From contig JAPLTG010000043.1 of assembly GCA_026398255.1 (NCBI GenBank), positions 1-53,308 of the forward strand: 53,308 nucleotides of DNA, given 5' to 3'. Under the pieces are notes generated by a model that was not told the DNA's origin, did no database searches, and worked only from the letters and a program-made list of their open reading frames with translations. A program made the position numbers and the translations under genes. Origin of the DNA: Verrucomicrobiota bacterium (GTDB taxonomy: Bacteria; Verrucomicrobiota; Verrucomicrobiia; Chthoniobacterales; Terrimicrobiaceae). This document shows, piece after piece, positions 1 through 53,308 of the stretch (position 1 is the stretch's first letter; each line of letters begins with the position of its first letter).

Positions 1-2
1 AG

Positions 3-497
3 GAAAACCTCGGCGGCAAATTCACCATCCTCAGCACGGAGCTCGTTCGCGACCTCAAGAAGATCGGCAAATGGGATACCCGCATGCTCGAACAACTCAA
101 ATACTTCGAGGGCGAACTCACGAACATCGAGGAAATCCCTGACTCGATCCGCGAAAAACACCGCACGGTTTTTACGATCGACCACGAGTTTGTCATCGAT
201 GCCGCTGCGCGCCGGCAAAAGTGGATCGATCAGTCGCAATCGGTGAACCTCTTCATCGGCGAGCCCGACATGCGTGTCGTGAGCAAGATGTATCGCCGCG
301 CCTGGCACACCGGTCTCAAGACGACCTACTACCTCCGCACACTCGGGGCCTCGAGCATCGAAGGCCCGACCACGAATGTGAAAAAAGAACTCCGTGGCGT
401 CGTCGCCGGACCCAAGCCGGAATTCACTGCCGATCAAAAGATGGCCTGCTCCATCGAAGCCATGCGCAACGGCGGCGAGTGCGAAGCCTGCCAGTAA
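3..497 (+). CDS. nrdA: Ribonucleoside-diphosphate reductase, alpha subunit (3' end only)
   Basis: This is the C-terminal ~164 residues of a class I ribonucleotide reductase large subunit, which reduces ribonucleotides to deoxyribonucleotides in the cytosol; the gene starts before the window. Recognisable landmarks are the helix containing DMRVVSKMYRRAW, the LKTTYYLRTLGA segment that follows the active-site barrel, and a C-terminal tail ending GGECEACQ with the two swinging cysteines (C-x2-C) that relay electrons from thioredoxin or glutaredoxin. A strong hairpin lies 14 bp past the stop. It is an ordinary core gene and marks the left backbone beside the accessory region. The class I assignment is family knowledge applied to this tail; the small subunit is not in the window. 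Confidence 0.93.
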   Translation, partial: ENLGGKFTILSTELVRDLKKIGKWDTRMLEQLKYFEGELTNIEEIPDSIREKHRTVFTIDHEFVIDAAARRQKWIDQSQSVNLFIGEPDMRVVSKMYRRAWHTGLKTTYYLRTLGASSIEGPTTNVKKELRGVVAGPKPEFTADQKMACSIEAMRNGGECEACQ

Positions 498-511
498 AAC
501 CATCCTGACCC

Positions 512-543
512 GAAGGGGAGCGTCGATCGCGACGCTCCCCTTC
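512..543 (+). terminator. Hairpin terminator after nrdA
   Basis: A perfect 14-bp inverted repeat with a 4-base loop (stem begins GAAGGGGAGCG) lies just after the nrdA stop. There is no long T run after it, so it is a strong hairpin but not a textbook intrinsic terminator. It may also act on minus-strand transcripts. Confidence 0.6.
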
Positions 544-559
544 ATCCGTATCGAGCAGA

Positions 560-2854
560 ATGTCACACGCCTCGTCGATACCGATCACTTCGGAAAATAA
601 AGAAGCCCTCCAGGTCTTTCTCTTTTCCTCCACCAAAAAAACACAGCAGCGCGGCCAGGCGCTCGCCTCCAAACGCCATGTCCTCTCGATCAAGAGGAAT
701 GAAAAAATGCTCGAGGCTGTCGTTTTGGGTTCTGACAAACTGAAATCCTACTCAGTCCACCTCGCCTTCCAGTCCGGAGGCGTCATTGGCGATTGCACCT
801 GCCCCTACGGCAGTCATTGCAAACACGCCGTGGCTGTCGCGAAACTTTTGATCAATGAGGCTCCCATTGTTGAAGCTCCTGTGGAATCCCTGTCCGCCGA
901 GCCAACCCTCGCCGATCTGGTTTCGAAAAAGGTCAACCTCCCCTTGGCCGGACCAGCCGCAGCGTTTTTGAAAGCTGCCGAGCGGTGGCGGCAAACCGGA
1001 AATCACACGGTCAACCAGAACACCTTCCTGCAGGCCTTTGGAGCCAAGACCAGCTGGAATTTCAACGCGACCTTTGATATCCATCCGAAGGCCCTCCCGC
1101 CGCGTGACGCTTGGGATTTCCTCGCCTTTCTCGCCATCCTTGCAAGGGAGAAAAACTGCCCGATTCCTCCGACGGTCGCCTCCGCAATCGATCCGGCCCT
1201 CATCGAGGAACTCTCGAAAAAAATCTCCAGTCACCGCGAAATCGCCGCATGGGAAAACGAACTGGCACAGTGGCAAATCAACACCGTCACAGCCCGCCCA
1301 AAAAGCGTGGAGTTAAAACTCCATCTTTCCCCGGGCGGCCCCGTAATCCTGGCCCGCAGTGGAAGCGAGACGGAATTCACTCCGGCCAAAATCAAAACCC
1401 TTCGCGAATGCGAGTCCGACCTGCGCTACGGAAACTATGGTTCCACGCTCCTCGATGCCGGCAGCGTCAGCATTCTTGCCATCCTCCAAAACGCCTATGG
1501 ATCGATCAATACCCTGAAAATCGCCCCTTTTTCGAAGGAGTTGACGCATTGCCTCGCAAAGTTGTGCCGCACTCCCGAGCTTCTCCCGAAGTATGTGCTC
1601 GGAGAGGATGGCCTGCCCATCGTCGTAGCGAAGTCCCCACTCGTCTGGCATCTGAAAAGCCCTGCGGAGGGACATTCCAACTACAAACTCGACCTCCTCG
1701 ATGCGGATGGGCGCGGTGTTCCCGCACCGATGGCCATCATCCCCGGCGAACCACTCCATTATGTTTGCGGCTCGGGCATCTACCCGATCGATCGTTGGCC
1801 ATTCCGCAATCGTTCCAAGCCGATGCCAATGAAAATTCCGGCTGCCGCGCTTGAGTCGAAAACCGGAATCCGCGCGCTCGTTGAAATGGCATTACCCCTG
1901 CCGCCGACTCTCCAGTCCCGCATTCGCCGCATTCCTCTCGCCATCCATGTCCGGCTCAAATACTCGGACCTCGGCGCCGCTCACATTCAACTCACTGCCA
2001 GGGCTGGGACGGAAAAAAACAAGAAGCACTCCATCTGGAGCGGCTCCAAATGGCTCGATGACGCTGGGGATTCTGACAATGGCGATGACGACGAAATGAT
2101 CACCCTCCCCGATAAATCCGTCCTCGCCCCCGCCGCCTCATGGCTTGGGGAGATCCCGTTCAAGGAAATCGAGCACTACGGCGATCCCGACACGCTGCAT
2201 TTCCGTTTGATCAAATCCTGGCCCCAGCAATTTCTCGACTGGCTCGCCGGGCGCCCCGATCACATCGAGGTGTCTCTCGACAAGAGCCTCGCCAGCCTGC
2301 GGGACGGAGCCGTCTCTGGGCGTGTTTCGATCGATATCGAGGAATCCTCCGAGATCGACTGGTTCGATCTCTCCGTGGCTCTGAAGGTGGACGACACCAC
2401 GCTCACGCAGGAGGAAATCGATCTTCTCCTCCAAGCCCGCGGGCAATGGGTCCAACTCGGCAAAAAAGGCTGGCGCAAACTCGACTTTGACATTTCCGAG
2501 GAACAACTTCGCGAACTCGCCGACCTCGGCCTGGCCGCCCACGATTTTTCCGCCGAGAAACAACGCCTTCATGCCCTCCAACTCGGCTCGCTCGCCAAGA
2601 AAAACTCGCCGCTGCTCGATTCGGAACGCTGCAAGCAGGTCCGCCGCCGCATCGAGGATATCCAGACCCGCATCACTCCCCCGGCACCCTCCGCCATCGG
2701 CTACATCACTCCCAAAAACAAACTTCTCGGCAAAGACAAGGCCATCTTCGCCGCCCGCGACCAAAAACTCGCCTCGGCCAAGCTACAACGCAAAATCAAC
2801 CGTCAAAACCAACCTGCCCATTCTGTAACTCACATCACGGTTTTTTCCAATTGA
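560..2854 (+). CDS. SWIM zinc-finger protein; apparent helicase N-terminal half without SNF2 domain
   Basis: The 764-residue protein has a SWIM zinc finger near its N-terminus: C79-x-C81-x5-C87-x-H89. The rest is a long alpha/beta region resembling the accessory half that precedes the SNF2 ATPase in large bacterial SWIM/SNF2 helicases. No Walker A, DEAH or helicase motif VI is present. The protein stops soon after a proline-rich stretch (TPPAPSAI, around residue 710), where family members usually run into the SNF2 motor. The last ~50 residues are lysine-rich and unlike the rest. The stop overlaps the next start by 4 bp (TTGA). It is either a stand-alone SWIM protein or a helicase truncated at the edge of the accessory region; the truncation is inference from family architecture. 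Confidence 0.75.
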   Translation: MSHASSIPITSENKEALQVFLFSSTKKTQQRGQALASKRHVLSIKRNEKMLEAVVLGSDKLKSYSVHLAFQSGGVIGDCTCPYGSHCKHAVAVAKLLINEAPIVEAPVESLSAEPTLADLVSKKVNLPLAGPAAAFLKAAERWRQTGNHTVNQNTFLQAFGAKTSWNFNATFDIHPKALPPRDAWDFLAFLAILAREKNCPIPPTVASAIDPALIEELSKKISSHREIAAWENELAQWQINTVTARPKSVELKLHLSPGGPVILARSGSETEFTPAKIKTLRECESDLRYGNYGSTLLDAGSVSILAILQNAYGSINTLKIAPFSKELTHCLAKLCRTPELLPKYVLGEDGLPIVVAKSPLVWHLKSPAEGHSNYKLDLLDADGRGVPAPMAIIPGEPLHYVCGSGIYPIDRWPFRNRSKPMPMKIPAAALESKTGIRALVEMALPLPPTLQSRIRRIPLAIHVRLKYSDLGAAHIQLTARAGTEKNKKHSIWSGSKWLDDAGDSDNGDDDEMITLPDKSVLAPAASWLGEIPFKEIEHYGDPDTLHFRLIKSWPQQFLDWLAGRPDHIEVSLDKSLASLRDGAVSGRVSIDIEESSEIDWFDLSVALKVDDTTLTQEEIDLLLQARGQWVQLGKKGWRKLDFDISEEQLRELADLGLAAHDFSAEKQRLHALQLGSLAKKNSPLLDSERCKQVRRRIEDIQTRITPPAPSAIGYITPKNKLLGKDKAIFAARDQKLASAKLQRKINRQNQPAHSVTHITVFSN

Positions 2855-3399
2855 CGCTGAACCAATACATTGCAGCCCATTCAGAAATGCCCGAGCCCCA
2901 ATTTGGGAAGGCCCTCCTTCTGCAGAAACAAGGCCGACTTTTAGAATCCGCCGAGGTCTTGGAAGGCTTGCTAAAAATCACCTCGGCTTCCGGCATGGCA
3001 AACCACCCCGCTGCCGTTCAGGCAAAAACTCTCCTTCAGTCAGTAAGAGACCAGATTCGCGAACAAGGCGGCCCCACAAATCCCGAACTCCTCCAAGAAA
3101 AACACCCCGCTGCTGTCTGGTATCTCCTCGATGCCCTGAAGCGCTTTGACTCGCTCGATTCCCGGCAAGTCATGGAGATCACCTTCGAGATCGCCAAGCT
3201 GGGAGAATCTGGTCTCGACTACGCCAGCCCCGAGAAAAAATACCACCTCACCTCCTGCCCCGGCGAATCGTTCTCAGGCCACCAGCTCATGTGCCTCATG
3301 TTCGCCGGATTCAAACGCATCGCCCCGGATCAAGACACCGGCATGGACCTCAACGAGCCTTGGATCACGGCACTGGAGTTGTTCAACGCTGGCAAATAA
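2851..3399 (+). CDS. Hypothetical protein with TPR-like start
   Basis: The 182-residue product probably starts at a TTG overlapping the stop of the SWIM gene, which implies translational coupling. The N-terminal third (FGKALLLQKQGRLLESAEVLEGLL) reads like a single tetratricopeptide helix pair. The C-terminal third (SGHQLMCLMFAGFKRIAPD, then MDLNEPW) looks well conserved in style but I cannot assign a domain. No signal peptide or catalytic motif is visible. A TTG start with no clear ribosome site leaves the N-terminus uncertain; it could be the tail of a longer gene disrupted upstream. Confidence 0.6.
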   Translation: MTLNQYIAAHSEMPEPQFGKALLLQKQGRLLESAEVLEGLLKITSASGMANHPAAVQAKTLLQSVRDQIREQGGPTNPELLQEKHPAAVWYLLDALKRFDSLDSRQVMEITFEIAKLGESGLDYASPEKKYHLTSCPGESFSGHQLMCLMFAGFKRIAPDQDTGMDLNEPWITALELFNAGK

Positions 3400-3431
3400 A
3401 AGCATCCCAACCCTTTAAGTATCCACCAAGT

Positions 3432-3459
3432 TAGGCAAACCCGCCGGCGAGGTTGCCTA
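3432..3459. terminator. Hairpin between convergent genes
   Basis: TAGGCAA and TTGCCTA form a 7-bp inverted repeat around a GC-rich centre, between the plus-strand hypothetical gene and the minus-strand phosphatase. The right arm overlaps the phosphatase stop codon. It could end transcription from both sides; there is no clear T tract. Confidence 0.4.
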
Positions 3460-3852
3460 CGCCATCCGGCACTTTAAGTGACGCACCGCTGCCCCCGTTC
3501 GGTCGATGCCAGCGCTGCAATGGATGAGCACCGGTTTGGGGAGTTCGTTGAAATGCTTCTCCACGGCCTTCAGTTCAGTGTCTGAGAGCGGCGGTCTCTG
3601 ATGATCCACCACAGGCACATGCCCTACTTCGAAACCTGCTTCGCGGTAAGCCTGCAATAATCCGCTCGGGAGTCCCCCATACAGCTTCAAATGCTGCTTA
3701 TTCAAAAGACAGATGATCGATTTCGCTCCGCTGGATTTCGCCTCTGCGATCCAGTGGGAAACCACATCCGGTGACACTGGTGCGTTTGCGCCGTAGTCAT
3801 AGCCAGGTCGCGATGTTGCAAACAGTAGATCAGGTATTTCTTTTCGAACCAT
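3457..3852 (-). CDS. Small dual-specificity / tyrosine-type protein phosphatase
   Basis: The 131-residue protein contains the cysteine phosphatase P-loop HCSAGIDRTG (HCx5R) near its C-terminus, preceded by a PVVDHQRPPL segment where the general-acid aspartate loop would lie. Such enzymes hydrolyse phosphotyrosine or phosphoserine through a cysteinyl-phosphate intermediate. It ends only ~11 residues after the P-loop, shorter than usual, so the C-terminal helices may be lost or frameshifted. It is the last gene of the long minus-strand defence operon, about 80 bp after Res. A role in controlling the operon or an effector is possible but not shown. Confidence 0.72.
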   Translation of the reverse strand: MVRKEIPDLLFATSRPGYDYGANAPVSPDVVSHWIAEAKSSGAKSIICLLNKQHLKLYGGLPSGLLQAYREAGFEVGHVPVVDHQRPPLSDTELKAVEKHFNELPKPVLIHCSAGIDRTGAAVRHLKCRMA

Positions 3853-3935
3853 GTGTAGGACTTGGAGAAACTTCCATAAAGCTGTTTAATTCTTAAAATA
3901 TAATAATTTGTATCTGAAATGCGTAATGGCTGTTT

Positions 3936-6900
3936 TCACGAAAAAACCTCGGAAAGTTTTGAGGCTTTCTTGAATTGAGCCGCTGGAGAGTTGTGGGTTG
4001 CGAGTTCGGCGAAGTGGGCTTCGCCGCATTTGATCTTGGCACTTTCTTTGTCGCGGAGGTCGTCGGTGAAGAGACTGCTTTTGGTTTCGACGACGAAGTA
4101 GAGGCGTTCCTCTCCATTGATCTCCGCCAAGATTGCCCAATCCGGATTGTAGAAGCCCAAAGGAGTGGGAATCTGGAACCATGCGGGCAATTTGGCATAG
4201 ACCTTGATGTCTGTGTTTTTCTCCAACTCTTCGGCAAATTGGCGCTCTGTGTCGGATTGGTAGATCACCTGCTCGTGCACGGATTTTTCTACGGGAATCA
4301 TACTTTTCAGGTAGCCGGTGAGTTCTTTTTCCTCAAAAAGTTCTTGGCTGTAAAATTCGCTGAGACCGATGCGTTGGTATTTGATGCCATCCACAAGCGC
4401 GAGACGCTTGGCGCGGTTGATGATCTCAGCAGCGAGTTCGATGAACTGCTGTGGGTTGCGTTTGAAATCACCGAGGCGTCCGCTCTCCACGAGGATACGG
4501 TGGAGGCTGCGGCGGGTGAGCGAGGTTTTGTCCTGAAGGTCGGTAAGGAGGTCGGGGAGTTCGATATCGCCTTCGTCGAGGGTTACGGGTGCCGAGGTTG
4601 CCGTTTCCGTGGCTTCTACGCCAGCACGGCCTATGGCGAGGTCGGCTTTGCGCCATTGCAGACGGGTTTTAGCGATGGGCGGCGCGTCCTTGAGCGACTT
4701 AATGCAAGCCGCCAACAGCGCGTCGTTGTCGAACTGCACGCGATAGGTGGTCTTGTGTTTGATGCGGTCCCAGAGTGCTTTGAAGTCCGCGCCTTGAAGC
4801 ACTGCTTGCCGGCTTTTCACCTGTTTGCGCTCATCAGCGTTCTTGATTTCCAAACGCCCTGCCAGCTTGCGGAGAATCTCTTTCACTTGCGGCAGTTGGG
4901 CGGCGAAAGCCTCGGGAAGGGTGAGCGTGCCATTCTTAAGGGCGGTGCGGAGGGCGTCCTGCACCTTGCCTTGCGCGTTCACGAGGCCAAGGGTTTTCAA
5001 ATGCTCCCAGAGGACTTTCGATTGCTCGAAGCCCAGCGGTGCGGGGTGGCCATCAGCCCCGGTGACGTTTATGCCAGCAAACTGGTGCGTTTCCACGATG
5101 CCGAAACGGATGCCGGTCTCCTGCTCGATTTCTTTCTGGAGACTCTCGGCGAATTGCTCGTAGCTCTCGGTGGCGATGACCGTTAGCGTGTTCACCTCGA
5201 AGCCGCGCAGACGCTCGCCTTGCTGGTTCACGCAGAGACGCAGGCCGCGCCCGATGGTCTGGCGGCGTTGTTGCTCGGACGACATTTCGCGCAATGCGCA
5301 AATTTGAAAGACGTTCGGGTTGTCCCAGCCTTCGCGCAGTGCGGAGTGGGAAAAGATGAACTTCAGCGGCGTGTCGAAACTCAGCAGCTTTTCCTTGTCT
5401 CGCATGATGAGGCTGTAGGTGTCGTCATCCGCCGCCGTGGTGCCTTTGGTGTCTTTGAAAACCTCCACCGTTTTCGTTCCAACCTTCTTTTTGTCGATGG
5501 AGAAGTAGCCGTTGTGAACGCCTTCGGCGGCGGTGGTCACGTCCACTTCCTTGAAGAGAACTTGGTAATCGGGGTGCTTGGCGAGGCGGCGATATTCCTC
5601 CTCGAAGATGCGGGCGTAGTCGCCTTTCACTGGATTGCCGTCAGCGTCGTAGTGGCGGTATTTTTCCACAGCATCGATGAAGAACAGGCTCAATACCTTG
5701 ATGCCTTGCGGGGCGAGGCGCGTCTCTTTGTCGAGGTGCTCCTTGATGGTGCGGTGGATCATTTGGCGTTGAACGGCCAGTGGCTCCACATCGCCGTAGG
5801 CTTGGCCAAGGCGGAGGTATTGCTCGCCGCCGGGGTAACGGAGTTCGAGAAACTCATCGCCCTTGGCCACGCGGATTTCACCCACTCGGCAATCGTGATA
5901 AACCGCCCGCCCGGTCGTCATTTCCAGATTGTCGCCGTCTTGCACGGTGATTTCTTTACGGGCCACACCGGTCGCCGCCTGCGTGTCGAGTTCCACCTTG
6001 GCGGTGATGATGCCCTTTTTGTTACTGACGGAAAGCAACCGCACATACGGCTTGTTGTGCCCGCCTTCCACGGAGGCGGCGGCCACTTCGATCTGCTTCA
6101 CCAGCTTGCGCTCGTAGGCGTCCACGGCATCGAGCTTGAAAACCATGTGGTGCGCTTCTTTCGGCGTGGCGGAGTAGCGTAGGTTGCAGAGCGGGTTCAT
6201 GCGTTCCATGGCCTTCTTGCCTTTGCCGTCGAGACCGCCCTCTACGCTTTGTGGCTCGTCCACGATGAGGATAGGGCGTGTCGCCCGGATGAGATCAATG
6301 GGCTTCTCGCCGCCGGTCTTCTCGCTGGGGCGATACATCACGTTTTTCGACTTCTCGCGGCGTGCGGCTTCATCCGCCTCCTCGGTTTGCGCCGCTTGTT
6401 CGTCGCCGAATTTATTGATGGCACCGACCGTCATTACCATGATCTGAATCTGTGGACTGCTGGCGAAGTTGCGCACCTGGCCCAGCTTGGCCGAATCGTA
6501 GAGGAAAAAATCGAACGGTGCACCCGCGTAAAGCGCCTTGAGGTGCTCCGCCGCAGTCTCGATGGTGTGATAGACGCCTTCTTTGATCGCCACCGATGGC
6601 ACCACGATAACGAACTTGGTGAAACCGTAGCGTTTGTTCAGCTCAAAGACGGTGCGCAGATAGACGTAGGTCTTCCCTGTGCCGGTTTCCATCTCCACGG
6701 TGAAATCTCCCGAGTCGAGTGAGGCCGAGGGGGCGAGGCCGTGGCGGAGCTGGATGGCGTGCAGGTTGGCCAGCAACTCATCGTCGAGCAGGGTGAGGCG
6801 GTTGCCGATGCCGAGATCGTTTTCGGCAAAGGCCAAGCGTGCTTGGGTATCGGCGCCATCCTGCGTGACGGTGAACTCCGTGCGGCAAATCTCCTGACCT

Positions 6901-6971
6901 CGAAAGAGGTCGCAGACGGACTCTATGGCCTGGAGCTGGTAATCAAGATTGGGCTCGAAGTGGAGTTTCAT
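3936..6971 (-). CDS. res: Type III restriction enzyme, Res subunit
   Basis: The 1011-residue protein is the ATP-dependent restriction subunit of a type III restriction-modification system, which translocates or diffuses on DNA and cuts when it meets a second complex. It has Walker A METGTGKT at residues 94-101, a DEAD-like VDEPQ motif near 237, helicase C motifs including an arginine-finger region (QRRQTIGRGLRL), and a C-terminal PD-(D/E)xK nuclease signature (NPDWAIL, then VVETKSS). Its ATG overlaps the stop of the Abi_2 gene by 4 bp, so the two are translationally coupled. Length and domain order fit an intact enzyme. It needs the Mod subunit at 8591-10654 for DNA recognition. Confidence 0.92.
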   Translation of the reverse strand: MKLHFEPNLDYQLQAIESVCDLFRGQEICRTEFTVTQDGADTQARLAFAENDLGIGNRLTLLDDELLANLHAIQLRHGLAPSASLDSGDFTVEMETGTGKTYVYLRTVFELNKRYGFTKFVIVVPSVAIKEGVYHTIETAAEHLKALYAGAPFDFFLYDSAKLGQVRNFASSPQIQIMVMTVGAINKFGDEQAAQTEEADEAARREKSKNVMYRPSEKTGGEKPIDLIRATRPILIVDEPQSVEGGLDGKGKKAMERMNPLCNLRYSATPKEAHHMVFKLDAVDAYERKLVKQIEVAAASVEGGHNKPYVRLLSVSNKKGIITAKVELDTQAATGVARKEITVQDGDNLEMTTGRAVYHDCRVGEIRVAKGDEFLELRYPGGEQYLRLGQAYGDVEPLAVQRQMIHRTIKEHLDKETRLAPQGIKVLSLFFIDAVEKYRHYDADGNPVKGDYARIFEEEYRRLAKHPDYQVLFKEVDVTTAAEGVHNGYFSIDKKKVGTKTVEVFKDTKGTTAADDDTYSLIMRDKEKLLSFDTPLKFIFSHSALREGWDNPNVFQICALREMSSEQQRRQTIGRGLRLCVNQQGERLRGFEVNTLTVIATESYEQFAESLQKEIEQETGIRFGIVETHQFAGINVTGADGHPAPLGFEQSKVLWEHLKTLGLVNAQGKVQDALRTALKNGTLTLPEAFAAQLPQVKEILRKLAGRLEIKNADERKQVKSRQAVLQGADFKALWDRIKHKTTYRVQFDNDALLAACIKSLKDAPPIAKTRLQWRKADLAIGRAGVEATETATSAPVTLDEGDIELPDLLTDLQDKTSLTRRSLHRILVESGRLGDFKRNPQQFIELAAEIINRAKRLALVDGIKYQRIGLSEFYSQELFEEKELTGYLKSMIPVEKSVHEQVIYQSDTERQFAEELEKNTDIKVYAKLPAWFQIPTPLGFYNPDWAILAEINGEERLYFVVETKSSLFTDDLRDKESAKIKCGEAHFAELATHNSPAAQFKKASKLSEVFS

Positions 6972-7951
6972 GAATTGGGGTTCCAGAGCGGATGGGTCCG
7001 CCAGCCCGCCGGCAGGCCCATTTCATCAAGAGGAATTTCGGGATACTCATCAAAGAGAGTGAACAGCCTGTCTCTCCACCGGGTTGTTGAGCTGAGCTTC
7101 CCGAGCCAATGATAGCACACCGTGAGTTGAAGGCCGATTCGCTCTGGCGCGAAGCCGGGACGGATATGCCAGTTAGGATTTTTGTTTTTCCCGGGGATCG
7201 AGGGCTTCACGCCAAATGCCCGATTCCAGACCCGGGCATGGTGGGCACACGAATTTCTCAGTGTGAAGATGGCCTTGGTCCAGGAGAGAAGTTGTTCGTC
7301 GGGAAATCCGAAATCCGCCGCCGCTTTTTTGAGGACATCCCGATCCACTCCATAGGCCAGTTGGAGCGCTGTTTCGCAGGTCATCAATTCACAGGCCATC
7401 CAGAGCGGCAAATGCTCGTGGTGATCCCCGTAGGTTTTTGTGAAGTGCTTCACAAAGGTGTCACTGGCCCTTTTCTTTTCGTTCTGCAGCTTGCCGATCC
7501 ACTGTTGATAATCAGGCCGCTCAAGCCCTCTCAGCTTGGCGAGGGCTTTGAGATTCCTCCAGCATCGCTTCCAAAGCGGGCGCTTCTTGAAGCCGGGAAG
7601 ATTCTTTTCGTTCAAGTATCCAAATGGGCCGTGAGCCTGAACAAAGTGAAAAACGAAACGCGTGCGCACGGCCACCTCGATCCGTTCTATCGCATCCAGC
7701 AGGATGATCCGTAGTCGCCGGTCGAAGTTATATCGCCGCCATACCGTTTCCAGATTGGTGCCGGGCTCAAAAGTATCGCCCGCTTTTCCCGCCGCATCCT
7801 GAATTCGGAAGGGATAGAGGTATCCGCTCAGGCGGTAGTAGTTCACCACCTTCAGCCGCCCGATCAATTCATCCCGATCCGCGATCAATCCACGGCCGAT
7901 GAGTCGATCTGCCTGCTCCTCTAAACTCAGTGCCTCCTTCGAATAAATCAT
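6968..7951 (-). CDS. Abi_2 (AbiD/AbiF) family abortive-infection protein with HEPN motif
   Basis: The 327-residue protein starts MIYSKEALSLEEQADRLI; an open frame extends 101 codons further upstream, but that part belongs to a decayed gene and a terminator, so 7951 is the likely start. The Abi_2 core is visible (VVNYYRLSGYLYPF, then RRLRIILLDAIERIEVAVR). A HEPN ribonuclease-type RNSCAH motif (R-x4-H, R232 to H237) lies in the C-terminal half. Members of this family act as abortive-infection toxins and are often controlled by a structured RNA encoded just upstream. Here a terminator-ended RNA candidate lies at 7988-8078. The gene sits between mod and res and overlaps res by 4 bp. Confidence 0.88.
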   Translation of the reverse strand: MIYSKEALSLEEQADRLIGRGLIADRDELIGRLKVVNYYRLSGYLYPFRIQDAAGKAGDTFEPGTNLETVWRRYNFDRRLRIILLDAIERIEVAVRTRFVFHFVQAHGPFGYLNEKNLPGFKKRPLWKRCWRNLKALAKLRGLERPDYQQWIGKLQNEKKRASDTFVKHFTKTYGDHHEHLPLWMACELMTCETALQLAYGVDRDVLKKAAADFGFPDEQLLSWTKAIFTLRNSCAHHARVWNRAFGVKPSIPGKNKNPNWHIRPGFAPERIGLQLTVCYHWLGKLSSTTRWRDRLFTLFDEYPEIPLDEMGLPAGWRTHPLWNPNS

Positions 7952-7987
7952 GCAGATTTTTCTTTCACCAGGACTACGGCGGGGTGC

Positions 7988-8035
7988 AAAAAAAAGACCC
8001 GCCGAATTACGCATGCAAGCAGAGGCGCGGCGGGT
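7988..8035 (-). terminator. Intrinsic terminator in the abiF-like leader
   Basis: Stem ACCCGCCG (8035-8028) pairs with CGGCGGGT (8004-7997), followed at once by C and eight T (7995-7988) on the minus strand. It would end transcription before the Abi_2 gene, so Abi_2 and Res expression may depend on readthrough or on a promoter inside the short remaining leader. Confidence 0.75.
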
Positions 8036-8078
8036 TTGATGAGGTAAATATCGAAGGGTATTGAGGGGATTACAATTC
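7988..8078 (-). ncRNA. Candidate abiF-type structured RNA upstream of Abi_2 gene
   Basis: On the minus strand, a short segment containing TACCCTTCGATATTTACCTC is followed by an 8-bp perfect stem (ACCCGCCG / CGGCGGGT, 23-base loop) and a run of eight T. It ends 36 bp before the Abi_2 start. Small RNAs of this form, ending in an intrinsic terminator, are known upstream of AbiF/Abi_2 genes (the abiF RNA motif), where they are proposed antitoxins. I match it by layout and remembered consensus, not by a covariance model. The 5' end is a guess. Confidence 0.55.
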
Positions 8079-8104
8079 TTTTTTCCCATCTGCTCGAAAA
8101 AATA

Positions 8105-8585
8105 GTCTGTCTTGGAGTCATCGATGAATGGCTTGCTTTCATTTTCCTTGCTAAAGGCCGACTGAATGAAGTCCTCATCGCGCTGGTTGATGCATTTGGT
8201 GCCGTCTGGCTCAGAAGCCTTGCATGGCGAGATTGAGAAAGGCTCGAAAATCAAATGCGCCCAGCCGTGCGGTTTTCGAGATGATCGCGAAATCTGTTTC
8301 GCGATGATCCAGGCCCTGAATTGATAACTTCAATGTTTTCAATCGATTGCCTGTAACCACCTCATACCCGTTTCGCGCCAGTTCCTCGGCATTGTGCTCC
8401 AAATAATTCTCAACTGTGCGCAGCGTCACCTCAAAAAAGGAGGCCACTTGTTCTTTGAGCACCACGGTTTATCCTTCAAACGGTATGCCCCGTATGCCTG
8501 CGGCTTTCTCTATTTCGGCAAGGGCATAGGGGTTGTTCAGAATGTTTTGCCGATCCACTGCCGAGTTTGTTAAGTCTTTGCTCAT
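8105..8585 (-). pseudogene. Decayed gene of a DNA-binding-like family
   Basis: An ATG at 8585 opens a reading frame beginning MSKDLTNSAVDRQNIL, ending after 38 codons at TAA (8471-8469). The same frame resumes without a shift (VVLKEQVASFFEVTLRTVEN) to FDFRAFLNLAMQGF, where it stops near 8211. A second frame then carries the next recognisable piece, KCINQRDEDFIQSAFSKEN. In intact relatives, which I recall inside type III restriction loci, these pieces are contiguous with more residues between LAM and the KYINQRDEDF block. So one nonsense codon, one frameshift and a probable internal deletion have destroyed the gene, and its C-terminal half is missing. The EVTLRTVENYL segment is helix-turn-helix-like. 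It lies between mod and the Abi_2 unit. Confidence 0.75.
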
Positions 8586-8590
8586 AGCGA

Positions 8591-10654
8591 TTACAGGCTC
8601 CGCACGGTTTCGAGGCCGTGCTGGTGGAGGATGGCGGTGAGGTTGGTCTTGGCTACATCGTCGGCGAAGGCGCTGTCGCGGAAGACGACGGTGGTTTCTC
8701 CAGCGGGCTTCAGTTCCTTGTGCCAGGCCACGAGGCCGAGGGCCAGCGGCTCCACGTCGGCCTGCGGGATGGAAGGGGAGAGGCAGACGAGCAGGGAGCC
8801 GCCGCCGATACTGTGGACAGTATGGGAACCTTCCGGCGATTCAGCAGCAGAACCACGAAATACACGAAATGCACGAAAATCTTGGGGATGCAAACTCATC
8901 ATAGCCTCTACTTTTTGATCGCCTCCCTTTTCGTGTGCTTCGTGCTTTTCGTGGTAAAAAATGCGCGTCTCGATGGGCACGCAGAGGTCGAGGCCGAGCT
9001 TGAGGAGCAGCTCGAAGAGGATGTCCTGCTCGGTGCGGTCGGTCTTGAGGTGCTCGATCGAAGCTTCGAGGGTTTCGGCGAGCTTGTCGCGGTCAGGCTC
9101 CCACGCCCGGATGTTGCTGCTGGCGAGCTTGAAGACGCGGAAGCCGAGGTCGCCCGCGAACAGCGGGTTCTCCTCCCGAATCTTCTTCCCGGCTCGGCGC
9201 AGGCGTTCTTTGGTCAGTTCGGCGATGGTGCGAGGCTTCTTTAGTTTGTCGCAGTAATCAGCCGCCACCTTTTGGTCTTTGTTATCCGGACTGAGAGACT
9301 CAGGTAGTTGAACAAGGATATAACGGCGGGTGCCATCATCGGCGGCATTCTGATTCAAGACGGAATGTCCTGTCGTCCCCGATCCTGCAAAAAAATCGAG
9401 CACAATTGCGTCAGGATTAGTGTTATGAAACGAAAACGAGGAAATTAACTTAGTCGGCTTTGGGTTTTGGAAAACATCTTTTAGACCGAAGAGTTCCGTT
9501 AGTTCATTCGTGCCCACGGCTGTCCCTCCAGTTTCGTATAGGATGCTGCGAAGTTTCACGGATTTCACCGCGGCAGGGTCAAAGTATATTTTTTCATACG
9601 GCACCCACTTGCCATCTCGCTTCTGAAATTCTACAAGAGAGCCATTCAATAACTCGTCGAACCTTGTCCTGCCCACACGCCAACGGCCTTCAGACCCATC
9701 TGGGGCAACGGGGTAATTAGGGTTACCATCTGGGTCAACGATTCCGAAATACATTGATGGGCGGTCTTCTCGACGCGCCGTGTTTCCCCATTTTGCGAGT
9801 TTTACTAATTTATACTGCCCCTTCTCGTCGGAGCGGGCGAAGTCTGACTCATCCTGCTCAATAGATTCATCTCCCCAGACAAAAGCTTCACCCTTACGGT
9901 ATGCCACCACATATTCGTGCTCGGTTGCAAAATTGGCGTCAGCCATGCCGCCGCCCTCTTTTTTGCGCCATATCAAGCAGCCCAGTGTGTTTTCTTCGCC
10001 GAAAACATCATCGAACGCTTTTAGCAAGTTGGCCAACTCCGTTTGCTCGATGCTCGCGAAAATCACTCCATCCTCGCGCAGAAGATTCCGCGCAAGTTTG
10101 AGTCTGGGATACATCATGTTGAGCCAGTCGGTGTGGAAGCGGCCGGAGGCTTCGGTGTTGGAGGACAGTTTCTTGCCGCCCTCGCCGGTCTGGCCGGTGA
10201 GTTCGAGATAGTTTTTGATGTTGTCCTGGAAATTGTCGGGATAGACAAAGTCCTTGCCGGTGTTATAGGGCGGGTCGATGTAGATGAGTTTTACTTTTCC
10301 GGCGTAGGATTTCTGGAGGAGCTTGAGGACTTCGAGGTTGTCGCCTTCGATCATTAGGTTCTGGGTGGTATCCCAGTCCACGCTGTCTTCCGGGCAGGGA
10401 CGCAGAGTGCCGGTGGAGGGGGTGAGGGCGAGTTGGCGGGCGCGGCGTTTGCCATGCCAGTTCAGACCGTATTTCTCCTCCGCATCGGTCACGGTCTTGT
10501 CACCCACGAGTTGCTTGAGCACATCGAGATTCACGGCCACACCGTCCTGCCCCTCGGTGAGGAGTTCCGGGAAGAGCGCTCGGAGCGCGGCAATGTTCGC
10601 GGCGGCGAAGTCGGGGGATTTGGTTTCGGGATCGTGAGCGGTGAGTTTTTGCAT
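8591..10654 (-). CDS. mod: Type III modification methyltransferase, Mod subunit (with in-frame insertion)
   Basis: The 687-residue product is an N6-adenine DNA methyltransferase of the beta class: the catalytic DPPY (residues 127-130, in YIDPPYNTGKDF) precedes the SAM-binding FFAGSGTTG near residue 430. It methylates the recognition site and provides specificity for Res. I take the start MQKLTAHDPE at 10654 rather than 14 codons upstream, because the upstream codons come from a CGTG-rich repeat. Between IETR and TVHSIGG near the C-terminus there is an extra block of about 47 residues encoded by a palindromic repeat element (8851-8960). Without it the length would be ~640 residues, normal for the family. 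Whether the enzyme tolerates the insertion is unknown. Confidence 0.9.
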   Translation of the reverse strand: MQKLTAHDPETKSPDFAAANIAALRALFPELLTEGQDGVAVNLDVLKQLVGDKTVTDAEEKYGLNWHGKRRARQLALTPSTGTLRPCPEDSVDWDTTQNLMIEGDNLEVLKLLQKSYAGKVKLIYIDPPYNTGKDFVYPDNFQDNIKNYLELTGQTGEGGKKLSSNTEASGRFHTDWLNMMYPRLKLARNLLREDGVIFASIEQTELANLLKAFDDVFGEENTLGCLIWRKKEGGGMADANFATEHEYVVAYRKGEAFVWGDESIEQDESDFARSDEKGQYKLVKLAKWGNTARREDRPSMYFGIVDPDGNPNYPVAPDGSEGRWRVGRTRFDELLNGSLVEFQKRDGKWVPYEKIYFDPAAVKSVKLRSILYETGGTAVGTNELTELFGLKDVFQNPKPTKLISSFSFHNTNPDAIVLDFFAGSGTTGHSVLNQNAADDGTRRYILVQLPESLSPDNKDQKVAADYCDKLKKPRTIAELTKERLRRAGKKIREENPLFAGDLGFRVFKLASSNIRAWEPDRDKLAETLEASIEHLKTDRTEQDILFELLLKLGLDLCVPIETRIFYHEKHEAHEKGGDQKVEAMMSLHPQDFRAFRVFRGSAAESPEGSHTVHSIGGGSLLVCLSPSIPQADVEPLALGLVAWHKELKPAGETTVVFRDSAFADDVAKTNLTAILHQHGLETVRSL
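8851..8960. repeat. MITE-like palindromic element inside mod
   Basis: The ends are imperfect inverted repeats: AACCACGAAATACACGAAA at the left, and at the right a run of CGTG/TTCG units ending TTTTCGTGGTAA. The ~50-bp centre has no obvious symmetry. The element is read in frame by mod and encodes the extra residues with HEKHEAHEK and RAFRVFRG. A near relative lies at 10673-10763. Confidence 0.7.
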
Positions 10655-10672
10655 GGGAATAGGGAGTTTTTT

Positions 10673-10763
10673 AACCACGAAAGGCACGAAATACACGAAA
10701 GGGATTGGGGGTAGGGGAGATCATGGATTCTATCTCTATCTGACTTTCGTGTGTTTCGTGGTT
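10673..10763. repeat. Second MITE-like palindromic element, upstream of mod
   Basis: AACCACGAAAGGCACGAAA begins the left arm and TTTCGTGTGTTTCGTGGTT is the right arm, flanking an unrelated ~45-bp centre. It fills the gap between the GxxExxY gene and mod and provides the codons just before the mod start. Same family as 8851-8960. Confidence 0.65.
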
Positions 10764-10770
10764 CACGAGT

Positions 10771-11172
10771 TTATCGGGCGAGGCGTTGGATTTCCACTTT
10801 GGGGTGGTGGCCGAAGTTGACGATGAGGCCGAGGCGGAGACCTGTTGCTTTGAGATAGTTTAGAATCTGGGCTTGATGCTCGGGGGCGATTGTTTTCACG
10901 GCCTTGAGTTCGAGAATAATTTGGCCGAAGCAGATCATGTCGGGTTTATAAGTTTGCTGAAGTGTTTCGCCTTTATAAGAGAGTTTGAGTTCCTGCTGGG
11001 CCACAAATGGGAGACCGCGCGACCGGAGTTCCTTCTCCAAACACTCTTGATACACAGGCTCCAGAAAGCCAGAGCCCATTTCCCTATAAACCTCAAAGAC
11101 AGCGCCCTGAATGGCATAGACCTCATCCTTGAAAAGCAATTTTTCGTGTGGTTCGTGTATTTCGTGGTTCAT
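10771..11172 (-). CDS. GxxExxY family protein
   Basis: The 133-residue protein carries the family-naming motif GSGFLEPVY (G-x2-E-x2-Y) and the PD-(D/E)xK-like strand pattern YKPDMICFGQIILELKAVK that relates the family to a nuclease fold. Biochemical function is not established for the family. Its first ten residues (MNHEIHEPHE) are encoded by a CGTG-rich repeat related to the elements in and before mod, so the gene and the repeat probably travel together. The start codon overlaps the DUF4391 stop (ATGA). It looks like a guest in the operon rather than part of the restriction system. Confidence 0.85.
   Translation of the reverse strand: MNHEIHEPHEKLLFKDEVYAIQGAVFEVYREMGSGFLEPVYQECLEKELRSRGLPFVAQQELKLSYKGETLQQTYKPDMICFGQIILELKAVKTIAPEHQAQILNYLKATGLRLGLIVNFGHHPKVEIQRLAR
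11141..11171. repeat. Single arm of the CGTG-rich repeat at the GxxExxY start
   Basis: TTTTCGTGTGGTTCGTG and following TTCGTGGTTC units match one arm of the elements at 8851-8960 and 10673-10763. With the arm pair at 10673-10763 it brackets the GxxExxY gene. Confidence 0.6.
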
Positions 11173-11921
11173 AAGGCTTCAGCGGCCTCGACGAGCCGGG
11201 ATTCGAGTTGTTTCAACTGGAGGTTCAGCTCCACACGGCGGTTGAGCTGGGTTTCCTTGCCCGCACGGGTGCGGAGGCTGGTCATCTCGCGGGTGAGGCG
11301 TTCGTGCTCCGCCAGAGCGGTGCGGCGGCGCTCGGCTGCGGCGGCATCTAGGGCAGGCGTGAAGCTGCCGGTCAAACGAGCGGCGGCGTGGGCCTCGAAA
11401 CGTTCCATCCAGCCCTGATAAAGTGCGTGGAGGTGCTGGCGTGGCTGGCTGGTGACATTGAGCGAGGCGAGGAAGGCGTCCATCGCGGGAGTCTCGGCAT
11501 TCACTGTGGCGGTGATGAGCGGGCCATCGAGAACGGTCTGCCCGGATTGCCCCTGCGACCATCGCAGGTGGGCAAGCGAGAGGGTGAGGCCCCCGGGCTG
11601 GGACTGGATAAGGAAGACGGGATACGGAATAGCGCGGTGAATCAGCTCAGTAAGGCGCGGGGCCTTGGCTCCTGCGCGGAGAATGAGCGAGAGCACGGTG
11701 ATTTCCAGATACTCGCGGGTGTCGTCGCGGAATATGGGCACGCCGATGGTGGCGGGCTTGAGCGCAGCGAGCCAGTGAATCTCCTCGATGCCGTCGTTGA
11801 TCTGGCGCTTGTCGGCGGCGGTGGGTGCGCCGTTTTCCACAAGCAGCTTCTTCGGCACGCGCTGGTCCACCCGCGCATCGGCGGGGAGGCAGAGAGCAGC
11901 GATGACGGAGGTGGCGGTCAT
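11169..11921 (-). CDS. DUF4391 domain protein
   Basis: The 250-residue protein has the DUF4391 layout. An N-terminal alpha/beta half includes VDQRVPKKLLVENGAPTAAD and IHWLAALKPATIGVP, and a strand-rich middle follows. The last ~70 residues are charged helices of coiled-coil type (ERRRTALAEHERLTREMTSLR) ending LVEAAEAL. DUF4391 proteins recur beside an SNF2 helicase, Mod and Res in type III-like restriction loci, as here, so a structural or loading role in that complex is likely, but no activity is known. It starts 7 bp after the DUF262 gene. No nuclease motif is visible. Confidence 0.82.
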   Translation of the reverse strand: MTATSVIAALCLPADARVDQRVPKKLLVENGAPTAADKRQINDGIEEIHWLAALKPATIGVPIFRDDTREYLEITVLSLILRAGAKAPRLTELIHRAIPYPVFLIQSQPGGLTLSLAHLRWSQGQSGQTVLDGPLITATVNAETPAMDAFLASLNVTSQPRQHLHALYQGWMERFEAHAAARLTGSFTPALDAAAAERRRTALAEHERLTREMTSLRTRAGKETQLNRRVELNLQLKQLESRLVEAAEAL

Positions 11922-11928
11922 GATTCAA

Positions 11929-13713
11929 TTATTCAAGCGGTCCACTGAATGCTTTTGCGGTCTCTTCACTGTCACGCCCCGACACAGCTTTACCGGTAGC
12001 TTCCTCAATCAATGTCAAAAGGGCCGAGGCACGCCGCCGGATAAAGCCATCGAAGTCGTCTGCGCGAAGTTCGGGCACGGGAATGACGTGCGTGATCAAA
12101 AACTGGTCAAGGTTTGCTGAGCTCACTTGCTTGTTCCTCTCGATACGCGACAAGTAGAGGCTCGGAGCGTCTCCGCTGATGAAACGATTGGTTCCAGCGG
12201 CCAATGGAGCTTTGTTGACAACACTGTTCCAAGTTTCCCTGGGAAGATTATTGGCCTCGCACCATGCGCGAGGGAAGACATGGTGTATATCAATCGAGTT
12301 GTTGAAATATGTAGTGAGGTCAATGGGGGTGCCACTGACGAAATCCTTACTCCCATGCTTCATCAGCAAAGCAGCAAGCCCCTTGTAGGCGGCGGCCAAT
12401 CGTGACTGTAGCGAAAGCAAGCGGGTCGGCGCGAAACTGGCATCCCTCACCGTGCGAGGCTCAGTTCCTCCCTCGACCCACTGGACAACATCTGGCAGAT
12501 CCATGCCGAATCGCGTTTCGTTGGCTCCTCCATATAACTCACCAAAGACCCCACACCAATACCAGCGCAGCAACTTCTGCTTCACGCCGTGCTGAGTGAT
12601 TTTGTTGCCCAAATACGCACAGATACTCGCGAGCGGAATGAGTTGGGTCGCGTAAGGAAGACTTCGAGCATCGAAAATTTTCTCCTCTGCTAATAACTCT
12701 GCGGCCCTTTTGAAGCCTGCTTCAATTCGCTCTTGGCGTAGATTGAAATCAGCCAATTCGAGCCGCAGGACATCCGCCCTTTTGCACGATACCGCAGTAT
12801 TGTTAAGGAGATGCCGCTCGTAACTGGCGAGCAGCGTGACAGCCGTGAGAAAGCTTGTTCCATCGACTGCATTTAGCACGTCATGCTTGGCTGTGAGGCG
12901 CTCCTCGCGCGCGTCCCAATCTTCCCGCAGGTTGAACTCGCTTGCGGCGAAGGTTGCCGTCATCAACTCGAAAACTGTCAATGTGACTCCCCCCGTATTC
13001 ACCTTTTCAAATACTTGGCAGACCGCTTCGCGAGGAGTGTCCTGGGTGAGTTCAATGGCTGGGACCTTGAACTGCTGAAATTTCAGCCATACTTCGTGCT
13101 CAAAGCGCATGAGGAACATCGAGTCCTCAGCAGCGTTTGTTTGCTGAGCCGCAAAGCCCATCTTCCACTGCATGAAGCCTTGGGTGTTAAACATCAGTGC
13201 AACGGGAAAAAAGCGCTGCGCGTATTGGAGAGCTGGTGTGGTGAGATCGAGTTCCACCCTACGGCCAAAATCTGCGGTGACCTGAAGATTGGCTGGAACC
13301 GAAACAACAGCCTCTTCGCGGTCCGCCTCAGGGTCGAGACACTTGGCCATATCCAAGAAATATACCCGATGAATTTCCGCTCCTTTTTCTGTCCTTGTTT
13401 TTACTGGCTGTCCGCTCCTAAGCGCGAGATACATAGAGGTGAGTCGTTGTTGCCCATCCAGGACCAAAGTCTTTGGATTGGGCGCAGGTTGTAGTGACAC
13501 ACCCTCAAATAAGCGGGGCTTGAAGGGGACGCCGCCCGCCTCAAGGAACATCACGGCACCAATTGGATAGGATAGCGACAGGCTAGCAATCAGGGATTTG
13601 ATGTGCATGTCATCCCAAACCCAGCCACGCTGAAAATCCGGCAACTGCGTATCGCCTCTTGCGATAGCATCCAACACATCTTTAAGGGCGGGCTCTGCGG
13701 TTCTAAAACTCAT
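11929..13713 (-). CDS. DUF262/DUF1524 (GmrSD-like) protein
   Basis: The 594-residue protein has an N-terminal DUF262 domain: QLPDFQRGWVW and then the nucleotide-binding LDGQQRLTSMYL. A C-terminal DUF1524 HNH-like nuclease follows, with IDIHHVFPRAWC and a later NKAPLAAGTNRF. Proteins of this architecture (GmrSD, SspE relatives) use NTP hydrolysis to license cutting of modified or phage DNA. It lies between the SNF2 helicase and DUF4391 with gaps of 11 and 7 bp, so it is co-transcribed. All key motifs look intact. It could be an independent type IV-like defence gene nested in the operon, or a functional partner of the helicase. Confidence 0.87.
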   Translation of the reverse strand: MSFRTAEPALKDVLDAIARGDTQLPDFQRGWVWDDMHIKSLIASLSLSYPIGAVMFLEAGGVPFKPRLFEGVSLQPAPNPKTLVLDGQQRLTSMYLALRSGQPVKTRTEKGAEIHRVYFLDMAKCLDPEADREEAVVSVPANLQVTADFGRRVELDLTTPALQYAQRFFPVALMFNTQGFMQWKMGFAAQQTNAAEDSMFLMRFEHEVWLKFQQFKVPAIELTQDTPREAVCQVFEKVNTGGVTLTVFELMTATFAASEFNLREDWDAREERLTAKHDVLNAVDGTSFLTAVTLLASYERHLLNNTAVSCKRADVLRLELADFNLRQERIEAGFKRAAELLAEEKIFDARSLPYATQLIPLASICAYLGNKITQHGVKQKLLRWYWCGVFGELYGGANETRFGMDLPDVVQWVEGGTEPRTVRDASFAPTRLLSLQSRLAAAYKGLAALLMKHGSKDFVSGTPIDLTTYFNNSIDIHHVFPRAWCEANNLPRETWNSVVNKAPLAAGTNRFISGDAPSLYLSRIERNKQVSSANLDQFLITHVIPVPELRADDFDGFIRRRASALLTLIEEATGKAVSGRDSEETAKAFSGPLE

Positions 13714-13724
13714 ATTTTATTCGG

Positions 13725-16700
13725 CTAAATTGCTTCAGGGAGAATCACGAGATAAGCGACGACCTCAAAGTCATTGATGCCAGCGAACTCGCCTTTCATG
13801 GCGTGGGTGCCGCCGGGAGTGAAGAGGCTGGCGACGGCGCGTTCTTCTTTTTTGCCAATGACCGAGGCGACGGCGGCAGAAAGGAGCCTGCGGGCCTGGG
13901 CCATGTCTTCGCCCTGCTTGGTGGTCTTATCGAAGCGGTCGCAGGCTTCGGCATCCGGCAGGTCGCGCCCGACGCAGACGCGCTTGAGGCGGTCTAGCAC
14001 TGTCTTGGCCTGCGTGAAGGGCAGCAGCGTGGCGGCGTCGTCGCCGATGTGGACGAGGTAATGCGGCGCGAGCGGGTAGCCGGGTTCAAAAGACCGGGCG
14101 GCGGCTTCACCCTCGGCGCGTAGGCAGAAGACGATGCCGGGGGGAATGCCGGCCTCCGGCGTGGTGGTGACGGCGAAGGTGCCAAGCGGGAGGCCTTCGA
14201 GTTTGCCGGGGTGCGCCTTGAGGTATTGGGCGAGGTCTATGCGGAAATCGGTGAGCGTGAGGTCAGCAATGGAGACTCCGCTGGAGAGGTCTTCAAGGTC
14301 GATGACGGCGTCTTGGAGCTTGAGGAGCTGGGTGCGGCGATATTCCAGATCGTTCATCTGGTTGCCGGACTCTTGCTCAATGATGTTCTCTTCGCCGGTC
14401 GCGGAAATATCGAGGAGAACCATGCGTCCGGAGACGCGCTGTTCGAGGTTGATGTATTCCTCCAGCTCGATGTTCGGCCAGAAATTGACGAGCTGGATGC
14501 GGGTGTTTGGCGAGCCGATACGATCAATGCGCCCGAAGCGCTGGATGATGCGGACGGGATTCCAATGGATGTCGTAATTGACGAGGAAATCGCAGTCTTG
14601 GAGGTTTTGGCCCTCGCTGATGCAGTCGGTGGCGATGAGCAGGTCGATGTCGCCCTCGACGGCGAGGTCGGCGGGTCGCTCCTTCGAGCGCGGGGAGAAG
14701 GTGGTGAGGATGCTGGTGAGGTCTTTGCGCAGGTGCGGTAGCGTAGTCTGATTGTGCCCTCCACCTGTGACGAGGGCGGAATGTAGGCCCAGCTCGGAAT
14801 GCGCCCACGGGGCGAGTTCGGCGTAGAGATACTTGGCGGTGTCGGCAAAGGCGGTAAAGACGATCACCTTGCGGTTGCCAGGATTCAGCGGGTTGCGAAC
14901 CTTTTGCGCGATGATGTCGCGAAGCTTTTCGAGCTTAGCGTCGCGGGATGCTCCGACTTGGTGCGCGGCGGAGTAGAGTGTGGCGAGGCGGTTGCGGTCT
15001 TCCGTGAGGTCTTGCTTCCAGCGGACAAGATCCACGTCCTTGACGAGCACTTTCACTTTTCGCCCCACGAGCAGGCTTTCGTAGGCGGAGTCGTCGATAT
15101 CCACGTCCTCGATCTCGATTTCATCCACGGATTCCTCATGGGCTTCGATCTTGGCGAGGGTGGCCTCCACATCGGAGAGCTGGCGTTTGACGGTGAGGGC
15201 GAAGGAGGGCACCGCACTCTCCATGCGCTTAAGCACGTTGATGCGGATGAGGTGGATGAGGCTTTCTTCTCGATCCACCTGGCGGAAGAAACTTTCACCA
15301 CCGCGAATCTGCGTGCTGTATTTCTCGTCGTAGGCGGCCTGCTTGCCGGGAAGGACGTAGCGAAGCGGGGCGTAGGCGGCGAGGGTAAGGCGGCGAATCT
15401 CGTTGTTTATTTCGCGGATGGAACGGAACTCTCCAGCGCGGTCCACGTCGGGCTTGTAGTTGATGGGCTTGAGGCGCTCCGGGAATTTGCCGGTCTCGGC
15501 GGTGCCGTAGTATTTCTCAATGTGCCGCCGGGATCGGGCGATGGTGAGCAAGTCGAGCAGCTTGAAGTAATCAAAGCCGAGCATCTCAATGAGACGGGGA
15601 GACGTGCGGTCGGTTGGCTCCGAAGCGAGCCAGCGGTTGAACTGAAGCTGGGCCTTGCGGACTGTGGACTCAATGCTCGGGATACCGTGATCAAACAACG
15701 CGGTGTCGTCGCCCTCGGTGACGAAGGCAATCTGGTTCTTGAGATCGGCGAGGCGGTTGTTGACCGGCGTGGCAGAGAGCATGAGCACGCGGGTCTTGAC
15801 ACCCTCCTTGATGATGCGGCGCATGAGGCGGTCGTAGCGCGTCTCGCGATCCTTGAGCGATGCCTTGTTACGGAAGTTGTGCGACTCGTCGATGACCACG
15901 AGGTCGTAGTTGCCCCAGTTGACGTGGGAGAGCTCGATGTCACCGGATTTGCCACCGTCCCGGGAGAGGTCGGTATGATTCAGGACATCGTAGTTGAGGC
16001 GGTCGGGTGCGAGGGTATTGCGGCGGTCGTTGGTTTTATAGAGCGTCCAGTTGTCGCGCAGGCGCTTCGGCACGAGCACGAGAACGCGATCATTGCGCAG
16101 CTCGTAGTATTTGATGATGGCGAGCGCCTCGAAGGTTTTCCCGAGGCCCACGCTGTCGGCGATGATGCATCCGCCGAGTCGCTCCAGTTTATCAATGGCG
16201 CCGATAACACCGTCGCGCTGGAATTTGAAGAGCTTTTTCCAGACGACAGTTTCGCGAATGCCGGTGGCAGATTTGACGATCTTATCCTCGTCGAGTTCGT
16301 CGCCGCGATCTTTGAAGAGGTGGTAGATCGTGAGAAGGTAAATCAGGGACGGCTCACGCTTGGCGGTGAGGTCGTCGAGTTGCGCCAGCAGCGCGGCTTT
16401 GCCATCGGCGGAAGTCGGCAAGGCATTCCAGATTTGCGTGAACCAACCGGCGAGAAGCTGCGATTCCTCCGGCGTCTCGGTAGCCTGCACGAGGCTAAAC
16501 TGATTGGCGGGCGTAATGCCGAGACCATCGGTGGTGAGCGGGCAATTCCCACTTATGACTTTAGAAGGTGTGCCATCGGCATTTTTTGCAACCAAGGTCG
16601 CCTGCGGGAGCGGCCCCGGCGCGGCTTTTACTTCAACTGATTTGCGAAGCCATTCGGCGAGATCGTGGGCGAGTTTGTGGGCAGAAAGTTGATTGCGAGA

Positions 16701-16919
16701 GCCCCGGTCGGCATCGGAGCCGAGCAGAGAATGTTCGACTGATTGCTGAATAGGAAGGATGAGGCGTGAACCGGCGAGGCCGCTCAAAACTTCACGCAAT
16801 TCACCATAGCCGAAGAGCGACAGGTCGTGGGATGCAGCATCTAAGCTGCCGCCCTTAGCCAGGCTGGCGCAAAGTTCATCAATGACGCGGTCGGAGGCTT
16901 GGTTTTTTAGGAGCTTCAT
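13725..16919 (-). CDS. SNF2-family DEAD/DEAH helicase (left copy)
   Basis: The 1064-residue protein has an N-terminal ~230-residue region unlike an ATPase, then Walker A DSVGLGKT (residues 255-262), the DESH motif in VVIDESHNFRN, SATP-type motif LSATPVNNR, and the C-terminal helicase lobe with TDCISEGQNLQ and QRFGRIDRIG. This is the SNF2 translocase set used in many defence operons to move along DNA. It opens the block helicase, DUF262, DUF4391, Mod, Res. It is not closely similar to the helicase at 29080-32571, although both follow homologues of the same 97-residue gene. The motifs appear intact. Confidence 0.9.
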   Translation of the reverse strand: MKLLKNQASDRVIDELCASLAKGGSLDAASHDLSLFGYGELREVLSGLAGSRLILPIQQSVEHSLLGSDADRGSRNQLSAHKLAHDLAEWLRKSVEVKAAPGPLPQATLVAKNADGTPSKVISGNCPLTTDGLGITPANQFSLVQATETPEESQLLAGWFTQIWNALPTSADGKAALLAQLDDLTAKREPSLIYLLTIYHLFKDRGDELDEDKIVKSATGIRETVVWKKLFKFQRDGVIGAIDKLERLGGCIIADSVGLGKTFEALAIIKYYELRNDRVLVLVPKRLRDNWTLYKTNDRRNTLAPDRLNYDVLNHTDLSRDGGKSGDIELSHVNWGNYDLVVIDESHNFRNKASLKDRETRYDRLMRRIIKEGVKTRVLMLSATPVNNRLADLKNQIAFVTEGDDTALFDHGIPSIESTVRKAQLQFNRWLASEPTDRTSPRLIEMLGFDYFKLLDLLTIARSRRHIEKYYGTAETGKFPERLKPINYKPDVDRAGEFRSIREINNEIRRLTLAAYAPLRYVLPGKQAAYDEKYSTQIRGGESFFRQVDREESLIHLIRINVLKRMESAVPSFALTVKRQLSDVEATLAKIEAHEESVDEIEIEDVDIDDSAYESLLVGRKVKVLVKDVDLVRWKQDLTEDRNRLATLYSAAHQVGASRDAKLEKLRDIIAQKVRNPLNPGNRKVIVFTAFADTAKYLYAELAPWAHSELGLHSALVTGGGHNQTTLPHLRKDLTSILTTFSPRSKERPADLAVEGDIDLLIATDCISEGQNLQDCDFLVNYDIHWNPVRIIQRFGRIDRIGSPNTRIQLVNFWPNIELEEYINLEQRVSGRMVLLDISATGEENIIEQESGNQMNDLEYRRTQLLKLQDAVIDLEDLSSGVSIADLTLTDFRIDLAQYLKAHPGKLEGLPLGTFAVTTTPEAGIPPGIVFCLRAEGEAAARSFEPGYPLAPHYLVHIGDDAATLLPFTQAKTVLDRLKRVCVGRDLPDAEACDRFDKTTKQGEDMAQARRLLSAAVASVIGKKEERAVASLFTPGGTHAMKGEFAGINDFEVVAYLVILPEAI

Positions 16920-16986
16920 GATTTTTTCTCCGCCTCATAGTTTCCAAGCACAGGCTCGCTGGGGCGAGTGATGATGGATTTTGGAC

Positions 16987-17280
16987 TCATTCAGCATTTT
17001 TCTGCGCTTCGAAATTTCCGAGAACTTCTCCAATGACAACGGTGTAATTGAGGTTTCCATGGTCGAGGTCCACATCGGGCAGGAAATCCTCATCCAGCGA
17101 GCCGAGCAGGGCTGGCACATCAGATTCTTTCCATCCCGCGTCTTTCAGCAAAATCACCGTCCCGGCCACAGTGCCATTAGCCAAATAGTGGAGATCAACA
17201 GCTGCAACATCCCGACCCTCACGCTGTGCCAGAAAGCGCTCGGATGAGGTCGTGCGGAGAGTTCGTTTCCAAGAAAGCAT
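16987..17280 (-). CDS. Conserved 97-residue protein (left copy)
   Basis: A small acidic protein starting [17 protein letters not shown] with a later [19 protein letters not shown]. It is nearly identical in sequence to the product of 28790-29083, differing mainly at the ends. In both places it lies immediately upstream of an SNF2 helicase. No known domain is recognised. Its strict pairing with unrelated restriction modules makes it a candidate regulator or adaptor of the helicase; that is inference. Fic lies 8 bp upstream here, and DUF4236 directly upstream in the other copy. Confidence 0.75.
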   Translation of the reverse strand: MLSWKRTLRTTSSERFLAQREGRDVAAVDLHYLANGTVAGTVILLKDAGWKESDVPALLGSLDEDFLPDVDLDHGNLNYTVVIGEVLGNFEAQKNAE

Positions 17281-17288
17281 AAAAGTTT

Positions 17289-18025
17289 TCAGTTTTCAGG
17301 TGTGAGTCGAGTTTTCCAAATCTCAACCAGCGGAGACCAGTTGGCGTGGTCGGCTGCTTCCAGGGCAGAGAAATATTTTTGCCTCGCAGTTTCAGATTCG
17401 GGAGCAAGCTCCAACTCGGGGAGGTCAAGACGTCGGAGAAGTTCAAGAAGGAATAGGCGAATCGTCCGGCCATTGAAGTCAGCGAATGGATGAATGGTCA
17501 AAAACCGCCCTTCAGCAAACGCTAGGAACTCCAAGGTGAGATCACCTATCCGAGAACTGGCCTCCTGCCACCGAGCGGCAAGATCAGCTCCATAGTCGCG
17601 CATGAGCACAGGCACCTGTGGTGGTTTGGGCGGCTCAAGGTTACCGACACGCACATCAATCGTTCGCCATTTTCCTGCCCAGTCGGGAACGATATCCACA
17701 GAAATGAGGCGATGAATCTCGGTGCAAAGATTTTCATCAAGGGGGTGGTTCGAGAAATCCCCACGATAGATGCGGGATTCAACGACGAGAACTTGCTCGG
17801 CCAGGAGTGGCGCTACCTCGGAGTAGGAAAGGATGCCCCGCGTTGTTTCAATAAAACGGGTGGCTCGATCCGGTCGAGTATCCCTTGAAGGAGGCTGATC
17901 TCCACTGGCTCTCTCTCGAAGGCCATGCTCTGGGCCACATCGCGAGGAATCGCCTTCCAGCGACGGAGAAGTTTCTCTTCGGCTGGAAGCTGCCTCCATC
18001 TCTCGATGTTTTCGATCCAAGTCAT
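17289..18025 (-). CDS. Fic-domain protein, frameshifted or overlapping antitoxin-toxin pair
   Basis: The C-terminal ~190 residues are a Fic domain with the catalytic loop HPFADFNGRTIR, the histidine loop that transfers AMP or a similar group to a hydroxyl. The natural-looking N-terminus (MTWIENIERWRQLPAEEKL, from 18025) is in a different frame and stops at 17813; the Fic frame upstream of there reads as non-protein. No ATG, GTG or TTG start is visible in the Fic frame after the overlap. So either a one-base indel near 17850 broke one gene, or a 70-residue upstream protein overlaps the toxin. The upstream frame holds SMAFERE, near the (S/T)xxxE(G/N) inhibitory motif of Fic antitoxins. The gene is absent from the duplicated cassette on the right. 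Confidence 0.7.
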
Positions 18026-18057
18026 CGGTCATAGGTTAGAGCGCGGAGAGCAAAGGT

Positions 18058-18306
18058 TCAAGCGGGGAAGAGCCATCGACTGACGGCGAGTGTGGCAGGG
18101 ATGGCAACTAGGAGAACAAGGCAACCAGCACCGGATTTGCGATAGCCGATACCAGTGCCGGGAATGCTGAAGCTGGTGTATTTGCGGCCTCGGGAGGTGG
18201 TGCCAACACGGAATCCACGGCCACCCACGGAATAGCCAACGCCAGACTTACTCAGATTCACTCGGAACGGTCCGAGGTTCACGGATTTTCGATAGTAGAA
18301 GCCCAT
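18058..18306 (-). CDS. DUF4236 protein (left copy)
   Basis: The 82-residue protein starts MGFYYRKSVNLGPFRVNL and has the DUF4236 glycine-rich core (SKSGVGYSVGGRGFRVG, then SFSIPGTGIGYR), followed by a hydrophobic C-terminal segment (CLVLLVAIPATLAVSRW) that probably spans or docks to the membrane. Function of the family is unknown. Its first ~70 residues are identical to those of 28548-28793, and the ~95 bp before it are also conserved in both copies. Confidence 0.88.
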   Translation of the reverse strand: MGFYYRKSVNLGPFRVNLSKSGVGYSVGGRGFRVGTTSRGRKYTSFSIPGTGIGYRKSGAGCLVLLVAIPATLAVSRWLFPA

Positions 18307-18401
18307 CAGATCTGAGGGAAAGTGGTGTGGAGGGAAGCATCGGGCATGGCGGCTAGTTCAGCTTTTTCGATGGCTGTGGGCAATTGGAAACCCAAAGAAT
18401 T

Positions 18402-18686
18402 TCACTCGTCATCTGCGCACAAAATCGGAGGCTTTGTCGCATAGGGGTTGTTTGGACTGATCGGGCTATAGGGGCTGCCGTATTGGCTGTAGGGATTGTT
18501 GATACTTGTCGGCGAATACGGACTGCCATACCTGCCGTAGGGGTTTGAGACGGAATCGGGATCGTAGGGATTCGCGCTGAGTCTTCCAAGATACTCGCCA
18601 TCGTCATCGCAAGACTGCGCGAAGGCGCTTGGGCATTGAATCGGCAAGGCAATGGCTGCCGCGAGAAGGATGAGTTTTGATTTCAT
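18402..18686 (-). CDS. Secreted NPY-repeat protein, short form
   Basis: The 94-residue product has a Sec signal peptide (MKSKLILLAAAIALPIQC..AFA, cleavage after AFAQ-like) and then short repeats built on NPYGRYGSPYSP and NNPYSQYGSPYSP, ending CADDE. It equals the 158-residue protein at 27976-28452 with about 64 residues missing between two internal copies of G-(E/Q)-YLGRLSANP, a deletion expected from recombination between those repeats. It is exported, so it does not obviously belong with cytoplasmic restriction enzymes. Its leader is A/C-rich (AACCAACC just before ATG). Function unknown. Confidence 0.82.
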   Translation of the reverse strand: MKSKLILLAAAIALPIQCPSAFAQSCDDDGEYLGRLSANPYDPDSVSNPYGRYGSPYSPTSINNPYSQYGSPYSPISPNNPYATKPPILCADDE

Positions 18687-18752
18687 GGTTGGTTATAGGT
18701 TTTAGATTTCGAGTTTTTGAGAGGGTATTTTTTTATCTGTCCGAGGAGGCGC

Positions 18753-19217
18753 TCATTTCGGACCTTTCCATGAGCCACGCTTGCCAGGATCGATCGGGAG
18801 CATCATCTGAATCGGCGGAGGTCTGTCGTCGGCATCCTCTTCAAGGAATACCAAGCGCTCAGGGGCTGACTCTGGATTGAGAAAGAGCGAAATCTCCCAA
18901 CCCTCGCGTGGCAGAAGCGTTTCGCCGAAACGGATGCTGTGTGGGGTCACCTCGATTTCGATTTCATCGTGGTGCCGCTTGTCCTTGCTGTAGGCGAGCA
19001 AGAGTTGGCGCAGTTTAAAATGCCGTAAAAAGGACACGCCGGGTCTCTGGACTGCTGCCTCGCACTGCGCCACCTCGCCATTACAGCTGACTGACAGCAA
19101 GCTGCCCTCGGCATGGAGTCGCACAAGACCTTCGCGTTTTTTCTTAGGTGCGGAGCTATCCGTTGTAACGATGGCAAGAAGGCGGACCAGACGGGCGCGG
19201 TGGACTAGAAATTTCAT
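18753..19217 (-). CDS. Hypothetical protein, possibly sliding-clamp-like
   Basis: The 154-residue protein starts MKFLVHRARLVRLL. The pattern LLSVSCNGEVAQCEAAVQRPG followed by FKLRQLLLAYS and IEIEVTPHSIRFG resembles one beta-clamp-type domain, in which strands alternate with a helix that lines DNA. The similarity is by eye only and weak. It starts 4 bp after the preceding gene and so is part of the operon. The right-hand cassette has no copy, so it counts as variable cargo. Confidence 0.6.
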   Translation of the reverse strand: MKFLVHRARLVRLLAIVTTDSSAPKKKREGLVRLHAEGSLLSVSCNGEVAQCEAAVQRPGVSFLRHFKLRQLLLAYSKDKRHHDEIEIEVTPHSIRFGETLLPREGWEISLFLNPESAPERLVFLEEDADDRPPPIQMMLPIDPGKRGSWKGPK

Positions 19218-19221
19218 AAGC

Positions 19222-19524
19222 TCAATCGTAGATAAGATCAGTGTTCATCTGGTTTGGCGGATACCAGACGATGCCGTGTTCGGATTTGAGAATATGTTCC
19301 ATCCGGGACCAGACATCGTGGCATCGACCCATTCCGGCGACCATCGACTCCCTTTCGGCACGACGCTCGACCTCGCGCACGATCGGGCGAATCCGGGGAA
19401 TGTCTTCGATGGGATCGTGGAGTTCGGCATGTGGGTTGCGAGCTCGCTGGGTGAGCTTGGCTTTTTCAATGCGACGCAGAAGTTCCTGATCGCGGATCGG
19501 ATTCCCGAAGACATCGGTTTTCAT
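19222..19524 (-). CDS. Hypothetical 100-residue protein
   Basis: Starts MKTDVFGNPIRDQELLRRIE and is highly charged and helical, with HDPIEDIPRIRPIVREVERR in the middle. There is no signal peptide, membrane segment or catalytic motif. It begins 4 bp after the stop of the 38-residue leader peptide and is followed after 4 bp by the next gene, so the three form a tightly packed start of the left operon. I do not recognise the family. Confidence 0.6.
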   Translation of the reverse strand: MKTDVFGNPIRDQELLRRIEKAKLTQRARNPHAELHDPIEDIPRIRPIVREVERRAERESMVAGMGRCHDVWSRMEHILKSEHGIVWYPPNQMNTDLIYD

Positions 19525-19528
19525 GGGA

Positions 19529-19645
19529 TCAGAACCGAAATTCGAGTTGCGATTGGGAAGACCATTGGGAGCGCTTCTGCGGGTTGATTCGATGGGCCAA
19601 TGACGACAGATAACGAAGGATTTGAGTGATCATTTCACCCGGCAT
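19529..19645 (-). CDS. Short conserved leader peptide, copy 1
   Basis: A 38-codon frame starts ATG-CCG-GGT-GAA-ATG, giving MPGEMITQILRYL and ending LEFRF. Its first codons fall inside the conserved 70-bp leader repeat. The right-hand copy encodes MSGEMITKLLSLL and the third copy MITKNPLPTL, so the frame as well as the DNA is kept. Translation may begin at the second ATG (MIT). Conservation of a short arginine-rich peptide just upstream of both operons suggests a leader peptide or a small protein; either is inference. Confidence 0.5.
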   Translation of the reverse strand: MPGEMITQILRYLSSLAHRINPQKRSQWSSQSQLEFRF

Positions 19646-19696
19646 CCTAAAACAGCTGGTAGGACATTTACGGGGGGACCAGTTTTTTTCCTGAAA
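19627..19696 (-). repeat. 70-bp leader repeat, copy 1 (inverted relative to copy 2)
   Basis: This is about 90% identical to the reverse complement of 25246-25315. It runs (minus strand) from a purine tract through GGTCCCCCCGTAAATG and TCCTACCAGCTG to the peptide start and GAAATGATCAC. It marks the left operon start and one end of the inverted duplication. Confidence 0.85.
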
Positions 19697-19942
19697 ATAA
19701 TCCCAATGGCATTTTCACGGAGAAAATCCTGCGTTATTTTACCTTCAAATTGCACCATGACCGTTAGAACTCCTATTCCCTTTGAATCCAGAACCAGCCT
19801 GCGAATCCCACTGGTTTCGGTCCGCATCCGACCGGGTCATCGAAAAGGGCAGACCCCTTGCCGTAAAATTGCCAAGCAACTGCCAAACACGAAAAAACGG
19901 GCATTTTTTATTTCCCCCCGCAACTTGCTGTTGCAGAGTAAC
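19697..19942. other. Intergenic stretch before attL
   Basis: About 250 bp between the leader repeat and attL. I see no convincing gene; a 65-codon minus-strand frame (19630-19827) overlaps the leader repeat and was not accepted. A small GCAAC/GTTGC hairpin lies close to attL. Confidence 0.5.
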
Positions 19943-19985
19943 TGCGCCCCCCGGGACTCGAACCCGGAACCAATTGATTAAGAGT
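19943..19985. repeat. attL: partial tRNA-Lys copy
   Basis: Starts TGCGCCCCCCGGGACTCGAA and ends GATTAAGAGT. It is identical over 43 bp to 45246-45288. It contains the acceptor 3' strand, T arm, variable loop and anticodon-arm 3' half, but the tRNA 5' half is absent, so it is not a functional tRNA. Confidence 0.92.
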
Positions 19986-20028
19986 TAAGCAATTGCGTGC
20001 TTCCTGATATGTGCTAATGTGACCAAAA

Positions 20029-21420
20029 ATGAACACAAAAAACAGAGGTAAAACCAAATTAACCAATGAAAAACATTCGCTTAATGCTGGGGCTGTATCC
20101 GGTCATAGCGAATCGAAGGGGCGCGGAAAAAGTGCAACGCAAGTGCAACTCAAGAAAGCCAGAGGCATTGGCAAGAACTCCGCGAACTATTGGATTACGC
20201 GCTTGGTAAAGAAGAAAAATTCCTTGGGAATTGAATCTCCCCATTGGTCAATCCAACTACAGAGCGGCGGCATGAGGCGTGGTTTTTCGACAGGAACGGG
20301 CAACAAGGAAGCCGCTGCGAAGGTTGCTGCCGGAATATACAATGACATTCTTGTGATGGGGTGGGATGCCGCCATTGCCAAGCACCGCCCTACGAATGAA
20401 CTCGAACAAGATCTTCCTGCACCCGTGGCTTCTGTGGGCGATTGGATCACTGCCGCACGGAGAGTTTCTGAGGCGAACGAATCCACCTTCACCTCCTACG
20501 CCCGCGCTCTACGAAAAATTGTTGCAGACATATTCGCCATGGATCGTTCTACAAAACGCTTTGGGCCGCGCAAGGGAGGGGCGGCGGATTACCGATCCAA
20601 GATCGACGCTACGAGTCTTGCTGTTCTGACCCTGCCTGCCGTGCAGAAGTGGCGCTTGGAATATGTGAAGCGGGCTAAGAACCCTGCAGAGGAACGCTCG
20701 CGCATGACCTCCTGCAACTCCACGATCCGGCAGGCGCGGAGCTTGTTTGCCGGGAAAATTCTCAAATTCTTGCCCGAACTTCGACTCCCCGATCCGATTC
20801 CTTTCCATGCGGTCGAGTTTTTTCCGCGCCAGTCCGCAAAATACTTCTCGCGGATCGACGCGAAGACCTTGTTGCAGGAGGCGCACCGGGAGCTTGCGAA
20901 GCGCGACTCTCCGGCATTCCTTGCCATGCTTCTCGCCTTGTCGGCGGGTCTGAGGAAGGGCGAGATTGACTCCCTGCAATGGCATCAGGTGGACTTCAGT
21001 CGCCAACTGATCCGTGTAGAATCGACCGATGCAGCGAGCCTCAAGACTGCGGACTCCCGCGATGAGGTGGCGATTGATGCGAATACGATTTCGCTTCTTC
21101 GGAGCTTTCACGCAAAAAAGACTGGGCCGTTCGTGATTGATGGAGAGGGCGCGGAAGGCGGGCCGAAGAAGTGGGGACAGAACTACCGGGCCGGGGCGGT
21201 CTTTGATCGTCTCACCGCTTGGCTCCGCAAGCACGGCGTGACCGCGAGGAAGCCTCTTCACGAGCTTCGCAAGGAACTTGGCGCGCTAGTTACAGCGGAG
21301 CACGGTATCTATGCTGCATCTCGGGTATTGAGGCATAGCAATGTTGCTACCACCGCCGCCCACTATTCGGATTTAAAAACACGGCCGGTAGTAAATGTGG
21401 GGGGATGGATTTTGGATTAA
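20029..21420 (+). CDS. int: Tyrosine recombinase / integrase
   Basis: The 463-residue protein is a phage-type integrase that exchanges strands at att sites. In the C-terminal half are the first arginine in LSAGLRKGEIDSLQW, the H-x2-R box in HELRKELGA, and RHSNVATTAAHYSDL carrying the second histidine and the nucleophilic tyrosine. The N-terminal ~130 residues are basic and look like the arm-binding domain, followed by a core-binding SAM-like domain. It starts 43 bp inside attL. Its coding region includes a 20-bp repeat (20131-20150) that also occurs 54 bp from attR and may be an arm site. It is probably responsible for the tRNA-Lys insertion. Confidence 0.93.
   Translation: MNTKNRGKTKLTNEKHSLNAGAVSGHSESKGRGKSATQVQLKKARGIGKNSANYWITRLVKKKNSLGIESPHWSIQLQSGGMRRGFSTGTGNKEAAAKVAAGIYNDILVMGWDAAIAKHRPTNELEQDLPAPVASVGDWITAARRVSEANESTFTSYARALRKIVADIFAMDRSTKRFGPRKGGAADYRSKIDATSLAVLTLPAVQKWRLEYVKRAKNPAEERSRMTSCNSTIRQARSLFAGKILKFLPELRLPDPIPFHAVEFFPRQSAKYFSRIDAKTLLQEAHRELAKRDSPAFLAMLLALSAGLRKGEIDSLQWHQVDFSRQLIRVESTDAASLKTADSRDEVAIDANTISLLRSFHAKKTGPFVIDGEGAEGGPKKWGQNYRAGAVFDRLTAWLRKHGVTARKPLHELRKELGALVTAEHGIYAASRVLRHSNVATTAAHYSDLKTRPVVNVGGWILD
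20131..20150 (+). repeat. Putative integrase arm-type site, left
   Basis: AGTGCAACGCAAGTGCAACT, itself two AGTGCAAC units 3 bp apart, lies 146 bp inside attL. The identical 20 bp occur at 45173-45192 near attR in the same orientation. Paired short repeats flanking the core sites are typical of arm-binding sites; the role is inference. Confidence 0.5.
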
Positions 21421-21536
21421 AGAAAGATTTAAAATGATGAATATTAGAAAAATAACTAATAAATCATCGGGCCTGCAGTAGCCAGAATGTCGAGGGGGTC
21501 AGAGATAAATCCAAAAAAAAATGAAATTTTTTTGAA

Positions 21537-21605
21537 CGGTGTAATAACCGTGCAGTCTAAAGCTCCGACCCCGGTGTAATAACCGCGCCGCCTTAAGTGC
21601 GGCGC
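21537..21605 (+). promoter_or_regulatory. Repeated operator-like sites and hairpin upstream of the AlpA-like gene
   Basis: CGGTGTAATAACCG occurs twice, at 21537-21550 and 21572-21585, 35 bp apart. The second copy runs into a perfect 7-bp stem GCGCCGC / GCGGCGC (21585-21605). The repeats are 39-107 bp before the AlpA-like start. They could be operators for that protein, iterons, or excisionase sites. Confidence 0.5.
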
Positions 21606-21643
21606 AGAACAAAACCAAAACCAAAAATGACAGTAACAACATT

Positions 21644-21838
21644 ATGAACCATACAAAACAACAATCAGCACAGTTGCTTTCCAGGCGGCATCTCGCCTCT
21701 CGGTGGGCAGTATCCAAAGAAACACTCAAACGCCGCGAGAGGGCTGGCAAATTACCATTCCTCAAGATCGGGAGAGACATCAGATATCGGCTTGCCGTTA
21801 TTGAACAGATCGAAGCTCAAGCAGAGGTAGCGCTATGA
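21644..21838 (+). CDS. AlpA-like / excisionase-type HTH protein
   Basis: The 64-residue protein has a MerR/AlpA-type winged helix: LLSRRHLASRWAVSKETLKRRE, then KLPFLKIGRDIRYRLAVIEQ. Such proteins activate or direct excision of integrated elements or regulate the downstream operon. Its stop overlaps the RepA-like start (ATGA), so they are co-translated. It follows the integrase by 223 bp containing repeated operator-like sites. The leader is A/C-rich (ACAAAACCAAAACC) with no Shine-Dalgarno. Confidence 0.85.
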   Translation: MNHTKQQSAQLLSRRHLASRWAVSKETLKRRERAGKLPFLKIGRDIRYRLAVIEQIEAQAEVAL

Positions 21839-23151
21839 TTAACGATAAAAATATCTCATCGGAGCAAATTGCCAGCGCTTTGAAGCAAGCGAAGAACCAA
21901 ATCAAAGTGGAGCAAAAGGCATGGGTAAAGAGCCAAGCTGCGGAAAGAGAAATTCAATCCGCACTTCAAACGCCACCACCTGAGGCCAGAAGCGTTCTGT
22001 CGTATAAGGCTGAGTTTCCTGATCCTGAGAAAACATTACTTGGTGATCGATGGCTATGCGTTGGCCAAGGAGCTCTCGCGGTCGGCCCTACCGGAATTGG
22101 CAAGTCAACCTCTTCAATGCAGCAGGATATCTGTTGGTCAATAGGCAGAGAGGCCTTTGGGATCAAACCGAGAAAGCCACTGCGTATTCTTGTCATTCAA
22201 GCTGAGAATGACAGTGGTGACCTCCACGAGATGGTCAAAGGAATCATGCTAGGCATGGGGCTATCAGAGGAGGAAGAAAGGCTATGCGGTCAAAATCTGT
22301 TCATAGCTTGTGAGCAGGAAAGAACGGGGCTGGGTTTCATTCATGGGGTGCTTCGCCCACTGATTGAAAAACATCTTCCAGAAATTGTTCGTATCGATCC
22401 GCTTATGGCTTTTGCTGGTTGTGATCTGACGCAATCTGCTGAAGCGGCCAAGTTCCTACGGCATGGAATCAACCCAATTCTCAAAAAGTTCAATTGTGCT
22501 GGAATCCTCGTTCACCATACGCCGAAGAACAATAACCGCGACACTTCCCAATACAGAGCCTCCGACTGGGCTTATGCAGGCGCTGGTAGCGCGGATATAA
22601 TAAATTGGGCGAGGGCGATGCTTGTCATCGACCCCTGCAAGGATGATGGAAAATTCTGCTTCATTGCCGCCAAACGAGGGAGCCGTGTTGGATGGAAAAA
22701 TGATTCGGGCGATGTTTTAATCAAGCGGTGGTTTAAGCACTCCTCAGGAAGCATCTGCTGGGTTGAAGCTGATTCAGAGAGTCCTCGCGCTGTTCACACC
22801 GAGGATAATCTCTACGACTTGATGCCTTTTGGGGTATGTATGCCCAAAGATGCATTTATAGAGACAGCTAAAGCGGTAGCCGGAATTCCCAAGTCTCGGG
22901 CAAATAGTCTATTATCAAAACTATTATTCAATGGAAGGCTTGTGGAAGATAAACTTCCAAGAAGCGGGACTAATCCTCAGAAGGTTATTAGACGTCCTGA
23001 AACGGCTCCGCTTCCAAACGCAATTGTGGATAAAACTCCCAAGAAGCAAACCAAGCTGGTTCGACGCAAAGCCATCGTTGTTGATGTTACTGCCAGAGAT
23101 AGCGAAGAAGCATCTTCCTATATCGAGCTTATTGAAGATAAAGCCGTTTAA
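21835..23151 (+). CDS. RepA-like AAA ATPase (replicative helicase type)
   Basis: The 438-residue protein has Walker A GPTGIGKS at residues 84-91, a strand ending ILVIQAEND (Walker B-like, with the acidic pair typical of RSF1010 RepA/RecA-fold proteins), IVRIDPLMAFAGCDL, and ILVHHTPKNN with the sensor histidine pattern. This group forms hexameric helicases that unwind plasmid or island DNA. The C-terminal ~130 residues are basic and may carry a winged helix. With the following primase it forms a replication module. Codon use is more AT-rich than the flanking defence genes. Confidence 0.85.
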   Translation: MINDKNISSEQIASALKQAKNQIKVEQKAWVKSQAAEREIQSALQTPPPEARSVLSYKAEFPDPEKTLLGDRWLCVGQGALAVGPTGIGKSTSSMQQDICWSIGREAFGIKPRKPLRILVIQAENDSGDLHEMVKGIMLGMGLSEEEERLCGQNLFIACEQERTGLGFIHGVLRPLIEKHLPEIVRIDPLMAFAGCDLTQSAEAAKFLRHGINPILKKFNCAGILVHHTPKNNNRDTSQYRASDWAYAGAGSADIINWARAMLVIDPCKDDGKFCFIAAKRGSRVGWKNDSGDVLIKRWFKHSSGSICWVEADSESPRAVHTEDNLYDLMPFGVCMPKDAFIETAKAVAGIPKSRANSLLSKLLFNGRLVEDKLPRSGTNPQKVIRRPETAPLPNAIVDKTPKKQTKLVRRKAIVVDVTARDSEEASSYIELIEDKAV

Positions 23152-23163
23152 AATGCCATGAGC

Positions 23164-23324
23164 AGAGACACCTGCGCGGAGACTTTTTCTCCCATTTTTC
23201 GAGACGGTCTTACGACCGGGCAATAGAGAAGAGACACAGACACTCCTCCCCCTTTAGGGGGAGTGGGTGGATGTCTGTCTCGCTCAGATCGGAAGTCTGT
23301 GGAAAAGCCCATGCGGGTGTCTCT
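23164..23324. other. Nested palindromic region between repA-like and primase genes (candidate origin)
   Basis: Four symmetric elements lie in ~160 bp. The outer arms are AGAGACACCTGCGC (23164) and GCGGGTGTCTCT (23313). A 5-bp hairpin CGGTC/GACCG is at 23205-23218. An inner pair is GAGACACAGACA (23231) and TGTCTGTCTC (23272). The innermost is a 7-bp stem CTCCCCC/GGGGGAG with a 4-base loop at 23246-23263. No T tract follows, so it is unlikely to be only a terminator. The position between a helicase and a primase suits an origin or primase start site. Confidence 0.5.
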
Positions 23325-23342
23325 CTCAAGCATCCCCAAATT

Positions 23343-24281
23343 ATGAATCCTGAAGACCTGTCACCTGAATCCTTGGAATTACCACCTTGTCCACCACCCG
23401 GCGGAGGCTGCCATCGCTGGATGTATCGACCCATACATCTCTTTGTAAGGGCCGGATTAGAAGACTCATTCATAGACGAATGGGTATCATATTGGCTTTC
23501 TCGCGCCCCTCAGCCGAGAGAGATTGAAAATACCATTCGCACCGTGAGATTGGAAGTCGATGGCTTAATGTTTCAAAGGCAAAGCTTTAATCGTAACATG
23601 CCACACGATGAGGCCCATATCACCTATTATACAAGAAACGGGCCGACGCAACTCGAAGATTTCATTTCTCGAAGCCCAATCAACCCGAGCGGTGTAAGTC
23701 CAGGAACGGCCCTACGCGCCCTTTTCCAGCAAAATGAGAGGACAGTCATCTTCACGCAGGAAAAAAGCCAAGGACAGCTTGTTTGGAGCCATAGCACGCC
23801 TGATGAGAAGTTAGACTCAATCGTCCGCACCAATACGGGCGGCGCTTGGTTTCTTTTGAATCCGGTGAGCGGTGAAATGCTGTGGGTCGATCGCTTGCAA
23901 AAACGAACACGACGCAGCGAGGAGAATACCACTTCTTTCCGTCACATCCTCATCGAGTCGGACTCGATGGAGATTGGCTTGTGGCTTACCATTCTTAAGC
24001 AGCTGCCGCTTCCCATCGTTTCAGTGACGCTCTCGGGAAACAAATCAGCCCATGCCATAATTCGCCTTGAGGCTACTTCAATGGATCAGTGGTTCACTGA
24101 AGCCAGAGCCGTAGCAGAAATGGTAATACCGCTTGGTGCTTGCCCTGGTGCGCTAACGGCAGTTCGCTTAACTCGACTTCCCGGCGTCATCCGCAGAGAC
24201 AATGGAAATAAGCAGAGACTGATCTGGCTAAACCCACATCCAACCCCAACATCTATAGCGCAGTTTCCAAAGAAACGATAG
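23343..24281 (+). CDS. AEP-type primase (RepB'-like) protein
   Basis: The 312-residue product (start MNPEDLSPESLE; an open frame extends 24 codons upstream through the palindromic region) has an N-terminal part with WMYRPIHLFVRAGLEDSF. Its C-terminal core resembles small bacterial archaeo-eukaryotic primases: HILIESDSMEIGLWL, ILKQLPLPIVSVTLSGNKSAHAI with the S-G-x-K-S-x-H motif, and LTRLPGVIR. It would make primers for the RepA-like helicase next door. Assignment rests on motif spacing seen by eye, not a profile. The helicase and primase pair points to autonomous replication of the excised element. Confidence 0.68.
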   Translation: MNPEDLSPESLELPPCPPPGGGCHRWMYRPIHLFVRAGLEDSFIDEWVSYWLSRAPQPREIENTIRTVRLEVDGLMFQRQSFNRNMPHDEAHITYYTRNGPTQLEDFISRSPINPSGVSPGTALRALFQQNERTVIFTQEKSQGQLVWSHSTPDEKLDSIVRTNTGGAWFLLNPVSGEMLWVDRLQKRTRRSEENTTSFRHILIESDSMEIGLWLTILKQLPLPIVSVTLSGNKSAHAIIRLEATSMDQWFTEARAVAEMVIPLGACPGALTAVRLTRLPGVIRRDNGNKQRLIWLNPHPTPTSIAQFPKKR

Positions 24282-24366
24282 GGCGGACCGTTTTGCAGAA
24301 AATTCTAACCCAACCTTATTTTCTATTTTAACTAATAAAAACACGCTAACGCTTGTCCCATAATCC

Positions 24367-24729
24367 ATGCCCAACAAACTCAAAGCTGGAACTCTTCGCG
24401 TCTCCTATGTGGAGAGCAACGCCATCAGCAGAGCCATCTCGATTCTTGCAACAGTCAAAGGAGTTTCGATCAGTTCCCTGATCCGTGAGGCTACCGAGCA
24501 ATACTTGATGCGCGAAGACCCCAAGGGAGAGATTCTCAAGGCTGCCAAGGATCTTGTGGAAGCTCAGTCTGAATCAGCGGATGAAAGAGCCAAAGAGCCT
24601 TTGAATCCTGGATCAATAGCCCAAATCGGAGCGCTGATAAAAAAAGTTGGCAAACCTGATACACTGCATGACGGCCTTAACGCTTCACAGGTGACATCCG
24701 AGCCTCCGGTTGATACCCCTCCTAACTAG
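24367..24729 (+). CDS. Ribbon-helix-helix-like protein
   Basis: The 120-residue protein opens with a short strand (LRVSYVESNAIS) and two helices (ISILATVKGVSISSLIREATEQYLM), the CopG/Arc-type ribbon-helix-helix DNA-binding pattern. The remaining ~70 residues are polar and probably disordered. It follows the primase by 85 bp and could regulate the replication module or copy number. No partner toxin is adjacent. It is followed directly by a primase-helicase relic. Confidence 0.65.
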   Translation: MPNKLKAGTLRVSYVESNAISRAISILATVKGVSISSLIREATEQYLMREDPKGEILKAAKDLVEAQSESADERAKEPLNPGSIAQIGALIKKVGKPDTLHDGLNASQVTSEPPVDTPPN

Positions 24730-25227
24730 GGAAGGCCATTCTTTCTCGCCAAGGGCCAGAGCGCCTCGCCGCTCGATCGTGCCAAGCACACGATCCTCAA
24801 ACACCGCCGCGTGGATGGCGCGGCTCCGTTCCTGTATCATCCGCACGATATTTTTGTGCGCTCGGGCAAGCGGTTCCTGAACACCTCCTCGATCCGGCTC
24901 ATGCCCGCCGCACGGGCCGCTGGTAAATGGGGTGAATACTTTCCGCTCATCGCGAGCGTATATGACAATGTGTTCGCCTCGAATTTCTACCGCGATGTGT
25001 TCTTTGCTTGGTTCAAACGCTTCTACGAGTCTGCCGAGAAGGGTGATCCCACCCCAGGGCAAGCACTGGCCCTTGTCGGTCCGATTCACTGCTACAAGTC
25101 TTGGACGATTCACAAGATACTCAAGCCTGCCATGGGCGGTTTCGCTGACTTCTCGGCTATGGCTGCGGGGGAGGCTGGCATCATGAATCAAATAACCAGT
25201 GTTTATTTGCATGAGGTCGCCGTGTAG
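24730..25227 (+). pseudogene. Relic of a phage/plasmid primase-helicase
   Basis: An open frame without a plausible start runs PFFLAKGQSASPLDRAK, then YHPHDIFVRSGKRFLN, then ALALVGPIHCYKSWTIHKI. This is the region before and around Walker A of SF3/primase-helicase proteins, where the consensus G-x4-G-K-S would be expected; here GPIHCYKS has tyrosine in place of the glycine before K. The reading frame ends ~45 residues later without the rest of the ATPase. Loss of both ends and of the P-loop glycine indicates a dead fragment. It lies between the replication module and the defence operon. Confidence 0.6.
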
Positions 25228-25245
25228 AGGCCCCTCTAAATTTTT

Positions 25246-25315
25246 TTCAGAAAAAAAACTGATCCCCCCGTAAATGTCCTACCAACTGTTTTAGGATGTC
25301 GGGCGAAATGATCAC
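25246..25315 (+). repeat. 70-bp leader repeat, copy 2
   Basis: About 90% identical to the reverse complement of 19627-19696. It runs through ACTGATCCCCCCGTAAATG and TCCTACCAACTG to GAAATGATCACC. It includes the start of the leader peptide and marks the beginning of the right-hand defence operon. Confidence 0.85.
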
Positions 25316-25526
25316 CAAACTTCTATCCCTGCTAACTGAAATCGTCCGTCATCCAATCAACGCCATGCGCCCTCTGGGCCGCTTCCAGAAACGCTTCGAG
25401 TGGCAGAGTGAGTTTTTGTTTTTCCCTATGACGCGAGCCTGCGGTGAACCCGATTTGATCGAAAGCAACCGCTCCGCTTCAAACCTAGCTGCGATTCCTT
25501 CCGCCAGCACGGGCTCAACGAACTAA
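25296..25526 (+). CDS. Short conserved leader peptide, copy 2
   Basis: A 76-codon frame starting MSGEMITKLLSLLTEIVRH, with an internal GRFQKRFEWQSEFLFF. The first ~45 residues correspond to the left leader peptide (MPGEMITQILRYL...LEFRF); the tail is less protein-like. Start may be the second ATG (MIT). It is the only gene-like feature between the primase-helicase relic and the 136-residue gene. Confidence 0.45.
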   Translation: MSGEMITKLLSLLTEIVRHPINAMRPLGRFQKRFEWQSEFLFFPMTRACGEPDLIESNRSASNLAAIPSASTGSTN

Positions 25527-25605
25527 ACAAAAACATCCGAATGGAAATCCGCTGAAAACCAACCCTCACACCAACCAGTAAAACCAAACCCAACCACACA
25601 AAGCC

Positions 25606-26016
25606 ATGTTAAGAGACCAATGGAAATTCCGCTACACGGCCAGGCAACTTGCCGAAGCGGCTCAAACGAAAATCGAATTCCACAAAGGACGCCTCGAATT
25701 TTGGGAGGCGCGTCGCAAGGAGGTCATCGGCCAGATCAAAGCCGATGGCATTGAGGTGAACGAGAAATCCGTGCTGTTGCAATATGCCTCTCCGAAGATG
25801 CGGGATTTCCAAGAGGGTGGCGACATCATGATCCGCAACGACCTTAGAAAACGCCTTGCGGAATCCTACGAGAAGCTGGCCTACCACACCGGTCGCCGGG
25901 ACACCTTCGACGGCTGGCAGCAAGTCCTGGGAGCCAATCCGGACGACAAGATCGAGCTGGATATCGATGACTGGCTCTTTTTCTTCGGACGCGACACCAG
26001 CAAAGACGGACAATGA
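25606..26016 (+). CDS. Hypothetical 136-residue helical protein
   Basis: Starts MLRDQWKFRYTARQLAEAAQ and is mostly charged helix (KIEFHKGRLEFWEARRKEVI), with a C-terminal acidic end (DDKIELDIDDWLFFFGRD). It shows coiled-coil character and no catalytic motif. The stop overlaps the start of the deacetylase-like gene by 4 bp (ATGA), implying a functional pair. The leader is A/C-rich (AACCAGTAAAACCAAACCC). I do not recognise the family. Confidence 0.7.
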   Translation: MLRDQWKFRYTARQLAEAAQTKIEFHKGRLEFWEARRKEVIGQIKADGIEVNEKSVLLQYASPKMRDFQEGGDIMIRNDLRKRLAESYEKLAYHTGRRDTFDGWQQVLGANPDDKIELDIDDWLFFFGRDTSKDGQ

Positions 26017-26903
26017 TTCAGAACCATCCCATCCGCGCTGCCTTCAGTGAGTCCTATTTTTCCAACACCAGCACGCCCTCGATGCGGAAACTTACGCTGG
26101 TGGCGCGTCGGGCTGCGGAGGCGGGGTTTGTGGAGCTTGTCGAGCCGCAACCGGTAGGCCGAGCCGAACTGGATCAAATCCACGATCCGGCTTATGTCCA
26201 CAGCATCCTCAGCGGCGAAGGGCCGTTGAGCAAATGTGCCTTCGGCTATTGGAGCGAGGACTATCGAGATGGCGTCTTGGCGATCAATGGAGGCAATCTT
26301 CTTGCCGCCCGCTTGGCGCTAGAGGATGGCATCGCTGCGAATGTGGCCCAGGGCTTTCACCACGCCGCTCCGCCCAATGGCGGAGGCTACTGCACCTTCA
26401 ACGGACTCGCCCTCGTTGCGTCCTGCCATCCAGATATCGAGGTCTTCGTCCTCGATTGCGATGAACACGGGGGTGACGGAACGGCTGAATTTACGAAAAC
26501 TCTTCCCAATCTTTTCAACTTCTCGATCTGCGGCACTGGCATGGCCGCCTTCGAGGGTCCTCAATCCATTGTCCGCCGAGTGCCCCCGAGGGATGAAAAG
26601 CAAGCACACCAATACATGCAGGAAGCTCTGGACCTGATTGGCGAAAGACGACCGGGGCTTGTGATCTACCAAGCCGGCATGGACCCGCACCTCGACGACC
26701 CGCTCTCCCGCTCTAAAATGTCAGGAGAGTTTCTTGCAGCTCGCGATGAGTTCGTGATGAAAACCCTTTTGATCGAACTCGGCATTCCGTTCTTTTTTGT
26801 TCTGGCGGGCGGCTATCAAGAGCCCATGGAGAAAAAACTCGTCCCGCTCCATGTCCAGACCTTCGAGATCGCCTCCCGCATCAATCATCAGCGCCGGAAA
26901 TAA
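26013..26903 (+). CDS. Histone-deacetylase-superfamily enzyme
   Basis: The 296-residue protein has the arginase/deacetylase fold motifs: HDPAYVHSI near 57-65, tandem histidines H116-H117 in GFHHAAPPNGGGYCTFN, zinc ligands D150 and H152 in VLDCDEHGGDGT, third ligand D224 in YQAGMDPHLDDPL, and the catalytic tyrosine Y268 in LAGGY. All catalytic residues are present, so it is probably an active zinc amidohydrolase acting on an acetyl-lysine, acylpolyamine or similar amide. It is coupled to the 136-residue gene and followed by a lipoprotein. Its presence as cargo in a defence operon is unusual; the substrate is unknown. Confidence 0.88.
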   Translation: MIQNHPIRAAFSESYFSNTSTPSMRKLTLVARRAAEAGFVELVEPQPVGRAELDQIHDPAYVHSILSGEGPLSKCAFGYWSEDYRDGVLAINGGNLLAARLALEDGIAANVAQGFHHAAPPNGGGYCTFNGLALVASCHPDIEVFVLDCDEHGGDGTAEFTKTLPNLFNFSICGTGMAAFEGPQSIVRRVPPRDEKQAHQYMQEALDLIGERRPGLVIYQAGMDPHLDDPLSRSKMSGEFLAARDEFVMKTLLIELGIPFFFVLAGGYQEPMEKKLVPLHVQTFEIASRINHQRRK

Positions 26904-26910
26904 AATAAAT

Positions 26911-26966
26911 CTGCTCCCCCAGTATTTGTCCCACCAACTCTGAAAGTATTACCACATCATGATCAC
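26911..26966 (+). repeat. Degenerate third copy of the leader repeat
   Basis: CTGCTCCCCCAGTATTTG, then TCCCACCAACT, then ATGATCAC match 25259-25315 with nearly the same length (56 versus 57 bp). The sequence is more diverged, but the ATGATCACNAAA end at the peptide start is kept. Confidence 0.6.
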
Positions 26967-27891
26967 AAAAAATCCACTCCCAACCCTCATCTCGATTCGT
27001 TCAATACTCCGCCGGAACCAAGCTGGAGGCCGATTCGCGCATCAAATGAAGCTGTCGTTTCTTCGGATAAAACCATCGGATTTCCCGTGCAAGGTTTCCC
27101 GCCCGCTGATTCTCGGCTGCGTGCTGTCTCTTTCTGCGTGCACCTCGGTGAAATTCGATGTCGCGGAGGGCGACTCCGCGAAGGTCGCCTATGTGCAGGG
27201 CAATCCCGTTGTGCCTTCCAAAAACAAGACCACGGTGTTCGTTTCATTCAGTCCAGAGGCATTCCCAGCTAACCAACGCGGCTGTCTGAATGTCACACTC
27301 GCGAACTCCTCCAAGTCGCTGCTGAATTTCGGCCCCGAAAACATCACGGTTTCATGTGACGGCAAGGCTCTGAAGACTTTCACCTACGAGACGCTCAAAC
27401 GCGAAATCCAGCAGAGGGCTGCTGCCGCCGCGATTGCGATGGGAATGGCTGGGGCCATGCAGGCCGCTGCCGCTTCGATGCCAGCCACCACGACCACTTA
27501 CGGGACTTCCTACGGGTATGGCAATTTCTCCGGCACGGCGAATCCCGCCTACGGCTACAACCCCTGGCGATATTCCGGGAATTTCAATTCATTCGGCACC
27601 TATTCCGCGACCAGCACGACTTACAATCCAGCGGCCACGGTTTCCGCACAGGCGGCGGTCAACGCCAACACGCTTCAGCAAATGAATATGATCACCGCCA
27701 ATCGCAACGCTTCACTCGCCGACCTCGAATCCATGCTTCGGACGACGACGATCCCGCCCGGCGCGGCATACGGTGGCAACATTGTTTTCAAGCTCCCACC
27801 CACACCGGGAAAAATACCAAAGGAAATTCTGGTTACGGTGCGGACACCCGTGGACGAGCATCAAATCCGGGTCGCTTATCTCAAACGCTGA
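26959..27891 (+). CDS. Predicted lipoprotein of unknown function
   Basis: The 310-codon frame starts within leader-repeat copy 3 (MITKNPLPTL...), but the mature-protein logic suggests a start at 27046 (MKLSFLRIKPSDF), followed by a lipobox LSACTS. The middle has alanine-rich helix (RAAAAAIAMGMAGAMQAAAA) and a Gly/Tyr/Ser/Thr-rich low-complexity stretch; the end is a compact strand-rich domain (VFKLPPTPGKIPKEILVTV). It would be anchored in a membrane facing the periplasm. It lies between the deacetylase-like gene and the NPY-repeat gene, and is absent from the left arm. Confidence 0.72.
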   Translation: MITKNPLPTLISIRSILRRNQAGGRFAHQMKLSFLRIKPSDFPCKVSRPLILGCVLSLSACTSVKFDVAEGDSAKVAYVQGNPVVPSKNKTTVFVSFSPEAFPANQRGCLNVTLANSSKSLLNFGPENITVSCDGKALKTFTYETLKREIQQRAAAAAIAMGMAGAMQAAAASMPATTTTYGTSYGYGNFSGTANPAYGYNPWRYSGNFNSFGTYSATSTTYNPAATVSAQAAVNANTLQQMNMITANRNASLADLESMLRTTTIPPGAAYGGNIVFKLPPTPGKIPKEILVTVRTPVDEHQIRVAYLKR

Positions 27892-27975
27892 TATCCCATG
27901 GGAAACGCTCTCTCCGCTCCCAAAAGCGCACATCTCCTTTTCCAACCTCGAAAAGCCAACCAACCACACCAAATC

Positions 27976-28452
27976 ATGAAATCAAAACTCATCCTTCTCG
28001 CGGCAGCCATTACCTTGCCGATTCAATGCCCAAGCGCGTTCGCGCAGTCATGCGACGATGATGGCGAGTATTTGGGAAGACTCAGCGCGAATCCGTTTCT
28101 CACCGATTCCACGGCCAACAAATTCGGTCCATTCGGTAATCCCTATGCGAGCGACAGCATCGAGAATCCTTACGGGCCATACGGGAATCCTTACTCGGCA
28201 ACCAGCGTGTCGAACCCATACAGCACGGACGCGCCAAAAATCATCGCCGCCGATGGCCAGTATCTCGGTCGCCTGAGCGCGAATCCCTACGATCCCGATT
28301 CCGTCTCAAACCCCTATGGCAGGTATGGAAGTCCGTATTCGCCGACAAGCATCAACAATCCCTACAGCCAATACGGAAGCCCCTACAGCCCGATCAGTCC
28401 AAAGAATCCCTATGCGACAAAGCCTCCGATTTTGTGCGCAGATGACGAGTAA
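27976..28452 (+). CDS. Secreted NPY-repeat protein, long form
   Basis: The 158-residue protein has a signal peptide identical in layout to the left copy and repeats of the NPYG-x-YGNPYS and GSPYSP type, with two internal YLGRLSANP segments (after ~33 and ~97 residues). The left copy lacks the section between them. Start is MKSKLILL at 27976; the open frame upstream is A/C-rich leader. No enzymatic motif. Repeats of this style occur in exported proteins of many bacteria, with unknown function. Confidence 0.85.
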   Translation: MKSKLILLAAAITLPIQCPSAFAQSCDDDGEYLGRLSANPFLTDSTANKFGPFGNPYASDSIENPYGPYGNPYSATSVSNPYSTDAPKIIAADGQYLGRLSANPYDPDSVSNPYGRYGSPYSPTSINNPYSQYGSPYSPISPKNPYATKPPILCADDE

Positions 28453-28547
28453 AATTGTTTGGGTTTCAAATTGCCCACAGCCATCGAAAAAGCTGAACTA
28501 ACCGTTGTGCCTGCTGTTTCCTTCCACGCCACTTTTCCTCAGATCTG

Positions 28548-28793
28548 ATGGGCTTCTACTACCGAAAATCTGTGAACCTCGGCCCGTTCCGAGTGAATCT
28601 GAGTAAGTCTGGCGTTGGCTATTCAGTAGGTGGTCGTGGATTTCGTGTTGGCACCACCTCGCGAGGTCGCAAATACACCAGTTTCAGCATCCCCGGCACA
28701 GGTATCGGCTATCGCAAATCCGGTGCTGGTTGCCTTGTGCTCCTGGCAGGCATCCCCGCTGCTTTGGCCCTTTCACGCCTTCTTACATCATGA
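28548..28793 (+). CDS. DUF4236 protein (right copy)
   Basis: The 81-residue protein is identical to the left copy through the glycine-rich core and differs only in the C-terminal hydrophobic tail (LLAGIPAALALSRLL). The stop overlaps the start of the 97-residue homologue (ATGA), whereas in the left arm a Fic gene lies between these two. This shows either gain of Fic on the left or its loss on the right. Confidence 0.9.
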   Translation: MGFYYRKSVNLGPFRVNLSKSGVGYSVGGRGFRVGTTSRGRKYTSFSIPGTGIGYRKSGAGCLVLLAGIPAALALSRLLTS

Positions 28794-29083
28794 ATCTTTC
28801 TTGGAAACGCACACTCCGCACGGCCTCATCCGAGCGCTTTCTCGCAGAGCGCGAGGGCAAGGATGTTGCCGCAGTCGATCTCCACTACCTCGCCAGTGGC
28901 ACCGTTGCTGGAACCGTGATTTTGCTTAAGGATGCGGGATGGAAGGAATCCGATGTGCCTGCACTTCTCGGTTCGTTGGACGAGGATTTCCTGCCTGATG
29001 TGGACCTCGATCACGGGAATCTCAACTACACCGTGGTAATCGGAGAGGTGCTTGGGAACTACGAGGCGGAGAAATCAAAATGA
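28790..29083 (+). CDS. Conserved 97-residue protein (right copy)
   Basis: Starts [18 protein letters not shown] and matches the left copy over nearly its whole length ([19 protein letters not shown] shared). The stop overlaps the helicase start by 4 bp. The overlap chain DUF4236, this gene, helicase suggests stoichiometric production. Function unknown; constant association with an SNF2 helicase is the only clue. Confidence 0.78.
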
Positions 29084-32000
29084 AACTTTCATTCATCCAA
29101 GCGGGCATGAGTCTTGTTGGCGTTGAGCCGACGCAGATTGTTTCGGTGATTGCTGCTGTGAAGATTTCTGACGCGGCACTCCAGATTGTTTACCGTTTGC
29201 CTGATGGATCAATAAAAGAGCGCCTTCTTGCGGATGCCGATTGCGAATCGATTTCGGAGGCTGTTGCTGCGCATCCGTGGCGCTTTGATGGGGACGGGGA
29301 AGCCTTCAAGTTGGCTGTGGAGGCAAAGCGTATTGATCTCGCGTTCCTTTTCGATCCGATGATGGCCGTTCACACATCGAATGTTGACCCACTGCCTCAC
29401 CAGATTACGGCGGTTTATGAATCGATGCTGCCTCGCCAGCCCCTGCGCTTCGTCCTTGCCGACGATCCCGGCGCAGGCAAGACGATCATGGCGGGCCTTT
29501 ACATTCGCGAGCTCATCATGAGGGCCGACGCCAGACGGATTCTTGTGGTAGCGCCTGGTAGCCTTGTCGAGCAATGGCGCGACGAGCTGTATGAAAAGTT
29601 CGGTCTGCAGTTCCATGTCTTTTCCAACGCACTGGAAGCTGCTTCCCCGAGTGGAAATGCTTTCGATGACCATGATCACCTGATTGTTCGCCTTGATCAG
29701 ATGGCTCGTAACGAGGAGTTGCAGGAAAAACTCCTCTCCACCAGTTGGGATCTTGTTGTCTTTGACGAGGCACACAAACTCGCCGCGCATTTCTACGGAT
29801 CGAAGGTTGAGAAAACCGGCCGTTTTCAATTTGCGGAAAAAATGGGAGCCCGCACTCGCCACCTCCTCCTCATGTCTGCCACGCCACACAATGGCAAGGA
29901 GGAGGATTTCCAGTTGTTCCTCTCGCTTCTCGACTCAGACCGCTTTTACGGAAAATTCCGCGATGGCGTTCACAAAGTCGATGCCTCCGACCTCATGCGC
30001 CGCATGGTTAAGGAAGAGCTTCTCAAGTTCGACGGCACTCCGCTTTTTCCCGAGCGCCGCGCCTATACTCTCAACTATACGCTTTCGGATATTGAAGCCG
30101 CGCTCTATGAGGCTGTGACCTCTTATGTGAAGGAGGAAATGGGCAAAGCTGAGGCACTGGAAGGTTCCCGCAAAGGTTCGGTAGGGTTTGCTCTCACTGC
30201 TCTTCAGCGCCGCTTGGCATCAAGCCCGGAGGCGATTTTTCAATCTCTTCGCCGCCGTAAAGAACGCTTGGAGCGCAAGCTTCGTGAAGAAAACATCATG
30301 GCCCGTGGCCGCGAGGCTGCAAAATCGGCTATTCCAGATGACGACGACGATCTCACTGCCGAGGAGCAGGAGGAACTCGAAGAGGAACTCATCGACGACG
30401 CCACGACTGCGCAGACCAAGGCTGAGCTGGAAGCCGAGATTCTCATTCTCAAAAAACTGGAGCAACAAGCAGGTGGCGTTGTCGCATCCGGCTTGGATCG
30501 AAAGTGGGATGAACTCTCCAAGATTCTCCAAAACGACTCCCGCATGCGGGACGCAGGCGGCAGGCTCCGCAAGCTCATCATCTTCACTGAGCACCGGGAT
30601 ACTCTGAACTATCTGGAACAAAAGATGGGCGGTGTGCTTGGCACCCCAGGCGCGATCACCACCATCCATGGCGGCACCCAGCGCGACGAGCGCCGCAAGC
30701 GGCAGGCTCTCTTCCGTTCCGATCCCGAGGTTCGCATCCTTATTGCCACGGATGCCGCTGGCGAAGGTGTGAACCTTCAAAACGCGAACCTCATGGTGAA
30801 CTACGACCTCCCATGGAATCCGAATCGCTTGGAGCAGCGCTTCGGCCGCATTCATCGCATCGGCCAGCAGGAGGTTTGCCACTTGTGGAATCTCGTCGCC
30901 AAGGAAACCCGAGAGGGCGAGGTCTACCACCGACTCCTAACCAAGTTGGAAACGATCAGCACGGCTTTCAAGGGGCGCGTTTTCGACATCCTTGGCGAGG
31001 TCTTTGAGGAGAAAAGCCTCAAGCAACTCCTCCTCGACGCCATCATTTACAACGACCGCCCTGATATCCGCGAGCGGCTGAATCAACGCATCGATGCCGC
31101 TTTCGACGCCGATCACCTCAAGTCCCTCTTGAATAGGACGGCCTTGGCCCAAGAGACCATGAATCCTGAACGCCTCTTTGCCGTGAAGGAGCAGATGGAG
31201 CAGGTCGAGGCTCGCAGGCTTCAGCCATTTTTCGTTCGTTCTTTTTTCACCAAAGCCTTCGACGACCTTGGGGGCTCTTTGCTCCGTCGTGAAAGCGGGC
31301 GCTTCGAGATTACCCATGTGCCCGCCCTCATTCGTGAGCGCGACCGTATCATCTCAGGACGCAACCGTCGGGAACTCGCTCCGGTATTGAAGCGCTACGA
31401 GCGCGTCTGCTTCACGAAGGACGCCGTGCGCCCACTGGAACAGGCAGACGCACCATTTGCCCAGCTCCTTCATCCCGGACACCCGCTCATGCTTGCGGTC
31501 ACCGATATTGTTTTGGAGCGCCATACAAATCTCCTGCGGCAAGGCACGGTGTTGATCGACCCTGCCGATTCTGGAGACGAGCCCTCTCTGCTCTTTCTCA
31601 TCACGCATGAGATCAAAGGTGGCGATGGCATCGTGCTCTCGAAGCGCCTGCAATTCGTCCGAGTCACTCCCGATGGCCTCGCCCACTTTGCCGGGTGGGC
31701 ACCCCATCTCGATCTGGAGCCGCTTGATTCAATCGATCTGCATTTCATCCAGCCCATCCTTTCCGAGCCGTGGATATCGTCTGGCCAGGAGCAACGGGCA
31801 CTGGCCCTCGCCGCATCCACACTTGTTCCCGAGCACTACAAGGAAGTCGCCGAGCGCCGCATCGCCCATGTGGACAAAACCCTCACCGCTGTCCATGAGC
31901 GCCTCACCAAAGAGATCGCCTTCTGGTCGGATCGCTGGTTGAAGCTGAAAGATGATTTGGAAGCGGGCAAAGATGTTCGCCTGAATCTCGACAATGCCCA

Positions 32001-32571
32001 GCGCACCATCAACGACCTCGAAGGCCGTTTGGAGTCCCGCAAAAAAGAACTCCAATCCATGCGCCATGTTTCCAACGGCACTCCGATTGTTCTTGGTGGT
32101 GCTCTCATTGTGCCGAGCGGGCTGCTCCGCAAGATGCGCGGTGAGTCGCAAGCCCCCGATGCATTCTGCGCCGATGCGGCAGCCCGCAGTCGCATCGAAC
32201 AGCTCGCCATGGAGGCCGTGCGCCGATCCGAAGAGGCCCGAGGCTGCAGAGTCGTCGATGTCTCCGCGCAGAAATGCGGCTGGGATATCACCTCCTACCT
32301 TCCTGCGCTGGACGGTAAACAACCCCTCGCACGGCACATCGAGGTGAAAGGCCGGGCAAAGGGAGCCGACACCATCACTGTGACCCGCAACGAAATCCTC
32401 TACGCCCTCAACCAAGCCGACAAATTCCACCTCGCCATCGTGCTGGTGGATGAAAACGAGCAAATAGACGGCCCCCACTTCGTGGCCAATCCCTTTGATT
32501 CCGAGCCGGGCTGGGGCGTTTCTTCGATCAACTACAACCTCGGCGACCTTCTTGCCCGTGCGACCCTATGA
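29080..32571 (+). CDS. SNF2 helicase with C-terminal DUF3883 domain
   Basis: The 1163-residue protein has Walker A DDPGAGKT (128-135), DEAH in VVFDEAHKL near 229, SATP in [11 protein letters not shown], a long charged coiled insert (residues ~400-460), and motif [13 protein letters not shown]. The C-terminal ~80 residues ([20 protein letters not shown]) match DUF3883, a predicted PD-(D/E)xK-like module. It resembles the SNF2/DUF3883 helicases of DISARM-type and DUF1156/DUF499 defence loci and probably drives DNA translocation for the methylase and ATPase downstream. Its start overlaps the 97-residue gene. Confidence 0.9.
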
Positions 32572-32666
32572 TTTCCTACAAACCGAAATATAAACAAAAA
32601 ATCTGTTTATGTTTGATTGACGAGAGGGCTTCTTGACCTGAAAATTCAGAAATAACCTTCCTTTTG

Positions 32667-33953
32667 ATGTTATCTTCTTTCTTCATTCAAAACTTCCGCT
32701 CGATTCTGGAACTCCGCTTGGATTTCACCTACGGGGAGGGCAAGGCGCCGAATGGCTATCTGGATCAAGAAACCATGCCGTTTCTGGATGCTCCTCAAAA
32801 AAAGCGCCTCGTGCCCTGCACGGCCTTTTTCGGTGCCAATGCATCGGGCAAAACCAATGTCTTCTTGGCTTTCGGTGCCCTGAATCGCCTCGTGCGGGAG
32901 GGCGGACCGCTGGCCGACATTTTCGAGCCGAATTTGATCAACCCCAAGTTCTCCTCATCGACATTCGCTGTCGAGTTTCTCGTTGGCGAGGATTGCTACG
33001 AATACTCGATCACCCTCGATGCAAACGAGATTCTTGAGGAGTCCCTTCGGAAAAACACGAAGCCGCTTTTTCAAATCCAGTCCCTGAAAGCCGAGTTCTC
33101 GCGGCAAATCCTCTCCGCCACCTACTCCCAGGAAAAGCTTTCGGACATCCTGCGCGTCGAGTGCTCCGACGGCGAGGGCCGCCAGACCAAGCCCTTCCTC
33201 CACCGGATCGGGCTTGGCTACTCCGGGCTGCACTCCGATACGAAGACCGCCTTTGCCTACCTCGTCAACCAGATCAGGTTTTTTACAAACACCATCTCCT
33301 TTCCCCTCCCGTTTTCCGTGAAAGTCCTTGCATCCGCTCTCGGTGGGGATGAGAAAGCTGCCTTAGCGGAAATCACCGATGTCGTTCGGCGGTTGGACAT
33401 CGACATTTCCTCCATTGATTTCGTGCAAAGGGAACTCGCCCCTCACGAGGACGCTCCGCATGGGATTACCATGCTCGACCATAGCACCGGAACCAAACAC
33501 GCCGTTCAGATCATCTCCACGCATCAGGATGTCGCTGGCAACCCCACTCTCTTCGACTTCCTTAAGCACGAGTCCGCAGGCACTCAGCGGCTTGCCGGGC
33601 TGGTCGGCTTGATTCTCTTCGCGCTCAAGACCGGCTCTGTCCTGCTCGTGGACGAGCTGGAGTGCTCCCTGCACCCCTTGCTCATGCGCGAGATCGTGAT
33701 GCTCTTCAAAAAACGCTCCCACAATCCCAAGGGAGCCCAGCTCATTTTCACGACCCACAACACAGACATCCTCGACGATTCCATCCTGCGCCTATCCGAG
33801 ATCGCCCTCGTGCGTAAAACCTCCGCCAATGGCACTCTCGTGCGCCGCTTGGTCGATGCCAAACGCGAGGGCGAGGACATCCGCAATGTCACCAACTTCC
33901 GCAAACAATACCTCGCCGGATTTTATGCTGGCATCCCGCACCCCGCTATCTGA
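32667..33953 (+). CDS. RloA-like AAA (SMC/OLD-type) ATPase
   Basis: The 428-residue protein has Walker A GANASGKT (56-63), the ABC-type signature region near STGTKHAVQI, Walker B VLLVDELECSLHP near 328, and a D-loop/H-loop THNTDILDD, the layout of AAA_15/21 ATPases of the RloA and AriA (PARIS) kind. I take the ATG at 32667 rather than a TTG one codon upstream. The stop overlaps the next ATG (TGATG). With the Toprim-like partner this is a two-gene phage-sensing unit inserted between the helicase and the methylase. Confidence 0.87.
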   Translation: MLSSFFIQNFRSILELRLDFTYGEGKAPNGYLDQETMPFLDAPQKKRLVPCTAFFGANASGKTNVFLAFGALNRLVREGGPLADIFEPNLINPKFSSSTFAVEFLVGEDCYEYSITLDANEILEESLRKNTKPLFQIQSLKAEFSRQILSATYSQEKLSDILRVECSDGEGRQTKPFLHRIGLGYSGLHSDTKTAFAYLVNQIRFFTNTISFPLPFSVKVLASALGGDEKAALAEITDVVRRLDIDISSIDFVQRELAPHEDAPHGITMLDHSTGTKHAVQIISTHQDVAGNPTLFDFLKHESAGTQRLAGLVGLILFALKTGSVLLVDELECSLHPLLMREIVMLFKKRSHNPKGAQLIFTTHNTDILDDSILRLSEIALVRKTSANGTLVRRLVDAKREGEDIRNVTNFRKQYLAGFYAGIPHPAI

Positions 33954-34615
33954 TGCCCATGCCCTGCACACGCCATTTGATCATTTGCGAAGGAGAGTCC
34001 GAGCGGGCCTACCTCCAGCGTTTGCAGGCGTTTTTCGATCAACAGCCCCTGCCCAGCGGCAACTTCGAGCCGCCCCTCCGGATATTCGCCCCGCCAAACG
34101 CCGTCGCTCAATCCGGCAAATTTTCTGCTCTCAAAAGGTGCTACAGCGATGTCCGCAGAGAGAACAAAAAAGTCACCATCCGCATCTGGGCCGACTTCGA
34201 CCTCTACCTCCGCAACGACCACGATTGCTCCACCCACTACCGGAGCAAGCCCGCCACCCTGCCCGACTTCCTTTTTTCCTTTCACAATTTTGAGGACTTC
34301 CTCGCCCTACACCTCGCAGACGAACCGTTTGACCGATGGCTTGAGTTTGGCCGGAGGGGACATTTCGAGACCCCATTCCATTCGCCCGATTACATGCGGG
34401 AGTTTGAAACCATTCTCCCCGGCTACCGCAAAGCGGGGCTGCCACCAGACTTCATCACTTGGCAATCCCTCGCTAACCTCAAACGCCGCCTGACACACCA
34501 ACCCATCCCCCGCTTGCACGATCTCGGCAGTATCGACAAGTTCGCGGATTTTCTCATCGCGGAAATCGAGCGAGCCTACCCAGACCGCACCGAATTTCAT
34601 CCTTCAACCTTATGA
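33953..34615 (+). CDS. RloB-like Toprim-family protein
   Basis: The 220-residue protein starts [20 protein letters not shown], where ICEGESE supplies the conserved Toprim glutamate; [14 protein letters not shown] carries the D-x-D pair, and [11 protein letters not shown] follows. This is the RloB / DUF4435-like layout found beside RloA-type ATPases. In related pairs the Toprim protein is the effector nuclease held by the ATPase. It overlaps both neighbours, so the cassette is translationally coupled. Distinguishing RloAB from PARIS needs a profile search. Confidence 0.78.
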
Positions 34616-37527
34616 CTTCATCCTTTCCCATCAAATCCCCCCGCAAACTCATCGAAGTCGCGCTCCCGCTGGATGCGATCAATGTGGCGTGTGCCTACGA
34701 GAAGATGCCGGGCATCGGAGCGCATCCTCGCGGCATTCATTTGTGGTGGGCTCGTCGTCCGCTGGCGGCAGCAAGGGCAATTCTATTTGCGCAGCTGGTC
34801 AACGATCCCGGCTACCAGCAGGGCGGCGGGTTTAAATACGGGATGAACAAGAAGGATGCGGCAACGGAGCGCGCCAGACTCTTTAAAATCATCGAAGACC
34901 TCGTGAAATGGGAGAACAGCACCAACGAGGAAGTGCTGGATCGTGCCCGTGCTGAGATTCGCCGCTCATGGCGAGAAGTGTGCGAACTCAACAAGGATCA
35001 CCCGCAGGCCGCCGAGTTGTTCAATCCCGACAAGCTACCGGCGTTCCACGACCCCTTCGCAGGTGGCGGGGCCATTCCCCTTGAAGCACAACGCCTCGGT
35101 TTGGAATCCTACGCCTCTGACCTCAACCCCGTGGCCGTTCTAATCAACAAGGCCATGATCGAGATTCCGCCAAAGTTCGCCGGACGCGCCCCGGTGGGAG
35201 CCGATCCAGAAATAAGAAAGGGGAGTAAACTCGCACTCACGAGGGCTTGGCCGAGCGCAACGGGTCTTGCAGAAGACGTTCGCCGCTACGGAGCGTGGAT
35301 GCGGGCAGAAGCCCATAGGCGGATTGGGCACCTTTACCCAGATGTGGAAATAACCACTGAGATGGCGAAGGAACGACCGGACCTCAAGCCGCTGGTTGGA
35401 AAGAAAGTCGCCGTTATAGCATGGCTGTGGGCACGAACGATCAAGAGTCCAAACCCAGCTTTTTCTCACGTAGAAGTCCCTCTCGCCTCAAACTTTATTC
35501 TTGCGAATAAAGAAGGCAAGGAAGCCTTCGTGCAACCCGTTATTGATGGCGATAAATTTCACTTCGCGGTGAAGTTAGGCACGCCAACCCTTGATGCAGC
35601 AGCAGGAACAAAGGCAAGCGGCGCAAATTTCAGGTGTCTTATTTCGGGCGCACCAATTGCTGCGGAATACATCAGGAAGGAAGCTCAGAATGGGCGTATG
35701 GGGCAGCGCCTCATGGCCATCGTCGCCGAAGGAATACGAGGTCGGATTTACCTTACGCCTGATCAAGAAAGCGAAAACGTCGCCCGTTCAGCAATACCCG
35801 ATTGGAAACCAGATATTGACTTCTTTCAGCAGGCCCTGGGATTCCGGGTTGGCAATTATGGCATGTCGAAATGGTCTGACCTTTTCACCCCGCGCCAATT
35901 GGTGTCATTAACTACGCTTAGTGATATCGTTGGCGAGGCGCGCGAGCGTATTAGGCAAGATGCTGTTTCATACGGACTCCCTGACGACGGCAACGCCCTC
36001 GACGCTGGTGGCACTGGGGCAATCGCATACGCAGAAGCCGTAAGCGTATATCTTGCTTTTGCTGTTGATCGCTGCGCGGACTTTTCCAATTCAGTGACGC
36101 GGTGGGTGCCAGGGAATCAAAAGGTCATGAATCTATTTGGGAAACAAACGGTATCAATGACTTGGGATTATCCTGAAGCAGCCATACTTGCAAATACAGT
36201 AGGCGGGTTCGGTCCCGCATCGGAATACATCGCCGATTGCATTGAGAAACTGTCGCCATCTGCCAGTGGTTTTTCGACACAGGCAGACGCGCAGACTCAA
36301 GTGGTGTCGCGGCACAAGATGGTTTCAACCGACCCTCCTTACTATGACAACATCGGCTACGCTGATTTGTCCGACTTCTTCTACATTTGGTTGCGCCGCT
36401 CGTTGCGTTCAGTCTTCCCATCCACGCTGGCTACTATGACGGTGCCGAAAAATGAAGAGCTTGTGGCGACGCCGATCCGTCACGGCTCCAAAAATGATGC
36501 CGAACTCTTTTTCTTGGACGGGATGACGCAAGTCATTCAAAACCTATCGGATAAGGCCCACCCAGAGGGGCCTATCACAATTTATTACGCCTTCAAGCAG
36601 TCGCAAACGAACGATGCGGCGGATACGTCCTCGACAGGATGGGAAACATTTCTGAGCGCAGTGTTAAAAGGCGGTTTCTCTATTGTTGGGACTTGGCCGC
36701 TACGTAGTGAACAAGAGTTCCGAATGCGTGGAATGGGCGCAAACGCCCTCGCCTCCAGCATCGTTCTCGTCTGCCGCAAACGCCCCACTGACGCTCCCTC
36801 CATTTCCCGCCGCGAGTTCATCCGCGAATTGAACGGCGTGCTGCCCGAGGCGCTCGACGAGATGACCAAAGGTTCCGGCGACGAACGTTCGCCCGTGGCC
36901 CCGGTAGACCTTTCGCAGGCCATCATCGGGCCGGGTATGGCGGTCTTTTCCAAATACGCCGCCGTGCTGGAGGCCGACGGCTCGCCCATGAGCGTGCGCA
37001 CCGCCCTCCAGCTCATCAACCGCTTCCTCGCCGAGGACGACTTCGACGCCGACACCCAGTTCTGCCTGCATTGGTTCGAGCAACACGGCTGGACGGAAGG
37101 GGCATTTGGTGAAGCCCTCGTGCTGGCCCAGTCCAAAGGCACCAGCCCGGACGCCATGAAGGAAGCCGGGGTGCTGCAAAGCGGCAGCGGCAAAGTGCGC
37201 CTGCTCAAGTGGGCCGAGTATCCCACCGATTGGGACCCCCGCACCGACAAGCGAACACCCGTGTGGGAAGCCCTGCACCACCTCATCCGCGCCCACAAGC
37301 AAGGCGGCGATACCAGCGCCGGACCACTCCTCGCAGCCCTCAGCGGCAAAGCAGAAGCCGTGCGCCAACTCGCCTACCGCCTCTACACCCTCTGCGAACG
37401 CCAAGGCCGCGCCGAAGACGCCCGCGCCTACAACGAACTCATCACCAGCTGGACGGGGATCGAGGGTGCGGCCTCTTCATCCAATAAAAAAACTGATGCT
37501 CAAGGAGAACTCGGTTTTGGGAACTGA
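34612..37527 (+). CDS. DUF1156-containing adenine-specific DNA methylase
   Basis: The 971-residue protein begins with the DUF1156 signature ([23 protein letters not shown].. and [14 protein letters not shown], 43-56). It has SAM-binding DPFAGGG (147-153) with SDLNP (169-173), and the catalytic DPPYYDN (574-580) followed by [16 protein letters not shown]. Such methylases modify host DNA in multi-gene defence systems with a DUF499 ATPase and an SNF2 helicase, both present here. A stretch around 35200-36700 has somewhat different codon use from the flanks, hinting at recombination within the gene. Start overlaps the RloB-like stop. Confidence 0.9.
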
Positions 37528-37534
37528 CTCCACC

Positions 37535-37927
37535 ATGAAGCCTGAGACTTACTTTGACAGCGCATTGGGCGTCGATTTCGCGCCCTCTGGCAAGCCAACC
37601 CTTCTTTTCAAAGCCTGGTTGAGCCATGGCCCTGGAAGCGATGAGGATTTGGCATTCTATGTGGGGCCAAACGCCGAGCACTCGCATGATGTTTTATGGC
37701 TTGAGAGTGACTATTCTGAAGGTTTTTCAGCCATTGCATGGGCTCCGCAAGGAGTTTTGCCCGGCGAGGAGTTAAGTCGGATTTTGCTAACGACCTATTG
37801 GCAGCGCGAAAAAGAGGAAAACGAATCGGAGGAGCCGAACTTCACCGAAGTCCTAAAAGCAGAAGGCGCTGCATTATCGCCCAAACAAGTGAACGAGATG
37901 GCCAAGCAAATCTGGCCTGAATTTTAA
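37535..37927 (+). CDS. Hypothetical 130-residue protein between methylase and DUF499 ATPase
   Basis: Starts MKPETYFDSALGVDFAPSGK, 7 bp after the methylase stop (an upstream ATG inside the methylase gene is possible but less likely). It is acidic, with tryptophan-rich strands (LWLESDYSEGFSAIAWAP) and a helical end (LSPKQVNEMAKQIWP). Related loci often have a small DUF3780 gene here, but this does not look like DUF3780. It is probably a system-specific subunit; function unknown. Confidence 0.7.
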   Translation: MKPETYFDSALGVDFAPSGKPTLLFKAWLSHGPGSDEDLAFYVGPNAEHSHDVLWLESDYSEGFSAIAWAPQGVLPGEELSRILLTTYWQREKEENESEEPNFTEVLKAEGAALSPKQVNEMAKQIWPEF

Positions 37928-37939
37928 CGTAAAAATTAT

Positions 37940-40765
37940 ATGAGTCTGAAACCCTGGAGAGAAGTCATCGTCCCGCATCCGGATGTGCTCAGCGGCACAT
38001 TCCAACAATCTGAATTTGCTGCCGACCTCACGGCGGTGCGCACGGGCAAGGCAACGAAGGAATACGGAGACGCGAAGGCGTTTTACGAGCGAACCTTCAT
38101 CACCGAAGGCATGGGGCGCCTGCTCACGCAAGTAGCCCAGCGCCTCAATGGCAAGGGAGGCGAGCCGGTCATCCAACTGCAAACGGCCTTCGGTGGAGGC
38201 AAGACACACACGATGCTGGCGGTGTATCATATGGCCTCCCGCGAATGTGCTCTGGGTGAATTGGCTGGGGTTCCAGCTTTGCTGGATCGTGCAGCGCTCC
38301 TGGATGTGCCCAAGGCCAAAGTGGCTGTGCTCGATGGCACGGCCCACTCACCTGGCCAGCCATGGAAGGATGGCAAACAGGTGATCAGGACTCTCTGGGG
38401 AGAGATGGCCTGGCAACTCGGCAAGGCGGATGGCTACGCCATGGTCAAGGAGGCCGATGAAAATGGCACCTCGCCCGGTAAGGAACTCCTCGCCGAACTG
38501 CTCACGCGATTCGCGCCATGCGTTGTGTTGCTCGATGAATTGGTGGTCTACATCCGCCAATTTGCCGCAGGCCAGCAACTGAGCGGCGGCACCTACGACA
38601 GCAACCTTTCTTTCATACAATCCCTCACGGAAGCGGCAAAGCTCGTCCCCAATGCCGCCGTGCTGGCTTCACTTCCTGAATCCGACAACCAGGCCGGTGG
38701 TCAACAAGGCGTATCCGCCCTCCGCTCACTGGAAGCCATTTTCAACCGTGTGCAAGCGCTCTGGAAAACCGTGGCACCGGAGGAGGCGTTTGAAATCGTG
38801 AGACGACGACTTTTTGAAACAACCCGCGATCCCAAAGCACGGGATCAAGTCTGCCGGGCGTTTGCGGATGCCTATGTCTCCGAGGGCACAAAATTGCCAC
38901 AGGAGACTCAAGAAGCCCGCTACTACGAGCGAATGCTCCAGAGCTATCCCATCCATCCCGAGGTCTTCGCTCAGCTTTACGAGACCTGGACCACCATCGA
39001 CGGCTTCCAGCGCACGCGCGGAGTGCTCAAGCTCATGGCAAAAACCATTTATCGCCTTTGGCAGGATGACAACCGCGACCTGATGATTCTGCCCGGCAGC
39101 CTGCCTCTCCATGATGGAGGTTCCCGCAATGACTTAACTTATTATCTCAGCCCCGGCTGGGATGCAGTAATCGACAGGGATATCGACGGCTCTGGTGCCG
39201 AGACGACCCTGTTGGAATCCAAAGAAACCCGCTTTGGTGCTGTGCAGGCTGCGCGCCGGGTGGCACGGGCGGTTTTCCTAAGCACGGCTCCCTCCTCTGT
39301 GAGTAGCACTCCAGGCTCTCGGGGGATCGAACGCTCGCGCATCCTCCTTGGGTGCTTGCAGCCAGGACAAACCTCCTCGACTTACTCAGACGCTCTCAAT
39401 CGCCTCGTTGACCAGTTGCATTATCTCAATTCCTCTGGTGACAAGACGCAGGAGACAACGAGGTATTGGTTCGATATCCGCGCCAATCTGCGTCGCGAAA
39501 TGGAGGAGCGGAAAAAACGCTTCGACGATAAAAGGGATGTTCGTGCTCGGATGGCAGAGGTCGCCAAGACACTCGCTGCCGGAGCGACTTTCTTCGATGG
39601 AGTCCATATTTTCACTCCCCACAGCGATGTGCCGGATGACAGTTCACTCCGCCTCGTGATGATGGCCCCCGAGCATTTCTACTCGAAGGAAGAATCGCGC
39701 GTCGCTTTCGATGCTGTGCTCGACTACGTGCGGAACAATGGCACCAAGCCCCGCTATCGCGGAAACCGTCTTCTATTCGTCGCACCCGACCATGCCACCC
39801 TCACTCGCTTGCGCGACTGCATCCGCATAGCTCTCGCGTGGGAGTCCATCGTGAAGGATGTGTCCGAAAACCGCCTCGTGCTCGACAATCTCCAAGCAGC
39901 CCAGGCCAAAAAAGAAATGAGCAGCGCCGTGGAGGTTCTGCCTCGCGTGGCAAGAGAGTGCTTCAAGTGGCTTCTCTGCCCAACACAGGACACGCCTACG
40001 GAGAAACTGAAAGTAGAGGCATTCCCATTAAACACATCTGGCAGTGCCCTTGGGACGGAGATCGAACGCGTCTGCATCGACAACGAACTCGTCATCTCCA
40101 CCTGGTCGCCAGTCCATCTCCGCAACAAGCTCAAGGAACTTTATTGGAAGCCCGAGAAAGTGGCTGTGAAAGCCATGGATTACTGGGAAGACTCTCTGCG
40201 TTATCCCTACCTCTCGCGCCTCAAAGATCGCAGCACCTTGGCACAAGCCATCGTGAAAGGAGCGGCCACCCGCGACTTCTTTGGCACAGCCTACGGACTG
40301 ACCGGCGACAAATACGAAGGCTTCAAATTCGGCGAAGCCAATGTGCAGCTCGACGACACCCTTCTACTCATCGAGCCCACAGCAGCCGCCGCCTACGAGA
40401 CGGCAAATGCCAAACCCAAAGAACCTGTTCCTGCTGTATCAGCGCCCAGCATGATTCAGGAAGAGCCGTTAAAAGGCGGCACTCCACCATCAACGGGACC
40501 GGTCCATTCAGAACCACCCATTCCGGGGTCATTGAAACCAAAAAGTTTCAACGGTTCAGTCGAGATTGCCCCAAACACAGCCAAAACCCGACTTGTCCAA
40601 ATCGCTGAAGAAATCATCGCTGTCCTCAACAGCGACCCGAATGCATCACTTAAAGTGACATTGGAAATCGCCGTCGACTTTCCGCAAGGAGCTGCCGACC
40701 ACATCAAACGAGCCGTTTCGGAAAACGCCAATGCACTTGGGTTCAAGCGCAAGGATTGGGAGTAA
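37940..40765 (+). CDS. DUF499 AAA+ ATPase
   Basis: The 941-residue protein has the DUF499 N-terminal P-loop [11 protein letters not shown] (Walker A around 85-89) and Walker [14 protein letters not shown] near 195, plus the long helical middle and a proline-rich linker near residues 830-870 before a small C-terminal domain. DUF499 ATPases co-occur with DUF1156 methylases and helicases in defence islands and are thought to be the motor or loader of the complex. It follows the 130-residue gene by 12 bp and is the last member of the operon. Confidence 0.9.
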
Positions 40766-40834
40766 AATTTGGGATGAAACAAGTGCCATGCTAAGATTTG
40801 ATTAAAATATACATTATTATTTTCTAAACTTTTT

Positions 40835-41629
40835 ATGCAAAGTGATGATCTATATAACTCAGATCAGGAAGAGGTAAATGATGATGTTCTTATTCAAAAT
40901 TTAAATGACTCATCATATTTTGATAAATCTAAGGGGCTGCGGCTAGCAAGTTTTTTTAAAAACTTTGAGTCAAGTAGTATAGATAATCAATTTGAAGATG
41001 GGAATCAAGTGATAAAAGTCAACGATGAAGGTGGCAAAAGTTGGGATTATAATCCTAACAATTTATTTAATCACACTATTGATGATTTAAATAAGATTTT
41101 AGATGAATTAAAAACACCATTATTAGATATGGTTGAAGGTAAAATAGAGTTAAATCAAGAGGTCTTCAATAAAAATACAATTCAAATAAAGTTTATAAAT
41201 TGGTTTTTAAGCAATAAATTTTTACATAAAAACCTCAATAAGGAAGTTTATGTAGAAAATATTCTAAGGAATCAAATTATCGATTATCGCAAAAAAACAG
41301 ATCTGTTTGTTAATAAAATAGTTGATATACAGTATAAAATTAAACTCCTTGAAAGCGAATTATGTAGCCTTGAAAAAGAGAAAGAAAACGAGATGCTTAA
41401 TAATTGTATTTCTCGAAATAAACTTACGCTGCATGAAAAATTTACAGGCATTGATAGCAATCCTCTCTCTATAATTAACAAAAGTGTATTTTTGACATTT
41501 ATTGAAAGCTCTATAGATGAAATAAATGAATTTAAATTAAATTCCCCCGTTGAAATTCATGACTTATTAAATGAATTAATCGATGCATCACAAGCACGCC
41601 TTGAAGATAATAAAAGCTCATCTAATTAA
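40835..41629 (+). CDS. AT-rich orphan gene, unknown
   Basis: The 264-residue protein starts MQSDDLYNSDQEEVNDD and is rich in Asn, Lys, Ile and Asp, with a predicted coiled coil around IKLLESELCSLEKEKENE. The DNA is strikingly AT-rich compared with everything around it, including flanking non-coding DNA, which points to recent transfer from an AT-rich donor. No known domain, signal peptide or membrane segment is recognised. Its place at the end of a defence operon makes an effector or immunity role possible, but that is a guess from location only. Confidence 0.7.
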   Translation: MQSDDLYNSDQEEVNDDVLIQNLNDSSYFDKSKGLRLASFFKNFESSSIDNQFEDGNQVIKVNDEGGKSWDYNPNNLFNHTIDDLNKILDELKTPLLDMVEGKIELNQEVFNKNTIQIKFINWFLSNKFLHKNLNKEVYVENILRNQIIDYRKKTDLFVNKIVDIQYKIKLLESELCSLEKEKENEMLNNCISRNKLTLHEKFTGIDSNPLSIINKSVFLTFIESSIDEINEFKLNSPVEIHDLLNELIDASQARLEDNKSSSN

Positions 41630-41845
41630 AGAATTTATATCATCTCTGCGGCAGCTTTGCCGTCTGCCTTAAAATTTGGCGGTTATAACGCTACAACCAA
41701 ACAAGAAAGAATATCGTTGAATAGGCGGATTTCTTTTAAGGCGTGTAGCTGAATGAAGGGCCGCGAAACGCCAGAATACTCAAGCACCAAAGCCGTTCTT
41801 TCGCAAATTTTGCGAAAGCATTAACAAAGCTTCACGACCTCTCAC

Positions 41846-42817
41846 ATGCAACTCTATAAATTTTCGAACTTTGAAAATGCCAAATCGATTTTGGAAAACT
41901 GTGCTTTGTGGAGTAACAGCCCGTTAAGTTTTAATGACCCTTTTGAAATGCTTCCCTCTTTGGACGAGGAGCGAAAAAATATAGCGCTGAGGTGCAATCT
42001 ACAGTTAGCCGAAGCGCTGGAGGTTCACGATCTGTATGACCCTGCACTTTATGGCAATGAGGAAAATTTCCCTGTCGAGTCATTTGTTGATTTTTCAGCC
42101 ATTTTTCATGATTCTTTTCTTAGCGGTGCGTGCAAAGATTATTCTGTAGTTTGCTTTAGCGAGGTGGTTGATCCGATTTTGCTATGGTCCCAATATGCCG
42201 ATTCACACCAGGGAATTGCGATCGGCTTTGATTTGGAGAGGGGTTCTTTTCCGCAGGGAAGAATAAAAAGTGGCCTAAAGGTGAATTATCTAACTGATCG
42301 ATCGAGCTTAATGCTCCCGATCGATTTATACCGCCATCAAGAGCTTGATTGGTTCGACAAGTCCACTTGGCCCACTGGATATCGTAAACTTGCAGATGGA
42401 ACTCTCGTTTCTCATGAAGAAGAAAAGTCAGTAGATCAAGAGGCTTTATTCAAACTCTTGGGCCATAAATACGACGCTTGGAGCTACGAGCAGGAAAGAC
42501 GATTTATTTATTCTGATTATGAGGATGCCGATGCTTTTCATCTCACCTCAAGCAAGCCGAGTGAAGAACCTCGGCGAGCTATTCTTTTTCGGCCGGAGAA
42601 TGTCGTCGAAATCATTTTCGGATACCGTTGCACGGCTGTTCAAATTCAATCCCTTGAGCCTGTTTTGAAAAAGTTCCCTCATGCCAAACTGCGTTATGTG
42701 GATTTTCATCCCACCCAATACAAACTCCGTTTCCACGATGCCGATGTGGAAAAAATTCAGGCAGCGCATTTGGATAGATTACATTCTTTTCGATCTCCAA
42801 GGCAGGAATACCATTGA
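41846..42817 (+). CDS. DUF2971 protein
   Basis: The 323-residue protein starts MQLYKFSNFENAKSILENC and shows the DUF2971 pattern: LWSNSPLSFNDPFEMLPS, VVCFSEVVDPILLWSQYADSHQGIAIGFD, and KYDAWSYEQERRFIYSDYEDA. These motifs resemble ADP-ribosyltransferase-like scaffolds, and DUF2971 genes are frequent in defence islands, but no activity is proven. Composition is less GC-rich than the restriction genes. It stands alone with ~215 bp of AT-rich DNA upstream containing no gene. Confidence 0.87.
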   Translation: MQLYKFSNFENAKSILENCALWSNSPLSFNDPFEMLPSLDEERKNIALRCNLQLAEALEVHDLYDPALYGNEENFPVESFVDFSAIFHDSFLSGACKDYSVVCFSEVVDPILLWSQYADSHQGIAIGFDLERGSFPQGRIKSGLKVNYLTDRSSLMLPIDLYRHQELDWFDKSTWPTGYRKLADGTLVSHEEEKSVDQEALFKLLGHKYDAWSYEQERRFIYSDYEDADAFHLTSSKPSEEPRRAILFRPENVVEIIFGYRCTAVQIQSLEPVLKKFPHAKLRYVDFHPTQYKLRFHDADVEKIQAAHLDRLHSFRSPRQEYH

Positions 42818-43042
42818 AAAGCCATTTTTAAGAGAATGCACGCCAAGCCCTCAGCCATATCTGAAGCCCTGCTTATAACGATTCTTTCGCTGGTTCGTGA
42901 GAGCGGGCACCCCCGAGCCCATTACATCGGCTATGCAGATAAATCGGTAATTCTGGGGCTTGCTGCTGCGCTTGGTCGCCCGAATGTCTCGATCATGGAT
43001 ATGTATGACCGGTGGGGGCGCGAGGCACTAGCCTTTCGTGGA

Positions 43043-43957
43043 TTACCCACGATGAAGTTTTTGGATAGCTGATACGAGATTCTCCGTGATCGCCGCCATG
43101 GCCTGAAAGTCGAGGGTTTCCACGGTGTCGGTGTGCTTGTGGTAGTTCGGATTTCGGAACAGCGCTGTGTCGGTAAGCATGATCGCGGGGTAGCCTTCGT
43201 CCCAGTAGCAGAGGTGGTCTGAGAAACGCATCTCGGGCATGACAAGAGGGAGGGTGGGAATCGGGTGTCTGGAGAATGCGTCATCGAATCTGGCGAGGAA
43301 GGAGGCCGATTGCTCGTCGCTGACAACGGCGATGTAGTTCCCGATTGTCGGATCGATTCCACGGGATCGGGTGTAGACGAGTGTTTCTTCAGGCATTCCG
43401 TAGAGCGTGGGCAATTCCTGCGAACCGGACTTGTCTGTGAAATACCCGAGGCTTTCGAGGCAGATCATGCCCTGGATATTGTCGCCATTCTTCCGGCAGG
43501 ACTGGGCGTGAACGCGGCTGCCCATGGACTCGTTGGTGAAATGGGGCGGCTCCTCGTTCGTGTAGGCGACGAAGCGAATGTTGCGCGGGGGATTCTCGGA
43601 CTGCATGAGCAGGCGTGAGGTTTCGAGGAGAATGGCAACGGCGGAAATGTTGTCATCCGCCCCCAGCGTGCCCGGAGCCGAGTCATAGTGCGCACCGAGA
43701 ATCCAGTGGGGTTCCTGCAATCCGCAAAAGTCACGCGGCACGGCTTCGAGATTGTGGCAATCGAAGTGATCGACCTGGAAAATCTGGCGCGAAACGCCGA
43801 ATCCAGTCCGGGAAAAATACTCCTCAATGAAGTCCGCCGCACGCGAAAGGCCAGAGGGATTGTTGCGCAGATTTCGTTCTTCGAGCGAGAGCGTTTCAGA
43901 GATTTGAAAGAGGCGGCGCTGGAGATCGCCGGGTTGTCCGGGAGGCAGATTTTTCAT
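43043..43957 (-). CDS. M28-family zinc aminopeptidase
   Basis: The 304-residue protein has the M28 metal-binding set: H and D in LGAHYDSAPGTLGADDN, the catalytic and metal glutamates in YTNEEPPHF, a later aspartate/glutamate in ICLESLGYF, SDHLCYWDEGYPAIMLTD, and the last histidine in NYHKHTDTVETLDF. It lacks an evident signal peptide, so it may act in the cytosol on N-terminal residues. It is transcribed against its neighbours inside the right end of the integrated element. A metabolic passenger is the simplest reading. Confidence 0.9.
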   Translation of the reverse strand: MKNLPPGQPGDLQRRLFQISETLSLEERNLRNNPSGLSRAADFIEEYFSRTGFGVSRQIFQVDHFDCHNLEAVPRDFCGLQEPHWILGAHYDSAPGTLGADDNISAVAILLETSRLLMQSENPPRNIRFVAYTNEEPPHFTNESMGSRVHAQSCRKNGDNIQGMICLESLGYFTDKSGSQELPTLYGMPEETLVYTRSRGIDPTIGNYIAVVSDEQSASFLARFDDAFSRHPIPTLPLVMPEMRFSDHLCYWDEGYPAIMLTDTALFRNPNYHKHTDTVETLDFQAMAAITENLVSAIQKLHRG

Positions 43958-44120
43958 GGGTAAAAGTTATCCGAAAACAGGTGTGAACAACGAAAAAAAC
44001 CGAGTGCTTTTCTAAAGGTGAATATGAGGGGTTGACTTAGCTCCTTTAAATCACTGCCGAGCTAGGCGGAAACGGCTTCAAGGGGCTTTCTATTATTGCG
44101 CGGAGTGGTAGATTTTCAGT

Positions 44121-44534
44121 ATGTGGATTCTTACTAAAATCGGCTTCTATTCGATCACCAAAAAACCCTCGCATCTCAACCCTGATGGACCAGAGGTTTT
44201 CAACATCCGTGGCCGTGACAAGAACGACCTCAAGCGATTCGCTGAACTCGTTTCTCCGGATCTGGCGAAGCGCCCAGTGGTGCATGAATACACTCGAAGC
44301 GACTATCCATATCGCGTGTATCTCAACACGCAGGAGGAGATGGATGTAGTGATGGCCAAACTCTCGGCCCTGATCGACTACGATAACTTTAAAGACATGA
44401 TTGAGGCGACGCCCCATCAAAAGGCCAAGAAAGAGCCTTACGAGGAATTTTGGACGCTGCTCTACAACGCCCATTTTTCCCACCGCCCGCAAAGGGAGGG
44501 ACTGCAAAATCTATTATCTGTTTCGATGCAGTAA
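44121..44534 (+). CDS. Hypothetical 137-residue protein
   Basis: Starts MWILTKIGFYSITKKPSH and contains FNIRGRDKNDLKRFAELV and YPYRVYLNTQEEMDVVMAKL, a small alpha/beta protein of two related halves. It looks conserved but I do not recognise a named family. It is followed 50 bp later by another small gene in the same direction. Confidence 0.65.
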   Translation: MWILTKIGFYSITKKPSHLNPDGPEVFNIRGRDKNDLKRFAELVSPDLAKRPVVHEYTRSDYPYRVYLNTQEEMDVVMAKLSALIDYDNFKDMIEATPHQKAKKEPYEEFWTLLYNAHFSHRPQREGLQNLLSVSMQ

Positions 44535-44584
44535 GAGCCACCAGCCTTTCTCATGAACGACAGATGGGATTAGCTCATGATCCA

Positions 44585-44907
44585 ATGAAAAAATCATACA
44601 TCCTATATCCGAACCTCTCAGACGAAGAAATCACACCCGAGAACGGCAAGTTTACCGAGGCCGAGCTTGCTGCCATCGTCGGCCCCGCCCGCAAGACGCT
44701 TCCCTGCGAGTTGGAGTGCCTCACTCCCAGCGGCACGCCAGGCAAGTTCACCATGAGCGATGATGAGGGTGCTGAGGAGTTGAACCAATCCGACTATGTC
44801 GTGATCGCCGATGCCAACAACCTCGGCGAGCAGAACGCCTCGGCGGCGGTCCTCGCATCGCACGACCACATCTACGGCACCGCAATCCTCGCGCTCAAAG
44901 AACACCT

Positions 44908-44911
<4 letters not shown>
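44585..44911 (+). CDS. Hypothetical 108-residue protein
   Basis: Starts MKKSYILYPNLSDEEITPEN (the open frame continues upstream, but those codons overlap the previous gene). The middle CELECLTPSGTPGKFTMSDD and end SHDHIYGTAILALKEHL are protein-like. The stop overlaps the TTG of the next frame. No domain recognised. Confidence 0.55.
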
Positions 44912-45317
<406 letters not shown>

Positions 45318-45410
45318 GTGGATTTGGAGGCGGGACAATAGAATGAGCGTGCCTCCTAGTGCCATTCTTTTTTGTGGCGAAGTTTTTCCTCGGAGAGCGT
45401 GGGCGGGCTA

Positions 45411-45575
45411 CTTCTCCGGTCGGTCCATGCAGGCGGTGGCGAGGGCGGCCATGCCTTCGCTACGGCCGAGAAAGCCCATGGATTCGTTGGTGGTGGCTTT
45501 GATGCCGATGCGGTTGGGATGCAGGCCGAGCGGGTGGGGGATCTCAACGCCGCTCGGTTCAATGGGTGAAGAAGA
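45411..45575 (-). pseudogene. Truncated, internally deleted copy of ispF
   Basis: Encodes [10 protein letters not shown] joined directly to [18 protein letters not shown] and [15 protein letters not shown]. It matches the intact ispF at 46405-46887 closely at DNA level over ~115 bp of the 3' end, with the middle of the gene missing. The PIN toxin-antitoxin pair lies between this fragment and the intact gene. Confidence 0.8.
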
Positions 45576-45657
45576 TTTTGGATCAGCAGCAGGTTCTTTT
45601 GGCGGCTTAACCAAAGGATTCACAATGATCACAAATCCCACAAAGGTTCCAATCGGG

Positions 45658-46077
45658 TCAGCTCAAACGACCTTGCTTTCGCTCCCTGATCAAAAACTCC
45701 GATGGAAGTAGAATGGGAAGTCCATAGCAGGACGATCCAAGAACCTTGATGAAATCGTCTCGATCCAGCGTCAGGAGAACATCAGCCCAAGCCAAAGCAG
45801 TGATCAAAACTGGTCGATCCTTGCTGGCTGGAAAAACCAAGGCTCGATCAATGGAGACAACATCATCGACAAGAGAAATGCGGGGACGCAAACCAACCCA
45901 TGTCGCCGTGGATTCAAAAGGAAACTTGGAAAGATTTCTTTCAACCTCATTACGGACCCATGGACTGGCGATCACCCTCCAGCCTTGTTTTGCGGCTATA
46001 TCAATAATGGCTCTGGATGCTCCAGACTTGGAACGGCAAGCAGCGAGAAGGACGCTTGTATCCAGAAAGATTCTCAC
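45658..46077 (-). CDS. PIN-domain toxin (VapC-like)
   Basis: The 139-residue protein starts [20 protein letters not shown], with the first PIN aspartate in FLDTSVL, a conserved glutamate in [10 protein letters not shown], and a C-terminal acidic pair in [15 protein letters not shown] toxins cleave tRNA or rRNA when unbound by their antitoxin. The start overlaps the stop of the upstream antitoxin (ATGA). The pair is flanked by the intact and the truncated ispF copies. Confidence 0.83.
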
Positions 46078-46274
46078 GCTCCCGCGAGAAATTTACTGTA
46101 TCCTTCTTCGTCATCAGTAACCCATTTGTCGATGGTTGCCTTTGGAATATCGCGCACAGGTGGAAGCTCGTCGTCAGTGCTACGAAGGCGGGTGAGCAAG
46201 AAAGCCACAAGTTCCTTCTTCTCCTCAACTGGGAGAACATCGGCGGCTTCTTCTATCTCCAAGAGCGAACTCAT
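46074..46274 (-). CDS. Antitoxin partner of the PIN protein
   Basis: The 66-residue acidic protein (MSSLLEIEEAADVLPVEEKK, then LVAFLLTRLRSTDDELPPV) has the layout of small antitoxins that precede PIN toxins: an N-terminal helix pair and an extended C-terminal tail ending WVTDDEEGYSKFLAG that can bind the toxin. Overlap with the toxin gene supports the role. The exact antitoxin family is not clear. Confidence 0.7.
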   Translation of the reverse strand: MSSLLEIEEAADVLPVEEKKELVAFLLTRLRSTDDELPPVRDIPKATIDKWVTDDEEGYSKFLAGA

Positions 46275-46404
46275 GTTGAAACCGTATTTCAGAGTTTTGA
46301 AATTGTCGAATCCGATTGGGAGCAGTTTGGGAGGAATGTCTCCGTGACCCAGATAAAATCAAACTCTGCGAGTCGATGCGGTATTTTTCCGTGCGAAGGG
46401 GCGT

Positions 46405-46887
46405 CTATTCCTCCGGGCGGTCCACGCAGGCGGTGGCGAGGGCGGCCATGCCTTCGCTACGGCCGAGAAAACCCATGGATTCGTTGGTGGTGGCTTTGAT
46501 GCCGATGCGGTTGGGAGGCAGGCCGAGGGCGGAGCCGACGCGTTCTTTCATCAGCGCGAGGTGGGGGGAGATTTTGGGTTCCTCGGCGATGAGGGTGGCG
46601 TCGATATTGTGGAGGCGAATGGATTTTTCCTCCAGCAGGGCCCGGACGCGGCGGAGGATTTCGAGGCTACTGATGCCGCGAATGGAGGGGTCGGTATTTG
46701 GAAAGAGGTGGCCGATGTCGGGTTCGCCGGCGGCACCCAGGAGGGCGTCGGCGATGGCGTGGCAGAGGACATCGGCGTCCGAGTGGCCGTCGAGACCGAA
46801 CGGGTGGGGGATCTCCACGCCGCCGAGCACAAGCGGGCGGTCCACGACGAGGCGGTGGACATCGTAGCCTATGCCGGTGGCGATCAT
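46405..46887 (-). CDS. ispF: 2-C-methyl-D-erythritol 2,4-cyclodiphosphate synthase
   Basis: The 160-residue enzyme forms the cyclic diphosphate in the MEP isoprenoid pathway. It has the zinc site in GIGYDVHRL (D9, H11) and the GLDGHSDADVLCHAIADALLG signature, then GEPDIGHLFPNTDP and the C-terminal [15 protein letters not shown]. Length is normal. The start overlaps the stop of the inositol-phosphatase-family gene (ATGA). It is the intact source of the truncated copy downstream. Confidence 0.95.
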   Translation of the reverse strand: MIATGIGYDVHRLVVDRPLVLGGVEIPHPFGLDGHSDADVLCHAIADALLGAAGEPDIGHLFPNTDPSIRGISSLEILRRVRALLEEKSIRLHNIDATLIAEEPKISPHLALMKERVGSALGLPPNRIGIKATTNESMGFLGRSEGMAALATACVDRPEE

Positions 46888-47639
46888 TCCAGGCCGAGGT
46901 CGATTTTGCCGCTGGAGGCGACGATGGAGTATTTCTCGGGGAGAGAGGCGTGGGGCTGCATGTCCACGCGTCCACCGGCAGTTTCAACGAGGAGAATTCC
47001 GGCGGCGACATCCCACAGGCTGATCATGTTTTCGATATAGGCATCGAGGCGACCGCAGGCGACATAGGCGATGTCGAGGGAGGCGCTGCCCATCATGCGG
47101 CACTTTTTCGCGTTGCGGACCATTTTTTCGAAAAGGGGCATCCCGCGATTGATGGTATCGATATTTTTGGAAACGCCGACGGAGATCGTGGCCTCGGAGA
47201 GGGTCGGGCGGGGGCTGACGGCGATGGGTTGGCCGTTCAGGAGGGCGGGCGAGCCGCGCTGGACGCTCCACAGCTCGTCGCGCATGGGGTCGTAGATGAC
47301 GCCGACGAGGATTTGGCCGGCCTTGCGGAGCGCGATGCTCACGGCGAAGTGCGGGATGTTGTAGAAAAAATTCACCGTGCCGTCGATGGGGTCGATGATC
47401 CATTGGTGCTCGGCGGATTGGTCGCCGCGCAGTCCCTCCTCGCCGTAGATGGCATGGTCGGGGTGGCGGTCGAGGATGATTGATTCGATGAGGGCCTGCG
47501 TGCGTTTGTCGAGTTCGAGCTTGATGTCGTGGGCGAGGTTTTCATCGACATGGAGGGGCTTGCCGAAATTGGCGCGGAGAAATCCGCCGGCGGCTTGGGC
47601 GGCATCGAGGGCGGTTTGCAGGTAGGCGTCGAGTGTCAT
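46884..47639 (-). CDS. Inositol monophosphatase family protein
   Basis: The 251-residue protein (start MTLDAYLQTALDAAQAA; the upstream open frame is unlike protein) has the metal-binding motifs GEEG, DPIDGTVNFF and WDVAAGILLVETAGG, typical of Mg-dependent, Li-sensitive phosphatases acting on inositol phosphate or related substrates. It is co-transcribed with ispF. It is an ordinary backbone gene; the exact substrate is not determinable. Confidence 0.92.
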   Translation of the reverse strand: MTLDAYLQTALDAAQAAGGFLRANFGKPLHVDENLAHDIKLELDKRTQALIESIILDRHPDHAIYGEEGLRGDQSAEHQWIIDPIDGTVNFFYNIPHFAVSIALRKAGQILVGVIYDPMRDELWSVQRGSPALLNGQPIAVSPRPTLSEATISVGVSKNIDTINRGMPLFEKMVRNAKKCRMMGSASLDIAYVACGRLDAYIENMISLWDVAAGILLVETAGGRVDMQPHASLPEKYSIVASSGKIDLGLE

Positions 47640-47767
47640 TCGCGTTTCATATCGGGCGCAGCGCTCTGGTGGAGCAAGACATTTCCGACGCTTGCGGGGC
47701 GGACAGGCGGTTGCTAGGCTTCGCCCATGATGTTCGCCCCGACTTTCGCCAACCTCAGGCTCTCGCC

Positions 47768-48049
47768 ATGCTGCTAAGTCGAGACCAGATCGAACTCCTC
47801 CTCGGCGATGTGGACTACATCTTGCCTCGGACGGCATGCGACAAATTCCCGATCACAAAATCCCGCATCCTTCGCGAGATCGAGCGGGATGCCGACATCC
47901 TCCTCGATTTGGTCGAGGGAATGAGCGAGGCGGACGCGAAGTTTCTCAGCGTGCCAGCGTCCACGCTGCGATCGCTCATCTCGAGGCGCAGTCGGGGCGT
48001 TGCGGCGGAGGCTGCCTCCGAGGCTGATCTCTTCACGGCGTTCGCCTGA
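47768..48049 (+). CDS. Hypothetical 93-residue protein
   Basis: Chosen start MLLSRDQIELLLGDVDYILP; the longer open frame upstream is antisense to the phosphatase start and not protein-like. The product is helical and charged (SRILREIERDADILLDLVEG). The 3' end overlaps the convergent MGMT gene by 17 bp. No family recognised. Confidence 0.55.
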   Translation: MLLSRDQIELLLGDVDYILPRTACDKFPITKSRILREIERDADILLDLVEGMSEADAKFLSVPASTLRSLISRRSRGVAAEAASEADLFTAFA

Positions 48050-48377
48050 CGAAGCGCTCCTCAACCCGTCCCGCCGAGTCAAAACAAACGCCCTCTTGCT
48101 GGAGTAGAAGCCGTTTTTGAGTCAAAGGCTCGCCCGAGATTTTCCCAAAAAATCCGCCGAGTGAGCCATCCGATCGCACGACCCGGTGGCATGGCACCTC
48201 GGGCGCGAAGGGGTTTTTCTGAAGGGCTTGTCCGACCGCACGAGGTGATCCAGAGCCGATTTCCGCCGCGATAGCACCGTATGTCGAGACGCGGCCACGC
48301 GGGATTTTTGCGACCGCTTCGTAGATGCGCGACTCGAAGTCCGTGGGGGTTTTTGCAGGTTGCCTCGTCGATGGCAT
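48033..48377 (-). CDS. Short methylated-DNA--protein-cysteine methyltransferase
   Basis: The 114-residue protein has the catalytic PCHRVV motif with acceptor cysteine, preceded by the helix-turn-helix RGRVSTYGAIAAEIGSGSPRAVGQAL that flips the base. The N-terminal RNase H-like domain of Ada/Ogt is absent. Because the cysteine is kept it is a small active-type MGMT rather than an alkyltransferase-like protein (which has PWHRV). I prefer the start at 48377; a start at 48398 would overlap the divergent SOD start codon. Confidence 0.88.
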   Translation of the reverse strand: MPSTRQPAKTPTDFESRIYEAVAKIPRGRVSTYGAIAAEIGSGSPRAVGQALQKNPFAPEVPCHRVVRSDGSLGGFFGKISGEPLTQKRLLLQQEGVCFDSAGRVEERFVRRTP

Positions 48378-48396
48378 GGGATAATTTGGCAGCGCC

Positions 48397-49107
48397 ATGA
48401 AAACCAAAAGCTCCCTTCGCTTGCATTGCAATTCCGTTTTGGCCCTCGCTGCCTTGCTCGTGACTTCCCTGCCGCTGGCCGCCCAGGACGCGCCATCTGG
48501 CCCCTACACCCTTCCCCCGCTTCCCTACGCGCCCGAGGCTCTCGAGCCGCACATCGATGCCGAGACGATTCGCATTCACCACGGGAAACACCACAAGGCG
48601 TATGTGGACAACGCTAACAAGCTCCTCGCCGACCAACCCGAGCTCGCGAAGCTCAGCCCCGTCGAGCTTTTGAAGAATCTCTCCGAGGTCCCCGAGTCGA
48701 TCCGTGCGGGCCTGAGAAACAATGTCGGCGGCCATGTGAACCATTCGGCGTTCTGGCTGATGATGTCGCCCAACGGCGGCGGCGAACCGACCGGCGACCT
48801 CGCGAACGCGGTTGAATCGACTTTCGGCTCGTTTGCGGACTTCAAAAAACAATTCACCGATGCCGCGATGAAGCGCTTCGGAAGCGACTGGGCATGGCTT
48901 GTAGTGAAAGACGGGAAGCTTTCGATCCTTTCCACGCCGAACCAAGACCCGCCGCTACTCGACGGCTATACCTCGATCCTCGGGCTCGATGTCTGGGAGC
49001 ACGCCTACTATTTGAAATACCAGAACCGCCGGGGTGACTATGCCTCCGCCTGGTGGAATGTTGTGAACTGGCCCTATGTTGCCGAGCTTTACGCCAAGGC
49101 GAAGTGA
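48397..49107 (+). CDS. sodA: Exported Fe/Mn superoxide dismutase
   Basis: The 236-residue protein has a signal peptide ([18 protein letters not shown]) and a full SOD fold: metal ligands in [23 protein letters not shown], and [15 protein letters not shown]. The TPNQDPPL segment places a glutamine where Mn-type enzymes carry it, so Mn is favoured, though cambialistic use is possible. It would remove superoxide outside the cytoplasm. It is divergently placed from MGMT. Confidence 0.92.
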
Positions 49108-49119
49108 GTCGGGCCGCCA

Positions 49120-50022
49120 ATGACCGCCACAGCTGACGCCCCGCTTCCGGCGAACACCCGGCTTCCCGACAGCCCGCTCCGGCGTGTGGCCTCGCGGTTT
49201 TTTTCAAGCCGCCTCGCCGTAGTCTCGCTGGGTTTCATTGCGTTCTTTTTTACCGTCGCCATCACCGCCGGGGTTCTCCAACTCCTCGGCCTACCGATGC
49301 CGATGGACCCCAATGCCACCAACCTCGCCGCGAAGCTCCAGCCGCCCTCCGCCGCGCACTGGCTTGGCACCGACAACCTCGGCCGCGATGTGCTTTCGCG
49401 CATGGTGGCCGGTTCGACAATCTCGCTCACCGTCGGCTTTGTCGCCATGGCCGTCTCACTTGGAATTGGAATCGTGGTCGGCGCCATCAGTGGCTATTTC
49501 GGCGGCTGGATCGACAATGTCCTTATGCGAATCGTCGATGCGCTGCTTTGCTTTCCATCATTTTTTCTCATCCTGAGCGCGATCGCAATTTTGGGCCCGA
49601 ACATCTGGATCATCATTGCGGTGATCGGACTGGTGAGTTGGACCGGCACCGCCCGCCTAGTCCGCGCCGAATTCCTCACACTTCGCGAAAGCGAGTATGT
49701 CCGCGCCGCCCGTGCCATGGGCCAGAGCGGCTGGAAAGTCATTTTCCGCCACATCCTACCGAATGCCGCCGCGCCGATTTTCGTCACAGCCATCGTCAGC
49801 ATTCCCGATGCGATCCTCGTCGAGTCCGGCCTGAGCTTTCTGAGCTTCGGCGTGCCGCCGCCACAAGCCACATGGGGCAACATCATCGCCGACGGCAAAA
49901 CCTACATCCTCGACGCATGGTGGCTCATCGTCTTTCCAGGCCTTGCCATTTTCAGCGCCTCGCTCGCCTTCTACATCGCCGGAGATGCCCTCCGCCGCGC
50001 CGCCGAAACCCGCCCGCAATGA
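49120..50022 (+). CDS. OppC/DppC-like ABC transporter permease
   Basis: The 300-residue protein has a cytoplasmic N-terminus, a first membrane segment (LAVVSLGFIAFFFTVAITAG), the HWLGTDNLGRDVLSRM signature of DppC/OppC proteins, and four to five further segments with the coupling EAA-like loop SEYVRAARAMGQSG. It would form half of the membrane channel of a peptide or nickel importer. The partner OppB-type permease and a binding protein are not in the window, and SOD is directly upstream, so the operon looks incomplete. Confidence 0.9.
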   Translation: MTATADAPLPANTRLPDSPLRRVASRFFSSRLAVVSLGFIAFFFTVAITAGVLQLLGLPMPMDPNATNLAAKLQPPSAAHWLGTDNLGRDVLSRMVAGSTISLTVGFVAMAVSLGIGIVVGAISGYFGGWIDNVLMRIVDALLCFPSFFLILSAIAILGPNIWIIIAVIGLVSWTGTARLVRAEFLTLRESEYVRAARAMGQSGWKVIFRHILPNAAAPIFVTAIVSIPDAILVESGLSFLSFGVPPPQATWGNIIADGKTYILDAWWLIVFPGLAIFSASLAFYIAGDALRRAAETRPQ

Positions 50023-50867
50023 ACGCTCCGCTCCTCGAAGTCGAAAACCTCTCCATCAACTTCCGCACCGAAAACGGCCTCGTCGAAGCCGTGAAGCGCG
50101 TCTCCCTCTCGCTCGAGCACGGCGGCTCGCTCGCCATCGTCGGCGAGAGCGGCAGCGGCAAAAGCGTCACCGCCCTCTCGCTCGCCCGCCTGCTTCCCAC
50201 GCCGCCCGCCGAGTTTTCCAGTGGCTCGATCCGCTTCGAGGGACGCGACATCCTCGCGATGTCCCCGGCCGAACTCCGCGCCGTGCGTGGCGGCGGGATT
50301 GCGTATGTTTTCCAAGAGCCCGCCACCTCGCTCAACCCCGTCTTTACCATCCGCAGCCAGATCGCCGAGGGCATCCGCCTCCACCGACCCGAGGTCAAAA
50401 ATCTCGACGCCGAAGTCGCCAAGTGGCTCGGCGCCGTCGGCATCGTCGATCCCGAGAAACGCATGCGCGATTACCCGCACCAACTCAGCGGCGGCATGCA
50501 ACAGCGCGCCATGATCGCCATGGCCCTCGCCTGCCGTCCCCGCCTGCTCATCGCCGACGAGCCCACCACCGCGTTGGATGTCACGATCCAAGCCCAAATC
50601 CTCGCCGAACTCCGCCGTCTCCGCGCCGAGTTCGACATGGCCCTGATCCTCATCACGCACAATTTCGGAATCATTCGCGGTCTCTGCGACCGGGTGGCCG
50701 TCATGTTCCGTGGCGAGATCGTGGAAACCGGTAAAACCGAATCTGTCCTCGAAAATCCTCAGCACCCCTACACGAAAGCCCTTATCGCCTGCGTCCCCCG
50801 CCTCGGCACCAAACAGCGCCGCCTCCGCACCATCGACTACAACTGGGAAACCGCTTCCGTAAAATGA
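50019..50867 (+). CDS. OppD/DppD-like ABC transporter ATPase
   Basis: The 282-residue protein starts [15 protein letters not shown], overlapping the permease stop (ATGA). It has Walker [10 protein letters not shown]-loop [11 protein letters not shown], signature [13 protein letters not shown], Walker [13 protein letters not shown], and ends with the oligopeptide-transporter C-terminal region ([19 protein letters not shown]). OppF-type second ATPase is absent. A longer upstream open frame is antisense noise. Confidence 0.93.
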
Positions 50868-51214
50868 CCATCGAACGCCTTAAATACATCATCTGGGCCA
50901 AGGACCTCGCCCGCGCCGTGACTTTCTACACCACGCTCTTCGGCGCGAAAGTCACCCGCCAAAACGAAAACCTCGCTGAACTCGAAATTGCCGGTTCCAC
51001 GCTCGGCATCCACAGCGGCGGCGAGGACGAAACCACTTGGACCGGCCTCGCCTTCCAAGTCCCCGATGTCCTCATTGGAGCTGCCGAACTCGTCGCCGCC
51101 GGAGGCATCCTCCGCCACGAACCGATGGCCGACCAACCCGGCGAACCGCCCCACCTCGCCCTCTGCGCCGATCCCGAAGGCAACCAAATTATGCTCACGC
51201 GCAAGAGGCATTGA
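50864..51214 (+). CDS. VOC-family (glyoxalase-like) protein
   Basis: The 116-residue protein has the paired beta-alpha-beta-beta-beta units of the vicinal-oxygen-chelate fold: IERLKYIIWAKDLARAVTFY, then GLAFQVPDV and ALCADPEGNQIML. Metal ligands are not certain by eye. The start overlaps the ABC ATPase stop (ATGA), so it is co-translated with transport genes. Substrate unknown. Confidence 0.87.
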   Translation: MTIERLKYIIWAKDLARAVTFYTTLFGAKVTRQNENLAELEIAGSTLGIHSGGEDETTWTGLAFQVPDVLIGAAELVAAGGILRHEPMADQPGEPPHLALCADPEGNQIMLTRKRH

Positions 51215-51274
51215 CTCCAAACTTCGCGCTTGCTCTGCGCTGAAGCCTTACCAAACTATGAAGTCAGATTTTCT

Positions 51275-51345
51275 GCGGGTGTAGTTCAATGGTAGAACGG
51301 CAGCTTCCCAAGCTGCATACGAGGGTTCGATTCCCTTCACCCGCT
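51275..51345 (+). tRNA. tRNA-Gly(CCC)
   Basis: The 71-nt gene has acceptor GCGGGTG paired with CACCCGC, D arm AGTTCAATGGTAGAAC, anticodon loop TTCCCAA with anticodon CCC, and T arm GAGGGTTCGATTCCCTT. Discriminator T; CCA not encoded. Confidence 0.94.
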
Positions 51346-51363
51346 CCCACCTTTTGCCGACGG

Positions 51364-51630
51364 TTAAATTTTTACCGAGGCCTTCTGTTTGTAGGATCTC
51401 GGATTTGCCTGGTAGGTGACTTTTGCCCGGGGCGTGTCGAGATACTCTGTAACGCCCTCCAGCGAATCCTCTCTCATCATGCCAGCGTAGGTGGGCGAGC
51501 TTGTTTTTTCGACTTCCCTTTCCAATAGCCGTTCCACCAATTCCGAGAGACTCCGGCCCTGCGATCGAGCCAGAGCCAAGGCGGATTCTTTTACTGCTGG
51601 GTGAAGAGTGAGATTTGTTTTTTCTCTCAT
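51364..51630 (-). CDS. DUF6364-like / ribbon-helix-helix antitoxin-type protein
   Basis: The 88-residue protein starts MREKTNLTLHPAVKESALAL; NLTLHPAVKESALALARSQG and SLSELVERLLE form the ribbon-helix-helix. The tail (MMREDSLEGVTEYLD) would bind a toxin. No PIN or other toxin follows; the tRNA-Gly lies next downstream, so it is a solitary antitoxin. Confidence 0.72.
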   Translation of the reverse strand: MREKTNLTLHPAVKESALALARSQGRSLSELVERLLEREVEKTSSPTYAGMMREDSLEGVTEYLDTPRAKVTYQANPRSYKQKASVKI

Positions 51631-51719
51631 TTATACGCCCATAAATAAGCTCTCCCCCCCACTTTCTCAATTTTTTTTCTTGTTGCGTGCGATTATGCGT
51701 ATAAACATACGACTTCAAG

Positions 51720-51977
51720 ATGCGGTCAAACATTATCACCTCCGAGAAAAAAGAACGCTCGATGACCTCGATTTATCTGCGGTGCGATTTGAAGTCCTTC
51801 GCCCGCGAAGCCTCATGCAGAAACGGTCAACCACTCACCCGATACATCGAGTCTCTCCTTGTCGGTGAACTCACCGCAGTTAACGGGGTGGATGCTAAAC
51901 GCGCAATTAGCGCAACTCCTCGCGACGCCCAGTCTCCAAAAGCCTCCACCCCCGACCATCAGAATCCAGCCCTCTAG
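51720..51977 (+). CDS. Hypothetical small protein
   Basis: An 85-codon frame; a better start may be 51762 (MTSIYLRCDLKSFAREASCR). The segment NGQPLTRYIESLLVGEL resembles a ribbon-helix-helix second helix. The end is low-complexity (SPKASTPDHQNPAL). Weak support. Confidence 0.4.
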   Translation: MRSNIITSEKKERSMTSIYLRCDLKSFAREASCRNGQPLTRYIESLLVGELTAVNGVDAKRAISATPRDAQSPKASTPDHQNPAL

Positions 51978-52058
51978 CACGGGCCTCAATTTCCCAAGAC
52001 TCACACCTAAAACCAAACAGCAACCAACTCGAAAAAAATCCAACCAATAAACCAATCC

Positions 52059-53308
52059 ATGGCCACAAAACGCACCACCAAAAAACTCCCTACAGGAAAA
52101 AAAATCCGCCAATCCAATCCGAAGGACACGACTCTGAATTTTGCTTCTAGCAAATCTGGATTCAACCTCGTCGGCAACAGTCTTAATGACACCCTTATTG
52201 GTGGCAAAGCGGCTAATTCAATTGTTGGCGGAAATGGCAACAACTACCTCGTGGGCGGAGCAGGCAATGACACGATCAATGGTGGATCCGGTAATGATCG
52301 AATTGTTACTGGAGCTGGTGCGAACCTCGTAAACGCTGGAAATGGCAACAACACCGTCACTGGGGGGGCTTCGGCGGACACCATTACTGCTGGGAGTGGA
52401 AACGACAGCATCTTTGGAAACGGCGGTGCCGATCGAATTAACGCCGGGGCAGGTAACGACACCATCGTTTTTTCAACTGCAGCGAATCTGGCGGCTGCGG
52501 CTACCGTGATTGGCGGCACCGGCACAAATACGATTTCGATAACCGGCGATTCACAGTCTATCGCTGACAGCCAGTTCTCCAAGGTCACACAGGTTCAGAT
52601 TCTTAATTTGGGCAACGGAACTAACAGTGTGACATTGGGAGCTGCAGCCACCGCTGCAGGTATTCAAAGCGTAACTGGAGGAACTGGGGATGACACCTTT
52701 ACTCAAGCAACTACAACAAGCTTCACAATCGACGGTAAAGGTGGCACCGACTCGCTGACATTGTCGACTGCGGGAACAGTGAGCGACTACAGTAAGCTCA
52801 CAAACATCGAGAAGCTGAACCTAGCCGATGGAGCCAACACGGTGAATCTTGCCACGGCAGGAGCCGCAGGCATCGCGTCTGTGGACGGCGGAAGCGGAGT
52901 GGATGCGTTCACGGCAGCCGCGACAACGAGCTTCACAATCGACGGTAAAGGTGGCGCCGACTCGCTGACATTGTCGACCGCGGGAACAGTGAGCGACTAC
53001 AGTAAGCTCACAAACATCGAGAAGCTGAACCTAGCCGATGGAGCCAACACGGTGAATCTTGCCACGGCAGGAGCCGCCGGCATCGCGTCTGTGGACGGCG
53101 GAAGCGGAGCGGATGCGTTCACAGCAGCCGCGACAACGAGCTTCGCAATCGACGGTAAAGGTGGCAACGATTCGCTGACCTTGTCGACCGCAGGAACGGT
53201 GAGCGACTTCAGCAAGCTCTCGAACATCGAGAAGCTGAACCTAGCCGATGGAGCCAACACGGTGAATCTTGCCACGGCAGGAGCCGCTGGCATCGCGTCT
53301 GTGGACGG
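52059..53308 (+). CDS. RTX-type repeat protein, 5' part (runs off the window)
   Basis: An uninterrupted frame from ATG at 52059 to the window end (416 codons) starts MATKRTTKKLPTGKK. Residues ~50-130 have hemolysin-type calcium-binding nonapeptides (GGAGNDTINGGSGNDRI, then GGASADTI, AGSGNDSI, GNGGADRI). From ~215 on it consists of near-identical 70-residue tandem units. There is no N-terminal signal peptide, as expected for a type I-secreted protein whose signal is C-terminal. It is likely a large secreted or surface protein. The leader is A/C-rich with no Shine-Dalgarno. Confidence 0.88.
   Translation, partial: MATKRTTKKLPTGKKIRQSNPKDTTLNFASSKSGFNLVGNSLNDTLIGGKAANSIVGGNGNNYLVGGAGNDTINGGSGNDRIVTGAGANLVNAGNGNNTVTGGASADTITAGSGNDSIFGNGGADRINAGAGNDTIVFSTAANLAAAATVIGGTGTNTISITGDSQSIADSQFSKVTQVQILNLGNGTNSVTLGAAATAAGIQSVTGGTGDDTFTQATTTSFTIDGKGGTDSLTLSTAGTVSDYSKLTNIEKLNLADGANTVNLATAGAAGIASVDGGSGVDAFTAAATTSFTIDGKGGADSLTLSTAGTVSDYSKLTNIEKLNLADGANTVNLATAGAAGIASVDGGSGADAFTAAATTSFAIDGKGGNDSLTLSTAGTVSDFSKLSNIEKLNLADGANTVNLATAGAAGIASVD
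52715..53308 (+). repeat. 210-bp tandem repeats in the RTX-type gene
   Basis: Units begin at about 52715, 52925 and 53135 with an exact period of 210 bp (70 codons) and only scattered base differences, for example around CTTCACAATCGACGGTAAAG. The third unit is cut by the window end. High DNA identity implies recent expansion or ongoing homogenisation. Confidence 0.92.

Follow-up and report, generated by a model that had tools for sequence, protein, structure and literature searches.

A nested hairpin behind repA as a candidate replication origin in an integrative element of Verrucomicrobiota

What is a dense set of palindromes doing between a helicase gene and a primase gene? The question is raised by positions 23164-23324 of a 53,308-nt stretch of verrucomicrobial DNA (the window, which is contig C12 of a 2.6-Mb genome). 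A sequence-only reading took the palindromes for a candidate origin or primase start site, lying as they do near genes for a RepA-like helicase and an AEP primase. Both gene calls, covariation within the stem and the recurrence of the hairpin in relatives support this candidate. We consider it probable, with good but not full confidence, that the palindromic region is the oriV of a 25-kb element, at which RepA would bind iterons and a hairpin or cruciform would serve for priming.

The integrative element and its replication proteins

The palindromes lie in an integrative element of 25.3 kb, the ends of which are an exact 43-bp repeat of the 3' part of tRNA-Lys. The left copy (attL, 19943-19985) matches the right copy (attR, 45246-45288) exactly, and the latter lies within an intact tRNA-Lys(CTT) gene at 45245-45317. 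From its left end, the element encodes on the + strand a tyrosine integrase (20029-21420; Pfam Phage_integrase E 2.3e-11, PHROG integrase), an excisionase-like small HTH protein (21644-21838; PHROG excisionase E 7.4e-6, HTH_17 under the curated cut-off) and a RepA-type replicative helicase (21835-23151), followed by the palindromic stretch and an AEP primase gene (23343-24281). The ATG at 23343 is favored as the primase start over 23271 because the latter would fall within the hairpin. No relaxase or terminase was recognized among the scanned ORFs of the element, a scan that took in part of the small ORFs, and the four small ORFs that follow gave no Pfam match. Followed along the element, GC skew does not turn clearly at the hairpin, a point against an origin there.

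The rest of the element carries cargo. Positions 29080-40765 include HmaA, HmaB and HmaC at near full-length PADLOC match (the Hma defence system), with AbiL-like proteins between the Hma genes, and a histone-deacetylase-family protein is encoded at 26013-26903 (Pfam Hist_deacetyl E 2.5e-28). An inverted duplication relates ~17000-18700, in the chromosomal flank outside attL, to 27970-29080 in the cargo; its blastn pieces (494 nt at 92%, 279 nt at 82% and 127 nt at 93%) suggest cargo exchange between the element and an adjacent defence-like island.

The helicase call is borne out by a Pfam AAA_25 match (E 8.5e-18) and by a structural model (pLDDT 85) for which RSF1010 RepA supplies each of the four best PDB matches, the top one at E 4e-12 (Foldseek). 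Past the helicase core, residues 323-386 run helix-strand-helix-helix-strand-strand, the order of a winged helix, as read from the secondary structure of the whole model; a C-terminal winged-helix domain is thus predicted. The primase model (pLDDT 79) likewise confirms its call, with best matches to the AEP protein PrimPol (6zp9; Z 14.7, rmsd 3.1, 171 aligned) and to RSF1010 RepB' (3h25/3h20), of which 3h25, solved with initiator DNA, scores Z 14.0 (rmsd 3.3, 168 aligned). PHROG assigns it as 'DNA primase' (E 4.5e-20), and its invariant residues across 17 homologues include ExD and SGxxSxH, which agree with AEP motifs. Primase homologues occur at 25 of the 61 other loci described below, either adjoining repA or fused to it. 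At a few loci, a CHC2/Toprim-like neighbor replaces or accompanies the AEP primase, and there it is possible that a DnaG-like primase has been swapped in or added while the hairpin stays. Similarity to CHC2/Toprim is weak (below cut-off) in the proteins concerned beside repA (L009:305-1381, L045:13378-14322 and L050:8337-9071).

The nested hairpin and its recurrence behind repA

Positions 23152-23343 fold into one nested hairpin by prediction. Folded as RNA, the + strand reaches -89.4 kcal/mol (z -6.55) and the - strand z -4.32, while a fold with DNA parameters, of a sequence one base shorter, gives z -4.72; in each case 0 of 200 shuffles were as good. The palindrome parts named by the sequence-only reading are all present, some in a form that differs from its description. 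The outer arms, AGAGACAC (23164-23171) and GTGTCTCT (23317-23324), match without error for 8 nt and pair at 92% when extended to 12 nt (23164-23175 on the + strand with 23313-23324 on the - strand). The inner pair GAGACACAGACA/TGTCTGTCTC (23231-23242 and 23272-23281, within arms at 23230-23242 on the + strand and 23272-23284 on the - strand) is also there, but pairs only if a 2-nt bulge is allowed. Instead of the 7 bp first read, the CCCCC/GGGGG stem has 8, with CTCCCCCT at 23246-23253 and AGGGGGAG at 23256-23263; as CTCCCCCT-TT-AGGGGGAG (23246-23263) it forms the apical hairpin, with a CCT..AGG apex of a kind enriched in homologous hairpins. The layout is indeed nested, but the small hairpin CGGTC-TTAC-GACCG (23205-23218), which with the GAGAC site before it spans 23201-23218 (+ strand), is not concentric: its place is next to the inner hairpin, in the 5' half.

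A GAGAC core is repeated through the structure. It occurs at 23165 in the outer 5' arm, at 23179 (23179-23183, + strand), at 23201 and at 23231 in the inner 5' arm, and is inverted at 23277 in the inner 3' arm and at 23319 in the outer 3' arm. These six GAGAC/GTCTC occurrences in 192 nt compare with ~0.3 expected from the 84 in the whole window (Poisson 8e-7, for a motif picked post hoc). The repeats of the window are short (8-12 nt) and dispersed, unlike the tandem 20-bp iterons that typify RSF1010/IncQ; the load of exact 8-mer repeats is unexceptional, as 24 of 207 control windows are equally high.

To what extent is the window alone in this? At E <= 1e-20, a RepA homologue turned up in 33 of the 384 genomes searched from the class; at 1e-40, the figures were 15 of 213 for the order and 20 of 387 for the phylum, with the window's own genome included in each count. 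A tblastn search of RepA against plasmids and phages gave no match at 1e-8, a single-protein scan of viral contigs gave none, and a Verrucomicrobiaceae MAG holds a RepA-related fragment (64% over 94 residues). The palindromic region itself has no DNA match in phage and plasmid records. Hairpins were then scored by a plain score of >=24, free of folding energies, with a start -10 to 200 nt after the repA stop. A strong hairpin follows the stop in 25 of 40 loci, against 1.3 expected, given that the other 623,180 nt of those loci hold 95 such hairpins; some of the 40 share a genome or genus, hence not all are independent. The centers of 18 of the 25 lie at +65 to +93 nt. The window's own hairpin, with its apex ~+103 nt from the repA stop, falls under the strict threshold (22 with symmetric scoring) because of its bulges.

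Loci fetched later behave similarly, 10 of 20 passing the same score. Four more of these (L091, L092, L094 and L102) have a clear sub-threshold hairpin by eye, and that of L101 is just upstream (-29..23). From IMG/VR viral contigs, 80 loci less 8 short and 5 duplicate ones left 67 distinct loci, of which 33 pass with a wider window of -40..200 (2.25 expected), many of them from one near-identical family. Left out were L074 (too short), L093 (no stop in the locus) and the duplicates L089, L104, L105, L107 and L108, and L103 repeats L079. By folding, z <= -4 was reached behind 20 of 38 repA genes, compared with 10 of 200 other ORFs sampled from 519, some of these controls being hairpins of the same element further downstream. 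No hairpin at threshold stands in the test window at 15 of the 40 genome loci and 34 of the 67 viral loci; hairpins are displaced in L096 (+322), L106 (+232) and L066 (+290), and none was seen in L054, L060 and L090. Large hairpins thus recur in this position throughout the phylum as well as in viral contigs, which makes the given window part of a broad group. Searches of openly licensed papers turned up no account of such hairpins behind RepA/AAA_25 genes.

The hairpin was proposed to lie between helicase and primase genes, and this is so in the window, but in relatives the primase gene may be downstream, upstream or fused, and the hairpin is behind repA in all these arrangements. It is thus tied to the helicase gene and not to the helicase-primase gap. 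In viral contig L113, genes for the small and large terminase subunits (3527-5541) begin right after the hairpin, and in L048 and L052 an integrase-like gene is seen by eye further on past it. As the genes that follow differ, repA is the gene that the hairpin accompanies, as opposed to any gene for packaging, a primase or an integrase, and the arrangement in L113 indicates that the replication module serves both phages and islands without recognized packaging genes.

The stem sequences of homologous hairpins differ almost completely. With symmetric scoring, a hairpin is found in 49 of 61 loci, with 1119 Watson-Crick pairs, 28 G.T, 30 A.C and 106 other mismatches. A preference for G.T would be expected if the structure were RNA or were required in just one strand; at 28 G.T to 30 A.C, with 12 loci leaning each way (binomial p 0.90), there is no RNA-like wobble bias. 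Stem covariation in relatives, the absence of which was to count against the sequence-only reading, is present in a close family of 17 near relatives from viral contigs. Of the 11 pairs in their apical helix 3 vary, all three changed on both sides (A-T/T-A, G-C/A-T and C-G/G-C) and none broken, and over 21 pairs 99.7% of cells are paired, with 3 of 21 changed on both sides. The covariation score of this family, 0.071, was reached by 0 of 500 shuffles and slid controls stayed at <=0.011, although the number of changed pairs alone was equalled in 11 of 500 shuffles. L067 and L081, from one genome and gap-free within the stem, show 3 compensated pairs and 1 broken pair, with no one-sided change. 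Pair alignments of less close families total 226 same, 21 compensated, 14 one-sided, 49 broken and 41 gap; as a good deal of this resembles alignment shift, we rely only on L067/L081 and the close family. Covariation alone is no proof of function, since template-switch mutation could also make such pairs; the apex and the preferred distance from repA carry more weight as signs of function.

The CCT..AGG apex is found in 19 of 41 genome hairpins behind repA versus 6 of 185 elsewhere, and in 36 of 43 viral hairpins behind repA versus 1 of 114 elsewhere; the motif was written after both sets had been viewed, and the p-values are inflated by kinship, most in the viral set with its 17 near copies. 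In many members direct and inverted repeats fill the region, such as, by eye, GAGACTCTGGC in L051, GACACTTTCACG in L052 and GAACTCGTC in L058, and CCGAACAA is repeated in the hairpin region of L092. Behind repA, 13 of 40 loci have a repeat coverage that ranks among the top 2% of locus windows. GAGAC is the dominant core in the window's own RepA branch and is commoner where RepA aligns with the window's RepA to residue >=385, that is, through the C-terminal domain (20 versus 39 loci, p 3.4e-5), with zero GAGAC in 5 of those 20 (L044, L054, L081, L083 and L091). Among four later close homologues, L084 (6) and L086 (5) fit this tracking, L085 (2) fits weakly and L083 (0) does not.

The candidate origin and its alternatives

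A candidate origin would be the most economical reading of these data. At the level of sequence, its base consists of the nested hairpin, a fixed place behind repA, pairing that is kept and has no wobble bias, shared iterons, and the identity of the helicase and primase. We infer the origin role, the binding of iterons by RepA, the primer start sites and the priming of both strands. In the mechanism we propose, the element would first excise and replicate afterwards. RepA, a hexameric helicase of the RSF1010 type, would bind the direct and inverted GAGAC-core iterons, probably through its C-terminal winged-helix domain, and would melt or extrude the nested palindrome. A hairpin or loop bared on each strand could then be the site at which the AEP primase of the element assembles and primes, and replication would begin on both strands, as at the pRN1 stem-loop origin and the RSF1010 ssi hairpins. 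One symmetric nested hairpin could serve both strands.

The repeats could instead form a double-stranded DNA binding array with another job, as a RepA autorepression operator or a partition/centromere-like or incompatibility site, the palindrome being nothing but paired protein sites. We judge this unlikely. Iterons running both ways and the lack of wobble bias do fit double-stranded binding, and Rep-bound iterons are often regulatory too, but the arms continue well past a single site, up to a looped C-run/G-run apex that is found again and again although the flanks change. Furthermore, the site is behind repA and not in the repA promoter, and a scan of 22900-23500 for promoters of sigma-70 types found none (0.5 expected).

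A packaging (cos/pac) or transfer (oriT) site is suggested by L113, where the hairpin directly precedes both terminase genes, as pac or cos sites commonly do. This reading is nonetheless quite improbable, as the hairpin remains behind repA where a primase or other genes come next, and relaxase and terminase genes went unrecognized among the scanned ORFs of the element. Slightly less credible still is a structured RNA, be it a terminator, attenuator or leader of the downstream gene. The hairpin lies within what looks like an operon, and the + strand folds very stably as RNA, more so than the other strand. However, an RNA element is rejected by the missing G.U preference over the 49 hairpins, the region has no Rfam match, and the downstream genes differ from locus to locus (primase, terminase or, further on, integrase-like). 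A terminator is also rejected: a T-tract stands behind just 1 of the 41 hairpins from genomes and 6 of the 43 from viral contigs, none follows the main hairpin of the window, and the sole terminator-like match has a 5-bp stem and is within chance.

A functionless palindrome, made by MITE-type insertion or perfected by template switching, which can restore the symmetry of both arms and so mimic covariation, would fit the variation of sequence between loci but is barely credible given the preferred distance from the repA stop and the common apex across the phylum and viral contigs, and a repeated MITE is rejected because neither the own genome nor 15 congeners hold a second copy, save short weak matches. 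A protelomerase telomere was rejected by reasoning, as the arms are imperfect and bulged and the element is integrated.

If the origin reading is true, a hairpin behind repA becomes a finder for the origins of otherwise unannotated elements, and the many natural iteron-helicase pairs offer material for testing how replication proteins recognize origins. As the element of the window carries a full Hma defence system, such origins may also help to spread defence islands. More tentatively, and with somewhat less than even confidence, we envisage a widespread undescribed class of origins: a cruciform with a conserved CCT..AGG apex, the stem of which consists of iterons particular to each element and evolving together with a winged helix of its RecA-type helicase. 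AEP or DnaG-like primases could then be loaded on both strands. For phages, satellites and defence-carrying islands of Verrucomicrobiota-like hosts, the identity of the iterons might serve as a code of incompatibility.

Comparison with known origins

The closest parallel in shape is the Sulfolobus plasmid pRN1, in which a ~100-bp stem-loop lies 54 bp behind the primase-helicase gene. Its sequence varies while its shape is kept, it is reported to be necessary and, together with the replication operon, sufficient, and replication is restored when the stem-loop is moved; a pRN1-family stem-loop origin is also found in phage BIP-1 (PMC4234260). As the pRN1 authors state, direct proof of the origin is wanting there too (PMC4234260). 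Like pRN1, the present system has a hairpin behind a replication gene, shape kept over sequence, and an AEP primase, a helicase and a winged helix, the last predicted here. Unlike pRN1, where a single protein joins AEP, SF3 helicase and winged helix, the window has a RecA-type RepA/AAA_25 helicase and a separate primase (separate or fused in relatives). Whereas pRN1 is without iterons, many members here have clear iterons and a recurrent CCT..AGG apex. If the origin reading is true, the idea of an origin set by shape and not by sequence would apply to RSF1010-type RepA/AEP-primase modules as well as to SF3-helicase replicons, and its reach would be a whole bacterial phylum and its phages.

The oriV of RSF1010 (IncQ) is served by RepA, RepB' and RepC, with a primase that starts at the ssiA and ssiB hairpins (PMC4434180, PMC4234260). 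The likeness extends to the folds of RepA helicase and RepB' primase, as fold matches only and with no sequence-level membership, and to the presence of repeats and hairpins. RSF1010 is a plasmid with two 40-nt ssi sites, in contrast to one large nested hairpin in an integrated element; no RepC was recognized among the ORFs scanned here, and the reader of the iterons is probably fused to RepA.

Two integrated systems complete the comparison. The oriV of SGI1 is that of an integrative element and has iterons immediately downstream of rep (PMC7433901), an arrangement shared by the present element. SGI1 differs in its RepA_C initiator, 17-bp direct-repeat iterons, DnaA box and AT-rich parts, and no large hairpin is described in the available part of that account (PMC7433901). 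PrimPol-PV1 elements, which are integrated, often at tRNA genes, carry AEP primases and RepA-family helicases (PMC5862659), the same combination as in our tRNA-sited element; the available part of their account describes proteins, and 'hairpin' occurs 0 times in its text. The present case combines traits of pRN1, RSF1010 and SGI1, and agrees with none of these three on every tested feature.

Follow-up and report, generated by a model that had tools for sequence, protein, structure and literature searches.

This locus raises the question whether an enzyme of the histone deacetylase family, encoded on a mobile element among anti-phage genes, has a part in defence or is only carried along. We analyzed a stretch of 53,308 nt from an uncultured member of the Verrucomicrobia (the window), in which an initial annotation had described an active-looking deacetylase as cargo of a defence operon. 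Sirtuins, which depend on NAD, have a well-known part in phage defence. In the literature that we searched, there was no report of a zinc-dependent (HDAC-type) deacylase with such a part.

The gene sits in a 25.3 kb mobile island. We recognize this island as integrative because a tyrosine integrase gene (20029–21420, plus strand; Pfam Phage_integrase, E 2.3e-11) lies next to 43 bp (19943–19985, minus strand) that are identical to the 3' end of tRNA-Lys, mark the left end and form a direct repeat with 45246–45288, while the tRNA-Lys(CTT) gene itself, found with ARAGORN at 45245–45317 on the minus strand, provides the right attachment site. Like the integrase gene, the ATPase gene of the island core and all features given from 25240 to 40765 are on the plus strand. 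The island core also encodes an AAA_25 (RepA-like) ATPase (21835–23151; Pfam AAA_25, E 8.5e-18). An ORF at 24811–25227 has a Walker-like GPIHCYKS motif and is perhaps a truncated primase or helicase left from the element core. Further to the right lies a complete three-gene Hma system, consisting of the HmaA helicase (29080–32571, PADLOC HmaA 1978 bits), the HmaB methylase (34612–37527, PADLOC HmaB 1672 bits) and an HmaC-like DUF499 ATPase (37940–40765; Pfam DUF499, E 1.5e-28; NCBIfam DUF499_antiphage, E 2.9e-56). A pair of AbiLi/AAA_21 and AbiLii/RloB-like genes (32664–34615; PADLOC AbiLi E 9.4e-68, AbiLii E 9.9e-8) is nested between HmaA and HmaB within this operon, with ORFs that overlap or are closely spaced.

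The deacylase ORF (26013–26903, 296 aa) begins with an ATG at 26013 that overlaps, as ATGA, with the stop codon of a 136-aa ORF at 25606–26016; translational coupling of the two genes had been proposed, and the overlap bears it out. Upstream of this pair is a leader repeat (25240–25324) with an inverted copy at 19617–19701 (85 nt, 88% complementary), and a second, partial leader repeat at 26918–26954 closes the unit. Next come a gene for a 310-aa lipoprotein-like protein (26959–27891), which is also found in the cassette of genome G003 (84% tblastn match in locus L114), and three shared cassette genes: an exported NPY-repeat protein (27985–28452), a DUF4236 protein (28548–28793; Pfam PF14020, E 4.9e-21; copy at 18058–18306) and a gene listed as a 117-aa ORF but counted here from its likely internal ATG (28784–29083; 92% identical copy at 16996–17277), which is coupled to HmaA. 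The initial annotation was thus right to place the deacylase between the leader repeat and the shared cassette genes. It does not, however, belong to a defence operon proper: HmaA starts 2.2 kb downstream, and the intervening genes and leader repeat rule out that the deacylase is part of the Hma operon. Neither the deacylase nor the 136-aa protein has a PADLOC match, and other relatives adjoin Zorya II, restriction-modification (RM) and other systems, so that they are not Hma components. The two genes form their own unit between two leader repeats, upstream of Hma. A scan for promoters and terminators gave no more than expected by chance.

A second cassette lies to the left of the island and has the opposite orientation. 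It starts with the same leader repeat and the NPY, DUF4236 and 117-aa genes, and continues with a helicase, a GmrSD-type protein and a type III restriction-like methylase plus helicase-endonuclease. Two outward-facing defence cassettes flank the integrase core, and imperfect inverted repeats (509, 279, 222 and 85 nt) connect 16897–19701 with 25240–29102. Since the left cassette lacks a deacylase, this gene is optional. A related genome (G075, contig 10) likewise has an NPY/DUF4236-headed cassette without deacylase, which carries type III-like restriction and methylase genes as well as Schlafen genes. That such deacylase-free cassettes also carry defence genes supports a shared front end with optional members.

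The only Pfam match of the 296-aa protein is Hist_deacetyl (PF00850, E 2.5e-28, residues 27–281). In an alignment of ten subfamily members, H116, H117, D148, D150, H152, D155, D224 and Y268 are invariant, which confirms the catalytic residues named earlier (H116/H117, D150, H152, D224 and Y268) together with their numbering and adds D148 and D155. An AlphaFold model based on seven natural sequences (pLDDT 80.8, pTM 0.87; pLDDT low around residues 117–126) displays the arginase-deacetylase fold, and the paired histidines, the D-x-H and D ligands and the tyrosine of a classical zinc-dependent deacylase are all present. In comparison with three congeneric copies, dN/dS is about 0.10–0.11 for the deacylase and about 0.08–0.12 for the 136-aa gene. 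Both genes are under purifying selection, and these low values indicate that they are real, constrained genes. With the kept residues, dN/dS also rules out that the window deacylase is a pseudogene. Judged from the kept residues, the gene probably encodes a catalytically competent class IV-type zinc amidohydrolase.

The closest matches in a PDB sequence search were VcHdaH (9gkv, E 2.8e-31) and chrHDAC11-1 (9rje), followed by Leptospira HDAC11 (9gz5); the first two belong to clade A of class IV, the third to clade B (PMC11532494, PMC13325672). A Foldseek search with the model likewise returned VcHdaH (9gky/9gkv, E 3e-17) first and 9gz5 next. Both comparisons, and a QGFHH rather than an RPP motif, point to class IV (HDAC11-like, cluster 5). 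The acetylpolyamine amidohydrolase ApaH (cluster 4, 9GKZ) and AcuC (cluster 2) share the superfamily and the catalytic residues. However, ApaH is a far weaker match (E 3.9e-8), the foot-pocket motif is not RPP, and there are no acu neighbours. The comparison with acetylpolyamine amidohydrolases and AcuC-type proteins that had been suggested thus groups the window enzyme with neither, and both identities are ruled out by score, motif and fold.

In a maximum-likelihood tree of 55 proteins, the window protein groups, with support of 100/99, with members from two families of its order and, as outlying members, copies from a 158 kb viral contig, a conjugative Acinetobacter plasmid and Tahibacter. 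The housekeeping deacetylases of these bacteria fall outside this clade, as do class IV clades A and B, although the deep order of clades is unsure because several branches are long. The signature of the window clade is QGFHHA / CTFNGLA / DCDEHxGDGT / AGGYQ. On these sequence criteria, the window enzyme is related to class IV (HDAC11/VcHdaH) and forms a rare, separate lineage of its own.

VcHdaH from Vibrio cholerae (cluster 5b, clade A; 9GKV/9GKY) resembles the window enzyme in its fold, its H-H/D-x-H/D/Y active site, a bulky residue before HH, the GGY motif and a foot pocket, which held decanoic acid in VcHdaH. It is 27% identical over the model, however, and lies outside the window lineage in the tree, and the window enzyme differs by DCDEH, FNGL and the absence of Arg at the pocket end. 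The clade B enzymes (Leptospira liHDAC11, 9GZ5/9RJD, and human HDAC11) share with it the Phe before HH and AGGY, but are only 21% identical over the model; TPSM replaces their loop-1 HPFD, and liHDAC11 is found elsewhere in the tree, on a long branch. By published pocket rules, the gatekeeper of clade B is a Phe just before HH, which goes with long acyl chains, and an Arg/Glu pair closes or shortens the foot pocket of clade A (PMC11532494, PMC13325672). When these pocket rules are applied to the sequence alignment, the bulky F115 of QGFHH occupies the gatekeeper site, AGGY is kept, and G87 and I91 align where the Arg/Glu pair of clade A would be expected. Because the Phe gatekeeper and AGGY are kept and the Arg/Glu pair is absent, we infer that the window enzyme removes medium- or long-chain acyl groups; its entrance would be unusual. 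Long-chain deacylation would be expected from the pocket rules of PMC13325672 for clade B and the window enzyme alike.

The 136-aa partner is predicted to be mostly helical, with two long helices (pLDDT 77.5). It matches no known family, and Foldseek gave no match with E under 0.001. Orthologues with 67–72% identity lie upstream of the deacylase in G007, G009 and G011; in G007, a 122-aa ORF lies between the two genes. Across the order, the gene occurs in 5 of 213 genomes, and four of these five have the deacylase downstream (p 4e-5). In G048, it adjoins an NPY gene with no deacylase nearby. One further relative lies on a Bradyrhizobium plasmid among unnamed genes, and none was found in the viral contigs and phages searched. 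The association with the 136-aa gene thus recurs, as had been expected, but only 4 of the 13 deacylase loci have this partner. A metallophosphoesterase (calcineurin-like) gene is found in the upstream place of the 136-aa gene in at least two loci (L045 and L047; genomes G025 and G095), and a fragment of such a gene near L107 in G584; elsewhere, still other genes lie upstream. The 136-aa protein may adapt or regulate the deacylase.

The deacylase lineage is present in 13 of 213 genomes of the order. Full-length members score about 490–514 bits and fragments 216–274, and no score of the next lineage exceeds 220. The fragment in G010 was placed by its identity; this copy looks frameshifted, possibly by a sequencing error. 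A set of 387 genomes spread over the phylum contained no other member at comparable scores. One gene order is shared by G007, G009 and G011, in which the leader is followed by a 221-aa Tat-signal-like protein, a 135-aa protein and the deacylase, while the genes downstream of the deacylase differ: a DUF1016 nuclease with Fic, a Schlafen AlbA_2 gene, and an AbiL-like ATPase with RloB. Leader-repeat copies adjoin the deacylase loci L052, L054, L058 and L049. In the second family, the deacylase of G075 adjoins a Zorya II system (ZorA2 E 2.6e-111, ZorB2 E 4e-88, HNH gene) plus a Fic gene; in G095 and G064 it adjoins type I and in G584 type III RM. G587 has a WYL regulator and AddAB-like genes beside the deacylase. 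The recurrence next to different defence systems thus spans two families of the order.

In G019, a second, different Hist_deacetyl lineage (L113, 7496–8991, 31% identical) lies near NPY-repeat and Schlafen AlbA_2 genes and has an ATGA overlap with an upstream 214-aa ORF. G000 has a chromosomal deacetylase of its own (contig 42; L057, 8411–10296), which overlaps in the same way (ATGA) with an upstream gene that looks GNAT-like by eye.

We counted known or candidate defence-type genes within about 6 kb of each deacylase, with loci classified by hand. Such genes are found at 9 of the 13 subfamily loci (window, G002, G007, G009, G011, G064, G075, G095, G584), compared with 1 of 12 control loci from other deacetylase lineages of the same phylum (Fisher p 0.003). 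They belong to Hma, AbiL-like, Zorya II, type I and III RM, DUF1016, Schlafen and Fic types. Most neighbours of the control genes are core genes, and a cytosine methylase is the one clear exception; a few other PADLOC matches there (among them a kinase-type family) might bring the control count to two or three and p to 0.011 or 0.034. The comparison is conservative, since the control stretches add up to 140 kb, and the twelve subfamily loci other than that of the window to 100 kb. No defence gene lies within about 6 kb in G025, G010 and G587, and none was identified at the truncated locus L051 (G006). Because related genomes within a family do not count as independent samples and the loci, many of them on short contigs, were classified by hand, the association is good but not final evidence. 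It agrees with the link to defence put forward in the initial annotation, which had named as evidence to the contrary a set of homologues mainly in metabolic operons, with no tie to defence or 136-aa genes; this is not the pattern we see. An NPY gene near the deacylase also occurs in G002, G010, G584 and G587. The co-occurrence of NPY and deacylase is strong across the order (p 4e-9), but partly phylogenetic, since it loses significance when family f1 is taken by itself (p 0.11).

The main rival reading is passive hitchhiking: a metabolic or protein-quality deacylase would travel on islands that collect both it and defence genes. We regard this as rather unlikely, though it has observations in its favor. 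Core genes surround the other deacetylase lineages of the phylum, no defence genes are seen at L045, L049 and L108, and the gammaproteobacterial relatives, at about 40% identity, lie beside hemN- and fnr-like genes (Tahibacter) or have another partner, on a plasmid. VcHdaH, too, has no reported defence context or link (PMC11532494). The excess of defence genes over the control loci speaks against hitchhiking, and so does the repeated vicinity of NPY and DUF4236 genes, which also head defence systems without deacylase. WYL regulators are a class known to control defence loci; at L108, such a regulator lies directly upstream of NPY and deacylase, which likewise speaks against a mere passenger. 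As to the gammaproteobacterial loci themselves, the lineage enzyme is preceded by a conserved 317–349-aa protein both on the Acinetobacter plasmid (L061, 7041–8870) and in Tahibacter (L010, 6887–8810); these proteins belong to no known family and are 40% identical to each other.

A stronger claim would be that the 136-aa protein and the deacylase are a stand-alone two-gene anti-phage module parallel to Hma, with deacylation as effector or as release of a block. The separate unit between leader repeats, the ATGA overlap, the purifying selection and the co-occurrence of the two genes would fit, but the pair is kept at only 4 of 13 loci, neither protein was matched in PADLOC, and the literature searched gave no precedent among zinc deacylases, so that we consider this improbable. 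A still smaller chance, slight in our estimation, is that the enzyme began as a phage enzyme for host takeover or counter-defence and was captured by the island later. The copy on the 158 kb viral contig is 46% identical and lies at the base of the subfamily, and more distant enzymes are known from Rhodococcus phage E3 (gp202) and Microbacterium phage Magritte. Nevertheless, the patterns used picked out a single viral contig, the phage copy lacks the 136-aa partner, and transfer could have gone in either direction. On this viral contig (L074, 2226–7745), the deacylase lies between two RfaE-like nucleotidyltransferase genes, with a UV-endonuclease-like gene and a sigma factor nearby.

The reading that we favor, and hold somewhat more probable than its alternatives together, is an accessory class IV-type deacylase that, with its helical partner, belongs to the leader part of mobile defence cassettes and acts on an acyl modification. 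The deacylase would be co-translated with the 136-aa protein as a two-gene accessory cassette, here in the leader part of a cassette on the tRNA-Lys island with Hma and AbiL-like genes. The enzyme would cleave medium- or long-chain acyl groups off an amine, with the 136-aa protein as putative adaptor or regulator; instead of being a core part of Hma, it would tune an acyl modification of host or phage. We describe it as a class IV-type deacylase associated with defence cassettes, most likely an accessory gene, and its recurrence beside different anti-phage systems in sister species suggests a putative, so far unrecognised accessory role.

In its boldest form, which we hold to be a long shot, the finding would amount to a new module of immunity or immunity control: a zinc deacylase and a helical partner as exchangeable front-end gene of many defence cassettes, deacylating a protein or small molecule (fatty or other acyl) during infection, while a relative encoded by a phage would target this modification as well. 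Two recent papers leave open what bacterial class IV enzymes act on in nature (PMC11532494, PMC13325672). A lineage that is tied to defence cassettes and also present in a phage contig would give this question a testable biological setting.
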